From: an uncultured Latescibacterota bacterium
Lineage (GTDB): Bacteria; Latescibacterota; UBA2968
Direction of reading: 5' to 3'
Assembly: GCA_951812755.1 (NCBI GenBank)
Contig: OX638329.1
Location: 419,339 to 483,338, forward strand
Length of the DNA stretch: 64,000 nucleotides
This document shows positions 1 to 64,000 of this stretch, piece after piece. How positions within the stretch are numbered: the first letter of the stretch is position 1; every line of letters begins with the position of its first letter. The notes beneath the pieces were generated by a model, which saw only the letters and a program-made list of their open reading frames with translations, had not been told where the DNA came from and made no database searches. A program made the position numbers and the translations under genes.

Positions 1-1099
1 CGATCTGATCCGTGCCCGTTGGTTGGATAAAGAATATCCACGCATTCTCCAGTCCTTCCTCCTGATGGGGCAGCACGTTTGCCAACGTCCCGCCCGTCAC
101 TTGCACCGACGGCGTTGTCGTGGTGATCGTCGCCACCGGAGGGTCGAACGATACCACCACCTGCGGCCGGTCGTCCACCCCCGTGTGGAACCTCGATGTG
201 AACTGGGTCCCCGGAAATGTCGCCACCAGATCGTTGTCTTTGATCGTGACGGTTGTGTAGGGAGGGTCCGGTATCGATAGGAGCGAGTGGAAACCAGTGT
301 CGGCGGTGAGTCGAATCTTAAGTTGCTCGTCTTCCTCAGGGATGTCGTCGTCCAGGGTCTGGATCTCGACGGTTTTTGTTTGCTGATGCGCCGATAATAC
401 CTGGGTCTCGCTCTTGCTCTGGTAGTCTGACCCTGCCATTGTCGTGCTGTCTGCCGTTGAGAGTGTGAAACTATCTATTTGGAATTCTACCGACTGGTCC
501 ACTGAGATGGTCGCCGTGATCGCGTCGCCCTCGATCACCGTTAGAGGGGCGCTCACCGTTATCTCCGGCTTCCGGCCGATTTTCACCGTCGTGGTGCCTT
601 TTGACGATGACACGGTCGCGTGGGATGGGAGCCCCGTGCCGTCGATTGTAAGCGTGAACTGCTCCGTGTCCTCGGTGATCCCGTCGGCAGTGATGTCCAT
701 GTCTATATACTGGGTCTGGACGTACTGACCGCCCTCGGAGACATAGTTTGAGGCAGTGAAGGTCAGGGTGACTGAGACCGCAGTGTAGTCAGTCCCTTCT
801 GTCGCGGTGCCGCCCATCGACGTGACGGTGACTGTAATGGCCTGCGTCGGTGTCCCGCTACTCGTTGTTCTGGCCTGCACCGGTATGCCGGTCGATTTCG
901 CACCCTCATTGAAGTGGAAAGTTGTCTTCTCGAACTCGACCGTGATATTCGGCTCGTTTTGTGCCCCGGCCGTCAGTGGCAGAGATAGTAGCGCGGCGAG
1001 TGCCAGCAGACCCGCCGCTAATTTATAGGAATATAGAAGACCAATCCAGACGCCGCGTAACAGGCTGTAAGACCCCAATCTGAGAATGTGCGATTCCAT
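1..1099 (-). CDS. Secreted Calx-beta domain protein (partial, C-terminus beyond window)
   Basis: Reading the complement from ATG 1099 gives one open frame of about 366 codons that runs off the left edge. An AGGAGGA ribosome site lies just upstream of the ATG. The N-terminus is a signal peptide (hydrophobic LAAGLLALAALLSLPL, likely cleavage after TAGA, before QNEP), so the protein is exported. The mature part is Thr/Ser/Asp rich and shows repeated Calx-beta hallmarks: EGTDYTAV with ITEDTEQFTLTI, then AGSDYQS with IPEEDEQLKIRL and TVTIKDND. At least two Calx-beta-like modules are visible. Such domains bind calcium and occur in surface or adhesion proteins. The promoter should lie in 1100-1728. 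The total length and C-terminal anchor are unknown because the gene is cut. Confidence 0.8.
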   Translation of the reverse strand, partial: MESHILRLGSYSLLRGVWIGLLYSYKLAAGLLALAALLSLPLTAGAQNEPNITVEFEKTTFHFNEGAKSTGIPVQARTTSSGTPTQAITVTVTSMGGTATEGTDYTAVSVTLTFTASNYVSEGGQYVQTQYIDMDITADGITEDTEQFTLTIDGTGLPSHATVSSSKGTTTVKIGRKPEITVSAPLTVIEGDAITATISVDQSVEFQIDSFTLSTADSTTMAGSDYQSKSETQVLSAHQQTKTVEIQTLDDDIPEEDEQLKIRLTADTGFHSLLSIPDPPYTTVTIKDNDLVATFPGTQFTSRFHTGVDDRPQVVVSFDPPVATITTTTPSVQVTGGTLANVLPHQEEGLENAWIFFIQPTGTDQI

Positions 1100-1336
1100 G
1101 ATCTTCCTCCTGAGCTGTCAGTTGATTATCTGGTAGAATCTGCTCCCGTTCGGTTTATACATAACGTTTGTGCATACGTTTGTGGGAACAGAAAGAATAA
1201 GAAATTCTTCTTTAAAAGTCAACTTTCGCTTAGAGTTTTTGTCTATGACAGTATAAAATGCACGGATTCGGAACATAAATTATTCAATTACAGTATTTTA
1301 AAAGAGCGAATTGAGTTAATAAGTGTAACAAAATGC

Positions 1337-1358
1337 TTGTCAACAATTTTGTTGACAA
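1337..1358. promoter_or_regulatory. Palindrome TTGTCAACAA-TT-TTGTTGACAA, possible operator
   Basis: Two perfect 10-bp arms are separated by 2 bp. Each arm has the form TTGT-NN-ACAA, which fits the TNGT-N-ACNA type of half-site used by FadR-subfamily GntR repressors. It lies about 240 bp upstream of the Calx-beta start. The operator role is inference. Confidence 0.4.
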
Positions 1359-1482
1359 AACCGAGGAGCAATAACGTTACAGTAAATATGTTGCAGTTTT
1401 ATGCAAGTGGGGTAATTCAAACTCTATGGATGTATAAATGGATTGCGCCAGATCATGAACCTCAGGACAAATAACAAAACCA

Positions 1483-1508
1483 CCCACTCGGTATGAGTGG
1501 GTGGTTGT
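1483..1508 (-). terminator. Hairpin with U-rich tail, probable terminator on the minus strand
   Basis: Arms ACCACCCACTC and GAGTGGGTGGT form a perfect 11-bp stem. Read on the minus strand the stem is followed by TTTTGTTATTT, as in an intrinsic terminator, while the plus-strand side has no T run. It could end the transcript of the TPP enzyme gene, whose stop codon is about 220 bp upstream in the minus direction. Confidence 0.5.
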
Positions 1509-1668
1509 AATGGACAATGGATATTATCCGAGGATATGGTCGCCTGGGATAGTGTCACCCGCACGCGACCTCAAAGGCAGTTATGTTGCGGTGTTTTTGC
1601 TAAATTCTGCGGCTATCAGGTGGATCGGCTGGTCCAGGAGGTGCAAGTTATTTATTGCACCACTGGTA

Positions 1669-1700
1669 AATATTTGTCAACAACTCTGTTGACAAATATT
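1669..1700. promoter_or_regulatory. Second TTGTCAACA/TGTTGACAA palindrome
   Basis: Perfect 14-bp arms (1669-1682 and 1687-1700) surround a 4-bp ACTC loop. The core TTGTCAACA/TGTTGACAA is the same as in the palindrome at 1337-1358. It sits 29 bp beyond the TPP-enzyme stop. It could be an operator or an RNA hairpin; there is no T run after it on either strand. Confidence 0.4.
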
Positions 1701-1728
1701 ATTGAAAAACAACCGAAGAGCAATAAAA

Positions 1729-3384
1729 TTATAATAAACAAGTCTTTGCTTGCAGTTCATTGACGAGAACTTTCTGGTTTTCCGAGTAATCCACGGGTAT
1801 TTCGACGAGGTGTACGCCGCCTTTGGTATAACATTTCTCCAGCAGGGGGACTGTCATTTCTGTGGATTTTACGCGGTGCCCATGCGCGCCATAACTGTTG
1901 GCGTACATGACAAAATCCGGGTTGTCAAATTCCAGTCCAAAATCGGGAAGCCCCATCCCGTATTGTTTCCAGCGGATCATGCCGTAGGCATTGTCTCTTA
2001 AGATCAAGACGACGAGATTGAGGTTGAGTCTTACGGCTGTTTCCAATTCCTGGCTGTTCATCATAAAACCACCGTCGCCGCAGATCGCCATGACCCGCCG
2101 GTTGGGATAAAACCGCGCGGCTTCCATTGCCGAGGGCAGGCCCGCACCCATGGTGGCGAGGGCGTTGTCCAGCAATACGGTATTGGGTTGCGTGGTCGGG
2201 TAGTTGCGCGCAAACCAGATTTTGTACACGCCGTTATCCAGTGCAATAATGCCGTCTTCGGGCATGACTTTGCGGACGTCCCAGACGAGACGCTGCGGTT
2301 TTACTGGAAAGCTGTTGTCGTTCTCTCCCAGACGAATGTGTTCCTGAATCTGGTCGCGGATGCGCATGTAATAGTCAAAGTCGTGCGAGGCTGTTTTGCG
2401 GGTTTTGTCGGCGAGGCGCCGGATGGTATTTGCAATGTCGCCTACTACTTCCAGTTGTGGAAAATAGACATTATCTACCACGGCCGATTGGAAGTTGATG
2501 TGGATGACCCGGGTTGCCCCTTCGTCGTGTGACATGAAAAATGGCGGTTTTTCCACGACATCGTGTCCGACATTTATGATCAAATCGGCGCGTTCAATCG
2601 CGCAGTGGAGATAGTCGCCATCGGATAGTGCTGCGGTGCCCAAAAACAGGGGGTGGAGGCCGCCGACGACGCCTTTGCCCAGTTGGGTGTTGAAAAAGGG
2701 AATGCCGGTTTTGTCGAGGAAGTGCGCCACGGATTCCCAGATGCGCTTGCGGTTGGTACCCGCGCCGAGGAGGAGCAATGGCCGCGTAGCTTCTTTGATC
2801 ATTTTTACTGCGTCGTCAATGGCGCGTTCATTGGCGTCGCCACGCCTGCAGGTGCTGATATTAAAGACCGGCGTGGTGTGTTCATCAACTGGCTCTTCGG
2901 CAACGTCTTCCGGCAATTCCAGATGCACGGCACCGGGACGCTCTTCTTGTGCGAGGCGAAATGCCTCCCGCACCATAGAGGGGATCATATCTACGTTGAC
3001 AATTTGTCGGGTGTATTTTGTGAGGGGTTCCATCATGCTCACGATGTCGATGATCTGAAATTGGCCCTGTTTGCTCTTTTTGATGGGCTTTTGGCCCGTG
3101 ATCATGAGCAGGGGCATGCCGCCCAGTTGGGCATACGCGGCGCCCGTGACAAAGTTGGTTGCGCCGGGACCGAGTGTGGCGAGACAAACGCCCGTCTTGC
3201 CCGTGAGCCGTCCATAGGTCGCAGCCATAAACGCAGCACCCTGTTCATGTCGGGTCAGGATGAGTTTGATGCTCGATTTGCGAAGGGCTTCCAGAAAGGC
3301 GAGGTTTTCTTCTCCGGGCACGCCGTAGATATATCCCACGCCTTCATTTTCCAGTGCTTTGACAAATAGGTCCGAAGCGTTCAT
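1729..3384 (-). CDS. Thiamine-diphosphate enzyme, acetolactate synthase large-subunit-like
   Basis: The 551 residues have the three-domain layout of the acetolactate synthase/pyruvate oxidase family. The N-terminal PYR domain carries the cofactor-activating glutamate (E47 in TRHEQGAAF), a central domain follows, and the C-terminal PP domain has the GDGGFMMN...N thiamine-diphosphate/Mg motif. The usual product is 2-acetolactate or a related 2-hydroxy-3-keto acid made by decarboxylating pyruvate. No regulatory small-subunit gene is adjacent, so a catabolic or biosynthesis-independent role is possible. The start ATG overlaps the stop of the upstream sulfatase gene by four bases (ATGA), with GGAGGA just before it, so the two genes are translationally coupled. 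The exact substrate cannot be read from sequence; glyoxylate- or sulfopyruvate-type carboligases are alternatives. Confidence 0.85.
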   Translation of the reverse strand: MNASDLFVKALENEGVGYIYGVPGEENLAFLEALRKSSIKLILTRHEQGAAFMAATYGRLTGKTGVCLATLGPGATNFVTGAAYAQLGGMPLLMITGQKPIKKSKQGQFQIIDIVSMMEPLTKYTRQIVNVDMIPSMVREAFRLAQEERPGAVHLELPEDVAEEPVDEHTTPVFNISTCRRGDANERAIDDAVKMIKEATRPLLLLGAGTNRKRIWESVAHFLDKTGIPFFNTQLGKGVVGGLHPLFLGTAALSDGDYLHCAIERADLIINVGHDVVEKPPFFMSHDEGATRVIHINFQSAVVDNVYFPQLEVVGDIANTIRRLADKTRKTASHDFDYYMRIRDQIQEHIRLGENDNSFPVKPQRLVWDVRKVMPEDGIIALDNGVYKIWFARNYPTTQPNTVLLDNALATMGAGLPSAMEAARFYPNRRVMAICGDGGFMMNSQELETAVRLNLNLVVLILRDNAYGMIRWKQYGMGLPDFGLEFDNPDFVMYANSYGAHGHRVKSTEMTVPLLEKCYTKGGVHLVEIPVDYSENQKVLVNELQAKTCLL

Positions 3385-4793
3385 GCTTCCTCCGTAGGGA
3401 CACTGCGTCCCCTTTTTTTGTACTGGTTGAGCAAGTCGGTCAATCGCGATACGATTTCGGGGTGTTGCGCGTAGAGGTTTTCGCGTTCTCGGTAGCCGGT
3501 TTCCATGTCGTAGAGTTGGCCCGGGGCGTCATCTGGCGGGTCGTCGGGATAATCATTGCCGCCGGAGCTTTGGTGGAGGAGTAATTTCCATTTGCCCTGG
3601 CGGATGGCAAATTCGCCTTTGGAAGAGTGATGCACGGTGGCTTCTCGGGTGGATGGCGTGTTCTGGCCCGTAAGGACGGGTAAGATGCTGCAACTGTCTT
3701 CGCCGGCATTTTCGGGAAGGGAATGGCCAACGATGTCGGCGGCTGTTGCGATGAGGTCTGTGAGACATACGATTTCGTCGCTGAAGGATCCCGCGGTGAC
3801 TTTTTCGGGCCAGCGGGCGATGAAGGGGATGCGATGTCCGCCTTCCCAGTTGTCGCGTTTGCAGCCGCGGAAGTGATAGGCGCTGTAGTGGTTGTATTCT
3901 TCTTTTCGCGTGTGCATAAAGCGTTCGGGACCGTTGTCGCTGGTGACGATGAAGAGGGTGTTGTCGGTGGCACCGGCTTTTTCAACAGCGTCCATGATTT
4001 GTCCTACTGCCCAGTCGCATTCGACGACGAAGTCGCCGTATTTGCCGGCCTGGCTTTTGCCTGTGAATGCTTTGTTTGGTGCAATAGGTGTGTGCGGTCC
4101 GGTTACGGGATAGTAGAGAAAAAAGGGCTGTTTGTCTGTTGCGGTTTCTTCTATGAAGGAGACCGCTTTTTTTGTGAGGTCTGGAATGACGTGTTCGGGT
4201 TTGAGGCCCGGCGCAGCGTGTCCCTCGCGTCCAAAGAGACCCCGGGGTGCGCGGGCTGTTGGCTCGCAGATTGTGCGGTTGTTTTCGAGATAGACATAGG
4301 GCGGCATGTCCAGGGATGCGGAGATGCCATAAAAATAGTCGAATCCGAGATCGCACGGTCCGCCGGTAAATGGCCGGGTGAAGTCTATGGCTTCGCCGCG
4401 GTCCCATCCCAGTCTGTAATCTTCGAGGCGTTGAACGCCTTTTTTGCGCGTCCAGTTTAATCCCACATGCCATTTGCCGATGCAAGCCGTGTGATATCCC
4501 TGTTGTTTGAGCAGGGACGCGACGGTCAGGCGGTCGGGTTCGATGAGGGGTTCTGAGTATCCGTTGAGGACGCCATTTTGCAGTCGGGTGCGCCAGCAGT
4601 AGCGTCCGGTTAAGACGCCGTAGCGCGAAGGGGAACACACGGCTGAGCAGGAGTGTACATCGGTGAAGCACATACCTTCAGAGGACAGGCGGTCGATATT
4701 GGGGGTTTGGATTTTGGATTCGGGATTGAGGTAGCTGATGTCTCCGTAACCGAGGTCGTCGAAGAAGATATAGACGATGTTGGGATTGGGCAT
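3381..4793 (-). CDS. Type I sulfatase (arylsulfatase family), apparently cytoplasmic
   Basis: This is a 470-residue alkaline-phosphatase-superfamily sulfatase. The N-terminal metal-binding pair DD (12-13) precedes the formylglycine signature C53-SPSR57 (CxPxR), in which the Cys is converted to formylglycine by a separate enzyme. GKWH lies further along and SDNG further downstream, both usual active-site motifs. It removes sulfate esters from an unknown substrate. There is no signal peptide: the protein starts directly with MPNPNIVYIFFDDLG. It is coupled to the downstream TPP enzyme by a 4-base overlap and divergent from the AAA+ operon. Its first bases resemble a short sulfatase-gene relic near 25376. 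Confidence 0.9.
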   Translation of the reverse strand: MPNPNIVYIFFDDLGYGDISYLNPESKIQTPNIDRLSSEGMCFTDVHSCSAVCSPSRYGVLTGRYCWRTRLQNGVLNGYSEPLIEPDRLTVASLLKQQGYHTACIGKWHVGLNWTRKKGVQRLEDYRLGWDRGEAIDFTRPFTGGPCDLGFDYFYGISASLDMPPYVYLENNRTICEPTARAPRGLFGREGHAAPGLKPEHVIPDLTKKAVSFIEETATDKQPFFLYYPVTGPHTPIAPNKAFTGKSQAGKYGDFVVECDWAVGQIMDAVEKAGATDNTLFIVTSDNGPERFMHTRKEEYNHYSAYHFRGCKRDNWEGGHRIPFIARWPEKVTAGSFSDEIVCLTDLIATAADIVGHSLPENAGEDSCSILPVLTGQNTPSTREATVHHSSKGEFAIRQGKWKLLLHQSSGGNDYPDDPPDDAPGQLYDMETGYRERENLYAQHPEIVSRLTDLLNQYKKRGRSVPTEEA

Positions 4794-5127
4794 TGGGAGC
4801 TCCGGTTGGAATTAAAAACAAAAAGCAACCACACAAACCATAGAGAATACAGAGAAAAGCAGAGAAAAGCAAAGAAAAGAGAGAAAAGCAACAAAATAAG
4901 AACACAATAGGGCGTTATTGTTTAACTCTGGCACGGTATTTGCTTCAATTTTCATTCGGAACACAGAAAATACAGCGGGGGCGGTTGATTGCGTAACGTC
5001 AGATCATATAAGATAACGGAGAAAAATCGAATTAGAGCAAAGGGAGGTTTTGCCCATGAAATACCGTCGTAGGAGTCGCATCGCTACAAGGCATATGAGG
5101 CGCAGAACACAAAAGGAGATTCTACCC
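4794..5127. other. Divergent intergenic region between sulfatase and AAA+ operon
   Basis: The region holds an A-rich stretch (about 4812-4905) built from repeated AGAGAAAAGCA-type units. It is followed by the sigma-54 element at 4928-4945 and two successive ribosome-site/ATG units (5041-5058 and 5112-5130) leading into the AAA+ gene. Confidence 0.6.
4928..4945 (+). promoter_or_regulatory. Sigma-54 (RpoN) -24/-12 promoter for the AAA+ operon
   Basis: The sequence CTGGCACGGTATTTGCTT matches the consensus YTGGCACGN4TTGCW. The GG (4930-4931) and GC (4942-4943) doublets are separated by exactly 10 bp. It lies about 110-185 bp before the candidate start codons of the AAA+ gene. No clear activator site was found in the 130 bp upstream. 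Transcription would need a bacterial enhancer-binding protein that is not encoded in this window. Confidence 0.75.
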
Positions 5128-7935
5128 ATGATTGACAATGAAGACAGTCTATACATCAATGAATACAGCCTGTATATAAACCGCATCTACATGCTGAACG
5201 CACTTGGCAAAGTAAAGAGGGATCGAAGGGTACAAAAGGCAATACACGATTGGATCAGACACTATACTGATCCACTGGAAACACTGGCCCCTTCTCTCCA
5301 ACAGGAGTACGACAGGATATTTGATCTGAAGAGCAAACGAGATGATGACTGGTCAGAGCAAAACCAATTCTTCGACTACGCGGTAAAAACGCTTAAAGAG
5401 AACACACAACAGCAGCCCGCACCCTCCCCTGAAGAGATGGCAACCCGTCTCATTGTCCAGCGTTTTTCTTTAGGACCAGTGGCACACGCACTACTCACCC
5501 TGAGATGCTGTTATGAGTGTAATTATCTAACCCAAAACCTGTGGGATGAATTCTCTGATATCCATGACCATTTCACAGCGACCGCGACCTTGTTGGGCTA
5601 CGCGTGCGAAGAAGTCAAGGATGCGTTCCGCGAACTGGCCGATGCAGGTATTACTGACCTGGAAGATCTGCGCTCCAATCGCACTGATCCCACCGACTAC
5701 ACACATAAATATTTTTCCCGCGTATGGTATCCGCCCGTACGGGATTTGGACGAATTGGTGGCGCGTCTGGTCGGTCAGCCCTGTGAAGCCACGCTGCACC
5801 TGAGCGACTTCGCATACCTCGAGGATCGGGATGAAGCCGTGCGCCTGCTTCGCGCAGCTGTGCGAAAGCGGCACAAAGACATATCTACGCCGGGGATCAA
5901 TATCCTGTTGGTCGGGCGGGCAGGCACCGGGAAAACCGAATTTGCCAAAACCCTATCGCAGGCGGCTGGTACATCCCTCTTTTCCATCGGTGAGCCGAAC
6001 TGGGAAGATCAGGAACATTTCGACAGCGCAGCCAAGGCTGGCACCAGACGCCGCAACACTTTGTGCATGGCTCAAGTTCTCTTACGACCTGTTCCCGATG
6101 CCGCGATCTTGTGCGACGAGGCCGAGGATGTCCTGGATTCCATCCGGGGCACCCGCCTTATCAACCATCGCCTGCTGGAAAATACTCCTGTACCCGTGAT
6201 CTACACAGCCAATCGTCTGGATCACTTAGACGAAAGCATGTTACGGCGTTTCACATATATCCTCACCTTCACAGCCCACAGCCCGACCCGCCAAACCGCA
6301 ATTCTACAACAGATGTTGGAAAAAAGCAATATCGCGGGCATTGATGCGGCCGCCTGCGCACGGCGTCTCGTCGATCAACTCGAGTGTCCCCCTGGTCTTC
6401 TGGCACAAGCTATCGAAACCACCCGCCTCATCGGTGGTGGCGAGCGTGACATCTACCACTTTAGCGAGCGGCTGGAACGCACCATCGCCACACACAGTGC
6501 CCGTCCGCGTCTGGGACCTCCTATTAAGGCAAAGGTTCCGTGGACGGCATTTTCGCACCTCGGACAAGACGCGGACGCTGTGCGAGATACCCTTGCCGCA
6601 GTGATAGAGAAAAAAGAGAAGGGGATCAATATCCTCCTGTACGGACCACCGGGCACTGGCAAAACCGAATTTGCGCGCACCCTTTGTGGCGAGGTTGGCG
6701 CGCGCCTATACGCCATTGGTGAAAATGAAATCGGGCCACAAGCACGCCCGAGTGCAGGCCGGACAGAGACATTGGATTATGCCCTTGAAGCCTTGGCAGA
6801 CGAACCCAATGCCGCGATCCTCTTCGATGAGATGGAAGATTTCCGCCAGCCGCAAAAACATTGGCTGAACCGCATTGTCGAAGCAAACCCGGTGCCCATT
6901 ATCTGGACGTGTAACTCAATTGACTTCTACCGCATGTTTAAGTCGTTCTTCATCGACCGTATTCTATACGCCATCGAGTTCCGCCACATACCTGTTATCA
7001 GCCGAAAAACCGTTTATGCGGATATCCTGGACCAGGCGGGTATGTCAGATAGCGAGACCAGACAACTGGCCGAAGAACTGGCACACAAAAACACAGTGAC
7101 CCCTCGCCAGGTCACTTTAGCGACGAAACAGGCTGTTCTCGTGCGAGACCATTCCACCGGCGCGACAAAACGCAAACTCAGTGAGACCATCAAGCGCAAC
7201 ATTGATCAAAAAGAAAAACTGCGCTATGGCGTGCGTTCTCCCGACATGCTGCCCATTGCACAATACGACCCGGCCCTCATCCACGCCGATAAGGATCTCC
7301 CGACGCTGGTCGAGCGGATAGTCGCGCTTGACACGCGCCAAGTCTCGCTCTGCCTGTGCGGTCCTCCCGGAACGGGCAAAACGGCTTTTGCGCACTACAT
7401 CGCCGAGCAGATGGGCATGGATGTGTTATGCAAACGGGCATCCGATCTTTTGGACAAATTCGTCGGAGGAACCGAGCAACAGATCGCATCGGCTTTTGCC
7501 GAGGCTCTTGAGAAGAACGCATTTCTGATCTTCGACGAAGTGGATTCGCTTCTGATGGACCGGCAATCTGCCCAACGCAATTGGGAAGTGAGCATGGTCA
7601 ATGAATTGCTCAGCCAGATGGAGCGGCATCCCCTCCCATTTATCTGTACCACGAACCGGGGAGACAGCCTCGACGAGGCAGCCGCACGCCGCTTCCTGTT
7701 TCGCATCCAGTTTTACTTCCTGGATCGACCACACATTAACCGCGCCTTTGAATTGTTCTTCAACAGCAAAGCACCATCTTCGGCACTCGGGCTGACCAAA
7801 CTCACCCCCGCGGACTTTGCCAACGTGCGGAAGCGCGCAGAGGTCCTGGGTTTCATGGACAATCCCGAACACATCGCGCAGGCCCTCGCCGAAGAATGCC
7901 TCATAAAACCCGGCAACAGCCCGACTGGCTTCTGA
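5128..7935 (+). CDS. Triple AAA+ ATPase (SpoVK/COG0464-like) of unknown function
   Basis: The protein has about 935 residues with an alpha-helical N-terminal region (~1-230) and three AAA+ modules. Walker A motifs are GRAGTGKT (~262), GPPGTGKT (~506) and GPPGTGKT (~745). Walker B motifs are ILCDEAED, ILFDEMED and LIFDEVDSLLMD. Modules 1 and 2 share the pattern NR/NH-x-LLE-NPVPxIxTxN and look like duplicates. Module 3 is the standard C-terminal module with CTTN and a RRF arginine finger; module 2 seems to lack a clear finger. Relatives known to me have two modules. Start: ATG 5128 has AAAGGAG 9 bp upstream. An in-frame ATG at 5056 with AGGGAGG 8 bp upstream would add an Arg-rich 24-residue extension. 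It is the first gene of the sigma-54 operon with the TPR gene 20 bp downstream. The substrate is unknown; a remodelling role is inferred. Confidence 0.85.
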   Translation: MIDNEDSLYINEYSLYINRIYMLNALGKVKRDRRVQKAIHDWIRHYTDPLETLAPSLQQEYDRIFDLKSKRDDDWSEQNQFFDYAVKTLKENTQQQPAPSPEEMATRLIVQRFSLGPVAHALLTLRCCYECNYLTQNLWDEFSDIHDHFTATATLLGYACEEVKDAFRELADAGITDLEDLRSNRTDPTDYTHKYFSRVWYPPVRDLDELVARLVGQPCEATLHLSDFAYLEDRDEAVRLLRAAVRKRHKDISTPGINILLVGRAGTGKTEFAKTLSQAAGTSLFSIGEPNWEDQEHFDSAAKAGTRRRNTLCMAQVLLRPVPDAAILCDEAEDVLDSIRGTRLINHRLLENTPVPVIYTANRLDHLDESMLRRFTYILTFTAHSPTRQTAILQQMLEKSNIAGIDAAACARRLVDQLECPPGLLAQAIETTRLIGGGERDIYHFSERLERTIATHSARPRLGPPIKAKVPWTAFSHLGQDADAVRDTLAAVIEKKEKGINILLYGPPGTGKTEFARTLCGEVGARLYAIGENEIGPQARPSAGRTETLDYALEALADEPNAAILFDEMEDFRQPQKHWLNRIVEANPVPIIWTCNSIDFYRMFKSFFIDRILYAIEFRHIPVISRKTVYADILDQAGMSDSETRQLAEELAHKNTVTPRQVTLATKQAVLVRDHSTGATKRKLSETIKRNIDQKEKLRYGVRSPDMLPIAQYDPALIHADKDLPTLVERIVALDTRQVSLCLCGPPGTGKTAFAHYIAEQMGMDVLCKRASDLLDKFVGGTEQQIASAFAEALEKNAFLIFDEVDSLLMDRQSAQRNWEVSMVNELLSQMERHPLPFICTTNRGDSLDEAAARRFLFRIQFYFLDRPHINRAFELFFNSKAPSSALGLTKLTPADFANVRKRAEVLGFMDNPEHIAQALAEECLIKPGNSPTGF

Positions 7936-7955
7936 CTCTTAGGAAAGGACAGGTC

Positions 7956-8762
7956 ATGGATTTTTTAGATATTTTTGATCGAGACGAGAATGGCCCTGCC
8001 ATTGAAGACCTCACCAAAATTATAGAACTGAACCCGACTGATGTGGAAGCCTATAACAATCGCGGCAATGCTTACAGAGACAAAGGCGATCATGACCTGG
8101 CTATTGAGGACTTCAACAAGGCCATAGAACTGAATCCGGATTATGTGGAAGCCTATAACAATCGCGGCAAGACTTATAGATATAAAGGCGAGGATGATCT
8201 GGCCCTGGAAGACTTCAATAAGGCCCTGGAAGTAGCCCCGAATGATCCTGACGCCTATTTTAATCGTGGCAATGCTTACAGCGATGAAGGCGAGGATGAT
8301 CTGGCTATTGAGGACTTCACCAAAGCGATAGAACTAAACCCATACGACCAAATATACTATTACCTGCGTGGTTTTTGTTACGAATTTAAAGGCGAGAGTG
8401 CCCTGGCTATTGAAGACCACAGTGCGGTTATGGAACTGAACCCGGATAATCCTGACCCCTATTTCTATCGTGGCAAAATTTACAGGGATAAAGGCGCGTG
8501 TGACTGTGCTATTGAAGATTTCAACAAGGCCATCGAGCTATACCCGGATTACACTACGGCCTATTATTACCGCGCTGAAACGTGGTTACGCATGGGCAGA
8601 TGGAATAACGCCAGAGCAGATCTGACCCTTGTCAAGAGCAAGGGCATGGATATTATGAAGAGATTTCGTGAGAATTACAAAAATGTTGAGGAATTTGAGA
8701 AGAAGTATGATGTGAAATTGCCAGAAGACATCGCGGTGATGATGACACCAGAGCAGGCATAA
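7956..8762 (+). CDS. TPR-repeat protein
   Basis: The 268-residue protein consists almost wholly of tandem 34-residue tetratricopeptide repeats. About six units follow the pattern AYNNRGNAYRDKGDHDLAIEDFNKAIELNP. It is acidic and has no signal peptide, so it is probably a cytoplasmic protein-binding scaffold for its neighbours. The start is ATG 7956 behind AGGAAAGGACAGG. An upstream in-frame ATG at 7896 would overlap the AAA+ gene and add residues unlike a TPR. A 25-bp stretch covering the ribosome site and first codons (7943-7967) is repeated exactly at the next gene (8783-8807). Confidence 0.85.
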   Translation: MDFLDIFDRDENGPAIEDLTKIIELNPTDVEAYNNRGNAYRDKGDHDLAIEDFNKAIELNPDYVEAYNNRGKTYRYKGEDDLALEDFNKALEVAPNDPDAYFNRGNAYSDEGEDDLAIEDFTKAIELNPYDQIYYYLRGFCYEFKGESALAIEDHSAVMELNPDNPDPYFYRGKIYRDKGACDCAIEDFNKAIELYPDYTTAYYYRAETWLRMGRWNNARADLTLVKSKGMDIMKRFRENYKNVEEFEKKYDVKLPEDIAVMMTPEQA

Positions 8763-8795
8763 TCAGGGACGGAATCAATTATGAAAGGACAGGTC

Positions 8796-9839
8796 ATGGA
8801 TTTTTTAATGGAATCAGGGCTGTATAGCTTTCTCACGTACGATAACGAACATGATTGTGCGTTCATTTCGGCATATCGCACAGCACGAGATTGTGGGCAG
8901 GGCAAGAGATATACCAAAAGAGAAAACTTACAGCGAAGCACCAATTTGTTATACAAACTGATGAGCAGGCGTTATCGCGTGATATCGGTTTTGGGTCAGT
9001 TCAGAGATGGTAGGCAGGATTCTTCAGAGAGGACTTTTTTTGTTCTCAATCAGCGTGACAGTGAACAGTTTGCCGAGGATATCATTTCTTTTGGGGAGGA
9101 TTTTGAACAGGATGCTGTTCTGATTATTCCGAAAGGTGCGCTGCAAGGTAGGGGTAAGAGTCGAGCGTATTATGCCCGTACGAATGCGTGCGAGAACAAT
9201 TTTTTGCGATTGTTGAATAAAGAGAAAAAGTTCTTTGGTCGGACGCTTATAAACAGAGAGATTAAAGCCTTTTTTGCTCGAGTTGGTGGCAGAGACACCT
9301 GTTCTATAAAAGAAATAAAAGCTGTTACACAACATAGAGACGCTGCAAATAATATAGGTCTTGACTCTTTTCACCGACTGGGACAAGAAGATTGGGAAGA
9401 AACAGAAATTTGTTTATCCGGTTTTTCTCTTCAGGCTAAAAGAGAACCTCGTCGTGAGTTTTACATCCCATCTCAGGTGATTCCCGAGTATGTTGCCTGT
9501 GACGACGATGTGAATGACTTTATAGAAACGGTTATGGATGGATTCGGTGGACGGGATAACCTGTATCGCCTGATGGGTGCAAATGGTGAACGCTATGGTG
9601 TAGATTGGTATGGCAACTTCTGGATGTTGTTGCCGATGGTGCCGGGGGCAACGAATGGTGCATCTTATTGCTATATTACGTATTACCAGGATGATGATGT
9701 TTACACGGTGCGGTTTCTAAGTGGCAGACTGAATAGCCCAAATGATCTGTGGATTATTTCTGAGCACGTTGGTCTGTATATACACGAACTGAAACCCTTA
9801 TACCAGACGCAAACAGACTCTTATCTGCTGTTCGATTGA
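8796..9839 (+). CDS. Protein of unknown function in the triple-AAA+ operon
   Basis: The protein has 347 residues if started at ATG 8796, which shares its ribosome-site and first-codon block with the TPR gene; ATG 8781 is an alternative five codons longer. Residues ~20-120 contain a pattern seen in small phage/DUF3293-like proteins: an AYRTAR segment, a Leu-rich helix, YRVISVLGQFRD, an FFVLN strand, then a helix and QDAVLIIPKG. The C-terminal part (~190-347), with WYGNFWMLLP and aromatic-rich strands, is not recognised. No signal peptide or membrane segment is seen. It is the last gene of the operon, 33 bp after the TPR gene. Function is unknown; co-transcription suggests it is a partner or client of the AAA+ protein. 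Confidence 0.6.
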   Translation: MDFLMESGLYSFLTYDNEHDCAFISAYRTARDCGQGKRYTKRENLQRSTNLLYKLMSRRYRVISVLGQFRDGRQDSSERTFFVLNQRDSEQFAEDIISFGEDFEQDAVLIIPKGALQGRGKSRAYYARTNACENNFLRLLNKEKKFFGRTLINREIKAFFARVGGRDTCSIKEIKAVTQHRDAANNIGLDSFHRLGQEDWEETEICLSGFSLQAKREPRREFYIPSQVIPEYVACDDDVNDFIETVMDGFGGRDNLYRLMGANGERYGVDWYGNFWMLLPMVPGATNGASYCYITYYQDDDVYTVRFLSGRLNSPNDLWIISEHVGLYIHELKPLYQTQTDSYLLFD

Positions 9840-10085
9840 ATTGATGGGTAGTATAATCCGCATCGCGGGCATTCTTCCATTGCCTACCACACGCCGATGG
9901 CCTAAGAAGTAAATAATTCCATACGGCAAGCTGCATCAATCACAGGCTTAAAACCCAAGCCCTAAATACTCCATCCAAACGTAGTAACTCAACTGCTTTT
10001 ACTAACAGTGCCAGAAGGTACCCTATTTATGTCCTCTGTACCTAAAAACCCCTCGACAATATCAAGTGCTAACTAGACAACTGAC
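9840..10085. other. Convergent intergenic spacer, no gene seen
   Basis: This lies between the plus-strand AAA+ operon and the minus-strand defence island. No clear hairpin terminator or gene was found. Confidence 0.5.
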
Positions 10086-11942
10086 CTACAAGGCGAGAGC
10101 GTCATCCTGCTGTAAAAATTTCGCTGCCATTTGCCCCCAGTCAACACGAACCCTCTCGAGGCCTCTAGCCAAGTCAACACCAGCCTCTCGCTCATAACGC
10201 GCCCACGCTGCGAAGACAATCTTTGTGGCATTAACCGCTCTTAATAGGCATTCAATTACCTCGCTTGTGGAGAGATCATCCACATCCTCGTCGTCGGTCA
10301 CAATTGTGCCAAAGATGTCGTCGAAGGCAAGGTGTTTTCTATTGAAGACTATTTCCGTAATATTCCCCTTCATTTCAACGTTAAATAGGTTGAACGAATC
10401 GGGAAAATCTGCTTCCACAAATACCATCTTCAAATCTGCATCCTTGATTAGAGAAACTAGTTTCTCAGCATCAGATTCGCTGTAATTCTTGTTCTGGGTG
10501 AGATCATTACGGATATCGCTAAGGTCGCTTTCTGTCGGCGGCTTTTTATCCTCCTCAAGTGGTTGTTCCTTAGACCGATTCTCCCACCCTTTGTTAGCGG
10601 TCTTTGTTGCATCGTCGGCATCATTATGACGTGTCCTTCTACTTGACCGCCCTCCCGATCCTTGGGCCTTGATCTGTTTACGTAACTGATCGAGATTGCG
10701 CTTGATGCTATTACTCAATTTAAGCAACCATCCGCGAGGATCTTCGTCATCTTTGAGGCGATTCACGACATCAATAAATCCTTCGCCTTCTTCTGCGAGA
10801 TCCTCCCAATCTGTTATCGCCAATTCAGAAAAATGAGTGGCAGCTTGCTTGTTATTTGTTACGCCGAACACCTCATCAAGATCGGGAGGAAATTCAATCT
10901 CGGCACCCCACCAACGTTCTCGTGTGTCATAACTAAGGCACCACCCGGAGTCAAGCATAATCTCACGATCTGCACGAAGCACTGAAACACCGGTATTTTG
11001 GGCTGCATGTTTCCCATACACCGTTTGTCCTCGGTTACGCAAACTAGTATCAATTTTCGTATTCTTCGATGCTAATGAATAGCGCATCCTTACCGTATGG
11101 ACTTTTCCGTCATACTCAATTTCCTCTTCATCATCGAACACATGATCGAACATCGGCTGTATATCGAATGGTGAGGGCAAAGCCCGAGTGGGCACAAGAT
11201 AAAGAGGATCGTTTACTTCCGTTTCTCGATCAATTAGCATGTCCTTTCCACCATTTTCTACCGCGAACAACCTAATTTTCACTTTTTCATCACTAATAAA
11301 GCGTCTATATACGCGGCCAGCGATTTCCTCTGTACGGAGCAACGCGAGGTCAGATCTTTTCCATGTCAGTCTTTCAAAGTCTAAATTTGACCAAACCACT
11401 AAGGTGCCGTGTCGTCCAACATGATCGGAAAATCTTCGCCAAGGCTCAGGCATGGGATCATGCGTCGGCTCTGGTACTTCAGTCATGTTTTCTTTTTCTA
11501 TCTTATTGAGGTCAATAAAAGTATGGATCGCGTTATCGGGTCCATTCTGCCAACTCCAAACATCTACCTTTCTAGCTTGTGAGATTGACGCATTAGGAAG
11601 TCCCATTCCGAAGCGCCCAATGCCGCTTCGGTCATCAAGGCGGGTGCCATTACCAAATTGTAGTGCCATCCTCAATGTGTGTGCATCCATACCCGATCCA
11701 TTGTCGAGTACCGCAATTTTCCAAAGCCTTCGGACTTCACGGAGCCGCACACGCTCACGTTTTTCAATACACATTACTTCGATCATTGAGGCCCCTGCTT
11801 GTACTGCATTGTCAATCAACTCTGCGAGTGCGTAGGCTGTATTTTTGTATCCAGAATCACGCATCGCAGTTATGGCGAGATGCGGAGGGATGATCTGAGC
11901 GCTGAATAAGTCTCTTTGTTCGATTTTATCATCTTGGTACAT
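10086..11942 (-). CDS. GHKL (Hsp90/MutL-type) ATPase of the defence island
   Basis: The protein has 618 residues. The N-terminal Bergerat ATP-binding fold is clear: N-box ELIDNAVQAG (41-50), G1 DNGSGMD (80-86) and G2 GIGRFGMGLPNA (~108-119). The middle and C-terminal regions are not recognised; a charged low-complexity linker (~440-500, GGRSSRRTRHND) separates them from the tail. The start is ATG 11942, behind GGGAGG at good spacing and overlapping the PLD-helicase stop by 14 bp; an upstream ATG at 11981 would make a larger overlap. It is the last gene of the island operon. GHKL ATPases work as ATP-gated clamps in several defence systems and in MutL repair. Here it probably partners the helicase, by context. 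Confidence 0.85.
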   Translation of the reverse strand: MYQDDKIEQRDLFSAQIIPPHLAITAMRDSGYKNTAYALAELIDNAVQAGASMIEVMCIEKRERVRLREVRRLWKIAVLDNGSGMDAHTLRMALQFGNGTRLDDRSGIGRFGMGLPNASISQARKVDVWSWQNGPDNAIHTFIDLNKIEKENMTEVPEPTHDPMPEPWRRFSDHVGRHGTLVVWSNLDFERLTWKRSDLALLRTEEIAGRVYRRFISDEKVKIRLFAVENGGKDMLIDRETEVNDPLYLVPTRALPSPFDIQPMFDHVFDDEEEIEYDGKVHTVRMRYSLASKNTKIDTSLRNRGQTVYGKHAAQNTGVSVLRADREIMLDSGWCLSYDTRERWWGAEIEFPPDLDEVFGVTNNKQAATHFSELAITDWEDLAEEGEGFIDVVNRLKDDEDPRGWLLKLSNSIKRNLDQLRKQIKAQGSGGRSSRRTRHNDADDATKTANKGWENRSKEQPLEEDKKPPTESDLSDIRNDLTQNKNYSESDAEKLVSLIKDADLKMVFVEADFPDSFNLFNVEMKGNITEIVFNRKHLAFDDIFGTIVTDDEDVDDLSTSEVIECLLRAVNATKIVFAAWARYEREAGVDLARGLERVRVDWGQMAAKFLQQDDALAL

Positions 11943-14349
11943 ACCAAACATCCTCCCAATTGGTAAACGCCTCGACCACATTGCCGAAGCCAGCTAAATC
12001 AATGTCAACAACAGTGGAAATCGCACAGGTTTTGTTGCCTCCTGCCTTGGGTCCTCGCGTTGCACGCCCTACCATTTGGCTGAACAACACGAGAGATCTT
12101 GTTGGGCGGGCAATCACTGCTGCGCTCGTATTCGGTGCGTCAAATCCTGTCGTTAGAACGCCGAAATTGCACAGAACCATAGGCGTTGTAGAATTTGTTC
12201 GAAATGCGCGGATAATTTGGTTGCGAGCAGTTTTTCCTGTGTTGCTAGTGACAACTCGCCCATCAATTCCAGTAGCAGACAGTACCACCGCTAGAAGCTC
12301 AGCGTGTTGTACCGACGCACCAAATAGTATTATCCGTCTATGTCCTTCTTCTATCAACCGGTATATTTCATCAATAATGATAATATTTCGGTCTACTTGT
12401 TTGGCAATGGAGTCCAAAAGTGACGAATCATAATCATCGCCTTTCCCTGCTTTGTTCAGATTCGGTTTAAGTTCAGAGGTAGCTTCAAATTCAAGGCGCT
12501 GAAACGTTGGTCGTGCCAAATATCCTTGCTCCATGAGATAAGAAACCGGATCGTCCCATCCCGCAACGTCGAGCATTACTTTTTGTCCTCCAAAAAAAAC
12601 GGCAAGCTGTTCATCAGCAGCGATATCAGACCAGGTGCGTCCCGGTGTTGCTGTCAAGCCCATGAGGGCATTATTATTTCCTGTCTCAGCCAAAGTGTCG
12701 ATTATTTCCCGATAAGTTGGCGCAATTGCCTGATGGGCCTCATCAACGATGACGAGCTTGACCGACTTCGCGAGTCGCAAAAACTCGAGGGGATCCCTCG
12801 CCTTAAACGCATGCATTTTTTGTAGCCCAGCAATTATTAGCCCATCTGTAATGTCAGATAGGTCCGGTGCGTAATCTCCCCAAAAACGCAGGATGTCGAT
12901 CTTCCGATTGCCGAGCCGTGACCAAGAATTTTTGAAAGCGTCGGCTGCTTGATCGAGTAATTCCGCACTCGTAGCTAGCCAAACGACAACGGATGGCTCA
13001 TAGGCAGTCATAAACCGGCTAATGATGTGCATTGCTGTTCTCGTCTTACCAGCACCAGTAGGCATGTGGAGCACAACTCGTTCATAGCCGCCTTCAATGA
13101 CATTCCACACACGGTTAGCTGCGTGCCGTTGATGCGGGAACAATCCAAACTCAGGCAGAACCCCTTCCCGATCAGGTTCAACCGTGAAAGGAACCGCTCC
13201 GTGCGTATCGATTCCGAAGAACCCCAAATAGGTTTGCCAGATCTTGGCATTCTCGGTTGGATCCAGAGTGCGAACAGCATTGACATCTATAACACCTAAC
13301 CTGCCTGCTAACTCCCTGAGCTTTTCTGACGATGTGGCATTGAAGCAAATCTCTCGGATATCACTACGAGCCATTAGAACGTCAGCTTGATTACGCAGCA
13401 TGTCAGTTGCACTTTTGCGAAGTGTTGCAACTCTATCATCAGGACTAGAAAGCATTTCGATAAGTGAGACAACATCTTCTCCCAATACCGTGCATAACTC
13501 ATCCACACTCAAGCGGTCCACGATTTCATCTATATCTTGCCCGGGACCACTACTATAGAATGTAGCCATTGATGACTCCCTAATTGATGACTGCCTATTG
13601 GAAGATTCTGCTACCAATCCCGTTGCCTTCTTATAAAGTACACGCCAGTCTGCCTCTGTTGGCGGAGCATTGTATCGATAAGTCTGTAATAGCCGTTCCT
13701 GAATAGCCTGTGGCATCCCAATGACGACACAACTATCTTCTTTGTTTTCCCAAAGCTGTTCAAACTGATCGCAAAATTTTTTAGTGATAAAGAGTTGCCT
13801 GGAATCTTCCCAAGATTTGTCCACAGATACTTGCTCAATATTTTTCCAGATACCCGCCAAGGTAAAATTGCTTGACCCATGCGCGGCCATTATTTCGTCA
13901 TCTTTATAAAAAAGCCACACTTTCGTGTGGAAAAGCGCGTTATTCATCAGCGCGATCTTAATTTTAATACGGCCTTTACGAATTAACCATGAGAGACATT
14001 TCAAAGTATGCTGTTGCAGAATGTCCTCAGTAATAATCAGTTTTTCCAAAATATCGTGTGCGATATCTTCCGTAGACCTCACGCCTTCTTCGATTGCAGC
14101 CTGATCTTCAGGACGTAACAGAGGGCTAATGATCAGGCGAAAACTGTTTTGTGTAGCGTTTATGTACGTCGCCAAACCGGGCGCAAGAGATGAGAGAGCC
14201 TCGCTCGAAAAGAACCCGGCCATACAGTCAACCCTAGCGGCGTTTTGAAACCCAGGAATGAGCACTTCTTCAGCGAGAGGTTCTTTGGGCAATAAGTAGA
14301 GTGGCCGAATGTCCGGTGCTAAGATATCTCTCAATTTCACTTCAGACAT
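11929..14349 (-). CDS. PLD-nuclease-like domain fused to SF2 (DEAD/DEAH) helicase
   Basis: The protein has 806 residues. The N-terminal domain carries a phospholipase-D-type half site: H141-T-K143 in FHTKVWLF, then GSSNFT (158-163). This fits an HKD nuclease that needs dimerisation or is degenerate. The C-terminal superfamily-2 helicase has Q-like FPHQRHA, motif I MPTGAGKT (429-436), motif II DEAH (536-539), motif III TATPG (~566) and motif VI VGRATRG near the end. Such PLD-helicase fusions are typical of restriction and anti-phage loci. Upstream on the minus strand lie an IS element and the DGQHR gene; downstream the GHKL gene overlaps it. The ribosome site is weak (AGAGAA). The IS may have separated it from the operon promoter. 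Confidence 0.85.
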   Translation of the reverse strand: MSEVKLRDILAPDIRPLYLLPKEPLAEEVLIPGFQNAARVDCMAGFFSSEALSSLAPGLATYINATQNSFRLIISPLLRPEDQAAIEEGVRSTEDIAHDILEKLIITEDILQQHTLKCLSWLIRKGRIKIKIALMNNALFHTKVWLFYKDDEIMAAHGSSNFTLAGIWKNIEQVSVDKSWEDSRQLFITKKFCDQFEQLWENKEDSCVVIGMPQAIQERLLQTYRYNAPPTEADWRVLYKKATGLVAESSNRQSSIRESSMATFYSSGPGQDIDEIVDRLSVDELCTVLGEDVVSLIEMLSSPDDRVATLRKSATDMLRNQADVLMARSDIREICFNATSSEKLRELAGRLGVIDVNAVRTLDPTENAKIWQTYLGFFGIDTHGAVPFTVEPDREGVLPEFGLFPHQRHAANRVWNVIEGGYERVVLHMPTGAGKTRTAMHIISRFMTAYEPSVVVWLATSAELLDQAADAFKNSWSRLGNRKIDILRFWGDYAPDLSDITDGLIIAGLQKMHAFKARDPLEFLRLAKSVKLVIVDEAHQAIAPTYREIIDTLAETGNNNALMGLTATPGRTWSDIAADEQLAVFFGGQKVMLDVAGWDDPVSYLMEQGYLARPTFQRLEFEATSELKPNLNKAGKGDDYDSSLLDSIAKQVDRNIIIIDEIYRLIEEGHRRIILFGASVQHAELLAVVLSATGIDGRVVTSNTGKTARNQIIRAFRTNSTTPMVLCNFGVLTTGFDAPNTSAAVIARPTRSLVLFSQMVGRATRGPKAGGNKTCAISTVVDIDLAGFGNVVEAFTNWEDVWYVPR

Positions 14350-14370
14350 TTCTCTATAGTTCTCTCTTAG

Positions 14371-14397
14371 TTACAAATGACAAATCTCACAACCCTC
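14371..14397 (-). repeat. 27-bp copy of the sspD 3' end (module-junction scar)
   Basis: Read on the minus strand this stretch encodes EGCEICHL-stop, matching the C-terminus EGCAICHL-stop of the PAPS-reductase-like gene at 18485-18511, with 24 of 27 bases identical by eye. No gene body precedes it. The two copies bracket the GIY-YIG and DGQHR genes in direct orientation. Confidence 0.65.
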
Positions 14398-14415
14398 AGT
14401 TAACTGAGGGTTGTG
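14388..14415. repeat. Perfect 28-bp palindrome across the left IS junction
   Basis: The 12 bp outside the left TTAA (CACAACCCTCAG) are the exact reverse complement of the first 12 bp of the IS. This makes a perfect palindrome centred on the target site. The outside arm belongs to the sspD-end copy, so the element landed next to a sequence that mimics its own end. Confidence 0.85.
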
Positions 14416-15511
14416 CATAAAACGCAATTGACATAGTCGGTAAAAAGTCGCCACTTATAGAAATAACCCTATTTCATAAGGAGGCGGACGGATGGCAAAA
14501 CCAAGATTCACCGACTATGTCGAACTGATACATACCCTATTTGATCAGTTTACACAAGCCCAAAGCATCAAGCCCAAACGGGGGCGTCCCTTTGATTTCA
14601 AGGATAAATCCTTTCTGATCTTCTTCCTGTGGATGCAAATGCGCCACATCACAGAATTTAGTGCACAACATCGCTGGTTAGAGAATCATCCTGAACATTA
14701 CAAACATCTGAATTTTAAGCGTTTGCCACATCGCACAACCATTTCAAGGCGGTATAAAGCTCTATATCATACGCTTCAAGATTTTATTGCTTTCGTAGGC
14801 AGTTTTGCACAGGATTTAGAAGAAGACTTTAGAAGTAAAGAACTCTTTGAGGATAAAAGTCTGTTCAAAGCAAAAGGACCTGTCTGGCATCAGAAGGATC
14901 GCAAAAGAGATCATATTCCGGACAAGCTACGCAACCTTGATCAAGATGCCACCTAAAGTAAAAGTGCCTATCACGGCTGGGTCTATGGGTATGGCTTGCA
15001 TGTCACCTGCACAGAAAATGGCTTTCCAAGACTGGTAAGGGTTGACACGGCATCGGTTTCTGAAAGCCAAATCTTAGGCGAAAAAGAAGCCCACATTTTC
15101 AAGCAGTTAGACCCATACAGCGTTGTCGCTGATAACGCCTATACCAAAGCGATGCGGATCAGACAGTGGGCGAAAGCAGGCATCGTCTTACTCACTCCGG
15201 CCATCAAATGGGTCAACGGACGCTATGCCAAAAATTATCATCGCTTCCTACAACAGACAGAAAATCAAGACCTTAGCCGACTTCGTAAAACAACTATTGA
15301 ACCGATCTTCGACCTGATTGCCAAGCTTATTGATGCGACGGATAATCACAAACAGATCGCCAAGAAATCCTTAGACAATGTGCGGACATATCTCGCTTTG
15401 GCCGTCTTTACACTGCAAGTGGCGATGATTATGAATAGCGTTTGGCGAACGCCTATACGAGCCGTTTCACACATCAAGGCCGTCTGGGATTGAATTATGC
15501 ACACCCCTCAG
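14404..15511 (+). mobile_element. IS element (IS5/IS4-type DDE), 1108 bp, TTAA target duplication
   Basis: The ends are imperfect inverted repeats: CTGAGGGTTGTGCATAA on the left and the complement of CTGAGGGGTGTGCATAA on the right. Direct TTAA repeats flank the element (14400-14403 and 15512-15515), fitting the 4-bp YTAR duplications of the IS5 subgroup. It encodes one transposase, interrupted by a stop. It sits between the DGQHR stop codon (directly beside the right TTAA) and the PLD-helicase gene, in the opposite orientation to the operon. Confidence 0.85.
14492..15493 (+). pseudogene. DDE transposase with in-frame stop
   Basis: A single frame of 334 codons runs from ATG 14492 (ribosome site AAGGAGG) to the stop at 15493, but TAA at 14954-14956 interrupts it. 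The text on either side reads LDQDAT-stop-SKSAYHGWVYGYG. Related transposases, from memory, have Trp at this spot (DATWSKSAYHGW). Catalytic-region motifs are present: EDKSLFKAKG with WH, VVADNAYT, and a late RTTIEPIFDLI segment. The second half could restart at ATG 14996, but a split DDE enzyme is unlikely to work. The copy is probably inactive unless supplied in trans. Confidence 0.85.
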
Positions 15512-15515
15512 TTAA

Positions 15516-17810
15516 CTACAGCCCGGTTCTTAAGCGTTTGACCATATCTTTTTCGTTTTCAATAGTTTCTAAACTTGCTTTTAGGTGATTAAGTGCTCTT
15601 TTTCTCGCATCTGCCTTGCGAGTGGCCTGAAGCTCTTCAATACTCTGCCGGATTTGTTCTTCAGTTTTTTTTGCTCCTCTAGCTTCAGATTCCGTGCGCA
15701 TTCTGAGGTTCTCAAAATCCGGATCTTCTACATAAGCTTTAACTGCATCCTCAACATACTTTTTTTCCCGTTCTGATATAATCCCAACTACTATCCTGGG
15801 AATTGTTTTTTTGTAACATTCTAGTGCCCATTTGCTATCCATCTGTTTCATTTTTTCTTTAGCAACGTCCCAGCAAATGGGCGAGTGAATAATCTCTAAG
15901 ATGGCATAGCGAAAAAATCGCCACTGTCGTTCATTTAATTCATTAACATTCATTGCAAGGAGTCCCCGAAGCCCTATAGAATTTGCGTCAAAAACCAATG
16001 CTGTTCTTGATTCGAGTATGTCCATGTCGCCAGTCCGGGGCCGATGAGTCTCATTTTCCTGTGGAGAAAAGTATCTGTTGAGAGCAGTGAGATAGACCTC
16101 TGTTACAAAGTGGACAAGCTTGCGTCTTTTTTTATACTTAAAGGAAGATGAATCCGATTGGTTGCGTTTCAGTTCCTCAACGATGGTAAAAATAGCCATG
16201 GCATAACCGAGTTGAAAAGCCTGGGTTGATATGGTTTGAAAAAGTTTTCGGGCTCGCTCTTCCAGTTTTTTTTTCTCACTCTGATTGTCGTTGTCCTCGC
16301 TATAAAACAAGTCATAGTTTATACTGAAAAATCTACAGGCTCGACGGCGCTGGAATATACTTTCGTGCTGATTAAGTGTTCTCTCGACAGATTCGCAGAA
16401 CTTGATCTGAGGCTGTAAATGATCCGCCTTTTCCTCTTTCAGACGCATAAAATGCGATTCAAAGACATTCCGAACCCCGCTTCCCTCAAAAATTAGGGTG
16501 TAAGCTTCCTTCTGTTCCTTCTGAGATCGAGCTTGCGGATCTGAAAGTCTCGTTTTCAAATTTTTTAGTTCGTTATTATGAATCTCAAAAGGGCGAAATT
16601 TATCAAAAAGATTTACTAAGGTTTTATCTGCAAGTCTGCCTAGTTTTTTTACTATTTCGTCCACTTCGTGCGGCGGATACGATTTGCCAGAGTTGTATTC
16701 TAAAGGATCAAGGTGGTCAACATCTGTCCCAAGCAAAATTTCGGGTGAACGGTTTTTGTTTTGGGTCCTACGACCATCCGAAATATCATGATAGTCATCT
16801 ATTTTAAATGCTTCTGGAGCGCCAAAAGAGACTGCCCGATGTATTTTATGTAGCGCAATTGCACTGCTATATTTGAGCCGTCCAGAAACCACCTCTTTTT
16901 GCCCAATTTTCGTGTCTGAATCCTCATAAGAAATTGAATAGATTCGTGCAGATCCAGCATGTTCTTCGCCGCGATTTTTGAGCGTGGAGAGAGTTTGCCG
17001 CATAAGATGGGCAGCGATATCTTCGTCGTCTAATAAGAGCTCACGAGATTCACTAACACGCTTGGCACTACGATTTACGACTATAAATATTTCTCGACAG
17101 ATAGAACTTAAATCAATACCCTTTTTTTGCAAATCTAAGTTACCTTCATGTAAATCTGGAAAGTATATAATGCATGTTGGTAATTCAATACTTTTGACTT
17201 GTTTAGGAGTCACCGAAATATGATCATAATAAGGTGCAAAAGGTTTGTCTCCCCAAGTGTTAGTCAGTTGGCGATGTAGAGCTAGTACTGCCATGGCTCG
17301 GTGTTGACCGTCAACAATGATAAAAGCAGAACGTTGGCTGTTATAACTCAAGCTTGCCAACGGAGTGGCCTGTTCACCCCACTTGAGTTGCTCGAAATCA
17401 AATAACTCTCCGTACTTCTCAATCAATTTCTCTTGGACCTTAGGTTTCGGATAAAACCGCTTAATCCCTGCTCCGACTTGTTTGCGGGGGACAATTACTG
17501 CTAGAATTGGAGGGAAAAATTTTGCTCTGTTTCCTGATTCTCCGAGTAGATATGGGATGAGATCATGTGCGACTCTTGAATCGTCCAAATCTCGCTGTAA
17601 TAACTCATCGAAACTCAATTCTTCAACATTAAAAACCTCACGCCAAGGCATCATTTGGGATGCAAGCAGACATTCCGGCGTACCTTCATTTCCAGGCCTG
17701 ATCTTAGTTAGAATGTATTTTGCCCGAATGGTATTTGAGTCATCTCCAATGGTAAATTCGCCAAATGAGCCAAAAACTGAAGTCTTTTGTACACCAAATG
17801 TATTTGACAT
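15516..17810 (-). CDS. DGQHR-domain protein (DndB-like) of the phosphorothioation island
   Basis: The 764-residue protein has the hallmark DGQHR motif (167-171 in FIIVDGQHRAMAVLAL). It is followed ~80 residues later by FIVVNRSAKRVSES, the second conserved block of DGQHR/DndB-type proteins. In Dnd systems DndB is a DNA-binding regulator; SspE-type effectors also sense phosphorothioates through a related DGQ(Q)R motif. No HNH/DUF1524 nuclease motif is obvious in the C-terminal half, so an SspE orthologue is not supported. The C-terminus is a long charged coiled-coil-like region. It starts 5 bp past the GIY-YIG gene stop, and its own stop abuts the right target duplication of the IS, so the reading frame is intact. 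Confidence 0.8.
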   Translation of the reverse strand: MSNTFGVQKTSVFGSFGEFTIGDDSNTIRAKYILTKIRPGNEGTPECLLASQMMPWREVFNVEELSFDELLQRDLDDSRVAHDLIPYLLGESGNRAKFFPPILAVIVPRKQVGAGIKRFYPKPKVQEKLIEKYGELFDFEQLKWGEQATPLASLSYNSQRSAFIIVDGQHRAMAVLALHRQLTNTWGDKPFAPYYDHISVTPKQVKSIELPTCIIYFPDLHEGNLDLQKKGIDLSSICREIFIVVNRSAKRVSESRELLLDDEDIAAHLMRQTLSTLKNRGEEHAGSARIYSISYEDSDTKIGQKEVVSGRLKYSSAIALHKIHRAVSFGAPEAFKIDDYHDISDGRRTQNKNRSPEILLGTDVDHLDPLEYNSGKSYPPHEVDEIVKKLGRLADKTLVNLFDKFRPFEIHNNELKNLKTRLSDPQARSQKEQKEAYTLIFEGSGVRNVFESHFMRLKEEKADHLQPQIKFCESVERTLNQHESIFQRRRACRFFSINYDLFYSEDNDNQSEKKKLEERARKLFQTISTQAFQLGYAMAIFTIVEELKRNQSDSSSFKYKKRRKLVHFVTEVYLTALNRYFSPQENETHRPRTGDMDILESRTALVFDANSIGLRGLLAMNVNELNERQWRFFRYAILEIIHSPICWDVAKEKMKQMDSKWALECYKKTIPRIVVGIISEREKKYVEDAVKAYVEDPDFENLRMRTESEARGAKKTEEQIRQSIEELQATRKADARKRALNHLKASLETIENEKDMVKRLRTGL

Positions 17811-17814
17811 TGCA

Positions 17815-18468
17815 TTATCTCCTACCGCAAATTGGGTCTGCTAAAAGATGAAGTATTCGTTCTAAGTCTTTCAACCCACTTGGAGTCTTAACCGGATAAA
17901 CACAGACTACTAAGTCTCTTGGGGTTATCCCTTTCACTCTAGCATTGATAGCAAAGTAATGATCTGAACCGACATGATCCAAAACCTCTTGTATATCTGC
18001 ATTAGGATGTCCTGCAAGATACCTACTTACCGGTTCATCTGAATCCCATAGTTGAGTAAGTGAATCGTAGTGTTCTTTAATTCTCCTGCGTAAGTTCTTT
18101 TGATCAATTCCAATATAGAGTGGTTTCGCAAAGTAAGGAACCATCAAATTTTGAAGAAAGAATTTCATTAAATCGTCTCCATCGCTAACTGTATCTGAAA
18201 CAATTTTATTCGCAAGTTGACGTTTTTGTTGTCCGCCATATAGCACATCGACATCTGAATTAACTATCCATGTTAGTCCATACCGCATAGCAATTTCTGT
18301 TTTTACACCTGCGGGATTTGTTATCAGTTTTCCCAGGATTTCAGCTACACTTTTTGTCCCTTTTCCTAATACACGTGGGCGATAATACCAGGCATAAATA
18401 CCAGGAAGTTCCGGAGTGTCAACTATGTCACTTCCTTGAAACTCTTCTATTTTGGGAATGTTTTGCAT
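17815..18468 (-). CDS. GIY-YIG-like nuclease-fold protein
   Basis: This is a protein of about 217 residues. GIYAWYY (23-29) and KPLYIGI...LRRRIKEHY (~111-130) correspond to the GIY and YIG strands and the Arg-containing helix of GIY-YIG nucleases. A glutamate near the C-terminus (LERILHLL) could complete the site. A long insertion between the GIY and YIG segments is unusual. Start: ATG 18468 lies 16 bp after the sspD stop but lacks a clear ribosome site; TTG 18522/ATG 18519 would overlap sspD. By position between sspD and the DGQHR gene it is a candidate effector nuclease of the island. The nuclease call rests on two motifs and is moderately sure. Confidence 0.65.
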   Translation of the reverse strand: MQNIPKIEEFQGSDIVDTPELPGIYAWYYRPRVLGKGTKSVAEILGKLITNPAGVKTEIAMRYGLTWIVNSDVDVLYGGQQKRQLANKIVSDTVSDGDDLMKFFLQNLMVPYFAKPLYIGIDQKNLRRRIKEHYDSLTQLWDSDEPVSRYLAGHPNADIQEVLDHVGSDHYFAINARVKGITPRDLVVCVYPVKTPSGLKDLERILHLLADPICGRR

Positions 18469-18484
18469 AGTATTTAGCTGAAAA

Positions 18485-19291
18485 CTACAAATGACAAATC
18501 GCGCAACCCTCAGCCTCATCAATCACGGGCAAGGGTTTGAGCGGCTGATTTGCAATGTCGTCTAAGGTTTTCCCATCCACCCAGGTAAATTTCTTGCCAT
18601 CCTTCACCTGTTCGTATTCCTTTGCTTTCTCGAACAAATCGGGGTGTTCTTCCTTTAACCTCTGCCACTCCCCAATCTGCTGATAAAAGCAAAAGTAGCA
18701 CCCTGACCGCGATCGCCATTTGTAATACTCAGGCAATCCCAACCCAGACTCTTCCAGAATCTGCACAATATCCGATAGGCCAAGCCCATCGTCCTTAAAC
18801 GGATAAACGGGAATAATATTGGGCTGCTGGGAAATCGAGGGTGGCTTTTTTGCGATGTATCCATCCCGGTCTTCGTCGCCGCGGATACCAATATAGCTAT
18901 ACGCCCGGCTATCGCCAACATAATCTTCAAAAGGTTCAATTTTTAGCACGCGCGTACACCACCGCGATCTCGGGCTGGGCAAATATCCACTGTATATCTC
19001 ATTCAAATACATATCAAACGGATTGCGCCCGGGCTTCTTCTCTACGTCTAAACCGTCGAGCGCGTTTAGACGGTGAATATCTACGCCAAGCAAAGCCTCT
19101 AAGCACTCCAAATACTCGTACGTTTCATCTAATTCACATCCGGTATCACAGAAAACATACTCCGCAGAGATTTGGGGATAATTCTGCCGCATATAAATAG
19201 CAAGTGCTGCGGAGTCTTTGCCCCCTGAAACACTGACGATATGCCGGATGTCATCAGACTGATTGTTCAACGCCTCTTGTATGGTCGCCAT
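18485..19291 (-). CDS. sspD: PAPS-reductase-family protein (DndC/SspD-like)
   Basis: The 268-residue protein has the ATP-pyrophosphatase PP-loop SGGKDS (22-27). It also carries scattered cysteines able to hold an iron-sulfur cluster: FCDTGCE, RWCTRV, GCYFCFYQ and the terminal GCAICHL. This combination is typical of DndC/SspD proteins, which activate the DNA backbone for sulfur insertion using sulfur mobilised by the cysteine desulfurase. The start is ATG 19291 with GGGAGAAG upstream, overlapping the ATPase gene by 38 bp; an upstream frame to 19360 gives no family-like sequence. It is the fourth gene of the sspABCD-order operon. Its last 27 bases are duplicated at 14371-14397. Confidence 0.85.
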   Translation of the reverse strand: MATIQEALNNQSDDIRHIVSVSGGKDSAALAIYMRQNYPQISAEYVFCDTGCELDETYEYLECLEALLGVDIHRLNALDGLDVEKKPGRNPFDMYLNEIYSGYLPSPRSRWCTRVLKIEPFEDYVGDSRAYSYIGIRGDEDRDGYIAKKPPSISQQPNIIPVYPFKDDGLGLSDIVQILEESGLGLPEYYKWRSRSGCYFCFYQQIGEWQRLKEEHPDLFEKAKEYEQVKDGKKFTWVDGKTLDDIANQPLKPLPVIDEAEGCAICHL

Positions 19292-22200
19292 GTAAATCTT
19301 CTCCCGTGTTGTCTTCAAGAATATGTGTAAACAACTCACGCGCTTCATCCGGACCAACAATATCTGTCAAACGTTCATACAATATATTCATGCGTTCTTG
19401 TACCAAATTTGACAAACCATTTTTGACTGCGCCACTTGCCTTGAATTCAAACGACAAAGCGGATTCCTCAATACGTCTCACCACACTATGAATTTCCTGA
19501 TCAAAATTTGCGATATAGCTATCATCCCATCGGTTAATCGTCTTTTTCAGTAGCAAGCCCGAAAGTGAATCAACAAGTTTGGCATCCGATGTATAAGACA
19601 TACACATCCGAGACAATAGCCCCTTTGACACGCTATCATTTAGTGCAGCAGATATTTCATCGGGAAAACACAATGCCCAACGGCGGGCTATTTCCTTTAC
19701 CTCCCCGTTTTCAGATTTCCAGTTCAAAGATAGCGCACGGCGCAAAGAAGAAATTGCCTTTTGTTGGTAACTGTCAATGACTTCAGAGAGTTCATCTTTG
19801 CATTTTTTGAGTGATTCCAATAACACATGTTGCTCATCAATTGAGCAGTCCAATGCCGTTGGAATGCGCTCAAATAGCAGTCGCACCGGATCAGACTGCT
19901 GACAAAGTGCTATTTGGAAGTGACGAGTTTGCTGTGTCAAATATCTCGTGGAAAGTGCGCCAGCAGGAAGCCCTGCCTTCCAGTTTTCAAGCGCGTCATA
20001 GCAGGCTCGGATGAGATCATTTCCTGTTGCTGATCTTACTTGAGTATCAAAGAGTTCGAGAACAGAGTTAAGATAATCGCGTTTGGTCTGATCAATATCT
20101 AAAACAATAAATTCATACTCTTTCGGTTCACGACATAACTGCTCAATCTCAGAAGGCAAAATATCAGATACGTAACCTCCCCCCTTATAGCGTAGCGAAT
20201 ACACACTGGGAAACGCTTTGAGACCTGCGGCAAAGAGAATAGGGAGCAAACCAGCGCGAATCCCAAAAGGTGGTTCCATCAGTTCATCAAAGAGATCTGG
20301 GATATCCTTGGGCTTTTCCGATGAATCTGTGAAAAACTGCTGAATCCTGCTCCACACCTTTTGAAGCCCAGGATCTCCAACCCGATCAGGTAAAGCGTAT
20401 TTCCAACCCTCTCCCTTATCAGTGTAATATAGACCTGTATGCAAGAGAATGGTTCGGAACATAGACGCTTCCGGGGGACTGCCTTCTATACCCAGCATCT
20501 CCTGACCTGAACGCTCAAGAATACCGAGCAAGAGCTTCTTACGCGAATTGACCAAAGTAGGAGTAGGCTTGTGTCGAACAATCATCTCATTATTGATCTT
20601 GGGAGTATGGAGGAAAATTTTCTGCATGATCTCGGACAACTCATTCCGCAAATCATAAGCATTTTTAACTTGTAACTCACTCCCCTTGTAAAACCAGCGC
20701 GGCCCTTCACTACCCGGCAGAATCAACCGATCGAGGAGCTTTTGAAGATAGGTACGAGCATCATCTGTCATTTGTTGAATTTCAGACAACACCATCGGAT
20801 CTGATCCCACCAGCTTATCATCCCCCTGCATCTGAATTAAACACCACACTTCCAAAGCTGCCTCAAACAGAGGGATAGGAGCCTTAGGCATCGCAAAAAT
20901 AATCCGTTCATCGCACTGGTATTTAGAAGCCTGATGCTCTGCTACCTGAAGTTCCTCCGCTGTCTCAGCAATCACATATATAATTTTCCCATCACATCCA
21001 ACAGTCATATTCAGGTATTCGTCCAATTTTTCTAGACTACAATACTCTCCCTGGAGAAAACGCCTGATATGGAAGTCACTGTTATATCTGACTGGCCGCC
21101 AGACAGGAGGACTGGCTTCATCAGTCAAAAAAGTAATAAAATCGAATGTTCTCCGCTGCCGAGATCTCTCTTCTTCGAGCCTACCCCGAAGGTCGGCATC
21201 CGTCCCATGCCACACAGAAACTTCATCACTATGTTTTCTGTGTAAAAGGAGTTTCTTATCTATGAGTTCAGCAACAACCACTTCTTCTTGCAGTGATCCA
21301 TTATTGACTCCCTCAGCACCTGCATAGCCGCGCAGAGCAAATAGTAGCAAATCGCGGGGCGTGCGGGACCGCTCACCACTTACACCAAAACCCAACAGAC
21401 TTGCAGTTCTCAACGCCGTTGCCGCCAAACCATTATCATCGTCCAGCTTTGAGAGAGCATTCTGTGTTTCAAGCCATTGTCTATATGTTCCGCCTACAGC
21501 TGTATCTGTACGCATCTCCGGTGAAAAGTATTCATAGAGATGATCCGGTCTAACATGATTTTGAAAGTCTATGAAATTGAGGAAACTGAACAGTGTCCTT
21601 TCGTTCTGCGCGACCCGACCAGAAATGCGCGGTAGCAAATACAAAGTGGTGGGTTCCAGGGGATATGCACGGAGCAAGAGCGACTGGAGTTCTGATACAG
21701 TAAAGTCGGAAAATAATCCAAGTTGCTTGCACTCTTCCGCAGACCACTTGGACTGTTCATCAGGCAAGATATTAGAGCAATTCTGTTCGGAAACCACTTC
21801 TGATAGCAAACGGTATATTTCCTTGCTATCGTCGATATACTGGATGGTCTGGAAACGACCCTCAATTTTTCTCCATTCTGCACGAACCGAAGCAGGTGAG
21901 TTGCTCGCATATTGCAACAACTCCTGATGCAACAACAATCCGAGTGTTACGGGAATAGCCGTAGACCGACTCACACACTCAGCCAACAATTGAATTTCAC
22001 TCAAAGCGGCAGAACGCCCCTCGGCAATCAAAGACTCTATATGGCGTCCAAACTCATCCCATAAAATCACAACCCGATCACAGCCTGCAGCACGCGCCTT
22101 TTCCCGAACCGCGACGAGCAATTCTATCGCCTGATCAATCGTCTCACACGGCATGGATTCAATTGTACGCGCTTGACGACCGAGCTTCATGCGCCCCATC

Positions 22201-22610
22201 CCTTTGAGCGCAGCATCCTTCAGACTCTCGCCCAAATTTTGACAATAACCCTGCAATGCCAGCACAAGCCCTTTGTCTTTCCCTTTGCGACGCTCTTTGG
22301 CAAACTTACTCAAATCTGGACTAACTACTTCCAACTTGTCTTCAACAACAGATAGTGTTTCATCGGCATCGGGGCGATTCTCAACCAAATGCAACAAATA
22401 GGTCGCTGTAATTGATTTCCCCGTGCCATAGGGCGCAACAACAAAAAAGGCTCGATCAGGCGTCTGGCCCGCGAGTGCATTGAGTAGCGACACACTCTTG
22501 GCCGTAGGCTGGTAGTGTGCAATCCGATTCGGATATTCTGCATCGTATTGTATGTTGATAGAACGCAGAAATACTTCAGCATCAAATTTGGCTGTTATTT
22601 CAAGCTGCAT
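19254..22610 (-). CDS. sspC: Large P-loop ATPase (SspC-like)
   Basis: The 1118-residue protein has an N-terminal P-loop domain: Walker A APYGTGKS (59-66) and Walker B VVILWDEFGRH (~180-190). A long helical remainder has no motif I recognise. In the Ssp system the third gene is a large ATPase needed for single-strand phosphorothioation. Position, size and P-loop fit, but this is assigned mainly by gene order. It overlaps the DUF4007 gene by 11 bp upstream and the PAPS-reductase gene by 38 bp downstream, so the operon is tightly coupled. It is not an SMC-type DndD, which would show long coiled coils around a hinge. Confidence 0.8.
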   Translation of the reverse strand: MQLEITAKFDAEVFLRSINIQYDAEYPNRIAHYQPTAKSVSLLNALAGQTPDRAFFVVAPYGTGKSITATYLLHLVENRPDADETLSVVEDKLEVVSPDLSKFAKERRKGKDKGLVLALQGYCQNLGESLKDAALKGMGRMKLGRQARTIESMPCETIDQAIELLVAVREKARAAGCDRVVILWDEFGRHIESLIAEGRSAALSEIQLLAECVSRSTAIPVTLGLLLHQELLQYASNSPASVRAEWRKIEGRFQTIQYIDDSKEIYRLLSEVVSEQNCSNILPDEQSKWSAEECKQLGLFSDFTVSELQSLLLRAYPLEPTTLYLLPRISGRVAQNERTLFSFLNFIDFQNHVRPDHLYEYFSPEMRTDTAVGGTYRQWLETQNALSKLDDDNGLAATALRTASLLGFGVSGERSRTPRDLLLFALRGYAGAEGVNNGSLQEEVVVAELIDKKLLLHRKHSDEVSVWHGTDADLRGRLEEERSRQRRTFDFITFLTDEASPPVWRPVRYNSDFHIRRFLQGEYCSLEKLDEYLNMTVGCDGKIIYVIAETAEELQVAEHQASKYQCDERIIFAMPKAPIPLFEAALEVWCLIQMQGDDKLVGSDPMVLSEIQQMTDDARTYLQKLLDRLILPGSEGPRWFYKGSELQVKNAYDLRNELSEIMQKIFLHTPKINNEMIVRHKPTPTLVNSRKKLLLGILERSGQEMLGIEGSPPEASMFRTILLHTGLYYTDKGEGWKYALPDRVGDPGLQKVWSRIQQFFTDSSEKPKDIPDLFDELMEPPFGIRAGLLPILFAAGLKAFPSVYSLRYKGGGYVSDILPSEIEQLCREPKEYEFIVLDIDQTKRDYLNSVLELFDTQVRSATGNDLIRACYDALENWKAGLPAGALSTRYLTQQTRHFQIALCQQSDPVRLLFERIPTALDCSIDEQHVLLESLKKCKDELSEVIDSYQQKAISSLRRALSLNWKSENGEVKEIARRWALCFPDEISAALNDSVSKGLLSRMCMSYTSDAKLVDSLSGLLLKKTINRWDDSYIANFDQEIHSVVRRIEESALSFEFKASGAVKNGLSNLVQERMNILYERLTDIVGPDEARELFTHILEDNTGEDLHGDHTRGVEQSV

Positions 22611-23505
22611 GCTGATCTCTCCATTGGATCATATCGTAGTGATTTCTCAACCAATCAACGGGTTGCATTCGCCGAATGCGTATTCTTCTGTCTCCAGCAA
22701 GACCGTCCACCTGAATGTGCTTATTTGGGTCCGTTTCTTCTGCATGAAGAGCAAGCGATAATAGGGATTCACTCGTCAATACAAATGCTCTGCCTGGACC
22801 GCCCGGGCGCGTTACTGCCTCTCTCACGGATATATCGAATGTATCTTGTCCTGTCCTCGCTTCCTCAAATGCCCTGGAAAGGGCATAGCCCAATAAATGA
22901 GTAGGAATCTCCTTCTCCCCTTGATGCACCTGGTAATATCCTGATGTGCGAAAATTGCTCAATAACCCCAATTCGACGAATGGACATTCGAGAGCGTCTT
23001 CCGGGTCTTTGTTCTCTGTTGGGATAACCCTGGAATAGCTCTGCAACAGACAAGCAACATCTCGATCAATGGTATTTTGACTGGGTGGTCGAGATCGTAA
23101 GTTTTCTACATAACGCAATAGACGATCTCTGCACATAGACCTTTCAAATCGAGAGAGACTAAAATCATTGAAGAACCATGACCAGGTAAACACTTGATCT
23201 CCAGCATTCACCAGATTAACGTGCAAAGCCCACCATGTCCCAATATCAATAAAATATTGGTCTCGCTCATAAATAAGCTGGCCAAGCTCTGTTTTTTCCA
23301 ATGGAGACTGGCGCCGTTCGCGCTCAGCCAATCCCGTTACCTCCAGCCAGTGGCGAATAGAACGAGACATATTTTTTCCAACGCCGAGAAAATCGGCGAC
23401 ATATTCATCATATAGCAACTCGGGTTCCTCAATCAGCAACTTAAGCCCCTTGTGAAGCCATCCCTCTCGAATTGCAAAAGTTTCGTGCCCACTAAATTTC
23501 ATCAT
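22600..23505 (-). CDS. sspB: DUF4007 protein (SspB-like)
   Basis: The 301-residue protein begins with the DUF4007 signature FSGHETFAIREGWLHKG, followed by a helical, Arg/Glu-rich body with PxE/DxPxE-type segments (PTENKDPEDALECPF). DUF4007 proteins accompany DNA phosphorothioation genes; SspB is described as the nickase that opens the DNA strand for sulfur insertion. The start ATGATG overlaps the desulfurase stop (ATGA), and the stop overlaps the ATPase start. No classical nuclease motif is readable by eye. Confidence 0.8.
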   Translation of the reverse strand: MMKFSGHETFAIREGWLHKGLKLLIEEPELLYDEYVADFLGVGKNMSRSIRHWLEVTGLAERERRQSPLEKTELGQLIYERDQYFIDIGTWWALHVNLVNAGDQVFTWSWFFNDFSLSRFERSMCRDRLLRYVENLRSRPPSQNTIDRDVACLLQSYSRVIPTENKDPEDALECPFVELGLLSNFRTSGYYQVHQGEKEIPTHLLGYALSRAFEEARTGQDTFDISVREAVTRPGGPGRAFVLTSESLLSLALHAEETDPNKHIQVDGLAGDRRIRIRRMQPVDWLRNHYDMIQWRDQHAA

Positions 23506-24683
23506 CCCACCTCTACTAAAGGCGACAACCGCCGCCGACTGAACCTCCGCAATTGTTCACACAACCGTGCCAAATGTACAACTGCATCATCGACATCTTC
23601 AACCGTATTAAACTCTGAAAAGCTAAACCGGATACTCGCATAAGCCTCGGGCTCAGACAGTCCCATAGCTCGCAACACATACGAAGGCTCGGGCCGCTGA
23701 TTGGTGCATGCCGAACTCTGCGAACAACGCACCCCTTCCTGGTCCAACCGTGCCACAAGTGCCTGACCGTCCACATCTCGAAACAGCAAATTTGTCGTAT
23801 TGCAAACTCGCATATCGGGATCGCCGTTAATCTCCACATCGGGTATTTGAGCAATAACCGATTGCTCAAAACGATCCCGAAGTGAAGCCATAAGCCCCTG
23901 CACACTCTCCAACCGCTCCAACCGCAACTGAGCCGCAGTTCCCATGCCAATAATACCCGGCATATTCTCTGTTCCTGGTCGCAACCCGCCTTCTTGCGAT
24001 CCGCCCCAAAGCAATGGCAACAACTCTTTAGACGACCTCACATAAAGTGCCCCAACGCCCTGTGGCCCGTGGAATTTGTGCGCGGTAAAAGTCAAAAAAT
24101 CAACGGGAAACTCTGTTACAGCAATCGGCAGCTTGCCAACAGCCTGCGCCGCATCGGTGTGAAATAACACCCCTCGGGATTGACAAAGCCGGGCAATCCG
24201 TTCAACAGGCAAAATCGCGCCTGTTTCATTATTCACCCACTGCACGGAAACCAGATCAGTGTCTGGCGTAACAGCCTCATCCAATGCTTCCCAAACCAAC
24301 TGCCCGCAGCGATCCACCGGAATAGATGCCACCTCAACGCCTCTCGCACTGAGATAGTCGTTCATCTTCACAATTGACGAGTGTTCTACAGTCGTCGTCA
24401 CAATGCGAACCCGTTTTCCCGTTGGTGCGCGTTGAACAACAGAATTAAAGACCGTATTATTCGCCTCGGTCCCACTCCCCATAAACACAATCTGATCCGA
24501 CTCAGCCCCGACCAACTGTGCAACAGCTTCACGCGCTACAACCATTTCTTCGCGCACCCGGTCACCAGCCGAATGTGTACTCGATGGATTGCCAAAATCC
24601 TCGCCCATTACACGCATCATGGCCTCGCGCACCTCGGGCAAAGGTCGCGTCGTCGCATTATTGTCTAAATACACTTCTCGCAT
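23502..24683 (-). CDS. sspA: Cysteine desulfurase (SspA/DndA-like)
   Basis: The 393-residue protein belongs to the fold-type I PLP (IscS/NifS) family. The N-terminal YLDNNATTRP is present, PLP is held by K203 in TAHKFHGPQG with H101 in TVEHSSI, and the catalytic cysteine is C326 in the SSACTNQ loop. It releases sulfur from cysteine as an enzyme persulfide and here should feed the phosphorothioation proteins. It is the first gene of the island operon. A possible sigma-70 promoter lies about 240 bp upstream. A housekeeping IscS role is less likely because of the immediate coupling to the DUF4007 gene. Confidence 0.9.
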   Translation of the reverse strand: MREVYLDNNATTRPLPEVREAMMRVMGEDFGNPSSTHSAGDRVREEMVVAREAVAQLVGAESDQIVFMGSGTEANNTVFNSVVQRAPTGKRVRIVTTTVEHSSIVKMNDYLSARGVEVASIPVDRCGQLVWEALDEAVTPDTDLVSVQWVNNETGAILPVERIARLCQSRGVLFHTDAAQAVGKLPIAVTEFPVDFLTFTAHKFHGPQGVGALYVRSSKELLPLLWGGSQEGGLRPGTENMPGIIGMGTAAQLRLERLESVQGLMASLRDRFEQSVIAQIPDVEINGDPDMRVCNTTNLLFRDVDGQALVARLDQEGVRCSQSSACTNQRPEPSYVLRAMGLSEPEAYASIRFSFSEFNTVEDVDDAVVHLARLCEQLRRFSRRRLSPLVEVG

Positions 24684-24914
24684 GATCAGCTCTCAACAAA
24701 AGCAAAATTCGTGCCTGAAACGGAAGAATTCAATGGGGGATCGCGTTTGAGTTACTGGCGTTGTGCTGCACATGGCAGCTAAAAACATGCCGCAATGATA
24801 GGTGCTATTCCTATCGTCACGCCTGCAGGTCTGAAGCAGGCGTCCAGAGGGAGAGGGTTGCTTGTAAAGCTTAATTCGCATTAAAAAGAAAGGGGATTAT
24901 TACACGAAAGTGCT

Positions 24915-24943
24915 TGTATAGTCCGTTCTTTGCTATTGTAAAG
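24915..24943 (-). promoter_or_regulatory. Possible sigma-70 promoter for the ssp operon
   Basis: On the minus strand a TTTACA box (24938-24943) and a TATACA box (24915-24920) are separated by 17 bp. Distance to the sspA start is about 230 bp. This is a single weak match with no other support. Confidence 0.35.
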
Positions 24944-25356
24944 CCACTAAAAAGTAATGGGTTATTAGCGTTTCGTAGTCATAGTAATATAGTGAAGAAC
25001 TGTCTTTTTGTTAAGCGATTTCTGTCATTTGTCTTCCAAAGATCGCTCGCATTTAGACCCTTTTTATTTTAACTGATTTTACGCAAGCAACCACATGGGT
25101 AAATGGTACATATCTTTCACATTATCGCCCATTCATCGCTCAAAATATACAGAGATTGTTCTGCGCCAAACAGGCGATCCTTAAATTCAAGTTGTAAAAA
25201 AAGGGGATTATATTCAACAGTGCTGAAACAAAAAAGACAAAGCCCTTACCCATTATCCACCTCAGTCAAAATTTATGACTGAGATAAGATACAAGACGAG
25301 TACTTATCATTCGTCATACACCTCGTACAACCTTTCGCCCTTCAACCACTGGCGTG

Positions 25357-25395
25357 ACGATGTTGGGATTGGACATTTGGGTCTCCGGTTGGTTG
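25357..25395 (-). pseudogene. Relic of a sulfatase gene 5' end
   Basis: Read on the minus strand, ATG 25376 opens MSNPNIVT. The flanking leader CCAACCGGAG is the same as in front of the sulfatase at 4793 (MPNPNIVY). The frame loses similarity within a few codons. This looks like the remaining tip of another sulfatase gene. Confidence 0.5.
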
Positions 25396-25408
25396 TGAAA
25401 AATAAGGT

Positions 25409-26485
25409 TTACTCGGCGGGCGCGATGAAGATTTTGTCGCCCTCCTTACACCCAAGTGTCTTTGAGGCGTTTTCGTGGTTGCGAGCAATCCTCAAGCGAC
25501 CTTCCGCTGTCAGGAATGCAACCCACTCTCCCCGTGGCACGTCTCCATAGGTGGTGGCAAGCAACACTGTGAACGTCTGCTCCCCATAGCTGACCTGAAA
25601 ACGGGTTTTGGGGGAGATGCCAAGTTGCTGCAGGTCGCCCTCGATAAATTCGGTGTTGATGTTGCCGTAGGTCGAGGAGATACTCTCTATCTTTGTGTAA
25701 GCCCCACCTTCCACAAATTCCGCAGACGACACATGATCCGGAGCGATGGTCGCATCTTTGTCTCGTTCAATCGCACCGGTCTCCAGATAGGCGTCGAGCG
25801 CACGCAACGCGGTTTCCCGTTCGATCTCTCTAAGGTTCACGTGTCCGTCGCGTGCCACAGACCAGAACACTGGCACACTCGGTGCCTTTACCGCTTTCTG
25901 GATATACGCCTGGGGTCCCTCCATTTCACTCTGGTTACTGACGAAGAGCAACGGGAGACGTGGGGTATAACGCCATTCGTGGGGTTGCACTGCATCTCGT
26001 ACTTGCAGTGCCGCTCCCAACGCGAGCAAGCCGTCATAACCTTTGGGAGCGGTCTCGGCGATCAGTGTCACGATCGCACCGCCCATTGAGCTACCCTGCA
26101 CAAGCACGCGTTCAGGCGCGCCATAGGTTTGGGCAATGTGCTGGCGCAGCAGTTCGATGTCCGCTACCGCATCGACGACGATCGCTCCGTTGCGGCGGTA
26201 GCTGGTAGATGCGATCATCCATCCATCGGCAAGCAAATGCTGGTACGTGGGTGACTCTGTGCGAAAATCGGCACTCAGGGGCGCATTTTCGGGGCGATAG
26301 CCGTGAGCCAGCAGCAGGAGTTTCCCGTTCCAGGACTCCGGCACGGCGATGACGAATTTTGATTGCTGGAGTTGACCTGCTTCGGTGCGAAATTTAACTG
26401 CCTCTGCGGCTGGGGCGAGCAGTTCGCCGATGAGCAGGAAACAGCACACCCCTTGCACGAGTGTTGAACGGTAGATCGTTTTCAT
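25409..26485 (-). CDS. Secreted alpha/beta hydrolase fused to a DUF62-like C-terminal domain
   Basis: The 358-residue protein has a signal peptide (1-29, ending APAAEA). An alpha/beta-hydrolase fold follows, with HGYRP as oxyanion region, nucleophile S133 in QGSSMGG and a late HV (DGHVN) as candidate catalytic His. Residues ~245-358 resemble the C-terminal beta domain of SAM hydroxide adenosyltransferases (DUF62): GDVPRGEWVAFLTAEGRLRIARNHENASKTLGCKEGDKI in outline. Fusing that domain to an esterase fold is unusual. The start overlaps the GH117-like gene stop by four bases (ATGA), so the two are coupled. The substrate is unknown; an ester- or acyl-sugar-cleaving role next to the glycosidase is inferred. 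Confidence 0.75.
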   Translation of the reverse strand: MKTIYRSTLVQGVCCFLLIGELLAPAAEAVKFRTEAGQLQQSKFVIAVPESWNGKLLLLAHGYRPENAPLSADFRTESPTYQHLLADGWMIASTSYRRNGAIVVDAVADIELLRQHIAQTYGAPERVLVQGSSMGGAIVTLIAETAPKGYDGLLALGAALQVRDAVQPHEWRYTPRLPLLFVSNQSEMEGPQAYIQKAVKAPSVPVFWSVARDGHVNLREIERETALRALDAYLETGAIERDKDATIAPDHVSSAEFVEGGAYTKIESISSTYGNINTEFIEGDLQQLGISPKTRFQVSYGEQTFTVLLATTYGDVPRGEWVAFLTAEGRLRIARNHENASKTLGCKEGDKIFIAPAE

Positions 26486-27696
26486 GATGGCTCCTTGAAG
26501 GTTCCAATGGTGTTTTGATCAGTATCATTCTGTTCTTTTAGGATTTGCTTTTGGAGGTATTCGGGCAGTTTGAGGACGCGCTGGAAGTAGGTGGGTTCGT
26601 CAAAGCGCAGGTTGTTATTTTTGAAGAGGGGACGGTCTGTGTCGCGGCTGAGGTCGCAGTCGAATCGGGCGAGGACGGATTCGCTCATGCTGCCTCCGCC
26701 GTCCGGGTTGATGTGGCACAGTCCCCAGGTGATGCCGCGTCCGTCGCCGTTGTCGGCAAAAGCGTCGGGTACAAAGGGTCCGGGTGCGACGGGGGGTACC
26801 TGGAGCAGGGATTTCATTTCAAAATGGATGCCATCGGGCGCGTATTGCACGGTGTTTTTTTCAGGTCCGTCCAGGCTGACGATTGCGGCGATGCCTTCTT
26901 TGTAGGGCCAGAGGCAGGTTTCGTGGCCGGAGTTGAGGACGGGGTTTAGCGGTGATTTTTTGTATGGTCCTTCCGGATGGTCGGCTATGGCAACGCCCTG
27001 AGCGCGGATGATGTTTGCGCCGCCGCGTTTTTGACCGGGCGAGCCTTTGTAATACATGTGGATTTTGCCTTTGTAGATGAGGGGGAATGGGTCGTGTATG
27101 CAGTTGCAGTCCCAGTCGTCCGGTCCACCGGGTTCTACGATCGGCCTACCCAGTCGCGTCCATGGTCCATGGGGAGAATCGGCGATGGCGATGGTGACGG
27201 GACACGAGTCGCCGCCCTGAATGACTTCGCTATATGCCTGGTGATAGAGATAGTATTTGTTTTTCCAGACGAGGATGTCGGGGGTGCAGTTTGAGCGCCA
27301 GCCAAATTCGCCTTTTGGTGGGCGCGTGGTGGCTGGTCCTTGTTCTTCCCAGTGAAAACCATCTTCGCTGGTGGCATACCAGATGTCCCCGAGGTCCCAA
27401 TCGACAGAGGGGATGTCGTCGGTGGCATTTTCGTGTCCGACGGGCGCACCTTTTGTGCGGCGGCATGTGTACCAGACGTAATAGGTGCCGTCGATGCGGA
27501 GTACTTTGGATGGGTCGCGGCGAGAGACGTTGGGTTCTCGTGAGAATCCTTCGAGGGGTGAGTATTTGAAGTTGCTAAAGAATTCATTGCCGCGGTCTTC
27601 ATGGGGGTTCCATATATCGTACATGCGTTCCAGCGCCGCACTGAGTTCGCGATCTGGTTTTTCAAGTGGCATTTTAGCCGGGAAGGGTGATTGCAT
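26482..27696 (-). CDS. Glycoside hydrolase, GH117-like beta-propeller
   Basis: The 404-residue protein has repeated propeller-blade motifs: RRDPSKVLRIDGTYYVWYT, a DIWYATSEDGFHWEEQG segment, CTPDILVWKNKYYLYYQ-type strands (YYLYHQ), IADSPHGPW and HDPFPLIYKGKIHMYY. The order and wording fit GH117 (alpha-1,3-L-neoagarooligosaccharide hydrolase type) and its GH43/GH32 relatives. No signal peptide is seen. Family members release 3,6-anhydro-L-galactose or related sugars from marine galactans, which fits the sulfatases nearby. The exact substrate is not certain. It is the first gene of a pair with the esterase; the upstream region is taken up by MITE-like repeats. Confidence 0.7.
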   Translation of the reverse strand: MQSPFPAKMPLEKPDRELSAALERMYDIWNPHEDRGNEFFSNFKYSPLEGFSREPNVSRRDPSKVLRIDGTYYVWYTCRRTKGAPVGHENATDDIPSVDWDLGDIWYATSEDGFHWEEQGPATTRPPKGEFGWRSNCTPDILVWKNKYYLYHQAYSEVIQGGDSCPVTIAIADSPHGPWTRLGRPIVEPGGPDDWDCNCIHDPFPLIYKGKIHMYYKGSPGQKRGGANIIRAQGVAIADHPEGPYKKSPLNPVLNSGHETCLWPYKEGIAAIVSLDGPEKNTVQYAPDGIHFEMKSLLQVPPVAPGPFVPDAFADNGDGRGITWGLCHINPDGGGSMSESVLARFDCDLSRDTDRPLFKNNNLRFDEPTYFQRVLKLPEYLQKQILKEQNDTDQNTIGTFKEPS

Positions 27697-27747
27697 GGGT
27701 GTTCTTTGGTGAAGAGGTCATCGGTAGGGGTGACGCAGGCATTAGTC

Positions 27748-27881
27748 TAGTGCATCTCGGAAAAAGAAACTGGTCATATCAATTTGACTTGCGGTTGTCA
27801 TTGCGGCATGGTTTAAGCCGCAATCCAGAAGGTTTTGATGTTCACTTCTATATGTCGCAAGACTTACGCCACGATGCACTA
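27748..27881. mobile_element. MITE-like element, copy 1 (134 bp)
   Basis: The ends are TAGTGCATCTCGG and the complement of TAGTGCATCGTGG. The internal core GTCATTGCGGCATGG...GCCGCAATCCAGAAGG contains a GCGGC/GCCGC hairpin. It has no coding capacity. It directly abuts copy 2, sharing a TA, and a third full copy is at 63726-63859. Confidence 0.75.
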
Positions 27882-28027
27882 GTGCATCTCGGTAAAAAAG
27901 ATTGTGCATATTAATCTTATGTCATTGCGGCATGGTTTAAGCCGCCACGCGCAAGCACAACGCCAGTAATCCAGAAGGTTTTGCTGTTCACTTCTATATG
28001 GCGTATGACTTACGCCGCGATGCAATA
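27880..28027. mobile_element. MITE-like element, copy 2 (148 bp)
   Basis: It has the same ends (TAGTGCATCTCGG and the complement of TATTGCATCGCGG) and core as copy 1, but a longer core variant (GCCGCCACGCGCAAGCACAA, then CGCCAGTAATCCAG). It also has a second hairpin GGCGTA/TACGCC. Its right end lies 10 bp from the stop codon of the truncated AAA ATPase gene. Confidence 0.75.
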
Positions 28028-28036
28028 GATATCCGG

Positions 28037-28630
28037 TTACTCGACTTTTGCCTTCAAGGTCTTGACGAGTCGTTTCGCATGGGGCAATGTCTCGCCAAGC
28101 CATGTCAGTTCCGGATATTGATCCGGGTCCTTCCGCTGTGCAAAAATGGATTGCTGTGGATTGATCTGTTGCAGGATTAACGGAGGGCGCGTTTCACCAC
28201 TGTTGTGCGACTCATCACTGTAGTTCAGGAGAGCGTTACCGCCCATCAACTCGTAATAGATAAAGGGCTTTTTTTTAGAGCTGTATGCCTCTGCTATCCG
28301 CTCTTCTATCAACTCGAACTGCTGGCCCCTGTCTGCGAATCCGAGGGAATATCGCAGTGCTGACCCCTTCGGGTTATCCAGAATCACTTCGATATGGGCC
28401 GATGATGCTCTGGGATCACCTCGCCAAATCCAGTCGCGGATTCCACCACCTTCCCGAATTGGGGCCGTGAGGTCTCTGGGCGTGGCTTTCAGCAGGTCAA
28501 TCGCCTCAATAAAATTGGACTTCCCGGAGCCATTGGGACCGATAAGAACATTCAAGGGACGAAGTTCCAATGCTTCGGTATCAGGCCCGAAGGAGAGCAA
28601 ATTTTTCAGTTGGATGCGCTCTATAAACAT
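28037..28630 (-). pseudogene. Truncated AAA (RecF/SMC-like, AAA_21) ATPase
   Basis: A 197-residue frame starts with the usual N-terminus of this family: IERIQLKNLLSFG, then the Walker A GPNGSGKSN (~32-40). It ends at LVKTLKAKVE-stop, about half the family's usual length, before the Walker B/signature region. The stop lies at the right end of a MITE-like element, which suggests the 3' half was lost there. Relatives act in defence or repair modules, but this fragment should not hydrolyse ATP. The start ATG overlaps the end of a Nudix fragment. Confidence 0.75.
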
Positions 28631-28743
28631 GTTTCGTCCTTGTTCATCAGTTTACTTTCGGGTTCTTGCAGACGAATTAATAACACGCGATGCTCAGGTG
28701 TCAAGAGAATACCGCGAATGGCGGATCGCTTTTTAATGCCCAT
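28621..28743 (-). pseudogene. Truncated Nudix hydrolase N-terminus
   Basis: A 40-codon frame reads MGIKKRSAIRGILLTPEHR followed by VLLIRLQEPESK, the first beta strands of a Nudix hydrolase. It then meets a stop before any Nudix box (GX5EX7REUXEEXGU). It overlaps the AAA fragment by 10 bp. Two neighbouring gene stumps next to MITEs suggest a deletion hotspot. Confidence 0.6.
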
Positions 28744-28747
28744 CTTA

Positions 28748-30283
28748 TCATCTCTGATGATAAATATCGAGCAGTTTTTCAGACAGGGACTCGACGAGGT
28801 GGCTGTGTTGTTCTGATGCGATGAGGTTCTGGCGTTCGTCTTCTGTGGGGTTGTCTTTTAAGTTGAAGAGGGCGTGGTGTTTTAGTTCGCCTTCTACGAT
28901 GAGTTCTTGCCCGACGATCAATTTCCAATCGCCATCTCGCAGCGAGAGCATGGGTCCCATGATGTAGTCGTCGTGGAGGACGAGGGGATGGGGTTCAAAT
29001 TCGTCGTCTTTCAGGCCGGTGAGGAAGGGTGCGATGCTGGTGCTGTCTTCGGCAAATCCTTCGCGTGGGGATGATTCGATACCGACGAGGTCTGCGATGG
29101 ATAATATGAGGTCGTTGAGTCCATACGTGATGTGGCTTGTGCGCCCGGGTGTCGCGTCGTTGCCGTCGCCGATGTTGCCCTGTTTCCAGAAGGCGATTGT
29201 GGGTACGCGATGGCCGCCTTCGTGGATGTGGGCTTTGCGGCCGCGGTAGTAGCCGCTGGATTCTTTGCCCGCGTTTTCCGCGCCATTGTCGCTGGAGAAG
29301 ATGAAGAGGGTGTTGTCGATAAGTTTGTGGCCGGGATTGCGCGGGTCGTCGTGGGTTTCGAGGTAGTTGAGCAATTGGCCGACCGCGACGTCGTTTTCGT
29401 ATATGAAGTCGAGGCGTTCGGGCGTGTTGTGCTCGCATCCGCCGACCTGGTCGCGCTGTTTGCCCCATTCGGTGCTTTCCCAGCCATTGGGATCGTTGGT
29501 GGTTGCGTGTGGGCGCGAGAGTTCGCGTTTGCCGTTTTTGAAGTGCGCCTGTCCTGTGATGGGAACGCCGTTGAGTGTGTCGCATGGTGTGTGGGGTGTG
29601 TGATTGGCGTTGGCGGCGTAGTAGAGGAAGAAGGGTTGTTGTTTTGTGTCTTCTGTGTCCAGATGGGTATCGAGAAATCCAACGGCGTGCTGGAAGTTCA
29701 TGGATCCGGTTTTGTACAGGTCGTAACCCGCGATGTCGTGAGGACTTTTGCCGGTTGCACCGATGCAGCGGCGGTTTTCGATCCAGCCCGCATTTTTAGA
29801 GGTTCCATGGCTTCGGTTGGTGATGAAGTGGTAGTCAAAGCCGTGTTCTTCGGGGCAATCGGTCAGGGGTTGGCGCACGTCTGCGTCGTCCCATCCCTCG
29901 GCGGGTGAGCCGTCAGATTTTGTGTAGGTCAGGCCCACATGCCATTTTCCCGATATGCCCGTGCGATATCCGGCTTCTTTGAGGATGGTGGCGAGTGTGG
30001 GTCGTTCTTTTTCTATGAGTGGCGGATAGTGGGGTCCAAAGGCGACTTTGTGTTTGAGTTGCGTGCGCCAGCAATAGCGTCCGGTGAGGAGGGCGTAGCG
30101 CGTGGGGGTGCATACGGTTGATGGTGTGTGTGCATCGGTAAAGCGCACACCCAGGCGCGCAAGGCGTTTTAGGCTGGGGGTGTGGAGTTGTTCGTCGTCG
30201 CGGTTGCCGGTCCAGTCCTGGTACGCGCTGGTATCGCCCGTGCCCATGTCATCGACGAGGAATATGATGATGTTGGGGTGCAT
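28748..30283 (-). CDS. Type I sulfatase (second copy)
   Basis: The 511-residue sulfatase has DD (11-12), formylglycine signature C58-TPTR62 and GRYCWRTQ following, then GKWHVGL and SSDNG active-site motifs. A long insert (~95-230) differs from the sulfatases at 3381 and 34852. No signal peptide. It is the last gene of the minus-strand catabolic cluster, 51 bp after the GH2 gene; the gap contains tandem ACACGAAGG repeats. Likely role: removing sulfate from glycan fragments before or after GH2 action. Confidence 0.9.
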   Translation of the reverse strand: MHPNIIIFLVDDMGTGDTSAYQDWTGNRDDEQLHTPSLKRLARLGVRFTDAHTPSTVCTPTRYALLTGRYCWRTQLKHKVAFGPHYPPLIEKERPTLATILKEAGYRTGISGKWHVGLTYTKSDGSPAEGWDDADVRQPLTDCPEEHGFDYHFITNRSHGTSKNAGWIENRRCIGATGKSPHDIAGYDLYKTGSMNFQHAVGFLDTHLDTEDTKQQPFFLYYAANANHTPHTPCDTLNGVPITGQAHFKNGKRELSRPHATTNDPNGWESTEWGKQRDQVGGCEHNTPERLDFIYENDVAVGQLLNYLETHDDPRNPGHKLIDNTLFIFSSDNGAENAGKESSGYYRGRKAHIHEGGHRVPTIAFWKQGNIGDGNDATPGRTSHITYGLNDLILSIADLVGIESSPREGFAEDSTSIAPFLTGLKDDEFEPHPLVLHDDYIMGPMLSLRDGDWKLIVGQELIVEGELKHHALFNLKDNPTEDERQNLIASEQHSHLVESLSEKLLDIYHQR

Positions 30284-30301
30284 AGATGTTCCTTTTTTAA
30301 T

Positions 30302-30331
30302 CCACGAAGGACACGAAGGACACGAAGGGGC
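30302..30331. repeat. Short tandem repeat (9-bp ACACGAAGG units)
   Basis: Three successive units of the type ACGAAGGAC stand between the GH2 stop and the sulfatase start. Similar degenerate A/G-rich units stand near 4825-4880. Confidence 0.7.
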
Positions 30332-30334
30332 AAG

Positions 30335-32554
30335 TCATTTCATGTCCAGGAGTTGGATGCTGAGATAAGAGGGTCTTTGAGAGGGTAAGAGGATGGCGCA
30401 GATTGTGTTTTCGCCGGGGGTCAGGAGATGGAATTCATCGGGATGGAGCAGGGCGCAGGTTTCCGAGATGGGGGCGGAGTGCTGCCTGACGCGCAGACTG
30501 CGGATGAGTTGGCCGCTGATGAAGATCTGGCAGTCGGCAGATGAGGCGACGTAGAATAGGGGTTTATCGGGGCGTTGATTCAGGTCGATGGTGGTGCGGA
30601 GATAGATGGGGGCGTCCGATGTGCCAAATGGCCCTTTTCCCGCGTTCCATGATGAATCGTCAAAACGCGTTTGACACCAGTCGCCGCCGCAGTTGGGCAG
30701 GTTGGTGCGGGGCGAGGTGTGTATGGCGGGGAGCGTGGATACGTCGTCCATGCTGTATCGCCATTCGGTGTGGGGACCGATGATGGTTTCAAATTGTGGG
30801 GGGTCCCAGAGTGTGGCGTGGATTTTGCCGAGTTCGTCGGGGTCGATTTTGGAGATTTTGCGGTCGTAGGTGAGCCAGCCGTTGAGTTCGTGTTCGACGT
30901 CGGTGATCTGGGTATATACGACGCCGTTGAGGGGCGTGAGACCGACCATTGCGCGGAGGTTTTCGACCCAGAAGCGGTAGTCGTCTTCCATCGCCCGGGG
31001 CGTTGGATATGTGGGGCGGGTAATGTCGTTGATGTGGTCGATGTGTTCGGAAGGCTCTTCGTGGTCGTACCAGGTGTGACCCGGGATGCAGAGGTTGAAT
31101 CCGCCCGCTTCGCCCAGGAGGACGATGCGGTCATTGGCGCATTGTTGTTGCGCTGTGGCCGGGTAGAAGGTGTAGTCGTGTATGTCGTATATGTCGCCCG
31201 TGCCCATGTCGGCCCAGCCGCTGGCACTGGTGACGAGGCGAGAGGGGTCGCGTTGTGCGATGAGGTCTGTGAGGCGTTCGGTGTCGTGCTGCCCCCAGCC
31301 TTCGTTGAAGATGATCCACTGGACAACACTGGGATGGTTGTGCAGCCAGTCCATTATGTTGTCAAATTCGGTCTTCCATTGTTGTGCGGCTTCGGGGGAT
31401 ACACTTTGTCCAAACTTGGGCATGCAGACCATGTCTTGCCAGACCAATAGGCCGAGTCGGTCGCAGTGATAGTACCAGCGGTCGGGATGGGTTTTGACGT
31501 GTACGCGCACCATGTTGCAGGCGATTTGTTTGAGGTATTGGAGGTCGAAGAGGATGGCTTCATCAGATGGTGGGGTGAGGATGCCGTCGGGCCAATAGCC
31601 CTGGTCCAGGGGGCCGAGTTGAAAGATGGGTTGGTCGTTGAGGAGGAAGCGTTTGATGCCGTTTTCGTCTTCGCCAATGGCTATTTTTCGCATGCCAAAG
31701 TAGCTGTCGATTGTGTCGTTGGTTTCGCCGTTGTGTTGTACTTTGACTTTGAGGTCGTAGAGGAAGGGATGATCTGGATGCCAGAGTTTTGCGTTTGGAA
31801 TGCCGAGGGAGATGGTGCGGTCGGCCTGTCCGGTTGTTTCGGCTATTTGCTGGTTGCCATCATAGGCGATTGTTTGAATTTGGCAATTCTTCAGGTTTTC
31901 GCCCGAGACGAGTATGTCTATTTTTCCGTTGTCTATATCGGGTGTGAGGCGAAGGGTGCGGATGGATTGCTCTGGTACGGCTTCGAGCCAGACGGTTTGC
32001 CAGATGCCGCCGGTGGGTTGATACCGAAATCCCTGGCGGTTTTCTGGCATGATTTGTTTGCCAAGGGCCTGCGGCTGTTGCTCGGTGGCGTCCCAGCAGG
32101 AGACTGTGAGTTCGTTCTCGCCGTCTGTTAAATGGTCGGTGATGTCAAAGGTAAAGGGGTCGTATCCGCCGCGATGTTGTCCCGCTTTTTCGCCGTTGAT
32201 ATAGACACTGGTTTCCCAGTCGGATGCCTGGAAATGGAGAAGTATGCGTTTGTCCGCCCATGTCTCTGGCAGGGTTATGCTGCGGCGATACCAGAGTCGC
32301 TGGTTCGGACGGAGAATTTCCATGATGCCAGAGAGGGGGGCGTCAATGGCAAAGGGTACGAGGATTTGACCCTGATAGGTATCAGGTGCGCTGGTGGTGC
32401 CGATGGGTTCGAGGGCGTAGTCCCACAGGCCGTTGAGGTTTTGCCAATGTTGGCGCACCATTTGAGGGCGCGGGTGTTCTGGCAGGGCGTTATCTGGGGA
32501 GACGTTTTCCGCAAAAGGTGTTGAGATGTGTTTGGTCACGGGGTTATAGCTCAT
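30335..32554 (-). CDS. Glycoside hydrolase family 2 (beta-galactosidase/glucuronidase type)
   Basis: The 739-residue protein has a sugar-binding jelly roll (~35-200, GLWDYAL, WYRRSITLP, FQASDWETSVYINGE), an Ig-like domain (~200-290) and a TIM barrel (~290-600). The acid/base Glu lies in IIFNEGWGQ and a candidate nucleophile in LLGEAGG. A C-terminal galactose-binding-like domain follows (WCQTRFDDSSWNAGKGPFG). No signal peptide, unlike secreted GH2 enzymes, so it acts on imported oligosaccharides. It starts 3 bp after the PhyH-HEAT stop. The neighbouring sulfatases fit breakdown of a sulfated polysaccharide. Confidence 0.85.
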   Translation of the reverse strand: MSYNPVTKHISTPFAENVSPDNALPEHPRPQMVRQHWQNLNGLWDYALEPIGTTSAPDTYQGQILVPFAIDAPLSGIMEILRPNQRLWYRRSITLPETWADKRILLHFQASDWETSVYINGEKAGQHRGGYDPFTFDITDHLTDGENELTVSCWDATEQQPQALGKQIMPENRQGFRYQPTGGIWQTVWLEAVPEQSIRTLRLTPDIDNGKIDILVSGENLKNCQIQTIAYDGNQQIAETTGQADRTISLGIPNAKLWHPDHPFLYDLKVKVQHNGETNDTIDSYFGMRKIAIGEDENGIKRFLLNDQPIFQLGPLDQGYWPDGILTPPSDEAILFDLQYLKQIACNMVRVHVKTHPDRWYYHCDRLGLLVWQDMVCMPKFGQSVSPEAAQQWKTEFDNIMDWLHNHPSVVQWIIFNEGWGQHDTERLTDLIAQRDPSRLVTSASGWADMGTGDIYDIHDYTFYPATAQQQCANDRIVLLGEAGGFNLCIPGHTWYDHEEPSEHIDHINDITRPTYPTPRAMEDDYRFWVENLRAMVGLTPLNGVVYTQITDVEHELNGWLTYDRKISKIDPDELGKIHATLWDPPQFETIIGPHTEWRYSMDDVSTLPAIHTSPRTNLPNCGGDWCQTRFDDSSWNAGKGPFGTSDAPIYLRTTIDLNQRPDKPLFYVASSADCQIFISGQLIRSLRVRQHSAPISETCALLHPDEFHLLTPGENTICAILLPSQRPSYLSIQLLDMK

Positions 32555-32557
32555 CTC

Positions 32558-33967
32558 TTAAGCTACCTTTTTGGGTCTTCTTTGTGTCTGACCTCTGGGT
32601 TCGCTGTCCCAGCGCAGTGCCTGGAGGCGATGCATGGCGGCTCTGAGGGCTTCGGGCGTGCCGATGCGATAGAGTCCGTGTACCGCAAATCCGCGAACGT
32701 AGTGGTTGCCATCGCGCATGGCGTCTGCCAGTTCGGGAATGGCCTCTTCGGCATAGATGCCCAATCGCGCGAGGGAGAGGGCGGCATTGCGTCGCACAAA
32801 GTCGCTTTCATCGGTGGATAGGATGTCGGCGAGTGGGCGCGTGGCTTCCGAGGTGTTCTGGCTGGTGGTGCCCAGGGATTCTGCGGCATGTGCGCGCACA
32901 TCTTCGTTGGTGTCCTGCAACAGGGCGATGAGGTCGGGCGTGGCTGATTTTGCACGCAGGCCCAGGTCGCCGAGTACATCGACTGCGCGCATGCGGATTT
33001 TGGGATTCGGATTTCTGGCGAGGTCAAGCAGTGCGGGTACGGCGACTTCGCCGATGTTTGTGAATCCATATCCCGCGTTTCGAGGCGGGTTCTCATCTTC
33101 CGTATCTTTGAGTGCGTTGATCATGGCGGGAACCGCTTTTTCGCCCTGTAATCCGAGGGTGTAGGATGCATTGAGGGCGGCGGTTTCGTCTGGATTGGTC
33201 AGTTGCCCGATCAGGGGTTCGATTGATGCCCCATTGGTCGCGTGTTCGGGTGCTTTGCCCAGGTGCCAGTTCCACATGGCCTGCCATGTGGGTTCTTGTG
33301 GGTCGTCGGATGTGATCCAGGTCTCGTCGCTGTGATCCCATGTCGGTTCGGTAGGCTCGGTCATGCGCGTGAACAGGAATTTGACCATGTGGCGCGTGAT
33401 GTCTGTGTAGTTGGCTTCTTTTTTGTGCAGGATGTCGTAGTGGATGAGTGCGACGGTTCCCGCGGGGCCCGATGTGAAGAGGTGTTCTCCTTCCTGGTCG
33501 CGGGCGGTGATGTATTGCGATCTGGGAGTTACGCTCGTCGGTCCCATTTCGCGGGGTGTGTCCTGGGGATAGTACATCGCCATCATCCAGCGGCAATGGT
33601 GATGGCGGCGGTTTTGGTCGGCGCAAAATCGGCTGTTGTGCAAGCTGTCTTTGTGCATGGTGCGCGCATCGCTGCCCGGGCGGCTTTCGTGAACGTGGCG
33701 GTGCAGGTGCAAGTAATAATCGGGTCCGAGGATGCTGGAGAACGCGCCGTGAACAATGGGGTGATCCCATACGTCTTGCAGTTCTGGCACGGCGGGGAGG
33801 AGGTTATTGCCGGGATTTCTGCCGCTGTGTTTTTCAAAGGATTCATCGATGCGTTTATAGACTTTTTCGTGGAATCCCTCTGGGAAGTCGGGGTGGAGGA
33901 TGAGGTATCCGTCGCGGATAAATTGTTGCATTTGCTCGTCGGTCAATAAGACGGGTTTGTCTGCCAT
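32558..33967 (-). CDS. PhyH-like Fe(II)/2-oxoglutarate dioxygenase fused to HEAT repeats
   Basis: The 469-residue protein has an N-terminal PhyH-type dioxygenase domain (~1-215). Candidate iron ligands are H105-K-D107 and a distal His in VALIHYDILHKK. Residues ~240-440 are five or six HEAT repeats (AVPAMINALKD, AVPALLDLARNPNPKIRMRA, RPLADILS, AIPELADAMRD). The dioxygenase would hydroxylate or oxidatively cleave an unknown small substrate; the HEAT array could bind a partner. The fusion is uncommon. A second PhyH gene lies 105 bp upstream. Confidence 0.85.
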   Translation of the reverse strand: MADKPVLLTDEQMQQFIRDGYLILHPDFPEGFHEKVYKRIDESFEKHSGRNPGNNLLPAVPELQDVWDHPIVHGAFSSILGPDYYLHLHRHVHESRPGSDARTMHKDSLHNSRFCADQNRRHHHCRWMMAMYYPQDTPREMGPTSVTPRSQYITARDQEGEHLFTSGPAGTVALIHYDILHKKEANYTDITRHMVKFLFTRMTEPTEPTWDHSDETWITSDDPQEPTWQAMWNWHLGKAPEHATNGASIEPLIGQLTNPDETAALNASYTLGLQGEKAVPAMINALKDTEDENPPRNAGYGFTNIGEVAVPALLDLARNPNPKIRMRAVDVLGDLGLRAKSATPDLIALLQDTNEDVRAHAAESLGTTSQNTSEATRPLADILSTDESDFVRRNAALSLARLGIYAEEAIPELADAMRDGNHYVRGFAVHGLYRIGTPEALRAAMHRLQALRWDSEPRGQTQRRPKKVA

Positions 33968-34072
33968 GTTGGGTTCCTTTCTGGTTTTTATGAAATGATT
34001 AGATCATGTAATAAATATACAATATCTCTGTTTAATCAAGGACATTTTATTCTCTGGCGGAATGATCGCATG

Positions 34073-34855
34073 CTACAATTGCAACGCGAGACTACCCTGA
34101 TTTTTCTCGTTGAGCGTGTTCATGTAATCCTTGCGCTCAAAGAACTGGCTGGTGTCGTAGAGGAAGGCGTATTTGCCGTTTCGATCACAGCCGGTTTCGA
34201 GGGCGACGCGGTTGATTTCGGCGATATTGGGATAGGAGGGCCAGAGGATGCCTTCTTCGCAGTAGGAGGTGTCGATGAAGTAGCGTTTGTAAATGCCGCC
34301 GCCGGGTTTGGGTCGGCGGGCGTGTTGCAGGGCAGAGTGGACGATGACGATGGAGCCGTGGGCCAGGTTGTCGATGGTGCGCGAGCCGGGCAGGTCTTCA
34401 AATTGAAATTGGCGATAGGCATCGTTGGCCATGACTTTTTTGTGGGTGCCGGGCATGACGAGGAGGTCGCCCACTTCGCCGTTCAGGCCATTCATGTACA
34501 TGAATACATGGACCATCAGGTGCGAGCGATTTGTGTGCGGGATTTGTGCATAATCCTGATGCCATGGTGCCCCGCGTTCTCCGGGCAGTTGCCATCGGGC
34601 GTGGATGTGGTGATGGACGAATTTTTTGCCATTCATCAGATCGGCCACGCGATCTACAACGCTGGGTTCAGATGTGAGGAGGCCGAGTTCTGGATACGCC
34701 ATGAGCATGCGGCGTTTGTCCGTTTCGCGGTCGATCATGAGTTGATCGACGTCGGCTTTGATTCGTTCGTTGAGGTCGTGGTCAAAGAGGCCTTCGAATA
34801 CGAGGTATCCCTCTTCGTCGAATTGGGCGATGTCGTCGGGTGTGAGATGGTTCAT
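34073..34855 (-). CDS. Phytanoyl-CoA dioxygenase (PhyH) family protein
   Basis: The 260-residue protein opens with LTPDDIAQFDEEGYLVFEGL, the classic PhyH start. Iron ligands are H99-Q-D101 (PWHQD) and the distal His in IVHSALQHARRPK, with a following Arg for 2-oxoglutarate. Substrates of bacterial PhyH proteins range from phosphonates and halogenated compounds to secondary metabolites; none can be named here. Its start overlaps the sulfatase stop by four bases, so it belongs to the catabolic operon. Confidence 0.85.
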   Translation of the reverse strand: MNHLTPDDIAQFDEEGYLVFEGLFDHDLNERIKADVDQLMIDRETDKRRMLMAYPELGLLTSEPSVVDRVADLMNGKKFVHHHIHARWQLPGERGAPWHQDYAQIPHTNRSHLMVHVFMYMNGLNGEVGDLLVMPGTHKKVMANDAYRQFQFEDLPGSRTIDNLAHGSIVIVHSALQHARRPKPGGGIYKRYFIDTSYCEEGILWPSYPNIAEINRVALETGCDRNGKYAFLYDTSQFFERKDYMNTLNEKNQGSLALQL

Positions 34856-36342
34856 GAGGTCTCCTCCAAATGGATGTGCGCCAGATGCATATCGGGGTTG
34901 CCGTGGGCAAAGTTGCCGTCGCAGGCCCTGAGGAGTTGGCGTGCGAGTTGATCGGCTTTGTCGGGATATTCGGCAGCGAGGTCATTTTCTTCGCGGTAGT
35001 CGTCCAGGATGTTGTAGAGTTGGAAGCTGTTGGTTTTGTTGATGTGGCGCAATTTCCAGCCGTCGGCTGTGGTGAGTGCAGGACCCAGGCGCGATGAAAA
35101 GACGACGGGTGCGTGGGGGCGTTGCTCTTTGCCCAAAAGGGTGAGTAAGAAGGATTCGCCGTCTTTCCAGTCGGGTGTTTCTTCGCCTGTGAGATCGGAT
35201 AACGTGGGCATAAAATCGTAATTGGCGATCATGTGATCGGTTGTGCCGGGAGAGATGCGACCGGGCCAGCGCGCGATGTAGGGAAGGCGGGTGCCGCCTT
35301 CCCAGCTCGTCCATTTGAGGCCGGCCATGCCGTCGTTGCCGTTGAAGATGTCACCGCTTTGTTCTGTTGTGTGCCGGGTGGTGATGTCGTCATAGCGGAT
35401 GCCGTCGAGGCTTTGTCTTTTGACGGTGCGGCCTTGTTGTGCGGCGTAGATTTCGTGGCCGTTGTCAGAGCTGAAGAAGACGATGGTGTTGTTGGCAATG
35501 CCGAGCGCGTCGAGTTCGTCGAGGATGATGCCAACGGTGTCGTCGAGGCGGAGGATCATAGATGCGTATTCTTTTTCAAAGCCGGTGAGTTCTGGCACGT
35601 CTTTTACACCCGGGTGAATTTCGGGAACGGAGATGGGTCCGTGGGGCAGTTGCGAGGGGTGGAAGAGGAAGAAGGGGTTGTGGCGATTTTTGCGGAGGAA
35701 ATCGACGATTTTGTCGTTGAAGAGGTCTTGGGAATAGGTGACTTTTCCAGTCATGTCGTGGCGGATGGCCGCGTTTTCCGGGGATTCTGAACCGGGATGG
35801 TTGCCACAGTCGGGGTGGGTGTTGCCGGATATTTCGACTATGTCGCCATTTTCAAAGAGGAATGGCGGATAGAAGCCGTGGCAGAGTTGATGGTCGTAGT
35901 AGCCGTAGTGGTAATCCCAGCCGTGCCGACGAATGCGTTCTGGTGTTGTGGCAAAGCCCCATTCGAGTTTGCCAATTTGTCCTGTGACATAGCCTGCGCG
36001 TTGCGCGATTTGTGCGAGGAAGACTTCGTCGGGGCGTTCTTGAAGGCCGGTGTTGTTGATGAGTTCGGCAATGTGTTCAAAGGTCATCGTGCCTTCGGCC
36101 ATGGGGCGGTAAAGACCGCCTCTGGTAAAGGTCCACCGGCCCGCGTGTGCGTCGTGATAGCCGGTCATGAGGCTGGCGCGCGCTGGCGCGCAAAAGATGC
36201 AGCCATAGGCGCGGGTGAATTGCAAGCCTTCGCGGGCGAGGCGGTCAATATTGGGGGTTTGAAAGTGTTTCTGGCCGTAGCAGGAGAGCATGCCGCGGCC
36301 GAGGTCGTCGCCGTAGATGTAGATGATGTTGGGTCTGGACAT
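34852..36342 (-). CDS. Type I sulfatase (third copy)
   Basis: The protein has 496 residues from ATG 36342, with AAAGGA upstream. The open frame continues to 36750, but that extension is low-complexity Pro/Ser/Thr sequence opposite the Gfo/Idh gene and is not sulfatase-like. It shows DD (12-13), formylglycine signature C51-APAR55, GKLEWG in place of the usual GKWH, and SSDNGHE. No signal peptide. It is coupled to the downstream PhyH gene (ATGA overlap) and lies 13 bp after the Gfo/Idh stop. Confidence 0.9.
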   Translation of the reverse strand: MSRPNIIYIYGDDLGRGMLSCYGQKHFQTPNIDRLAREGLQFTRAYGCIFCAPARASLMTGYHDAHAGRWTFTRGGLYRPMAEGTMTFEHIAELINNTGLQERPDEVFLAQIAQRAGYVTGQIGKLEWGFATTPERIRRHGWDYHYGYYDHQLCHGFYPPFLFENGDIVEISGNTHPDCGNHPGSESPENAAIRHDMTGKVTYSQDLFNDKIVDFLRKNRHNPFFLFHPSQLPHGPISVPEIHPGVKDVPELTGFEKEYASMILRLDDTVGIILDELDALGIANNTIVFFSSDNGHEIYAAQQGRTVKRQSLDGIRYDDITTRHTTEQSGDIFNGNDGMAGLKWTSWEGGTRLPYIARWPGRISPGTTDHMIANYDFMPTLSDLTGEETPDWKDGESFLLTLLGKEQRPHAPVVFSSRLGPALTTADGWKLRHINKTNSFQLYNILDDYREENDLAAEYPDKADQLARQLLRACDGNFAHGNPDMHLAHIHLEETS

Positions 36343-36355
36343 TGAAATTCCTTTG

Positions 36356-37408
36356 TTATAGCTCGGTGACATCGATGGCTTTGCGCTGTGTTGTGGCCTG
36401 GTGCGCGGCGTGGATGAGGCAGAGGTTGTGGCGGGCGTGTTCGGCGGTGATTGGAGGCGGTTTGCCTTCTGCGAGTGCTTTGAAGGTGGCGGCAAAATAG
36501 TTGGCGTGTCCAGCGCGGGACAGGGCGTCTGTGCTGAGGCCGTGGTCGAGGTCAACGGGTTGCCATTTGCGGTCGGCTTTGTCGAGATGGAGGAGTTCGC
36601 GTCCTCGCCCGACAATGCGGATGCCGTGTGTGCGGGTATAGACTTCGCATATATTGTGGTCGCCGCTGCCGGGCATGCCCCAGGATGTCGAGACGGTGGA
36701 GATTGCGCCGTTTTCGTGTTCAAAGAGGAGGAAGGCGACGTCATCGACATCGAAGTCGAAGAATTTGGTTTGTACGCGGGCTTCCACGTAGCGCACGGGT
36801 GAGCCGATCATGGTTTCGATGAGGTAAATTTCGTGGTAGGCGCTGTCGCCGATACAACCGCCGCCGGCTGCTCTGGATGCGCGCCAGACGCTGTTGGGGT
36901 CGGCCTGGTCTTCTGTTTTGCCAAAGAGGGAGAGGGCGCGGCCCGTTTGGGGTGTTTCCGTGTTTTCTCGGCGCAATAGTCTGAGTGCTTCTGCGGTGCC
37001 GGGCGTGTAGAGGAAGTTGTGTACAATGGTGTAGGGGACGTTGTGTTTTTTTACGGCGTCGAGGAGGCGGTCGGCTTCTTCGAGGGATGTTGCCATGGGT
37101 TTTTCCGAGATGATGGCGACGCCTGCTTGCGCGGCTTCGATGACGTGTTCGGCGTGCAGGTGATGGGGGGTGGCGATGATGACGGCGTCGAGTTCGGCGC
37201 GGGCGAGCATGTGGCGGTGGTCTTCGTAGCGTTGTTCTGATACGATGTCTGCTGCTGTGCCAACGCGGTTTCTGTTTTCGGGGATGGGATCGGCAATAGC
37301 CGATATGGTTGCGAGATGGGGTATGTCGAGCAGGCCATGTAGGTGGGATTTCTGGACTATGCCGCCGCAGCCGATCAGGCCCAGGCGGATGTTTTGTTTA
37401 CGAGGCAT
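36356..37408 (-). CDS. Gfo/Idh/MocA-family NAD(P)-dependent oxidoreductase
   Basis: The 350-residue protein has an N-terminal Rossmann fold with LGLIGCGGIVQKSH, the family EKPMA motif (~100, Lys for catalysis) and a C-terminal alpha/beta substrate domain with GGGCIGDSAYHEIYLIE. These enzymes oxidise sugar or inositol hydroxyls or similar groups. Its start overlaps the FAD-oxidoreductase gene by 11 bp and it sits directly before a sulfatase, which supports a sugar-acid or desulfated-sugar substrate. Confidence 0.88.
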   Translation of the reverse strand: MPRKQNIRLGLIGCGGIVQKSHLHGLLDIPHLATISAIADPIPENRNRVGTAADIVSEQRYEDHRHMLARAELDAVIIATPHHLHAEHVIEAAQAGVAIISEKPMATSLEEADRLLDAVKKHNVPYTIVHNFLYTPGTAEALRLLRRENTETPQTGRALSLFGKTEDQADPNSVWRASRAAGGGCIGDSAYHEIYLIETMIGSPVRYVEARVQTKFFDFDVDDVAFLLFEHENGAISTVSTSWGMPGSGDHNICEVYTRTHGIRIVGRGRELLHLDKADRKWQPVDLDHGLSTDALSRAGHANYFAATFKALAEGKPPPITAEHARHNLCLIHAAHQATTQRKAIDVTEL

Positions 37409-38486
37409 TGCGATGGTTCCTTTCCGCGATTTTTTGCGCGATGTATTCCGCGTCGCGTCCCACGCCGCGCAGGAGGTGTGATCCGACTGTGTGTTGAAAT
37501 TTCAAGCCGACGAAAAATAGGCCGGGGATACATACACCGCGTTTGTGAATGGGTCCGTTTTTGTCAAATGCGGATTTGGGATTGTGTGCGCGGATAAATT
37601 TGTGGTCGGGTCTAAAGCCGGTACACCATAAGACGGTCAGGTTTTCTATGCTGACAATTTTGCCGTCGGCGCAGATGATTCCGCAATGGTCGGCGTCTAT
37701 TACGCGACCGACCCGTTGTACGCCGTAGTGTTTTGAAAGCCAGCGCGGTGATGGCGCCATGGCGGGGTCGCCTCCCTGCCATTGGTGCATAATACGCTGC
37801 CCGATCAGCGTTTGTCGCTGGATTTCAAATACTGGGAGCATGCGCGAGAATACGCCGATGGGGATGCCCAGAATAGACCAGGGGACGACGCCGTTGTCGC
37901 TGAGTGCAAATGAGAGGTTTTCAAATTGACGCGATTGTGCCAGGTCCAGGCAGATTTGGACGCCACTGCTGCCGCTGCCTACGATGAGGACATTTGCGGT
38001 TGTGATCTGGTCGGGGTTTCGATAGGTGGATGAGTGTAGCTGGATGGTTGATTGCGGCAGTTTTTTGGCGGTGTCTGGTACAAAGGGCTGGGCTGCATGT
38101 CCGGTGCAGATGGCGACGTTGGTTGTTTGATAGGTTTTGGTGTCTGTCTGTACGTGCCAGATATTTTCTCTTTCGGCGACTTGCGTGACGGTGACGCCTT
38201 CTTTTAATGGTGGATTGACCATCTCGCGATATGCCTGGAAATAGTCGAGTGCTTCTTGGCGCGTGGCGGTGTCGTACCAGGCTTTGTGCGGTGCAAATGG
38301 TTTTTGCATGCCGGGCAATGTGTTCATCCAATTGGCTGTGTTCATCCGGAAGCTGTCCCAGCAGTTGTGCCACGCGGAGAACGCCCGGTCGCGCTCCAAT
38401 ACGAGGTGTTCAATCCCGCGTTGTTGCAAGTAATAACTCAGTGTTATGCCGGCTTGTCCACCGCCTATAACGATGGTGTTTATCAT
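37398..38486 (-). CDS. FAD/NAD(P)-dependent oxidoreductase (flavin monooxygenase-like)
   Basis: The 362-residue protein has two dinucleotide folds: IVIGGGQAGITLSYYLQ for FAD at the N-terminus and VLIVGSGSSGVQICLDLA for NAD(P)H in the middle, plus the late ATG-like WCTGFRPDHKFI motif. This is the layout of YhiN/CzcO-type flavoprotein monooxygenases. It could oxygenate or shuttle electrons to an aromatic or amine substrate. It is the first gene of the minus-strand catabolic operon. It shares a 150-bp divergent promoter region with the TPP enzyme at 38637. Confidence 0.85.
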   Translation of the reverse strand: MINTIVIGGGQAGITLSYYLQQRGIEHLVLERDRAFSAWHNCWDSFRMNTANWMNTLPGMQKPFAPHKAWYDTATRQEALDYFQAYREMVNPPLKEGVTVTQVAERENIWHVQTDTKTYQTTNVAICTGHAAQPFVPDTAKKLPQSTIQLHSSTYRNPDQITTANVLIVGSGSSGVQICLDLAQSRQFENLSFALSDNGVVPWSILGIPIGVFSRMLPVFEIQRQTLIGQRIMHQWQGGDPAMAPSPRWLSKHYGVQRVGRVIDADHCGIICADGKIVSIENLTVLWCTGFRPDHKFIRAHNPKSAFDKNGPIHKRGVCIPGLFFVGLKFQHTVGSHLLRGVGRDAEYIAQKIAERNHRNAS

Positions 38487-38636
38487 ACACGCTTCCTCTT
38501 AGATTACAATTTTGTGCTTCAAAATAGCGCGTTGTCAGAGGTTTTGCAAGCCCGTTAAAATTGGTCTGACGATGGGGGATTTTGGTTGTATATTGACGGG
38601 GTGTGTTTTTATAGCTTGGATTGAAAGGATGAGATT

Positions 38637-40196
38637 ATGCTGATGACTGGCGGTCAGGCTGTGGTTGAGACGTTGGATGCATGGGGGGTGGATGTGGTAT
38701 TTGGGATTCCGGGGGTTCACACGCTGGCGCTGTATGATGCGCTTTACGAGCATCCGCGCATTCGACATGTGACGACGCGGCACGAGCAGGGGGCGGGGTT
38801 TATGGCTGATGGGTATGCGCGGGCTTCTGGGCGCGTGGGTGTGGCGTTGACGACGACGGGACCGGCGGCGGTGAATGCGTTGACGCCGATTGGGGAAGCG
38901 CAGGCCGAGTCATCGCCCGTGTTGTTGATATGCAGTGGTCCGACGGATGAAACTAATGGCACAGATGCGGGTGTGTTGCACGATATGCGCGATCAGTTTG
39001 GGACGTTGTTTTCGGTGACGGGGCGCGGGCAGCGGGTGTCGCGTGTGGAGGAGATCCCGGATGCGCTATCAGAGGGTTTTGAGGCGATGAAATACGGGCG
39101 TCCCCGACCGTATATTTTTGAAGTTCCGCTGGATGTTTTTAAGGAAGAAGCGGAGGTAAAGATTGACGAACCCGCGCACCGCCCACCGCGTAAGCCTGAG
39201 GAGGTTGCGCTCGATGTAGCAGCGGAGATGATTCAGTCTGCGCGTAAGCCGGTGTTGATCGCGGGTGGGGGGACGCAAGATGCGAGCGATGATGTGATCC
39301 GGTTGGCAGAGAAACTCGGCTTGCCGGTGGCTGTTACTGCGAATGGGCAGGGGGCTGTTCCGGCGGATCACCCTTTGTTGGTGCGCGGTGAGGCGATGAA
39401 CAAATGTTTGAACGAGGCGGATGTGGTGCTCGCTGTGGGTACGCGTTTGGGTTTTCGGTTTGAGCAGATGTGGAAGGGTTCACCGGAGAAGCTCATTCAT
39501 CTGGATATCGATCCGGGGGTGATCGGGCGGTCGTTTGAGCCAGATGTTGCGCTGGTTGGCGATGCTGGCGCAGGGTTGAGGGGATTGTACGCGCGGTTGG
39601 ATGGGATAAAGACCACGTGGCATGGTAATAATTCTGTGTCGCAGGCGCCCGGTCAGTGGGAGGAGAAACCTTTTCCAGAGTTGCTGGGGATTTTGCGGAA
39701 TGTTCTGGATCGAGATGCAGTGGTTGTGAACGATATGACGATGATTAGCTATCAGGCGCGTCGCCATTTTCCGGTTTATCAGCCGCGCACGTTTTTGTCG
39801 CCAACGGTTTATGGAACGCTGGGGTTTTCCATGCCAGCGGCTGTGGGTGCCAAGATCGCGTGTCCAGATAAGCAGGTGGTGTCGCTGTGTGGCGATGGCG
39901 GGTTTATGTACACGGCGACAGAGCTTTCTACTGCGGTTCAGCAGGGGATATCACTGCCGGTTGTTTTGTGCAATGACAATACTTATGACGCGATCAAACG
40001 GGCGCAGGATCGGGAATGTGATGGGCGGAATATTGCCGTGGAGTTGGCAAATCCCGATTTTGTGATGTTTGCACAGAGTTTTGGGATGCAGAGCATTCGC
40101 GTGACCAATGGGCAAGCGTTTGGCGAGGCGCTCGAAGAGGCGTTGCGGGCCGAGGGTCCGACGCTGATTGAGGTTTTTTTGCCGGAGTATTCATGA
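38637..40196 (+). CDS. Thiamine-diphosphate enzyme (acetolactate synthase-like, second copy)
   Basis: The 519-residue protein has activating glutamate E50 in TRHEQGAGF, a central nucleotide-like domain, and the PP-domain motif GDGGFMYTATELSTAVQ with ND following. It differs from the enzyme at 1729 (YGMIRWK is absent; DNTYDAIKRAQ instead), so the substrates probably differ. It could be a benzoylformate-decarboxylase- or sulfopyruvate-type carboligase/decarboxylase. The start ATGCTGATG lies behind AAAGGATGAG; the first or third codon could initiate. Confidence 0.85.
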   Translation: MLMTGGQAVVETLDAWGVDVVFGIPGVHTLALYDALYEHPRIRHVTTRHEQGAGFMADGYARASGRVGVALTTTGPAAVNALTPIGEAQAESSPVLLICSGPTDETNGTDAGVLHDMRDQFGTLFSVTGRGQRVSRVEEIPDALSEGFEAMKYGRPRPYIFEVPLDVFKEEAEVKIDEPAHRPPRKPEEVALDVAAEMIQSARKPVLIAGGGTQDASDDVIRLAEKLGLPVAVTANGQGAVPADHPLLVRGEAMNKCLNEADVVLAVGTRLGFRFEQMWKGSPEKLIHLDIDPGVIGRSFEPDVALVGDAGAGLRGLYARLDGIKTTWHGNNSVSQAPGQWEEKPFPELLGILRNVLDRDAVVVNDMTMISYQARRHFPVYQPRTFLSPTVYGTLGFSMPAAVGAKIACPDKQVVSLCGDGGFMYTATELSTAVQQGISLPVVLCNDNTYDAIKRAQDRECDGRNIAVELANPDFVMFAQSFGMQSIRVTNGQAFGEALEEALRAEGPTLIEVFLPEYS

Positions 40197-40252
40197 GAAG
40201 TGCATCCTTATAAGTGGTAGGTAAAGATAGGACACAGGTGCAGGAGGTTTTT

Positions 40253-41971
40253 ATGGCAACAAAGCGCAAAAAGAGACGGCACAGAGGGGCTGCTGGTAAG
40301 GCGAATGCGGATTTGACGGCGCATATTCGGTCGCTGGGGTTGACGAGTGTGGGGCAATATCAGGCGTGGTGTCGGGACCATGGATTTAATGGGGCGCTGA
40401 ATAAGAGTTGGCATGAGCGGCGGCACGAGCGCAAGGTTGCAGACCGGGCGATTGATGAGGAATTGGCCGAGCAGGAATTTATGCGCCATATCAGTGCGTT
40501 GGGGTTAAAGACGGTTGCGGATTATACTGCATGGTGTAGCGCGCACGGGTTGAGTACAGGGACGCATAAGAGTGTTGCTCAGCGCAAGAAAGAGTGCGAT
40601 TTGGCCGAGCGGATAAAGAGCGATGCGGTTTTGGCGAAGATGAAAAATCACACGCGGCGGCCACAGGAGACGATTCGGGCGATTTATGAGGGCAAGTTGT
40701 CGGAGGCGGAGTTGAATCGCCCGCATTTGCAAAAGATCCAGCGGGCTTTTGATGGGCTGGGGAGAGATCGCAAAGGGCGGCGCGCGCTGTTGCAGTTGTT
40801 GCTTCATGTGGAAAAACGGGGCGATTTTTTTGACGTCAAGCCCGCGGTTGTGCGCCTGGGACCTTCTGATGGCAATACATTTATCGAGGGTTTGGGCGCG
40901 CTGGCACATTGGCACAAGCGGTGGTTGCGCGATCCGGGAGAGTGGCGGCCAGGTTCGCACAATGGGCGCAAGCAGTTTGGTTCGCTTGCGCGACATTTGC
41001 TCGCGAAGTACGATGTGCCCGCGTTTATGGATATCGCGTGGTTTCTGGGCGAGGAAGACGAGGCGCGGCAGCAGCAGGGATGGTTTGTGCATGTGGGAAC
41101 GGGCGGGAATATCCGCAAGGCGGATGTTCCGCTGACGCTGACGAAAAAGATGGCGCATTTGTTTTTGGAGTCGCCGCACGATTACACGATTTACGAGGCG
41201 TTTCGGCGGGGTCAAATTCTGGGGCTTGGTGGGGAAGAACCGCTGGTGCGCGCGGTGAATAGTACGCGGTTGGGATCGTCCTTTGAATGCGAAGATTTCT
41301 GGCATAAGGTGGTGCATTTTTTTGTGAATAATCCAATGCTCGATCCCGATGAGGTGGGACCGATTGTGGATTATATTCACAATCAGAAGTACGTGCCTCG
41401 AGAGGAGATGGTTGGTGGCGAGGTTGTGCAACTGCCTCCCGAGCAGCCGAATTTTTCGATTAAGGGACGCAGTATGGTCAAGTTACTTCGGCAGGTTGAG
41501 TTTTGGCACCGGCAGTTGGCGAGGCAGAATCGCTTGCCCGCAAAGGTGTGGGCTCCTTCGGGATTAAATGAGCTGGATTGGACAGCGACGGATAATTATG
41601 GGAATGAAAAGGAGCGGTGGACGATTACGGAGTTGCTGTCGGTCAAAGAGTTGTCCCTCGAGGGACGCAAGATGCATCACTGCGTGGGGTCTTATGCGAA
41701 TAATTGCAAGACTGGGAGGTCATCGATCTGGACGATGCAGGTTACGACGCCGGAGGATGAGACGCATCGGGTGATGACGATTGCGGTGAAAAATGGCAGC
41801 CGAAGCATTACGCAGGCGCGCGGGAAGTGCAATGCGCGACCCAATGGCAGAACGCCCAGTGGCAAGCGTCGGGATTTTAGCAAGGCGTATGAACGCCATT
41901 TGCGGAAGTCGCGCCATGTGTTGTATTTGTGGCGGGAGCAAGAGGGGTTGTCTATGTCGCATGGTGTGTGA
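40253..41971 (+). CDS. PcfJ-domain protein
   Basis: The protein has 572 residues from ATG 40253 behind AGGAGG (an earlier in-frame codon at 40214 is poorer). The N-terminus is Lys/Arg-rich and contains two copies of an unknown ~45-residue unit: RSLGLTSVGQYQAWCRDHGF and SALGLKTVADYTAWCSAHG. Near ~468-500 lies the PcfJ signature LEGRKMHHCVGSYANNCKTG with SSIWTM after it. PcfJ-like proteins occur on conjugative plasmids and in genome islands; their activity is not known. It is convergent with the ABC permease gene at 41976, 4 bp apart. The duplicated Trp/Cys unit may bind nucleic acid, which is only a guess. Confidence 0.75.
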   Translation: MATKRKKRRHRGAAGKANADLTAHIRSLGLTSVGQYQAWCRDHGFNGALNKSWHERRHERKVADRAIDEELAEQEFMRHISALGLKTVADYTAWCSAHGLSTGTHKSVAQRKKECDLAERIKSDAVLAKMKNHTRRPQETIRAIYEGKLSEAELNRPHLQKIQRAFDGLGRDRKGRRALLQLLLHVEKRGDFFDVKPAVVRLGPSDGNTFIEGLGALAHWHKRWLRDPGEWRPGSHNGRKQFGSLARHLLAKYDVPAFMDIAWFLGEEDEARQQQGWFVHVGTGGNIRKADVPLTLTKKMAHLFLESPHDYTIYEAFRRGQILGLGGEEPLVRAVNSTRLGSSFECEDFWHKVVHFFVNNPMLDPDEVGPIVDYIHNQKYVPREEMVGGEVVQLPPEQPNFSIKGRSMVKLLRQVEFWHRQLARQNRLPAKVWAPSGLNELDWTATDNYGNEKERWTITELLSVKELSLEGRKMHHCVGSYANNCKTGRSSIWTMQVTTPEDETHRVMTIAVKNGSRSITQARGKCNARPNGRTPSGKRRDFSKAYERHLRKSRHVLYLWREQEGLSMSHGV

Positions 41972-41975
41972 GCGA

Positions 41976-44378
41976 TCATTCATACCGCAACGCTGTGACT
42001 GGGTCGGTCAGGGCTGCGCGAATCGCCTGAGTGCTCACGGTTATGATCGCGATTGCCATTGTTAGCAATCCGCTCAACACAAAAATTAGTACACCCAGAT
42101 CTATGCGATACGCAAACCCCGCTAACCATTCATTCATGACCCAGTAGGCCAGCGGAAATGCGATTAGATTGGCCAGCAATACCAGTATCACTACTTCCCG
42201 CGAGAGCAAACGCACAATATTGGGTACGGATGCGCCCAGTGTTTTGCGGATGCCAATTTCTTTGGTGCGCTGCTCTGCTGTAAATGCCGCCAGGCCAAAC
42301 AGGCCCAGGCACGCGATTATAATCGCCAGCCCGGCAAATACGGTTATAAGTGTTCCTATCCGTTGTTCAGCCAGATAAGAACTTGCCAGGTTTTCGTCTA
42401 AAAAGCGATACTCAAACGGCTTTTCGGGAATATATTTTCGCCATATTTCACCGATATATTTAAGTGTCTCTTCAATATCCGTACCGCGAATTTTTAGTGA
42501 TAGCACATTGAACTTGGGTTGCCACATGGCAATCGCCACGGGGCGGATGACTTCGTGTAGCGACCGGTTGTGAAAATCTTTCACAACGCCGATCACGACG
42601 CCTTTCTCTCGATTGTGCGCAGCCCATCCAAATTCCTTTCCAAGCGGCTCGGTCCACCCCAATCGCTTCACGGCAGTTTCGTTCAGGATAAATGCCTGAG
42701 ACGTATCTGTTGTCACTGATAGTGAAAAATTGCGACCCGCTGTGAGTTCCAGATTATAGGTGTCCAAAAAGGCTTCATCCACCCCCATAACGCGCATCCG
42801 CCAGTCTTCCCCTCCCTTGCCCTCGGGAAATACCCGATCCAGCTGTCCCCCATATCCCATCGTAGAATGCCCTGCCGATGCTTTCAAAATATTTGGGTGC
42901 TTCAAAAATTCATTTTTGATATTCAAATAATTGTCCGTCAATCGTCGGTCTGTAGAAAATAGATAGGTCATGACCATGAGATCTTTGTCAAATCCCAGAT
43001 TCTTATTTTGCACGTAATTCAATTGCTGATACACCGTGTATGTGCCCGCGATTAAAAATGTTGAGATCGCAAATTGAAATACCACGAGGATCTGTCGCAG
43101 TCGGCCGCTTCTGACACTCGAAACAAGCGTGCCTTTCAGTACTGTTACGGGCCGAAAACTGGACAGAAATAGCGCGGGATATCCTCCGGAGAGCAGGCTT
43201 ACCAGTACGGTTAAAACAAATAGTCCGACAATCGCATACCACAGGGTCTGTCCTTCAAGCGCGATTGTTTTTTGGGCAAAGTTATTCAGGAGGGGTAGTG
43301 AAAATTTTACAATAATTAGCGACAATAGCCCGGCCAGCAGTGCGGTTAAAAATGTCTCTCCCAAAAATTGTCGAATCAATTGGGCGCGATAGGCTCCCAC
43401 TACTTTCCGCAATCCGACTTCGCGTGCCCGTCGCGCAGAGCGCGCTGTTGATAGGTTCATAAAATTGATGCACGCAATCAGTAAAATGAAAAGTCCGATG
43501 ATTGCAAACAGGTACACATACGTGATGTCGCTATAATATGAAATGCCGTAATCCACCCTGGAATACAGATAGATTCGCTCGAAAGGCTGCAAAAAATAGG
43601 TGCTCTTTTTGACGATCTCATCGCCCATGTATTGCGCCATAAATTCAGGCAATTTTGCTTCGAGAGCTTTAACATCTGCGCCTTCTCGCAATAAGATGTA
43701 ATTGTGTGCCGGTCGCCAGGTTGAATCCACCGCCCAGTTTTCAAATACGTTCCGCGTCCAATAGGTGTTCACGGTTGCACATACAATGTCAAATTGCATG
43801 GTTGATTGCCGAGGCGTGTTTTTTAGTACCCCGGTAATCGTATATACCCCACCCATATACCGATCATCGACTGTAAGCACTTTGCCTATTGGGTCGTCAT
43901 TCCCAAAAAATCGCTGTGCGGTTGCCTCTGTCACCAGGATGGAAAGCGGCTCTTTGAGAACGGTCGCGCGATCTCCTATCGCCAGTTCAAAATCGAAGAC
44001 TTCCAAAAAATCGGGATCTGTCAGACAGAATCGCTGATTGAATTTGCGGTCTTTATACGTGGTCCAGATATAGCCCCAAGACAGATATCGCACGACGGTT
44101 TCGATTTCTGAATAATCTTTTTTGAGCGCGGGTCCCGCTGCGCCCGATGTGCCAAAACCCATGTCGCGGGTGCCGTCATCGTTGCGCATCTCGCGGATCA
44201 ATTTGTAGATCCGATCGCTCTTTGTGTGAAATCGATTGACGCGAAATTCATCGTGAATAAATAATCCGATGAGGACACAACACGCCACGCCCACCGATAA
44301 TCCCAGTACATTGATCAGCGAGTATCCTTTGTGACGCATCAAATTGCGCAGGGCGATTTTCAGATAGTTTTGGAGCAT
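41976..44378 (-). CDS. MacB/FtsX-type ABC transporter permease
   Basis: The 800-residue protein has TM1 (LINVLGLSVGVACCVLIGLFI), then a large periplasmic MacB-PCD domain, then FtsX core helices, a second periplasmic domain, and a C-terminal FtsX core. The last core has the EIGIRKTLGASVPNIVRLLS coupling helix and ends ALTDPVTALRYE. This is the duplicated two-FtsX layout of many anaerobe and Bacteroidetes-type permeases. It moves no substrate by itself but couples ATP hydrolysis to export or mechanical force. It is the last gene of the cluster, behind the ATPase remnant and the HD gene. Confidence 0.9.
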   Translation of the reverse strand: MLQNYLKIALRNLMRHKGYSLINVLGLSVGVACCVLIGLFIHDEFRVNRFHTKSDRIYKLIREMRNDDGTRDMGFGTSGAAGPALKKDYSEIETVVRYLSWGYIWTTYKDRKFNQRFCLTDPDFLEVFDFELAIGDRATVLKEPLSILVTEATAQRFFGNDDPIGKVLTVDDRYMGGVYTITGVLKNTPRQSTMQFDIVCATVNTYWTRNVFENWAVDSTWRPAHNYILLREGADVKALEAKLPEFMAQYMGDEIVKKSTYFLQPFERIYLYSRVDYGISYYSDITYVYLFAIIGLFILLIACINFMNLSTARSARRAREVGLRKVVGAYRAQLIRQFLGETFLTALLAGLLSLIIVKFSLPLLNNFAQKTIALEGQTLWYAIVGLFVLTVLVSLLSGGYPALFLSSFRPVTVLKGTLVSSVRSGRLRQILVVFQFAISTFLIAGTYTVYQQLNYVQNKNLGFDKDLMVMTYLFSTDRRLTDNYLNIKNEFLKHPNILKASAGHSTMGYGGQLDRVFPEGKGGEDWRMRVMGVDEAFLDTYNLELTAGRNFSLSVTTDTSQAFILNETAVKRLGWTEPLGKEFGWAAHNREKGVVIGVVKDFHNRSLHEVIRPVAIAMWQPKFNVLSLKIRGTDIEETLKYIGEIWRKYIPEKPFEYRFLDENLASSYLAEQRIGTLITVFAGLAIIIACLGLFGLAAFTAEQRTKEIGIRKTLGASVPNIVRLLSREVVILVLLANLIAFPLAYWVMNEWLAGFAYRIDLGVLIFVLSGLLTMAIAIITVSTQAIRAALTDPVTALRYE

Positions 44379-44399
44379 GATTTTTTTTACAGAATGGGG

Positions 44400-44487
44400 T
44401 TATAGTTGTTCATCCCGGTCCAACCATCCGTCCGATAGATGTACGATGCGGTCTCCGTAAGCGGCGTTTTTCTCTGAGTGCGTGCGT
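44400..44487 (-). pseudogene. Remnant of an ABC ATPase gene 3' end
   Basis: On the minus strand it encodes THSEKNAAYGDRIVHLSDGW and then LDRDEQL-stop. It is nearly identical in DNA to the end of the intact ATPase gene at 45157. No upstream ATPase sequence remains; the HD gene begins beyond it. The remnant shows that an ATPase gene once stood directly before the permease at 44378, or that a tandem copy was mostly deleted. Confidence 0.8.
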
Positions 44488-44506
44488 GCTTTGGTCGGGC
44501 AACCAG

Positions 44507-45103
44507 TCACTTCAGACAATGCGCCACTGCGTCTCTGTACGTTTCGAGCTCTGGGGTTTCCAGGTTCTTCACCTTGGCCAGATCATCCCATTTCCTGAGA
44601 TGCACGGCATTCTGGTAGTAAGGATTGCTTTCGAACTCGGTCCTTTCCCGACCTGACATGAGGCCTCCTTGCAGTTGGAAACTATGCTTAGAGGCTTGGG
44701 AAAGGGTGTTGTAGTAGGTCGAATCCGTGGTGCAGATGTATCGCTTGGCCGGAACGTGAAGTTTCACCGGTTCGGTCACCGCCTCGATAAAAAAGGGTGC
44801 TATGTACGCGGCGCCCACTTCTTCGTGGAGAAAGTCCTGGGTGTGGAAATCTGCGTTTTCTGCGTGTTCGTCCATCAGAAAATGGCCGATATCGTGCAAT
44901 AGTGCGGCAGTTATCTGAATCGCGTCTCCATTGGCGAGCTGAGCCAGATTGGCGCACTGGAGCGCGTGTTCGAGTTGCGTTACGACTTCGTCGTAGTAGG
45001 ACTGGCCCCTCGCTTCCATGTAGGCGAACAGGACATCTATTTTTTTTTCTGGACTACCTTCGGTCAATTCGTTCGCGAGTGTTGGATCGAAGCGTTCCTT
45101 CAT
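44507..45103 (-). CDS. HD-domain oxygenase-like protein (PhnZ/phosphonate HD family)
   Basis: The 198-residue protein carries a compact HD domain: QLEHALQCA (H46), LLHDIGHFLMDEH (H70, D71, H74) and VTEPVKLHVPAKRY. The later run LSQASKHSFQLQGGLMS and the RKWDDLAK motif match the TIGR03276/PhnZ-type family rather than nucleotide phosphohydrolases. PhnZ is a mixed-valence di-iron oxygenase that cleaves 2-amino-1-hydroxyethylphosphonate made by a PhyH enzyme, and two PhyH genes lie at 32-35 kb. Its place inside a MacAB gene cluster is odd. Confidence 0.8.
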   Translation of the reverse strand: MKERFDPTLANELTEGSPEKKIDVLFAYMEARGQSYYDEVVTQLEHALQCANLAQLANGDAIQITAALLHDIGHFLMDEHAENADFHTQDFLHEEVGAAYIAPFFIEAVTEPVKLHVPAKRYICTTDSTYYNTLSQASKHSFQLQGGLMSGRERTEFESNPYYQNAVHLRKWDDLAKVKNLETPELETYRDAVAHCLK

Positions 45104-45156
45104 TTTGGCACCATCTTTCTCTAAAAATGTTCGAGTGATAAATTTAATTGGAGGGA

Positions 45157-45831
45157 TTACAAATGCTCATCCCGGTCTAACCATCCATCTGATAGATGTA
45201 CGATGCGGTCTCCGTAAGCGGCGTTTTTCTCTGAGTGGGTGCATTGGACGATGGTTACGCCTTCGGCATTTAGATGTTTGAAGAGGGTCATGATCCGCTC
45301 GCCTTCTGCCGAGTTTAAGTTGCCGGTTGGTTCGTCTGCCAGGATCATTTTTGGCTGTGTGATCAATGCCCGGGCTACGCCTACCAGTTGTTGTTGTCCG
45401 CCGGATAACTGGTTGGGGAATAGTCGCTTTTTTGCCACGATGTTGAAGCGGTCCAGCATTTCGGCGATGCGGCCTTTGCGTTCGGCGCCTTTTACTTTTT
45501 GATATAAGAGGGGTGTTTCCAGATTTTCGCCGACGGTTAGTTCGTCGATTAGATGGTAGCTCTGAAATACAAATCCGATGTGGTCTCGGTGCAGTTCGGT
45601 CAATGCGCGTTCGTCCAGTTTGTGAACTGCGCGGTTGTAAAAATGGTACTCTCCATTCGAGGCGGTGTCCAGCATGCCCAGGATGTGCAATAGGGTTGAT
45701 TTGCCGGCTCCAGAGGGTCCCATGATGGATACAAATTCCCCTTCGCGAATGTCCAGATCAATGCGCCGCAGTACGAATGTTTTTACGACGCCGTTTTCGT
45801 AGTATTTTTCGATGTTTTTTAGCTGGATCAT
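45157..45831 (-). CDS. ABC transporter ATPase (LolD/MacB type)
   Basis: The 224-residue protein has Walker A GPSGAGKST, Q-loop FQSYHLIDELT, signature LSGGQQQ, Walker B MILADEPTGN and H-loop THSEKN. The signature is followed by LVGVARAL where RVAVARAL is usual, a small change next to the catalytic region. It should energise one of the neighbouring FtsX permeases. Confidence 0.9.
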   Translation of the reverse strand: MIQLKNIEKYYENGVVKTFVLRRIDLDIREGEFVSIMGPSGAGKSTLLHILGMLDTASNGEYHFYNRAVHKLDERALTELHRDHIGFVFQSYHLIDELTVGENLETPLLYQKVKGAERKGRIAEMLDRFNIVAKKRLFPNQLSGGQQQLVGVARALITQPKMILADEPTGNLNSAEGERIMTLFKHLNAEGVTIVQCTHSEKNAAYGDRIVHLSDGWLDRDEHL

Positions 45832-45846
45832 ATTTGGCTCCTTATT

Positions 45847-45962
45847 AGCTATCAGCAGTCAGCGGTCAGCAAAGCATATGCGTATATGAAAGCCGTCATT
45901 GCGGCATGCTTAAAGCCGCCACGCGCAGCACAACGCCAGTAATCCAGAAGGTTTTTTAGCAT
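45847..45962. repeat. Repeat cluster: TATCAGCAGTCAGCGG motif and MITE core fragment
   Basis: CTATCAGCAGTCAGCGGTCAGC (split here as CTATCAGCAGTCAGC plus GGTCAGC) recurs near 46247. The following GTCATTGCGGCATGC...AATCCAGAAGG is the core of the MITE-like family without its terminal repeats. Confidence 0.65.
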
Positions 45963-45968
45963 TTAGCC

Positions 45969-46226
45969 TTATGCGCGGCGTTCGAATAGGATAGATACTT
46001 CGCGTTCGGATGGTTCGCCAATTTCTACGAGCGACCAGTCCTGGTCGTAGTTTTCTACAATCCGCTTCAAACACATGACTCGCTGTTCGTGGGGTTCGGC
46101 GTGTTCCTCCCAGGCGAATAGTTCCATGCGGTAATCGTATTTTCTGCTTTTGCCGTTTACCACCACGGTTACTTCCACGGTGTCTTCGGCGTCCAAAGGT
46201 GGCAGTTTAATTGAGATTTTGGGCAT
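45969..46226 (-). CDS. Small conserved-looking protein of unknown function
   Basis: The protein has 85 residues from ATG 46226 (GGAGAAT upstream; the longer frame to 46292 starts inside repeat sequence). It contains alternating beta-strand patterns (VEVTVVVNGKSRKYDYRMELF) and an acidic helix, with no signal peptide or membrane segment. It lies between ABC ATPase and permease genes in the same orientation. It is not recognised. Confidence 0.6.
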   Translation of the reverse strand: MPKISIKLPPLDAEDTVEVTVVVNGKSRKYDYRMELFAWEEHAEPHEQRVMCLKRIVENYDQDWSLVEIGEPSEREVSILFERRA

Positions 46227-46246
46227 TACAATTCTCCGGAACAAGC

Positions 46247-46414
46247 TATCAGCAGTCAGCGTTCGGTAAATCAGGCGTTGTAGAGCCGTCATTGCGGCAT
46301 GGTGTTAGCCGCAATCCAGAAGATTTTGGTTTTTAGCGGTCAGTGGGCGAGTACAGGGGGTCGCCCCTACAAACCACAATATCATCGTAGGGGACGGTCC
46401 CTGTGCCGTCCCGA
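46247..46414. repeat. Repeat cluster upstream of the small-protein gene
   Basis: The region contains another TATCAGCAGTCAGCG block, a MITE core fragment (46289-46330) and an inverted repeat CCCCTAC/GTAGGGG (46364-46370, 46387-46393) inside GGTCGCCCCTACAAACC-type sequence. No gene is seen. Confidence 0.65.
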
Positions 46415-48850
46415 CTACTCATACCGCAGGGTATCAACGGGATTGGAACGCGCGGCGCGGATGGCTTGAAGGCTTATGGCACACAGGGCTATGACAATGG
46501 CTAATAGGCTACAAAGAAGATATATTTTTATACCGGGTGCAATGCGATACGCAAAGCCGTTGAGCCATTGTCCCATTGTCCAGTAGGTCACGGGCCAGGC
46601 GATGAGATTGGCGATGGTGAGAAGGAGCACAAATTCCCGGGATAGAAGCGCGGTGATCTCACCTGCGGATGCGCCCAATACTTTGCGGATGCCTATTTCT
46701 TTGGTGCGCTGAGAAACAGATAGGGATGCGAGGCCAAATAAACCGAGACATGCGATTAATATTCCAAACCCCGACGCGTACCAGACGATCTGGAGCCAGC
46801 GTTGTTCTGCGTGGTATTGCTCGTTGACCTGCTGATCCAGGAATACGAATGAAAATGGTCGCGCTGGTTCAATTTTTTTCCAGGTTTCTCGCAGCAATTC
46901 AATACTGCCGTTTATGTCTTCTGGACTAATACGCACGAGAATGACGCTTGGGCCGCGATCACCTGGCGAGTCGCCTATTGAGTTATAGAATACAATCGGC
47001 TTGATTTCATTGTGAAGTGATTGAAAATGAAAATTCTTCACCACCCCAATTACCTGATGCGGCTCTTTTTTGTTCAGTACGGGGACTGGCTGTCCAATGG
47101 GGTCATCCCATCCAAAGATATCTACCAGTGTCTCGTTCACAATTACAGCCCGCTGAGGATCGCTCGGAAAATCTGTGGAAAAATTTCGCCCCGTTTTCAG
47201 ATCAATGCCCAGTGTTTTCAGATAGGCTTCATCAATCCACATGGTCCAGATAGTGATCAACTTGCCATTGGGTAATCTGTGGCCTCTTTGTTCTTGACTA
47301 TTTACAAATGAATAGCCACCGCCGGCAATATTTACGATGCGATCATGACCGCGTAAGGCATCGCGCAAGCGTTGGGGAGTTTCCCGCGTCGCCTTGTCCA
47401 GGACCACCACCTGTTCGCTGGTATATCCCAAACTTTTCGACTGCAAATAATCCAGTTGCTGCGCCATAATACCCGTACAGATCATCAATACAATTGACAA
47501 AGCATATTGCACTATGACGAGGGCGCGTGTAAAGGGTTTGCGGCGCCCGATCCGCGCATTGCCTTTAAACGCCAATATGGGTTGAAATTTTGACAAAATT
47601 AACGCTGGATAACTGCCTGCGACAAGCCCTACAAATACGAGAATACCCATTAGCGCAACAATCAATTCCCAACTCGGCACAATCGCCACTGCCCCGCCAA
47701 TCGCGTTGTTAAATACCGATAAAAACAACTCGACAAGTGCCAATCCCAATAGCAAAGCCAGCAAACTCATCATCAGCGTTTCACCCCAAAACTGCCGCAT
47801 CAAGTTACCGCGATGTGCGCCCAATACTTTGCGCATGCCCACTTCCAATGACCGCCGCGCCGATTGTCCCAGTGACAGGGTTGTAAAATTGATACAGGCG
47901 ATCAGCAACACCGCCATACCAATGGCTGATAGGACATAAGCAAACATCGGACTGATCTTTTGCGCGTATCCTCCTCGCACTTCATTTTGAAAATGAATAT
48001 CTACGAGTGCTTGCAAGTGCAATTGAAACGCATCGGCGCGATCTTGAATACGCCCGCTCTTGATCCATCTGCTTCGCTGCTTGTCCAGAAGCTCGCTGGT
48101 AAAAGAAGCGAGTTTTTCATTTAATGCTGTCGCCTGACTCGCGTCCTGGATTTGAACATAAGTCGATACAACATTCCCATTTCGAGACTGCGCCATTCTA
48201 AAATACCATGTGTCATCTCGATATGCATTCTCAAAGGGGATGAGTATGTCTTTTCCACGCATGCTCGAGGTCAGTGGCAAGGCTTTCATAATGCCTGTCA
48301 CCACAAAATCTTGCGGGTCTCGAGAGCCTTTAATACGCAGCGATTGGCCTATCACATGGGCGTAATTCTCTGTTTCACCAAAGTATTTTTTCGCCACGCG
48401 CTCGCTGATGACCACGCTGTGCAAATCGTCAAGTGCCGTATTTGCATCTCCGGCTAAAAGTGGAAAGGTAAACATCTGCAAATACGGCGGATCTATTAGT
48501 GCAATGCGTTCTTGAAACAGCTTGTCCTCGCGCCCGACAATCACATGCGAATTGGAAAATCGCGTTGTATGAACGATTTCAGGAAACGCGTCCTTCAATG
48601 CGCCTGCGAGATCCTTCGGCTGTAATACTATAAATGCGACTTCGCCTTCTTTGGTGATTTCCCGCCTTAATACCCGAAAGATTACATCTTTGTTTTTGTG
48701 AAACCGATCAAAAGACCATTGTTGGTGTATCATCGAAAAAATCAGCACACAGCACGCCATCCCTATCGCGAGTCCGATGATGTTGATTGCGGAGAATGTC
48801 TTATTTCTGGCGATGTTGCGAATGGCGACTGTCAGGTAATTTTTGATCAT
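46415..48850 (-). CDS. MacB/FtsX-type ABC transporter permease
   Basis: This is an 811-residue two-FtsX permease. TM1 is INIIGLAIGMACCVLIFSMI, the periplasmic domain runs ~45-280, core helices contain LEVGMRKVLGAHRGNLMRQF, and the C-terminal core has EIGIRKVLGASAGEITALLS and ends RSNPVDTLRYE. It stands 38 bp after the start of the ATPase gene at 48889 in the same direction, so the two likely pair. Confidence 0.9.
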   Translation of the reverse strand: MIKNYLTVAIRNIARNKTFSAINIIGLAIGMACCVLIFSMIHQQWSFDRFHKNKDVIFRVLRREITKEGEVAFIVLQPKDLAGALKDAFPEIVHTTRFSNSHVIVGREDKLFQERIALIDPPYLQMFTFPLLAGDANTALDDLHSVVISERVAKKYFGETENYAHVIGQSLRIKGSRDPQDFVVTGIMKALPLTSSMRGKDILIPFENAYRDDTWYFRMAQSRNGNVVSTYVQIQDASQATALNEKLASFTSELLDKQRSRWIKSGRIQDRADAFQLHLQALVDIHFQNEVRGGYAQKISPMFAYVLSAIGMAVLLIACINFTTLSLGQSARRSLEVGMRKVLGAHRGNLMRQFWGETLMMSLLALLLGLALVELFLSVFNNAIGGAVAIVPSWELIVALMGILVFVGLVAGSYPALILSKFQPILAFKGNARIGRRKPFTRALVIVQYALSIVLMICTGIMAQQLDYLQSKSLGYTSEQVVVLDKATRETPQRLRDALRGHDRIVNIAGGGYSFVNSQEQRGHRLPNGKLITIWTMWIDEAYLKTLGIDLKTGRNFSTDFPSDPQRAVIVNETLVDIFGWDDPIGQPVPVLNKKEPHQVIGVVKNFHFQSLHNEIKPIVFYNSIGDSPGDRGPSVILVRISPEDINGSIELLRETWKKIEPARPFSFVFLDQQVNEQYHAEQRWLQIVWYASGFGILIACLGLFGLASLSVSQRTKEIGIRKVLGASAGEITALLSREFVLLLTIANLIAWPVTYWTMGQWLNGFAYRIAPGIKIYLLCSLLAIVIALCAISLQAIRAARSNPVDTLRYE

Positions 48851-48888
48851 GAGTCAATCTCTTTATGGATAGGCTATACGACAGTCAG

Positions 48889-49566
48889 CTATCCTTTGAT
48901 GTTCTCTGTCACAACATGGCCGTCGAACAGGTGGATGACGCGATGTGCGTATCCCGCGTCGTGGGAGTTGTGCGTCACCATGACGATTGTGGTGCCGTTT
49001 TTGTTCAGTTCGGTCAACAGATCCATGACTTCGTTGCCGTTTGCCGAGTCGAGATTACCTGTTGGCTCGTCTGCGAGGATGATGTTGGGATTTGATATGA
49101 CGGCTCTCGCTACGGCTACGCGCTGCTGCTGACCGCCTGACAGTTGTTGCGGGAAATGCTTTTCGCGGTGTTTGATGCCCATGTATTCCAGCGATTCATC
49201 CAGGCGCTGTTTGCGCTCGCTGGCTGGTAAGCCCAGATATAAGAGGGGCAGTTCCACATTTTCGGCTACGGTCAATTCGTCGATGAGATTGAAACTTTGA
49301 AATACAAAGCCGATATTTGATTTGCGGGTATTGGCTCTTTGCCGTTCGGTGTGTTTGGAGACTTCTTCTTCGTTCAGATAGTATTCTCCGCCACTCGGGT
49401 TGTCCAGCAGGCCGAGTACGTTCAAGAGTGTGGATTTGCCACATCCCGAGGGTCCCATAATAGCGACAAATTCGCCTTCATCAATATCTATGTTGACACT
49501 GTTCAGGGCGGTTGTTTCCACTTCTTCGGTGGTATAGACTTTCTGGAGGTTGACGGTTTTGATCAT
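48889..49566 (-). CDS. ABC transporter ATPase (LolD/MacB type)
   Basis: The 225-residue protein has all standard motifs: Walker A GPSGCGKST, Q-loop FQSFNLIDELT, signature LSGGQQQRVAVARA, Walker B IILADEPTGNLDS, H-loop THN. It lies between two permease genes and may serve several of the FtsX permeases in the cluster. Confidence 0.92.
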   Translation of the reverse strand: MIKTVNLQKVYTTEEVETTALNSVNIDIDEGEFVAIMGPSGCGKSTLLNVLGLLDNPSGGEYYLNEEEVSKHTERQRANTRKSNIGFVFQSFNLIDELTVAENVELPLLYLGLPASERKQRLDESLEYMGIKHREKHFPQQLSGGQQQRVAVARAVISNPNIILADEPTGNLDSANGNEVMDLLTELNKNGTTIVMVTHNSHDAGYAHRVIHLFDGHVVTENIKG

Positions 49567-49733
49567 TGTGAGGCTCCTTTTGTAAAAGCAATCAACTTTC
49601 AGCTTTTAAAGACGACCTGCATTAAGCCTTGAGATTAAGGCTGCGAGCATTCTTTTGATTTCTACAGTTTCTCGATTTATTTGTTTAACGCGATGTGTGA
49701 CTTTAAAAATAAATACGCTATAAAAATTAAGGC

Positions 49734-52115
49734 TCATTCATACCGCAGCGACTCAACGGGATTGGCCATGGCGACTTTGATCGCTTGATAGCTCACAGTG
49801 ATACAGGCGATGATCAAAGAAAGGAAACCGGCAAAAACAAAGACGCGCCACCCCAGAGATGTGTGGTACGCAAAATCATTTAGCCAATCGTTCATAAAGT
49901 GATAGGCCAGCGGAGCGGCCAGTGCAAAGGAGATGACAACCAGCCTGATGAACTCTTTGGAGAGCAAAATAACGAGATTGGGGATAGATGCGCCGAGGAC
50001 TTTTCTAATGCCGATTTCCTTGGTGCGTTGTTCGGCGGTATAGGATGCCAGGCCAAACAGACCCAGGCAAGAAATAAAAATGGCAAAAATGGCAAAAAAA
50101 GTGGCCAGCGTGCCCATCGTGCTTTCATTGCGATACATGCTTTCAAACTGTTCGTCCTGAAAAGAAAATTCAAAAGGACGGTCAGTACTGAATTTCTTAA
50201 ACGCCCTCTCCATACCAGCAATGGCCTCAGCCGTTTGTCCCCCGGCAATACGCACAAATAAATACTCCGTCCGGGTGGGACTCAGAATAATAATCAGCGG
50301 TTCGATGGCGGTGTATAGGGATTGAAAATGAAAATTTTTAACCACGCCAATAATCGGACCTTCGCGACCAAACCGCAGACGAGCGCCAACCGGGTTTTCC
50401 ATACCCATAACCCGGGCCATTTCTTCATTCACAATAAAACTTCTGAGATCGCCGGGAAAATCTCTGGAAAATTCGCGCCCGTGAACAAGCGCCATGTCCA
50501 AAGTATTGACCACATCGTAGTTTGCCTGTAACCTGTGAAAAATATGTTCTGAATTGGGATCTCTACCCGCCCACATGGCATTTGTTCCGGTACTCGTTAC
50601 CCTGAGTGGATTGTGTCCGGTACTGGTCACGCCGACAATGCCCGGCTGTTGCAAAAGTTCGCGCCGGAAAGCCTCATACTGCCTCTTAGCTGCACCTTCC
50701 AACCGCATATACACCAGATTATCGCGGTCAATTCCCAGATCTTTATTTCGCATATACTCAATCTGCTCATAAACCGTCAGCGTGCCGATAATGAGCAAAA
50801 TAGAAAGACCAAATTGGAACACCACCAGCACCCGGCGCAACTGACTTGAACCCGACCCCGGTGTAAAAGTACCGCGCAAAACAATGACGGGATTAAAATT
50901 GGACAGGAAAAAAGCGGGATAGCTTCCCGCGAGCAACCCGGTTACAATCGCAATACCAAAAAAAATGAGAAGAATCTCAATGCTGAAAAGATCGGTCGTG
51001 AGCGTCTGATTGATCAAATCGCTAAACGGCGGCAAAACCAAAATGACCATGATCAGCGCCAGAATGGCAGAGAACATGGTCATCAGGAGAGATTCCCCCA
51101 TAAACTGCCCGATCAGAATGGTTTTATGCGCTCCAACAGCTTTGCGAATCCCTATTTCCCGGGCGCGTTGCGTAGAACGCGCAGTCGATAGATTCATAAA
51201 GTTGATACTCGCGATCAGAATGATAAACACGGCCACGATAATGAACATCCGCACATAGTCAATCCGACCACCAACCAGTTTGCCATTCCTGTAGTCGGAA
51301 TACAGATGCATATCCAGATAGGGTTGTAAAAAAGCATCGCTTGTAACCGTCTTATCATTCTCTTTAATCATATTTTTTATCTTGGCATTGAATTGATCGA
51401 TATTGACATCCTTTTGCAACTGAACGTATAGCCGAAGGTGATTTACCGTCCACTGAGAAAAACTGCGTTTATTGGCCAAATAAGATGCCATTGGCAAAAT
51501 ACAGTCATATCTCTGCGTCGAATTTACAGGCATGTTTTCATAAACCCCGGCCACCTTAAAACTTTTGTTATCGTATTGCATCAGCGCGTGCGTACTATTC
51601 ACCACAAAGATCTGCCCCATCGCAGTACTTCTCCAATCCTCTCCGAAATACTTCTCGGCCAGGCGCTCTGAGATGGCGATGTTATTCGGTTCCGAAAGCG
51701 CGGTTTCGGGATCGCCCAGGATGAGGGGAAAGGTGAAAATTTTAAAAAAGGCCGGTCCAGCGTGATATCCCCGCTCCCGAAAAGTCTGTTTTCCTTGCGT
51801 CAAAAGCATGGGCTGAGTCCAGGTCACAAGCACGGTCTCGGTAACCTCTGGATATCGCTCTTCCAGCAGTTTGGCACTCGGCTGCGGAATAGAAGACAAC
51901 GTCGAGATCTTATTCATGCCGTGATGATGCCGCATAAAGCGGTAGATTCGGTTGCCTTCCACATGGAATTGATCATAGCTGAGTTCGTGGGCGATCCACA
52001 TAAAAATTAAAAAACTACAGGTCAGGCCCACGGAAAGACCCGCAATATTGATTATAGAATGGGTTTTTTGCCCCAAAAAATTGCGGACCGCGATTGTGAT
52101 ATAATTCTTAAACAT
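49734..52115 (-). CDS. MacB/FtsX-type ABC transporter permease
   Basis: The 793-residue two-FtsX permease has TM1 IINIAGLSVGLTCSFLIFMW, a periplasmic domain, the first core with EIGIRKAVGAHKTILIGQFM, and the second core with EIGIRKVLGASIPNLVILLS. It ends MANPVESLRYE. It lies 218 bp downstream of the adaptor gene and upstream of the ATPase at 49566; together these three look like one functional MacAB-type exporter. Confidence 0.9.
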   Translation of the reverse strand: MFKNYITIAVRNFLGQKTHSIINIAGLSVGLTCSFLIFMWIAHELSYDQFHVEGNRIYRFMRHHHGMNKISTLSSIPQPSAKLLEERYPEVTETVLVTWTQPMLLTQGKQTFRERGYHAGPAFFKIFTFPLILGDPETALSEPNNIAISERLAEKYFGEDWRSTAMGQIFVVNSTHALMQYDNKSFKVAGVYENMPVNSTQRYDCILPMASYLANKRSFSQWTVNHLRLYVQLQKDVNIDQFNAKIKNMIKENDKTVTSDAFLQPYLDMHLYSDYRNGKLVGGRIDYVRMFIIVAVFIILIASINFMNLSTARSTQRAREIGIRKAVGAHKTILIGQFMGESLLMTMFSAILALIMVILVLPPFSDLINQTLTTDLFSIEILLIFFGIAIVTGLLAGSYPAFFLSNFNPVIVLRGTFTPGSGSSQLRRVLVVFQFGLSILLIIGTLTVYEQIEYMRNKDLGIDRDNLVYMRLEGAAKRQYEAFRRELLQQPGIVGVTSTGHNPLRVTSTGTNAMWAGRDPNSEHIFHRLQANYDVVNTLDMALVHGREFSRDFPGDLRSFIVNEEMARVMGMENPVGARLRFGREGPIIGVVKNFHFQSLYTAIEPLIIILSPTRTEYLFVRIAGGQTAEAIAGMERAFKKFSTDRPFEFSFQDEQFESMYRNESTMGTLATFFAIFAIFISCLGLFGLASYTAEQRTKEIGIRKVLGASIPNLVILLSKEFIRLVVISFALAAPLAYHFMNDWLNDFAYHTSLGWRVFVFAGFLSLIIACITVSYQAIKVAMANPVESLRYE

Positions 52116-52333
52116 GGGATTCTCCTGTTCAGGTGTCAGTACTCTTTCAAATAAGTTTCGTGTCTAAATCCACTGGACTCCGGCTTCCGCCGGAGTGACG
52201 AACGACGGTTGTCATTGCGGCAGGGGGTTAGCCGCCACGCCGCACGCGAAGCATGGCGTAAGCCCACGCACAACGCCAGTAATCCAGTCTTTCAAAAAAA
52301 CATATCAACAAATTTTTTTGAAAGAGTAATCAG
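52116..52333. repeat. Intergenic repeats between adaptor and permease genes
   Basis: The region contains a perfect hairpin ACTCCGGC/GCCGGAGT (52177-52196) and a long MITE-core variant (about 52209-52288; GTCATTGCGGCAGGG, GCCGCCACGCCGC, CGCCAGTAATCCAG). No gene is seen. Confidence 0.65.
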
Positions 52334-53692
52334 TTACCTTTTTAAAACCAGCTTGTCGATTTCTTCGTAATTGTCATAAGACGATGTGACCACGCGCTCG
52401 CCGGGGGAGAGGCCAGCGAGGACTTCGAAGTATTCGGGGCTTTGACGTCCAATGCGCACGTCGCGGCGTATGGCTTCGTCGCCTTCGACTACAAATACCC
52501 AGTTGCCGCCCGTTGTTTGATAAAATCCACCTCGGGGGAGCAACAGGGCTTCTTGGGGTGCGTCGAGTTCCAATCGTATCTGTTCTGTTTGACCGCGCCG
52601 AATGCTTTGAGGTGTCGCATCCACAAAATCCATATCGACTTCAAATTGTCCTTCTAAGACTTCGGGAAAGACCCGACGGATGGTTAGTTCATAAGTTTCG
52701 TCGCCGATTTCAATGGTGCCTTTGAGTCCTTTTGTGATTCTCGTGATGTAAAATTCATCGATGCCCACGCGCATTTTATAGGCGTCGAGTACATCGACCT
52801 GACCAATGCGCCTTCCCCTGTTCATCAACTGGCCGATTTCTGCGTTTAATTGGGACAATTGCCCGGCAATGGGCGCGCGCACGGTCAGGTTCTCCAATGG
52901 GCGGCGCACATGTTCCAGTTGCCGTCGCAAACTCCTGGCGCTCGTGTCCAGTGCAGCGAGTTGGTTGATGCGATACAGCGAGTCCTGGCGTACTGTTTCC
53001 AATGCAAATGACCTGCGTTTCTGATCGTTTTGATATCGATCTCGCGCACTTTCAAACAGGTCTTGGGAAGTCAGTCCGCGTTCGAACAAAACTTTCTGTT
53101 TTTCGTGTTGGCGTTCTGTCTCCCGCAAGTTCAATTCAACGCGCATCAGTTCCTGGCGGTTGCGAATGGCCCGATTTTCCAGATTCAACCGCGTGTTTTC
53201 CATGTTGTTGATTTGTTCAAACAGGCGGGCTTCCTGGGTTAAAATGTTTTGTTCCAGAGTGGGATTGGACAATTTCAAAATGGGCCTGCCTTTTTCGACC
53301 ATTGTTCCTTCTTCCAGGAAAATTTCCTCTATTTGTCCGCCTTCGAGTGCGTCGATATAATAGGTTTGTATCGGCAATACGGTGCCGCGCTGGACAGTAA
53401 ATTCCTGGAAAGGACCGCGCGTGACTTCCGAGATGGTAATTCGATCGACCTGTACATTGAGTCTGGCGCTGTGGTCGCCAAAGATCGCCATGTAGATCAC
53501 GGCACACACAAATACCGCGATCGCGCTGATGCTGGCAATGCGCTTTGGTGTCCATACTTTCTTTTCGACCCTGCGGTCCATGCCGTCCTGGCTCGTGGCT
53601 TCTGGTGACGGTTCGGGCGAGGAAGAACCCCTGCCTACAAAGCTGGGTACAGCTTTCTTTTTTTGTGGATCATCTCGTTCGGGTGTTGACAC
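52334..53692 (-). CDS. MacA/HlyD-type periplasmic adaptor protein
   Basis: The 452-residue protein has a cytoplasmic Ser/Pro-rich tail, then one membrane anchor (~55-75, ISAIAVFVCAVIYMAIF). The lipoyl half (GQIEEIFLEEGTMVEKGRPIL), a long coiled coil (~140-260) and the second lipoyl half (TVRAPIAGQL) follow, then beta-barrel and membrane-proximal domains. Adaptors of this type link an inner-membrane MacB pump to an outer-membrane channel. No TolC-like gene is in the window. It lies between two permease genes, transcribed the same way. Confidence 0.9.
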   Translation of the reverse strand: MSTPERDDPQKKKAVPSFVGRGSSSPEPSPEATSQDGMDRRVEKKVWTPKRIASISAIAVFVCAVIYMAIFGDHSARLNVQVDRITISEVTRGPFQEFTVQRGTVLPIQTYYIDALEGGQIEEIFLEEGTMVEKGRPILKLSNPTLEQNILTQEARLFEQINNMENTRLNLENRAIRNRQELMRVELNLRETERQHEKQKVLFERGLTSQDLFESARDRYQNDQKRRSFALETVRQDSLYRINQLAALDTSARSLRRQLEHVRRPLENLTVRAPIAGQLSQLNAEIGQLMNRGRRIGQVDVLDAYKMRVGIDEFYITRITKGLKGTIEIGDETYELTIRRVFPEVLEGQFEVDMDFVDATPQSIRRGQTEQIRLELDAPQEALLLPRGGFYQTTGGNWVFVVEGDEAIRRDVRIGRQSPEYFEVLAGLSPGERVVTSSYDNYEEIDKLVLKR

Positions 53693-53801
53693 GTTTAATA
53701 TCCTCCCTCCCTCTATCCAGAGTTTGGTGTGAATGCTGAATGGGAAAAATAGTCATACTTTGAACAATATTCAACTTTGTTTTACGTTAATGTGCCTGTT
53801 T

Positions 53802-56252
53802 TTACTCCGTCCGCAAGGCATCTACTGGATTTGTCCGGGCGGCTTTGAGGGCTTGATAGGTCATGGTTGCGAGTGCGAGGAAGAGCGCGAGCATACCGCC
53901 TATGAGAAAATACATAAGGTGCAGGTCAATGCGATAGGCAAAGTCCTGCAACCATCTGCCCGCAAACAGATAGGCTATGGGACAGGCGATTACACAGGCG
54001 ATTATTACGAGTTTGACAAATTCTCTGGCTAATAAATTGAAAATACTGAATGCCGATGCGCCCAGGACTTTCCGAATGCCAATTTCTTTTGTTTTTTGTT
54101 CTGCGCGAAACGATATCAGACCGAGCAGTCCCAGGCATGCCACGAAAATCGTCAGCCCGGAAAATACTGCAAGCGCATTCCCCGTGCGAATTTCATTTTG
54201 ATAACGCATGCGTGTCAGGTCATCATTCAAGAAATGATAGGTGAATGGAGTTTGAGGTAAAAACGCATACCACGTTTTCTCTATAAATGCGAGGGTTTCC
54301 TGCATGTTCTGTGTGCCCAATTTGAGGTAGAGAGTTTTGCCCATTCCCGTACGAGTTTTGAATGTAACGGGTCGAATGGCATTGTGCAATGTCTGAACGT
54401 GAAAGTCTTTCATCACGCCTACCACATATCCCTCGGGTCCATTTTTTTCCTTAAAGCGCTTGCCAATCGGTTCGTCCCATCCGAGATGCCTTACGGCTGT
54501 TTCATTTAAGATATAAGGCTGGCCTTTTTCTCGATATGCTTGCACTTTTTTTTCATATTCTTGCAACTCCGCATGACTTTCTATTCTTTCTGGTAGCTTT
54601 GGTGGTTCTGGTGCCAGACGGCCTGCCACGAGTTCGATATTGAAGAAGTCCAGATAATCTTTATCGATATCAAACACGCCCATCTGCCAGTCGGCGTCAT
54701 CGGCTCGAAACGTATCTGTCGTGATGTACCCGCCTTGTGGGAAACGCGTGGCTGTTGCTTTCAAAATATTCGGGTGTGCCGTGAACACCTGTTTTACCGT
54801 GGGAATACGCCGTCTCAGATCTTCTGATCCACCGTGATGTAGTTGTCGAGAGTAGATGAAAATCGGTATGCCGACTATGAGTTCTTTGTCAAATCCGAGG
54901 TCTTTGTTTCGGATATACGTTAGTTGTTCTTGTACGACAACAGTACCTGTGATGAAAGCAATCGAAATTGCAAATTGGAAGATCACGAGTGCTTTTCGCA
55001 GCCCAACGTGTTTCGATCCGGGTATCCAATCCCCTTTTATTACCTGCGTGGGCAAAAAAGATGAGAGTACAAATGCGGGATAACTTCCCGCGATTACACC
55101 AACGCTCAGTCCAAACCCGATCAACCCGATCAGCCACCACAGATTTTCAGTGCTGTGCAATACCAGATCTCGTTGAATAAAACTATTAAACCACGGCAGG
55201 ACCAGTTCGACTAAGGCGAGTGCTACTATCATTGCAACGAGTGCCATCAATACTGATTCGCCCAAAAATTGTCCGATCAATTGTTGGCGAGATGCGCCCA
55301 CTACTTTTCGCAATCCCACCTCACGCGCTCTGGTGGATGAGCGCGCCGTTGAGAGATTCATAAAATTGACACAGGCGAGTATGAGAATAAAACCCGCGAT
55401 AAGTCCAAAGGCATATACCTGTTTGATATCGCCATTTTCCCAAAGATGCACGCGCGTGAGGGGTTGCAATATGTACCGGGTCGTTTGGCGTACCTCATCG
55501 CCCATGTATCGCGCTATCAAACCGGGCAGTTTTTGCTGTAGTGCGCGATGGTCGTATCCCTCTGACAAGAGGATATACGTGAAAAAGGGACGATAAGCAC
55601 CCGTGGGTTGCCATATAGACCACCTGTTGGCCAGATTGCCTTTTGGCGTAGTGGTCAGGCAATCAAAATAAAAGGTCGAGTTGGGCGGAAAGTCGCGCAC
55701 AATACCGGTCACAAAGTATGTCACCGTGCCGCTCAGTTCCTGGTGATCCACTTGCAGTGTTTTTCCGATCGGATTCTGGTTTTGAAAGAATTTGCGCGCC
55801 ATTGATTCTGTCAGCACTATCGAACCCGGTTGGGTCAATGCCTTGCCTGGATCACCGATTACAAACGGGATTGTAAATACATTGAAAATTTCCCGATCTG
55901 CGACACATACGTCTTGCTGAAAAAAGCGGTCGTCAGTTTTGACCCATGAGGTGAGCAGTTGTGTGCGGATGGCTTCCTGGACTTCGGGGAAATCGCGCTT
56001 TAATGCCGGTGCCAATGCGCCAGATGCACGCGGACTGACCGATGTGGTATTTTCCATTGAGACTGAGCGGAAAACGCGATAGATGCGAGTTGCATTGGCA
56101 TGATGTCGGTCGTAGCTAAATTCATACTGAATGTAGAGGGCGATCAAAATTACAGACGCCATTCCGATTGCCAGACCCAGAATATTAATCGCTGTCAATC
56201 CCCTGTTTTTCAGCAAGGTGCGAATGGTGGCTATGAGATAACTGCGAAACAT
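53802..56252 (-). CDS. MacB/FtsX-type ABC transporter permease
   Basis: The 816-residue two-FtsX permease has TM1 INILGLAIGMASVILIALYI, a first core with REVGLRKVVGASRQQLIGQF, and a C-terminal core with EIGIRKVLGASAFSIFNLLA that ends ARTNPVDALRTE. It follows the truncated permease by 22 bp and precedes the adaptor by about 110 bp. It is probably expressed from the sigma-54 promoter near 56910. Confidence 0.9.
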   Translation of the reverse strand: MFRSYLIATIRTLLKNRGLTAINILGLAIGMASVILIALYIQYEFSYDRHHANATRIYRVFRSVSMENTTSVSPRASGALAPALKRDFPEVQEAIRTQLLTSWVKTDDRFFQQDVCVADREIFNVFTIPFVIGDPGKALTQPGSIVLTESMARKFFQNQNPIGKTLQVDHQELSGTVTYFVTGIVRDFPPNSTFYFDCLTTTPKGNLANRWSIWQPTGAYRPFFTYILLSEGYDHRALQQKLPGLIARYMGDEVRQTTRYILQPLTRVHLWENGDIKQVYAFGLIAGFILILACVNFMNLSTARSSTRAREVGLRKVVGASRQQLIGQFLGESVLMALVAMIVALALVELVLPWFNSFIQRDLVLHSTENLWWLIGLIGFGLSVGVIAGSYPAFVLSSFLPTQVIKGDWIPGSKHVGLRKALVIFQFAISIAFITGTVVVQEQLTYIRNKDLGFDKELIVGIPIFIYSRQLHHGGSEDLRRRIPTVKQVFTAHPNILKATATRFPQGGYITTDTFRADDADWQMGVFDIDKDYLDFFNIELVAGRLAPEPPKLPERIESHAELQEYEKKVQAYREKGQPYILNETAVRHLGWDEPIGKRFKEKNGPEGYVVGVMKDFHVQTLHNAIRPVTFKTRTGMGKTLYLKLGTQNMQETLAFIEKTWYAFLPQTPFTYHFLNDDLTRMRYQNEIRTGNALAVFSGLTIFVACLGLLGLISFRAEQKTKEIGIRKVLGASAFSIFNLLAREFVKLVIIACVIACPIAYLFAGRWLQDFAYRIDLHLMYFLIGGMLALFLALATMTYQALKAARTNPVDALRTE

Positions 56253-56274
56253 TTTGAACTCCTGTCGCTATTTC

Positions 56275-56841
56275 CTATTCATCTCTCAACGCATCCGCCG
56301 GGTTTGCGCGGGCGGCTTTGAGGGTCTGGGTGGTGACGGTTGTGAGTACGATGAAGAACAGGACAAGGCTGCCGAGTAAGAATATACCAATACCCAATTC
56401 GGTGCGATAGGCGAAGGTTTGTAACCATTGGTTTGTCGCGTAATAGGCGATTGGGAATGCGATGAGGCTTGATAGGGCGATGTAGAGGACAAATTCTCGC
56501 GAGAGTAGGGACAGGATTTGCGCTTGTGATGCGCCCAATACTTTGCGAATGCCGATTTCTTTGGTGCGTCTGGTTGTGGCGAGTGCCGCCAGTCCAAATG
56601 CGCCAAGTGCAGCGATGAAGATGGCGAATCCGGTGGCGTAATGGATGCGGTCGGCGTTTTCGTGAAAGGTGTCGTAGGTCCATTCGTGATGGACAAAGAG
56701 GAAGGTGATGATGCAGAATGCGAGGCCGATGGCGAGGCCGATGATGTTGATGGCGGAGTAGATGCGATGTCTGGCGAGGTTGCGGATCGCCGTTTTCAGG
56801 TAGCTATAAAATAAAGACATTCCAGCATGTGCTCTGAACAT
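56275..56841 (-). CDS. Internally deleted FtsX-type permease (188 aa)
   Basis: The first ~65 residues are a normal permease N-terminus (NLARHRIYSAINIIGLAIGL, then VHHEWTYDTFHENADRI). The frame then jumps directly to the C-terminal core (FAIFIAALGAFGLAALATT, EIGIRKVLGASQAQILSLLS), ending RANPADALRDE. About 600 residues found in the paralogues next door are absent. The frame is intact, with four predicted membrane segments and no periplasmic domain, and AGGAGAAA lies upstream of ATG 56841. It is either a deletion remnant kept in frame or a minimal FtsX-like membrane subunit. It is the first gene after the sigma-54 promoter. Confidence 0.8.
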   Translation of the reverse strand: MFRAHAGMSLFYSYLKTAIRNLARHRIYSAINIIGLAIGLAFCIITFLFVHHEWTYDTFHENADRIHYATGFAIFIAALGAFGLAALATTRRTKEIGIRKVLGASQAQILSLLSREFVLYIALSSLIAFPIAYYATNQWLQTFAYRTELGIGIFLLGSLVLFFIVLTTVTTQTLKAARANPADALRDE

Positions 56842-56900
56842 TTTGGTTTCTCCTGTGTAGGACTTGCACCATACAGGTAAAGTGAATGTATAAGAAATAT

Positions 56901-56918
56901 AAGCAATTACTGTGCCAA
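56901..56918 (-). promoter_or_regulatory. Sigma-54 (RpoN) promoter for the MacB-type cluster
   Basis: On the minus strand TTGGCACAGTAATTGCTT carries GG and GC doublets 10 bp apart and matches YTGGCAC-N5-TTGCW. It lies about 60 bp before the mini-permease start codon. Two similar sites spaced 21 bp lie 70-110 bp upstream, the usual enhancer arrangement. Confidence 0.8.
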
Positions 56919-56980
56919 AATACTCTTCTCTATGTTTTACAAATAGTTATGAAAATTTGTGTCATGAGGACGTTTCAATA

Positions 56981-57021
56981 AGTGTCCGATTTTGATACAG
57001 TAGTGTCCGAAAATGAACACT
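56981..57021 (-). promoter_or_regulatory. Tandem upstream activator-like sites
   Basis: AGTGTCCGATTTTGATACAG (56981-57000) and AGTGTCCGAAAATGAACACT (57002-57021) share AGTGTCCGA and are offset by 21 bp, two helical turns, on one DNA face. The second is a partial palindrome (AGTGT/ACACT). They are placed as binding sites for an enhancer-binding protein acting on the sigma-54 promoter. A 19-bp identical copy occurs at 62974-62992. Confidence 0.65.
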
Positions 57022-57114
57022 TAAAATTGACAATATATATCCAAGTGGTTATAATTCTTTATGAATTACAACAGATTAAACTTAAAAGAAGCTATATGGA
57101 ATTGGAGGCGAATT

Positions 57115-57438
57115 ATGAACAGAAAAATTAAATTTGAGAAGAGTTCGGGCAATGTGTTCAGGGATCTGGACTTGCCAGGTGCGGAGGAATTATTTATTAA
57201 GGCAACTCTTGGATTTGAAGTGTTTCAGATTATAGAAGCGCGGAAGCTAACACAGACAGAGGCAGCGGACATTTTAGGCGTGAAGCAACCCGAAATATCC
57301 CGGCTAAAGAACGGGAAGTTTAATCATTACAGCGTTGCGCGATTAATGACATTTCTCAATCGGCTAAATCGCGATATTGAGATCCGCATTATTCCCTCAA
57401 AAGATAGACAGGGACAACAGCGGGTCGTTGCGGTTTAG
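57115..57438 (+). CDS. XRE-family HTH protein, HigA-type antitoxin without a toxin gene
   Basis: The protein has 107 residues from ATG 57115 with GGAGG upstream (an upstream ATG at 57061 lacks one). The helix-turn-helix reads LTQTEAADILGVKQPEISRL with the recognition helix following, as in HigA2/XRE antitoxins paired with RelE/HigB toxins. No toxin-like frame precedes it in the 270-bp divergent region. Its stop overlaps the end of the HAD gene on the other strand. Its last 21 bases recur at 63039-63059. Confidence 0.8.
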   Translation: MNRKIKFEKSSGNVFRDLDLPGAEELFIKATLGFEVFQIIEARKLTQTEAADILGVKQPEISRLKNGKFNHYSVARLMTFLNRLNRDIEIRIIPSKDRQGQQRVVAV

Positions 57439-58148
57439 TTATGATCTGGGCTATTGATGCGCACGAGTAATTCAGGCAGTTCCTCAATTTCAGTAATTGA
57501 TAATCCACGCCAGCCAATTATGTCTGGTCTTGCGTCATCATATACATCTTCTAAATCGACTTGCTTTAGCACGGGCAAGAAACCTATTTCTTTAGCACCG
57601 GTCATTTCCCGGCTGCTACCATCGCCCACATAAACACAGACATTTGACGGAAGTCCCAACTGTTCATGTGCCCGTTTATAGATTTCAATAGCGGGCTTTT
57701 GTATTTTTTCTTTGCAAGAAAAGAGCGGTAAATCGATATGCTCTGATAAAGGAGAAGTGTGCCAGAGTAGCGGCACATCTGGACCACAGTTTGTTATCAA
57801 TCCAATTTTATAACCATCATTTTTTAGATTTTGAAGCGTAATCAGGACTTCAACTTTTGGTTTGAGTGTTCTCATTGTGAAGTCGTATCGATATTGCGCG
57901 GCAGTGTTGATTTTACAATCACCTGGGGATAGACCAATTTGAGCGCAACATACAGCGATAATTTCTTCTATTGATCTGAATTTTCCAATACATAGGTCAG
58001 AAAAAGAAGAGCCGAATGCTTGTCTAAACGCTTCATAAGGCGCTGACAAAGTTTTGGCCATCAATGCATGTACTTTGTCGTGCTTTTTTTTGCTAAAATT
58101 ATCAACAAGAGTTCCAAATAAGTCGAAAATTACAGCTTTAAATTTCAT
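57435..58148 (-). CDS. HAD-superfamily hydrolase
   Basis: The 237-residue protein has motif I DLFGTLV (nucleophile D9), motif II ITNCG, motif III K in KEKIQKP and motif IV GDGSSRE. The second Asp of DxD is replaced by Phe (DLF), as in several haloacid-dehalogenase-like subfamily I members, so phosphatase activity is not assured. It is convergent with the antitoxin gene (4-bp overlap of the ends). A degraded copy, keeping only both ends, is at 63056-63210. Confidence 0.85.
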   Translation of the reverse strand: MKFKAVIFDLFGTLVDNFSKKKHDKVHALMAKTLSAPYEAFRQAFGSSFSDLCIGKFRSIEEIIAVCCAQIGLSPGDCKINTAAQYRYDFTMRTLKPKVEVLITLQNLKNDGYKIGLITNCGPDVPLLWHTSPLSEHIDLPLFSCKEKIQKPAIEIYKRAHEQLGLPSNVCVYVGDGSSREMTGAKEIGFLPVLKQVDLEDVYDDARPDIIGWRGLSITEIEELPELLVRINSPDHN

Positions 58149-58297
58149 TATACCAAACTCTCTGTTCGTTATTCCTGTGACTGATCTGGTTGTGGTGCTG
58201 GTGCCTGGATGAGTTCCAGGTCGGGAATGTCGGAGAAGTCTATGAAACGATATTGGTATCCAGGATTACCAACTTGAAGATTCCTTTCACTCAACAT
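58130..58297 (-). CDS. Possible 55-aa overlapping small gene
   Basis: ATG 58297 overlaps the stop of the DUF2442 gene, and the frame reads MLSERNLQVGNPGYQYRFID and on to LKL-stop inside the HAD start. Translational coupling is possible, but no family, motif or ribosome site supports it. It is weakly supported. Confidence 0.25.
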
Positions 58298-58940
58298 CTC
58301 GACCCTCTTGGATGGCGCGAATGAACTCATCTACGTCGAAAGGTTCACTAACGGTAACGACTTTTTCTGGGTCAAAAATCTTTGGATCCGGGTTGTTGCG
58401 AAATGCCTCGAGGTCAAACGGCTCGGACCATGACCGCGTGTCGGTTATCTGTTCTACATAAATAATATCCCATTCGTCATTGTCGTTGAAGCGACCGCGG
58501 CCTCTGATCTCGACATACTGTGTCGCAAGCCGGCGCATGTCGTCGTTCAGCGCTGGATCGAAACGCAACGGCACAACCCTTTGTGGGATGAAGTGCAACT
58601 CTGCCGTGCCACTAGCCCAGTTCACTTCCATCAGTCGCCCTTCTACCAATGCAGACTCATCCAGGACCGGCGGCTCGGTCTTGTTGGACTTCTGTCTTTC
58701 TTCTATGGGACGGCCCGCAAACAGTGCCTCAACACTGAGGTTTTCGTTGAGGTCGGGCCACTGGATGCCTCCACTGGTACGTCGCCAGTTGCGTCTTTCT
58801 TTGGCAGTGGCGTGTGCGAGCCTGGGATACCATTTCAGGGGCACGGAGATGGTTCGCCCATCAGAGAGTACTGCCGTCAGCGTATCCTCGCTTACTTCCA
58901 CACGCTCAGCCTGTGGCATGTCAATTGTCGAGATATTCAT
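58287..58940 (-). CDS. DUF2442 protein with unknown C-terminal domain
   Basis: The protein has 217 residues from ATG 58940 (GGAGGTCTGAG upstream). Residues 1-80 are a DUF2442 domain (LSDGRTISVPLKWYPRL and WRRTSGGIQWPDLNENLSVE). DUF2442 proteins are usually short antitoxin-like partners of DUF4160 toxins; no DUF4160 gene is present here. The C-terminal ~135 residues, ending in repeated FDxEAF/FDVDEF strands, are not recognised. Its 81-bp leader (58962-59042) is shared with the HigA-like gene at 63237. Confidence 0.75.
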   Translation of the reverse strand: MNISTIDMPQAERVEVSEDTLTAVLSDGRTISVPLKWYPRLAHATAKERRNWRRTSGGIQWPDLNENLSVEALFAGRPIEERQKSNKTEPPVLDESALVEGRLMEVNWASGTAELHFIPQRVVPLRFDPALNDDMRRLATQYVEIRGRGRFNDNDEWDIIYVEQITDTRSWSEPFDLEAFRNNPDPKIFDPEKVVTVSEPFDVDEFIRAIQEGRDVE

Positions 58941-58961
58941 CTCAGACCTCCATATTGTACA

Positions 58962-59042
58962 ACTTCTCAGATGTCCATTCGAGATCACTGGATCCGCGTT
59001 TACAAATATCCGTATTTTAAGCGAAAAAACAAGGATTTATAA
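58962..59042 (-). repeat. 81-bp leader repeat, copy A
   Basis: It lies just upstream of the DUF2442 start. It matches 63639-63719, just upstream of the HigA-like start, at roughly 90% by eye, including GATCACTGGATCCGCGTTTA. It is a shared 5' region in front of two different antitoxin-type genes. Confidence 0.75.
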
Positions 59043-59103
59043 TGCGTATTTTTAATCTGAAAGAGATAAGTAATCCACTAAAATGGGTTAAGTCCATATA
59101 GTT

Positions 59104-59298
59104 TTAGTCGAGAAGCTCAAAAAGTCCATCGACCGTCAACGGCTCCCCATTTTTATCGCGAATAGAAAGCTCGTTGTCGGAGATTGCTTTGCGTAGCTGT
59201 TTCTCTCGTTTCTTGTACGCGCTTTGATTCCCAGCACCTACTCCTACGGCGATACCTACGGCGATACCTACAGCAAAACCTGCACCGAGATCTGTCAT
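59104..59298 (-). CDS. Small glycine-zipper membrane-type protein
   Basis: The protein has 64 residues from ATG 59298, behind AAGGAGGTGAC. It has one hydrophobic Gly/Ala/Val segment with repeated GIAVGIAVGVGAG (~8-24), followed by a basic, Lys/Arg-rich tail. It looks like a single-span small membrane protein or peptide. It lies 43 bp after the response regulator. Function unknown. Confidence 0.6.
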   Translation of the reverse strand: MTDLGAGFAVGIAVGIAVGVGAGNQSAYKKREKQLRKAISDNELSIRDKNGEPLTVDGLFELLD

Positions 59299-59341
59299 AA
59301 TAACGTCACCTCCTTCCAGTTGATACATTGGGCCGAATAGA

Positions 59342-60049
59342 TTAAAGGCTCAGGCGTTCTCGAAATTTTTGTGCCTGACGTCGGGAAATTTCGATTTCAT
59401 AGCCTCCTTTCAACAACACTTTCAGGCTGCCTTGAAAATAGGGCTCAATTTTTTCGATATACTGTAAATTGATAATTTGTTGGCGATTGACACGAAAAAA
59501 TACGCGTTTGTCCAGGCGCTCTTCAAGGTGGTTGAGGGTGCGCGGAATAAGGGGTTTAAATTTTTGAAAATAGACCCGCGTGTAATTGCCAGAGACTTCG
59601 AACAATTGAATGTCTGAGAGTTTGATAAACCAGCACTGGTCACCGTCTTTTACAAAGACGCGACTCGAATCTGTCAATGCCGGTGCAACGGCTTCATCGG
59701 GAGAATGGGCTTGTAGTTTTTCAATCGCGCTTGCAAGGCGTTCGGGCTGGATGGGTTTTAGCAAGTAGTCGAGCGCATTTACTTCAAATGCCCGAATGGC
59801 ATATTCGTCATAGGCGGTTGTAAAGATCACCTGTGGTACCTGGTCGAGGGTTTCAAGCAATTCAAAACCGTTTTGTCCGGGCATCTGAATGTCGAGGAAG
59901 ATCACATCGATAGATAGTCTTTTGAGTTGCTGACGTGCAGTATCTGCATTTGCGGCTTCACCTGCGACAGTGATGGCCTCAAAAGCTTTGAGCAAATGTT
60001 TTAATTCCTGACGGGCAAGCCGTGAATCATCGACGATTAATGCATTCAT
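59342..60049 (-). CDS. LytTR-family response regulator
   Basis: The 235-residue protein has a receiver domain with D7/D8, phosphoacceptor D53 (FLDIQMPG) and K98 (YLLKP), then a LytTR DNA-binding domain (~130-235, FEVSGNYTRVYF, FFRVNRQQIINLQYI). It overlaps the sensor-kinase gene by 4 bp. It should regulate transcription near LytTR sites; the targets are unknown. Confidence 0.9.
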   Translation of the reverse strand: MNALIVDDSRLARQELKHLLKAFEAITVAGEAANADTARQQLKRLSIDVIFLDIQMPGQNGFELLETLDQVPQVIFTTAYDEYAIRAFEVNALDYLLKPIQPERLASAIEKLQAHSPDEAVAPALTDSSRVFVKDGDQCWFIKLSDIQLFEVSGNYTRVYFQKFKPLIPRTLNHLEERLDKRVFFRVNRQQIINLQYIEKIEPYFQGSLKVLLKGGYEIEISRRQAQKFRERLSL

Positions 60050-61101
60050 ATTTGTTGTCCAGTGAGCGGTACCTGAAATTTGGCACAGACCTGATTTTGA
60101 GCAATATTTTCAACTGTCAATTGCGCGGTGTTACCAAATAAAAGACGCAGGCGTTCTCTGGTATTTTGCAGGCCAATGCCGTCATTTGTTGCGTTGTTTT
60201 GCATCTGACCGGTGTTTACAATGCAGACCACCATAACAGTTTCTTGAAGGGTTGTCCGAATTGAGATTTCGCCACCATCCGGATGCTGTGCAATGCCGTG
60301 CCGAATGGCATTTTCGACCAGAGTTTGTATGGCCATCGGCGGTATCTCGACTTGTCGTGTTTCCGGTGCGATGTCAAACCGATAACGCAATCTGTCTTCC
60401 AGCTGGATGGCTTCGAGTTGGAGATAGTTTTTCACAATTGCCAATTCCTCTTTCAATAGCACACTTCTGGTGTTGCTGACCTGTAGCGCGTATCGGAATA
60501 GCTCAGATAGTTTTGAGATCATGTCGCGTGCGCGTTCGGGGTCTTCAATGACCAGAGCACGGATATTGTTGAGGCTGTTAAAAAGAAAATGGGGATTTAT
60601 CTGGGCTTTTAGTGCCATCAATTCGGCTTCTTTTACCGCTGTTTGCAATTCCCATTTTTCGCGTTCTCCGCGTTTGGTTATGTCAAACATGTGGAACACG
60701 ACATATAACAGCGACCATATCCAGAGGATAAAGTTCGTGTTGAGTATTTGCAGGCCATACAATTTCCAACGGAATTGTTCAATCGTAAGCGTCTCATCTA
60801 TATAAAAATAACCAAAAATCTGAATACTCTGGCTGATAATCGCAATGACCAGATCGGCTATCAATACTCGGATAAAGAGTTTCCACAAAGGCAGTGTGAC
60901 CCAATGCCGCTTTTTGAATATGGTTCTGAGCAGGTGTGTCCACAACAAAAGTTGTACAGATCCAAAGACCGTGATTCCCAAATTTTGTGCCGTAATGGTC
61001 TGAAAAGCAGATAGGAAAACTGTGTTGAGCAGGCCGTATATTCCCCATCCCAAAATCTGACAGGTCCAATATGCTTTGTTGTGGTTTTTGAACTGAGACA
61101 T
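60046..61101 (-). CDS. LytS-like sensor histidine kinase (His_kinase type)
   Basis: The 351-residue protein has four membrane segments (~15-35, 40-60, 74-100, 118-140), then the phosphoacceptor motif QINPHFLFNSLNN (H171) and a GHKL domain with LVENAIRHGI and NDGIGLQNTRERL. The start is ATG 61101, 8 bp after the hydrolase stop; a frame open to 61167 overlaps the hydrolase. It is the partner of the downstream LytTR regulator. Confidence 0.9.
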   Translation of the reverse strand: MSQFKNHNKAYWTCQILGWGIYGLLNTVFLSAFQTITAQNLGITVFGSVQLLLWTHLLRTIFKKRHWVTLPLWKLFIRVLIADLVIAIISQSIQIFGYFYIDETLTIEQFRWKLYGLQILNTNFILWIWSLLYVVFHMFDITKRGEREKWELQTAVKEAELMALKAQINPHFLFNSLNNIRALVIEDPERARDMISKLSELFRYALQVSNTRSVLLKEELAIVKNYLQLEAIQLEDRLRYRFDIAPETRQVEIPPMAIQTLVENAIRHGIAQHPDGGEISIRTTLQETVMVVCIVNTGQMQNNATNDGIGLQNTRERLRLLFGNTAQLTVENIAQNQVCAKFQVPLTGQQI

Positions 61102-61108
61102 ATTGTGC

Positions 61109-62026
61109 TCATCTGGGCGTCTGAGACGCGGTTGTTTTGTGAGAGAGGAAGGCATCAATGGTCGCAAAGTAGCCCTCTGGGTCGTCCCACATAATAAAAT
61201 GTTTGCCGGTGTCCGTCATCCATATTTCGCAATTCTCAACATGAGCGTACTGTTTTTGATACGCAGATAGTGAACTTTCTCGCGTTGCGCCGTGGGATTG
61301 ACCCGAAATCCAGGCTCCCAATACCAGGACAGGTGTTTGTATGTTCTTTATCTCGGTTCGCAAGTCTGTCAAAAACATTTCGTACATTGCTTGTGCAACT
61401 GTGTTTGGGTCCGAAGATAGACTCCATACGACAGCCGTATCTATTTTTGCGGGGTCTGTGATCATCATTTTGAGCATAGATGGTGTTGCTTTTTCTCTTT
61501 GTTCAGGCGTTTGAGAAAGTATCCAGGCGCGTGTTTGTTCTGCTGGCACGCGCATAAATTCAACTGTTGCTGCCGGGTTTTGTAGTGCGGGTAAAAAGGG
61601 TACTGCATCGACAATAATAAGCGATCCTGCGCTTTCGGGTATGCTCGCAGCAACCCACAAAGATAGAAAACCACCCAAACTATGTCCCGCAAGGATTGGT
61701 TTTTTCAGGTCGTTTTCCTGGATATATGCAATAATCGCGTCTCTCATGGTTTGCAAATAATGGTCTGTTTGCACGGGGGGTTGGCCGGCAAATCCCGCGA
61801 GTGTAAAGACATGGCATTCAAAGCTGTTCTGGTATCGGCTGACTGTTTCGCGCCAGACGTCTCCAGAACTACTTAGACCGGGTATTAAGATCATCGGATG
61901 TCCGGATCCCGTTATTTGTACTTTGAAAGGCTGTGCATTATCTGTCTGGGCAGATGCGGGAATCGGTGTTAGGAGTGCGAAAAAGATTGCACTCATTTGC
62001 AATGTGACGTGTTTCCATTTTGACAT
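61109..62026 (-). CDS. Secreted alpha/beta hydrolase
   Basis: The 305-residue protein has a signal peptide (1-~26, PIPASAQ), oxyanion region LIPGLSSSG, nucleophile S116 in GHSLGG, an Asp/Glu candidate around ~220 and the late His in TGKHFIMWDDP. Probably a periplasmic esterase or lipase. It heads the operon with the LytS/LytTR pair, so its product or substrate may be the sensed signal; that link is inference. Confidence 0.85.
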   Translation of the reverse strand: MSKWKHVTLQMSAIFFALLTPIPASAQTDNAQPFKVQITGSGHPMILIPGLSSSGDVWRETVSRYQNSFECHVFTLAGFAGQPPVQTDHYLQTMRDAIIAYIQENDLKKPILAGHSLGGFLSLWVAASIPESAGSLIIVDAVPFLPALQNPAATVEFMRVPAEQTRAWILSQTPEQREKATPSMLKMMITDPAKIDTAVVWSLSSDPNTVAQAMYEMFLTDLRTEIKNIQTPVLVLGAWISGQSHGATRESSLSAYQKQYAHVENCEIWMTDTGKHFIMWDDPEGYFATIDAFLSHKTTASQTPR

Positions 62027-62202
62027 GACATCCTCCTTTTGACAGTGGATACTTCTCTTTTGTGATCAATCAAAAGGTAGGCATCTTTCGCGTTCCGAGA
62101 AGCAAAAGATGATAAGCGGTTTGAAAGGCTGATGAATGGTCAAAAAGGTATGATAGATACGGGGTTTTCAGATGAGCTTTTTCACTACAAGGAGGTATGA
62201 AT

Positions 62203-63015
62203 ATGCGAATCGCCATCATCTCTGATATTCATGGAAATGCAGTGGCTTTAGAAGCTGTTTTGAACGATCTCAAAACAGAATCCATTGATCACATTGTGTG
62301 CCTGGGGGATACTGTCTCTGACGGTCCCCAACCATGTGAGGTTATTGCTCGTTTGAAAACTCTGAATGGTCCTGTTGTCATGGGCAACATGGACATGTGG
62401 TGTCTTGATCCTCATCCAGGTAGGGGAAAGAGCGAGAACGCCAGGCGAGGAAATGAAGTCCGATTCTGGGATGTCCGTAAGCTTTTATCTGATGATCTCG
62501 ACTACATGCGGACGTTCGAGGCAACGGTCGAGATACCGCTCGACACAAATACCAATCTTCTTTGCTATCACGGATCTCCACGGTCTAATGAAGATGGAAT
62601 CGCTTCTCACACGCCAGATGAGGAGATGGAACGCATGCTGTCTGGTTATCACGCGATGGTATTGGCTGGGGGACATACGCATACGCAGATGGTTCGTTAT
62701 TATGGAGATAGTACGATCGTCAATCCCGGAAGTGTTGGTGCGCCTGTTCCCGCACAGGATCGGAGACGCCGCGTTCTTCGACATCCATTGGATGATTCAA
62801 ACGATAAGGGATATCCTCCCTGGGCAGAATATGGCGTTATTGCCTGGGAGAATAAGAGTCTTCGTATTGAGTTACGCCGTGTGTTGATAGATATCGATTT
62901 GCTGGTGAAAAAGACGCGCGAGAGTGGAATGCCACATGTGGATTGGTGGATTCAAAATCGATATCCCGGTGTGGTGTCCGAAAATGAACACTCTCTATAT
63001 GCTAAAAAATCTTGA
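62203..63015 (+). CDS. Metallophosphoesterase (YfcE/calcineurin-like)
   Basis: The protein has 270 residues from ATG 62203, 6 bp after AAGGAGGT (ATG 62197 is too close to it). Metal motifs are D8-x-H10 (ISDIHGN), GD36, GNMD (61-64), YHGSP and GGHTHTQ. It is likely a phosphodiesterase or phosphatase. The last ~11 codons (VSENEHSLYAKKS) lie on a 19-bp sequence identical to the activator site at 57003-57021, so the C-terminus appears to have been changed by the locus duplication that follows. Confidence 0.85.
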   Translation: MRIAIISDIHGNAVALEAVLNDLKTESIDHIVCLGDTVSDGPQPCEVIARLKTLNGPVVMGNMDMWCLDPHPGRGKSENARRGNEVRFWDVRKLLSDDLDYMRTFEATVEIPLDTNTNLLCYHGSPRSNEDGIASHTPDEEMERMLSGYHAMVLAGGHTHTQMVRYYGDSTIVNPGSVGAPVPAQDRRRRVLRHPLDDSNDKGYPPWAEYGVIAWENKSLRIELRRVLIDIDLLVKKTRESGMPHVDWWIQNRYPGVVSENEHSLYAKKS

Positions 63016-63038
63016 AATCTTTAGATAGAGGCGGCCAT

Positions 63039-63226
63039 CAGCGGGTCGTTGCTGTTTAGTTATGATCCGGGCTATTGATGCGCGCGAGTAATTCAGGCAG
63101 TTCCTCAATTTCAGCAATTGATAATCCACGCCACCCAATTATCGGATAGCCCGTAAAACCCACTCGCAGAGAGCTTTAGCGTTGGGAGTAGTCACCGCCT
63201 TAAATTTCATGGTACCAAACTCTCTG
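63039..63226. pseudogene. Degraded second copy of the antitoxin-HAD gene ends
   Basis: 63039-63142 matches 57418-57521 at about 95% by eye: the last codons of the XRE antitoxin (QRVVAV-stop) and the 3' end of HAD. 63199-63226 matches 58138-58165, the 5' end of HAD and its leader. The middle of HAD (about 600 bp) is gone. Confidence 0.85.
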
Positions 63227-63236
63227 CCGAAGTATT

Positions 63237-63620
63237 CTATACCTCTATCAGCAGATCCGCTGGAATGCCCAGATGCGCTCGCAATGTGCCAATTTGTTTG
63301 ATAGAAAGCGGCCGGGTTCCTTCAAAAAATTCCACTGTCTGACCGCTACTGCCCAGCCACTTTGCCAGATCGTCTCGGGAAAGTCCCTTCTGCTCCAGCA
63401 TAAAATCAACTACTTCCTGGGGGGTAGATTGCTCGTAGGCCAGCAAATGGGTGTCTTCATAAGCCTGCACCAGTACAGACAAAAACGCCAGCCGCTCATA
63501 CGCTTCCGATCCGGGCTGAGGGTCTGTGTCGAGAAGCGTATCGATTTCAGCGACAGCACAATCGTATTCTTCTTCGTTTCTCAACACATGAGGCTTGGTG
63601 AAGTCGAGTATGTCAGCCAT
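63237..63620 (-). CDS. HigA-type antitoxin (COG5499-like), orphan
   Basis: The protein has 127 residues from ATG 63620 (AAAGGAG upstream). An N-terminal acidic region (EEEYDCAVAEIDTLLD, LVQAYEDTHL) is followed by an XRE-type HTH (VVDFMLEQKGLSRDDLAKWL, IKQIGTLRAHLGIPADLL), the layout of COG5499 HigA proteins. No HigB toxin frame is adjacent. It stands where the DUF2442 gene stands in the other copy of this locus. Confidence 0.8.
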   Translation of the reverse strand: MADILDFTKPHVLRNEEEYDCAVAEIDTLLDTDPQPGSEAYERLAFLSVLVQAYEDTHLLAYEQSTPQEVVDFMLEQKGLSRDDLAKWLGSSGQTVEFFEGTRPLSIKQIGTLRAHLGIPADLLIEV

Positions 63621-63638
63621 CAGGTACTCCTTTGTATG

Positions 63639-63719
63639 ACTTCTCAGATGTTCATTCGGGATCACTGGATCCGCGTTTACACATATCCGCAATTTAAGCG
63701 AAAAAACAAGAGTTCATAA
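63639..63719 (-). repeat. 81-bp leader repeat, copy B
   Basis: This is the partner of 58962-59042. It lies directly upstream of the HigA-like gene and precedes the third MITE-like copy. Confidence 0.75.
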
Positions 63720-63725
63720 AGACAA

Positions 63726-63859
63726 TAGTTCATCGCGGCAAAAGAGACTACCCATATCAATCTTACTTGCGATTGTCATTGCGGCATGGTTTTAGCCGCA
63801 ATCCAGAAGGTTTTGCTGTTCATGTCTATATGGGGCATGATTTACGCCACGATGCAATA
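63726..63859. mobile_element. MITE-like element, copy 3 (134 bp)
   Basis: The ends are TAGTTCATCGCGG and the complement of TATTGCATCGTGG, with the same GTCATTGCGGCATGG core as the copies at 27748-28027. Non-coding. Confidence 0.75.
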
Positions 63860-64000
63860 GTTATTGACGTCATGTGTGACTTCAAGATTAGAGGTCATAA
63901 GAGCACTGTCATTCTGAGCCTTTCGGCTTCGCTCAAGATAAACTCCGCGCAGCGGAGTCGAAGGAGCGGGGTACAACTGGCCGGTGAACGAGCCTGAAAA
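63860..64000. other. Gene-free right end with short hairpin repeats
   Basis: The region contains GTCATTCTGAGCC with TTTCGGCTTCGCTCAAG and a hairpin ACTCCGC/GCGGAGT (63942-63958). This resembles dispersed repeats common in such genomes. No gene is seen. Confidence 0.5.

Follow-up and report, generated by a model that had tools for sequence, protein, structure and literature searches.

A three-module Cdc48-type AAA+ protein encoded behind a sigma-54 promoter element in an uncultured Latescibacterota bacterium

Judged by its sequence, the AAA+ protein P0001 derives from a widespread, unnamed bacterial family of double-AAA (Cdc48-type) proteins and has three modules where they have two; it is an unusual example of a ring being duplicated and its catalytic features split. 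Its unfoldase class is well supported. We give roughly an even chance to the reading in which sigma-54 drives an operon whose main product, a Cdc48-type AAA+ unfoldase of three modules, is induced by stress or damage, acts on a protein or RNP substrate and is accompanied by lineage-specific cargo. The window, the whole stretch of 64,000 nucleotides analysed here, comprises positions 419,339 to 483,338 of OX638329.1 (GCA_951812755.1). The host is an uncultured Latescibacterota bacterium whose genome is a single contig of 6.53 Mb, and its relatives are Candidatus Latescibacterota MAGs. The features of the operon are as follows.

4929-4944, + strand: sigma-54 promoter element TGGCACGGTATTTGCT (4928-4945 as CTGGCACGGTATTTGCTT), 12/12 consensus, kept in the relative L004
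5056-7935, + strand: three-module AAA+ protein P0001, 959 aa (ORF, Pfam AAA)
5056-5127, + strand: arginine-rich N-terminal tail MKYRRRSRIATRHMRRRTQKEILP of P0001 (from the sequence)
5161-5769, + strand: all-helical N-terminal domain, residues 36-238 (AlphaFold2 model, pLDDT there mostly 75-92)
5800-6495, + strand: AAA module 1, Walker A GRAGTGKT, Walker B ILCDE, RR finger kept
6541-7227, + strand: AAA module 2, Walker A GPPGTGKT, Walker B ILFDE, ancestral RR pair lost (FFIDR)
7297-7905, + strand: AAA module 3, the ancestral C-terminal module, pore loop KFVGGTE, Walker B LIFDE, RR finger
7943-7967, + strand: 25-bp RBS and start block GAAAGGACAGGTCATGGATTTTTTA, identical to 8783-8807
7956-8762, + strand: TPR protein P0002, 268 aa (Pfam TPR_1, 3.2e-51)
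8783-8807, + strand: second copy of the 25-bp RBS-start block, identical to 7943-7967
8796-9839, + strand: P0003, 347 aa, with an N-terminal S-AdoMet-lyase-family domain (PF23780 and alignment with T3 SAMase)
8841-9134, + strand: SAM-lyase core, P0003 residues 16-113, with G67, F69 (Tyr position), E78, Q105 and D106 at ligand positions

Promoter and operon layout

The promoter, which the first-pass annotation had called near consensus, matches TGGCACG-N4-TTGCW perfectly, and shuffling the upstream sequence 200 times never gave a match as good. The element is intact upstream of the orthologous, 90%-identical operon in L004, and near-matches (9-11/12) are found upstream of the paralogues L046, L005 and L006. 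Transcription of the operon is predicted to start at about 4955-4957. Across the genome TGGCAC-N5-TTGC occurs 103 times, compared to 11 for the reversed control, an approximately tenfold excess that is partly inflated since about a dozen of the 103 matches fall within a repeated IS. This repeated element, at L127, L128 and four more places in the genome, carries a 452-aa transposase-like ORF and two convergent sigma-54-like matches 644 bp apart.

The TPR and 347-aa genes lie as close behind the AAA+ gene as had been noted, with gaps of 20 nt and 33 nt. Comparison with L004 indicates purifying selection on all three genes (dN/dS 0.21, 0.24 and 0.19 for the ATPase, TPR and 347-aa genes, respectively). 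In L004 the two RBS-start blocks likewise resemble each other; the blocks look as if they have been kept alike within each genome.

Anatomy and ancestry of the ATPase

The gene for P0001 contains two in-frame RBS-ATG pairs, at 5056 and about 5128, of which the first is favoured because the reading frame from 5056 is conserved in L004. Basic N-terminal tails similar to that of P0001 occur in L005, L006, L046 and L008/L009. In the AlphaFold2 single-chain model (pLDDT 76.5, 18 sequences) the helical N-domain is followed by three alpha/beta AAA cores with lids, and Pfam AAA matches three stretches of the protein (1.6e-45). The three Walker A/B pairs already seen in one chain are all intact, with Walker A at residues 287 (GRAGTGKT), 530 (GPPGTGKT) and 769 (GPPGTGKT) and Walker B at residues 350, 587 and 823. 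As is typical of Cdc48-type proteins, the tandem modules carry Walker A, Walker B and a sensor-1 Asn, and an aromatic pore loop 1 is present, as KFVGGTE in module 3 of P0001 and as KWVGETE in its relatives.

By profile, the best solved relatives of P0001 are VAT/Cdc48/p97, NVL, AFG2 and Rix7. The best folds for the model are Rix7, NVL, p97 and Cdc48, a likeness at the level of domains only; the TM-scores are low because the packing between domains is uncertain. P0001 shares with the type II AAA proteins (Cdc48/p97-VAT, Rix7/NVL and AFG2) tandem classical AAA modules, Walker A/B motifs throughout and the aromatic pore loop of the C-terminal module. It differs from them in that an all-helical domain is predicted to replace the Cdc48 N-domain, in that its N-modules are without the usual aromatic pore loop, and in having three modules, by duplication. 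Its score against the CDC48 model TIGR01243 is 86.9 bits (cut-off 802.65); falling short of the family score and with an N-domain predicted to be unlike that of Cdc48, P0001 is therefore Cdc48-like rather than Cdc48.

The likeness of modules 1 and 2 reported earlier is borne out by a tree of 75 modules, in which those of the three-module proteins pair as sisters (support 0.997) within the group formed by the N-terminal modules of the two-module proteins. The third module groups with the C-terminal modules of two-module proteins, and the split between N- and C-terminal modules has a support of 1.000. This placement indicates that the N-terminal module was duplicated in an ancestor with two modules. 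Module 1 then acquired a GRAGTGKT P-loop and retained the RR finger pair; in module 2 a GxPGTGKT P-loop stayed, but the RR pair is gone in all the three-module proteins examined. Since the first copy kept the arginine-finger pair and the second lost it while keeping Walker A/B, the roles of the two rings have probably been divided.

In the mechanism that we propose, sigma-54 and some enhancer-binding protein would switch the operon on under stress. P0001 would then assemble into stacked hexameric rings, with its helical N-domain and its Arg-rich tail bringing in a protein or RNP as substrate. The module 3 ring would grip and thread this substrate via its aromatic pore loop (KFVG), with the duplicated N-modules adding a ring with divided catalytic features. 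The TPR protein is a possible adaptor, and P0003, with its SAM-lyase-type domain, may act independently on SAM-like ligands.

Companion genes and the neighbouring island

P0003 had been left as an unrecognised protein, a description that no longer stands. Residues 38-113 match PF23780 (1.2e-7, 32.2 bits versus a cut-off of 28), as does the L004 orthologue (33.3 bits). G67, E78 and Q105 align with T3 SAMase and are equivalent to Gly56, Glu69 and Gln104 in the numbering of Svi3-3, in the structure of which the ligand residues were identified (PMC7877911); the register of the alignment at T3 Glu67/Glu68 is uncertain by one residue. The N-domain resembles the phage SAM/SAM-AMP lyases (T3 SAMase, Svi3-3; PMC7877911, PMC12255297) in its Gly, Glu, Gln and acidic ligand residues, but has Phe at the Tyr58 position, where the phage relatives have Tyr, and P0003 has an extra C-terminal part of 230 residues. 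In the model of P0003 (pLDDT 39.5) the order of strands and helices fits a PII-like beta-alpha-beta-beta-alpha-beta arrangement, though the model is too weak for a firm fold, and the top PDB match is the phage SAM lyase 6ZM9, itself weak (E 0.025); a sequence search of solved structures with P0003 gave no match. On this evidence the N-domain belongs to the S-AdoMet lyase family, and cleavage of SAM or SAM-AMP is putative.

The relatives of P0003 are phage proteins, from viral contigs (31-33%) and from Microcystis, Alishewanella, Lak and Campylobacter phages, and are PF23780 members where tested. Beyond L004, no further bacterial relative was found. Hypothetical or unannotated phage proteins of the S-AdoMet lyase family (PF23780) are present at L043-L045, L121 and L122, and the P0003 family points to unannotated phage proteins as candidate SAMases or SAM-AMP lyases.

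The relatives of P0001 share the ATPase and not its two companions, contrary to the conserved neighbours for which a homolog search had been suggested and in line with the refuting condition set at that time: of the 47 genomes of the class, just two, the window's and L004, have the TPR and 347-aa genes together with the ATPase. A conserved three-gene system is ruled out by these neighbourhood data, the TPR protein and P0003 being absent from other relatives. Tight spacing, a single promoter, the 25-bp start block common to both downstream genes and purifying selection on all three would suit a true three-component complex, in which the TPR protein bridges the ATPase to P0003; however, with the set confined to those two genomes and P0003 so isolated among bacteria, we consider such a complex improbable. 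The TPR protein and P0003 are lineage-specific passengers or cargo and would be co-expressed from the same promoter.

The 'defence island' beside the operon is an Ssp island, which comprises the following.

10089-11981: MzaB-like GHKL ATPase
11932-14349: PbeA-like helicase
15519-17810: weakly DndB-like protein
18488-24683, - strand: SspA-SspB-SspC-SspD phosphorothioation set
24716-24701, - strand: sigma-54-like element AGGCACGAATTTTGCT, matching at 11/12 and lying 33 nt before SspA begins

From this last element, the Ssp operon may also be driven by sigma-54.

An anti-phage defence operon has also been considered, in which the AAA+ protein would be the effector or sensor (as for IetA, TRIP13-type or CoCoNuT Cdc48-like proteins) and P0003 would destroy SAM or SAM-AMP during infection. 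The best PADLOC/NCBIfam matches of the ATPase are indeed to IetA, of the IetAS anti-phage system, with which P0001 has a related AAA core, but they cover the generic core only. P0001 itself was rejected as an IetA (92.3 bits, far below the cut-off of 510); its neighbours are a TPR and a SAM-lyase-type protein, with no IetS protease. The phosphorothioation island with its PbeA- and MzaB-like genes adjoins the operon, but the paralogue locus lies outside the island. The family of P0003 is linked to phage and to type III CRISPR, but no type III CRISPR gene was found among the window genes examined. Plasmid relatives of the ATPase neighbour HEPN, RecB/UvrD-type and helicase genes, yet there is no conserved effector partner. 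Overall, we regard a defence operon as unlikely.

Family neighbourhoods and the link with RNA repair

A family profile, A1, was built from 16 two-module proteins. Among the genomes sampled, it detected members in 18 of 249 of the order Sphingomonadales (that of L015), 22 of 369 of the class Gammaproteobacteria (that of L019), 27 of 297 of the order to which L010 belongs and 13 of 64 of the window's own phylum; no NCBIfam or Pfam model names the double-AAA family. Gene neighbourhoods were surveyed at 93 loci using crude ORF calls, with lineages (42) set at 50% identity. WYL-domain regulators were found near the ATPase at 26 of these loci, in 20 of the 42 lineages, ADP-ribosylglycohydrolases at 11 loci and HEPN-annotated proteins at 9; the WYL and HEPN marks come from single seeds, are crude and probably undercount. 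Marks of RtcR in L006 and L087, and of Pnkp in L050, L052, L054 and L055 (short phosphatases), are probably spurious. CARF/WYL regulators (PMC4012209) and ADP-ribosylglycohydrolase systems with WYL regulators (PMC9503650) have been described. A DUF2779 protein lies a few kb from the ATPase at 11 of the 93 loci, in both Latescibacterota and Proteobacteria (for example L005:16556-18034 and L046:1616-3070).

Within Latescibacterota, nine genomes with no more than 1-4 WYL genes apiece place one next to the ATPase, at 10 loci that are not all independent, and both the two-module and three-module clades show this adjacency. The exceptions are L049 and the window-type operon (the window, whose ATPase copy has no adjoining WYL gene, and L004); L054 and L055 end early. 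In L051 there are two tandem units of WYL gene, variable gene(s) and two-module ATPase, one directly followed by an ADP-ribosylglycohydrolase; the variable genes tested had no Pfam match. L008 and L009, MAGs labelled Gemmatimonadetes and Acidobacteria, share one three-module ATPase locus down to identical neighbours, which casts doubt on the taxonomic label or binning of at least one of them.

Many relatives (e.g. L010-L018 and L101-L111) have unrelated, vertically inherited neighbours. Such stable housekeeping contexts in several lineages, together with the scarcity of RtcB in ATPase-bearing Latescibacterota described below, would fit a general proteostasis unfoldase, a bacterial analogue of Cdc48 with no special link to RNA or phage, whose regulators vary as the gene moves. 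Nevertheless, WYL, RtcR, ADP-ribosylglycohydrolase and HEPN genes have come to lie near the ATPase in one separate lineage after another, far more often than gene counts would allow, and we hold this explanation to be rather unlikely. For the preferred reading of an induced unfoldase, these neighbourhoods supply the link to stress or conflict. The earlier suggestion of a stress- or phage-induced remodelling set accordingly survives as a triple-module AAA+ remodeller under sigma-54 control, linked to stress or conflict by its relatives' neighbourhoods, not by the adjacent island, and fails as one conserved three-gene set; the first-pass observation is confirmed and its interpretation partly supported.

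A connection with RNA repair is seen in five two-module relatives (L015, L016, L021, L022 and L066), in which the ATPase gene comes after an RtcR / Rsr-RtcB-(RlaP)-RtcA operon. Rsr was marked in three of these five loci, and the operon of L015 was identified with Pfam and NCBIfam. In Sphingomonadales the sigma-54/RtcR RNA-repair operon closes with the ATPase gene. RtcR signalling is by tRNA fragments with cyclic ends, and the Salmonella rsr-yrlBA-rtcBA operon has no such ATPase (PMC7790460). In L019, a single case, Hen1 and Pnkp lie upstream of the ATPase, and on plasmid pFW12EY RtcB is just downstream of it, with a WYL gene near. Our literature search, which was non-exhaustive, found no paper describing this ATPase in Rtc operons; an earlier report is possible. 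CoCoNuT type III-A loci contain a Cdc48/SpoVK-like tandem ATPase with Walker motifs intact in the C-terminal module only (PMC11090510). Like P0001 it is a Cdc48-like protein of bacteria with tandem AAA modules; it belongs to an RNA-conflict locus, and CoCoNuTs have in other places been linked to RtcR-like regulators. P0001, in contrast, has Walker motifs in all three modules and no McrBC-type partner was seen. A Cdc48-like ATPase in RNA-conflict loci therefore has precedent.

The window has a sigma-54 promoter in common with the RtcR-regulated rsr-rtcBA operon (PMC7790460), but searches of its genome for RtcR and RtcB found neither. RtcR is thereby ruled out as the activator of the window's promoter, as is a partnership with RtcB in this host; the combination of RtcR-sigma54 with RtcB/RtcA in the locus is confined to the five two-module loci. 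Among the 47 genomes of the class, RtcB is rarer where the ATPase is present (2 of 13, compared to 18 of 34 without it; p = 0.02, uncorrected for kinship). The RNA-repair association therefore belongs to the relatives, and an RNA-repair role cannot be assumed for the window's host. The safest description of P0001 is as a Cdc48-type remodeller whose family has repeatedly come under damage-sensing regulators.

A broader and more tentative possibility is that a Cdc48-type unfoldase of bacteria takes part, so far unrecognised, in the RNA-damage response and is induced with or alongside RNA repair via RtcR or WYL regulators. It would take apart damaged RNPs or ribosomes bound by toxins and so clear the way for repair, the third, duplicated ring having evolved in Latescibacterota. 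The RNA-repair targets of Rtc systems, and the helpers that expose damaged RNA ends within RNPs, are still-open questions in the field. The ATPase that ends the RtcR operon in Sphingomonadales, and that is found elsewhere beside Hen1-Pnkp and WYL genes, is a testable candidate helper for Rtc-type repair.
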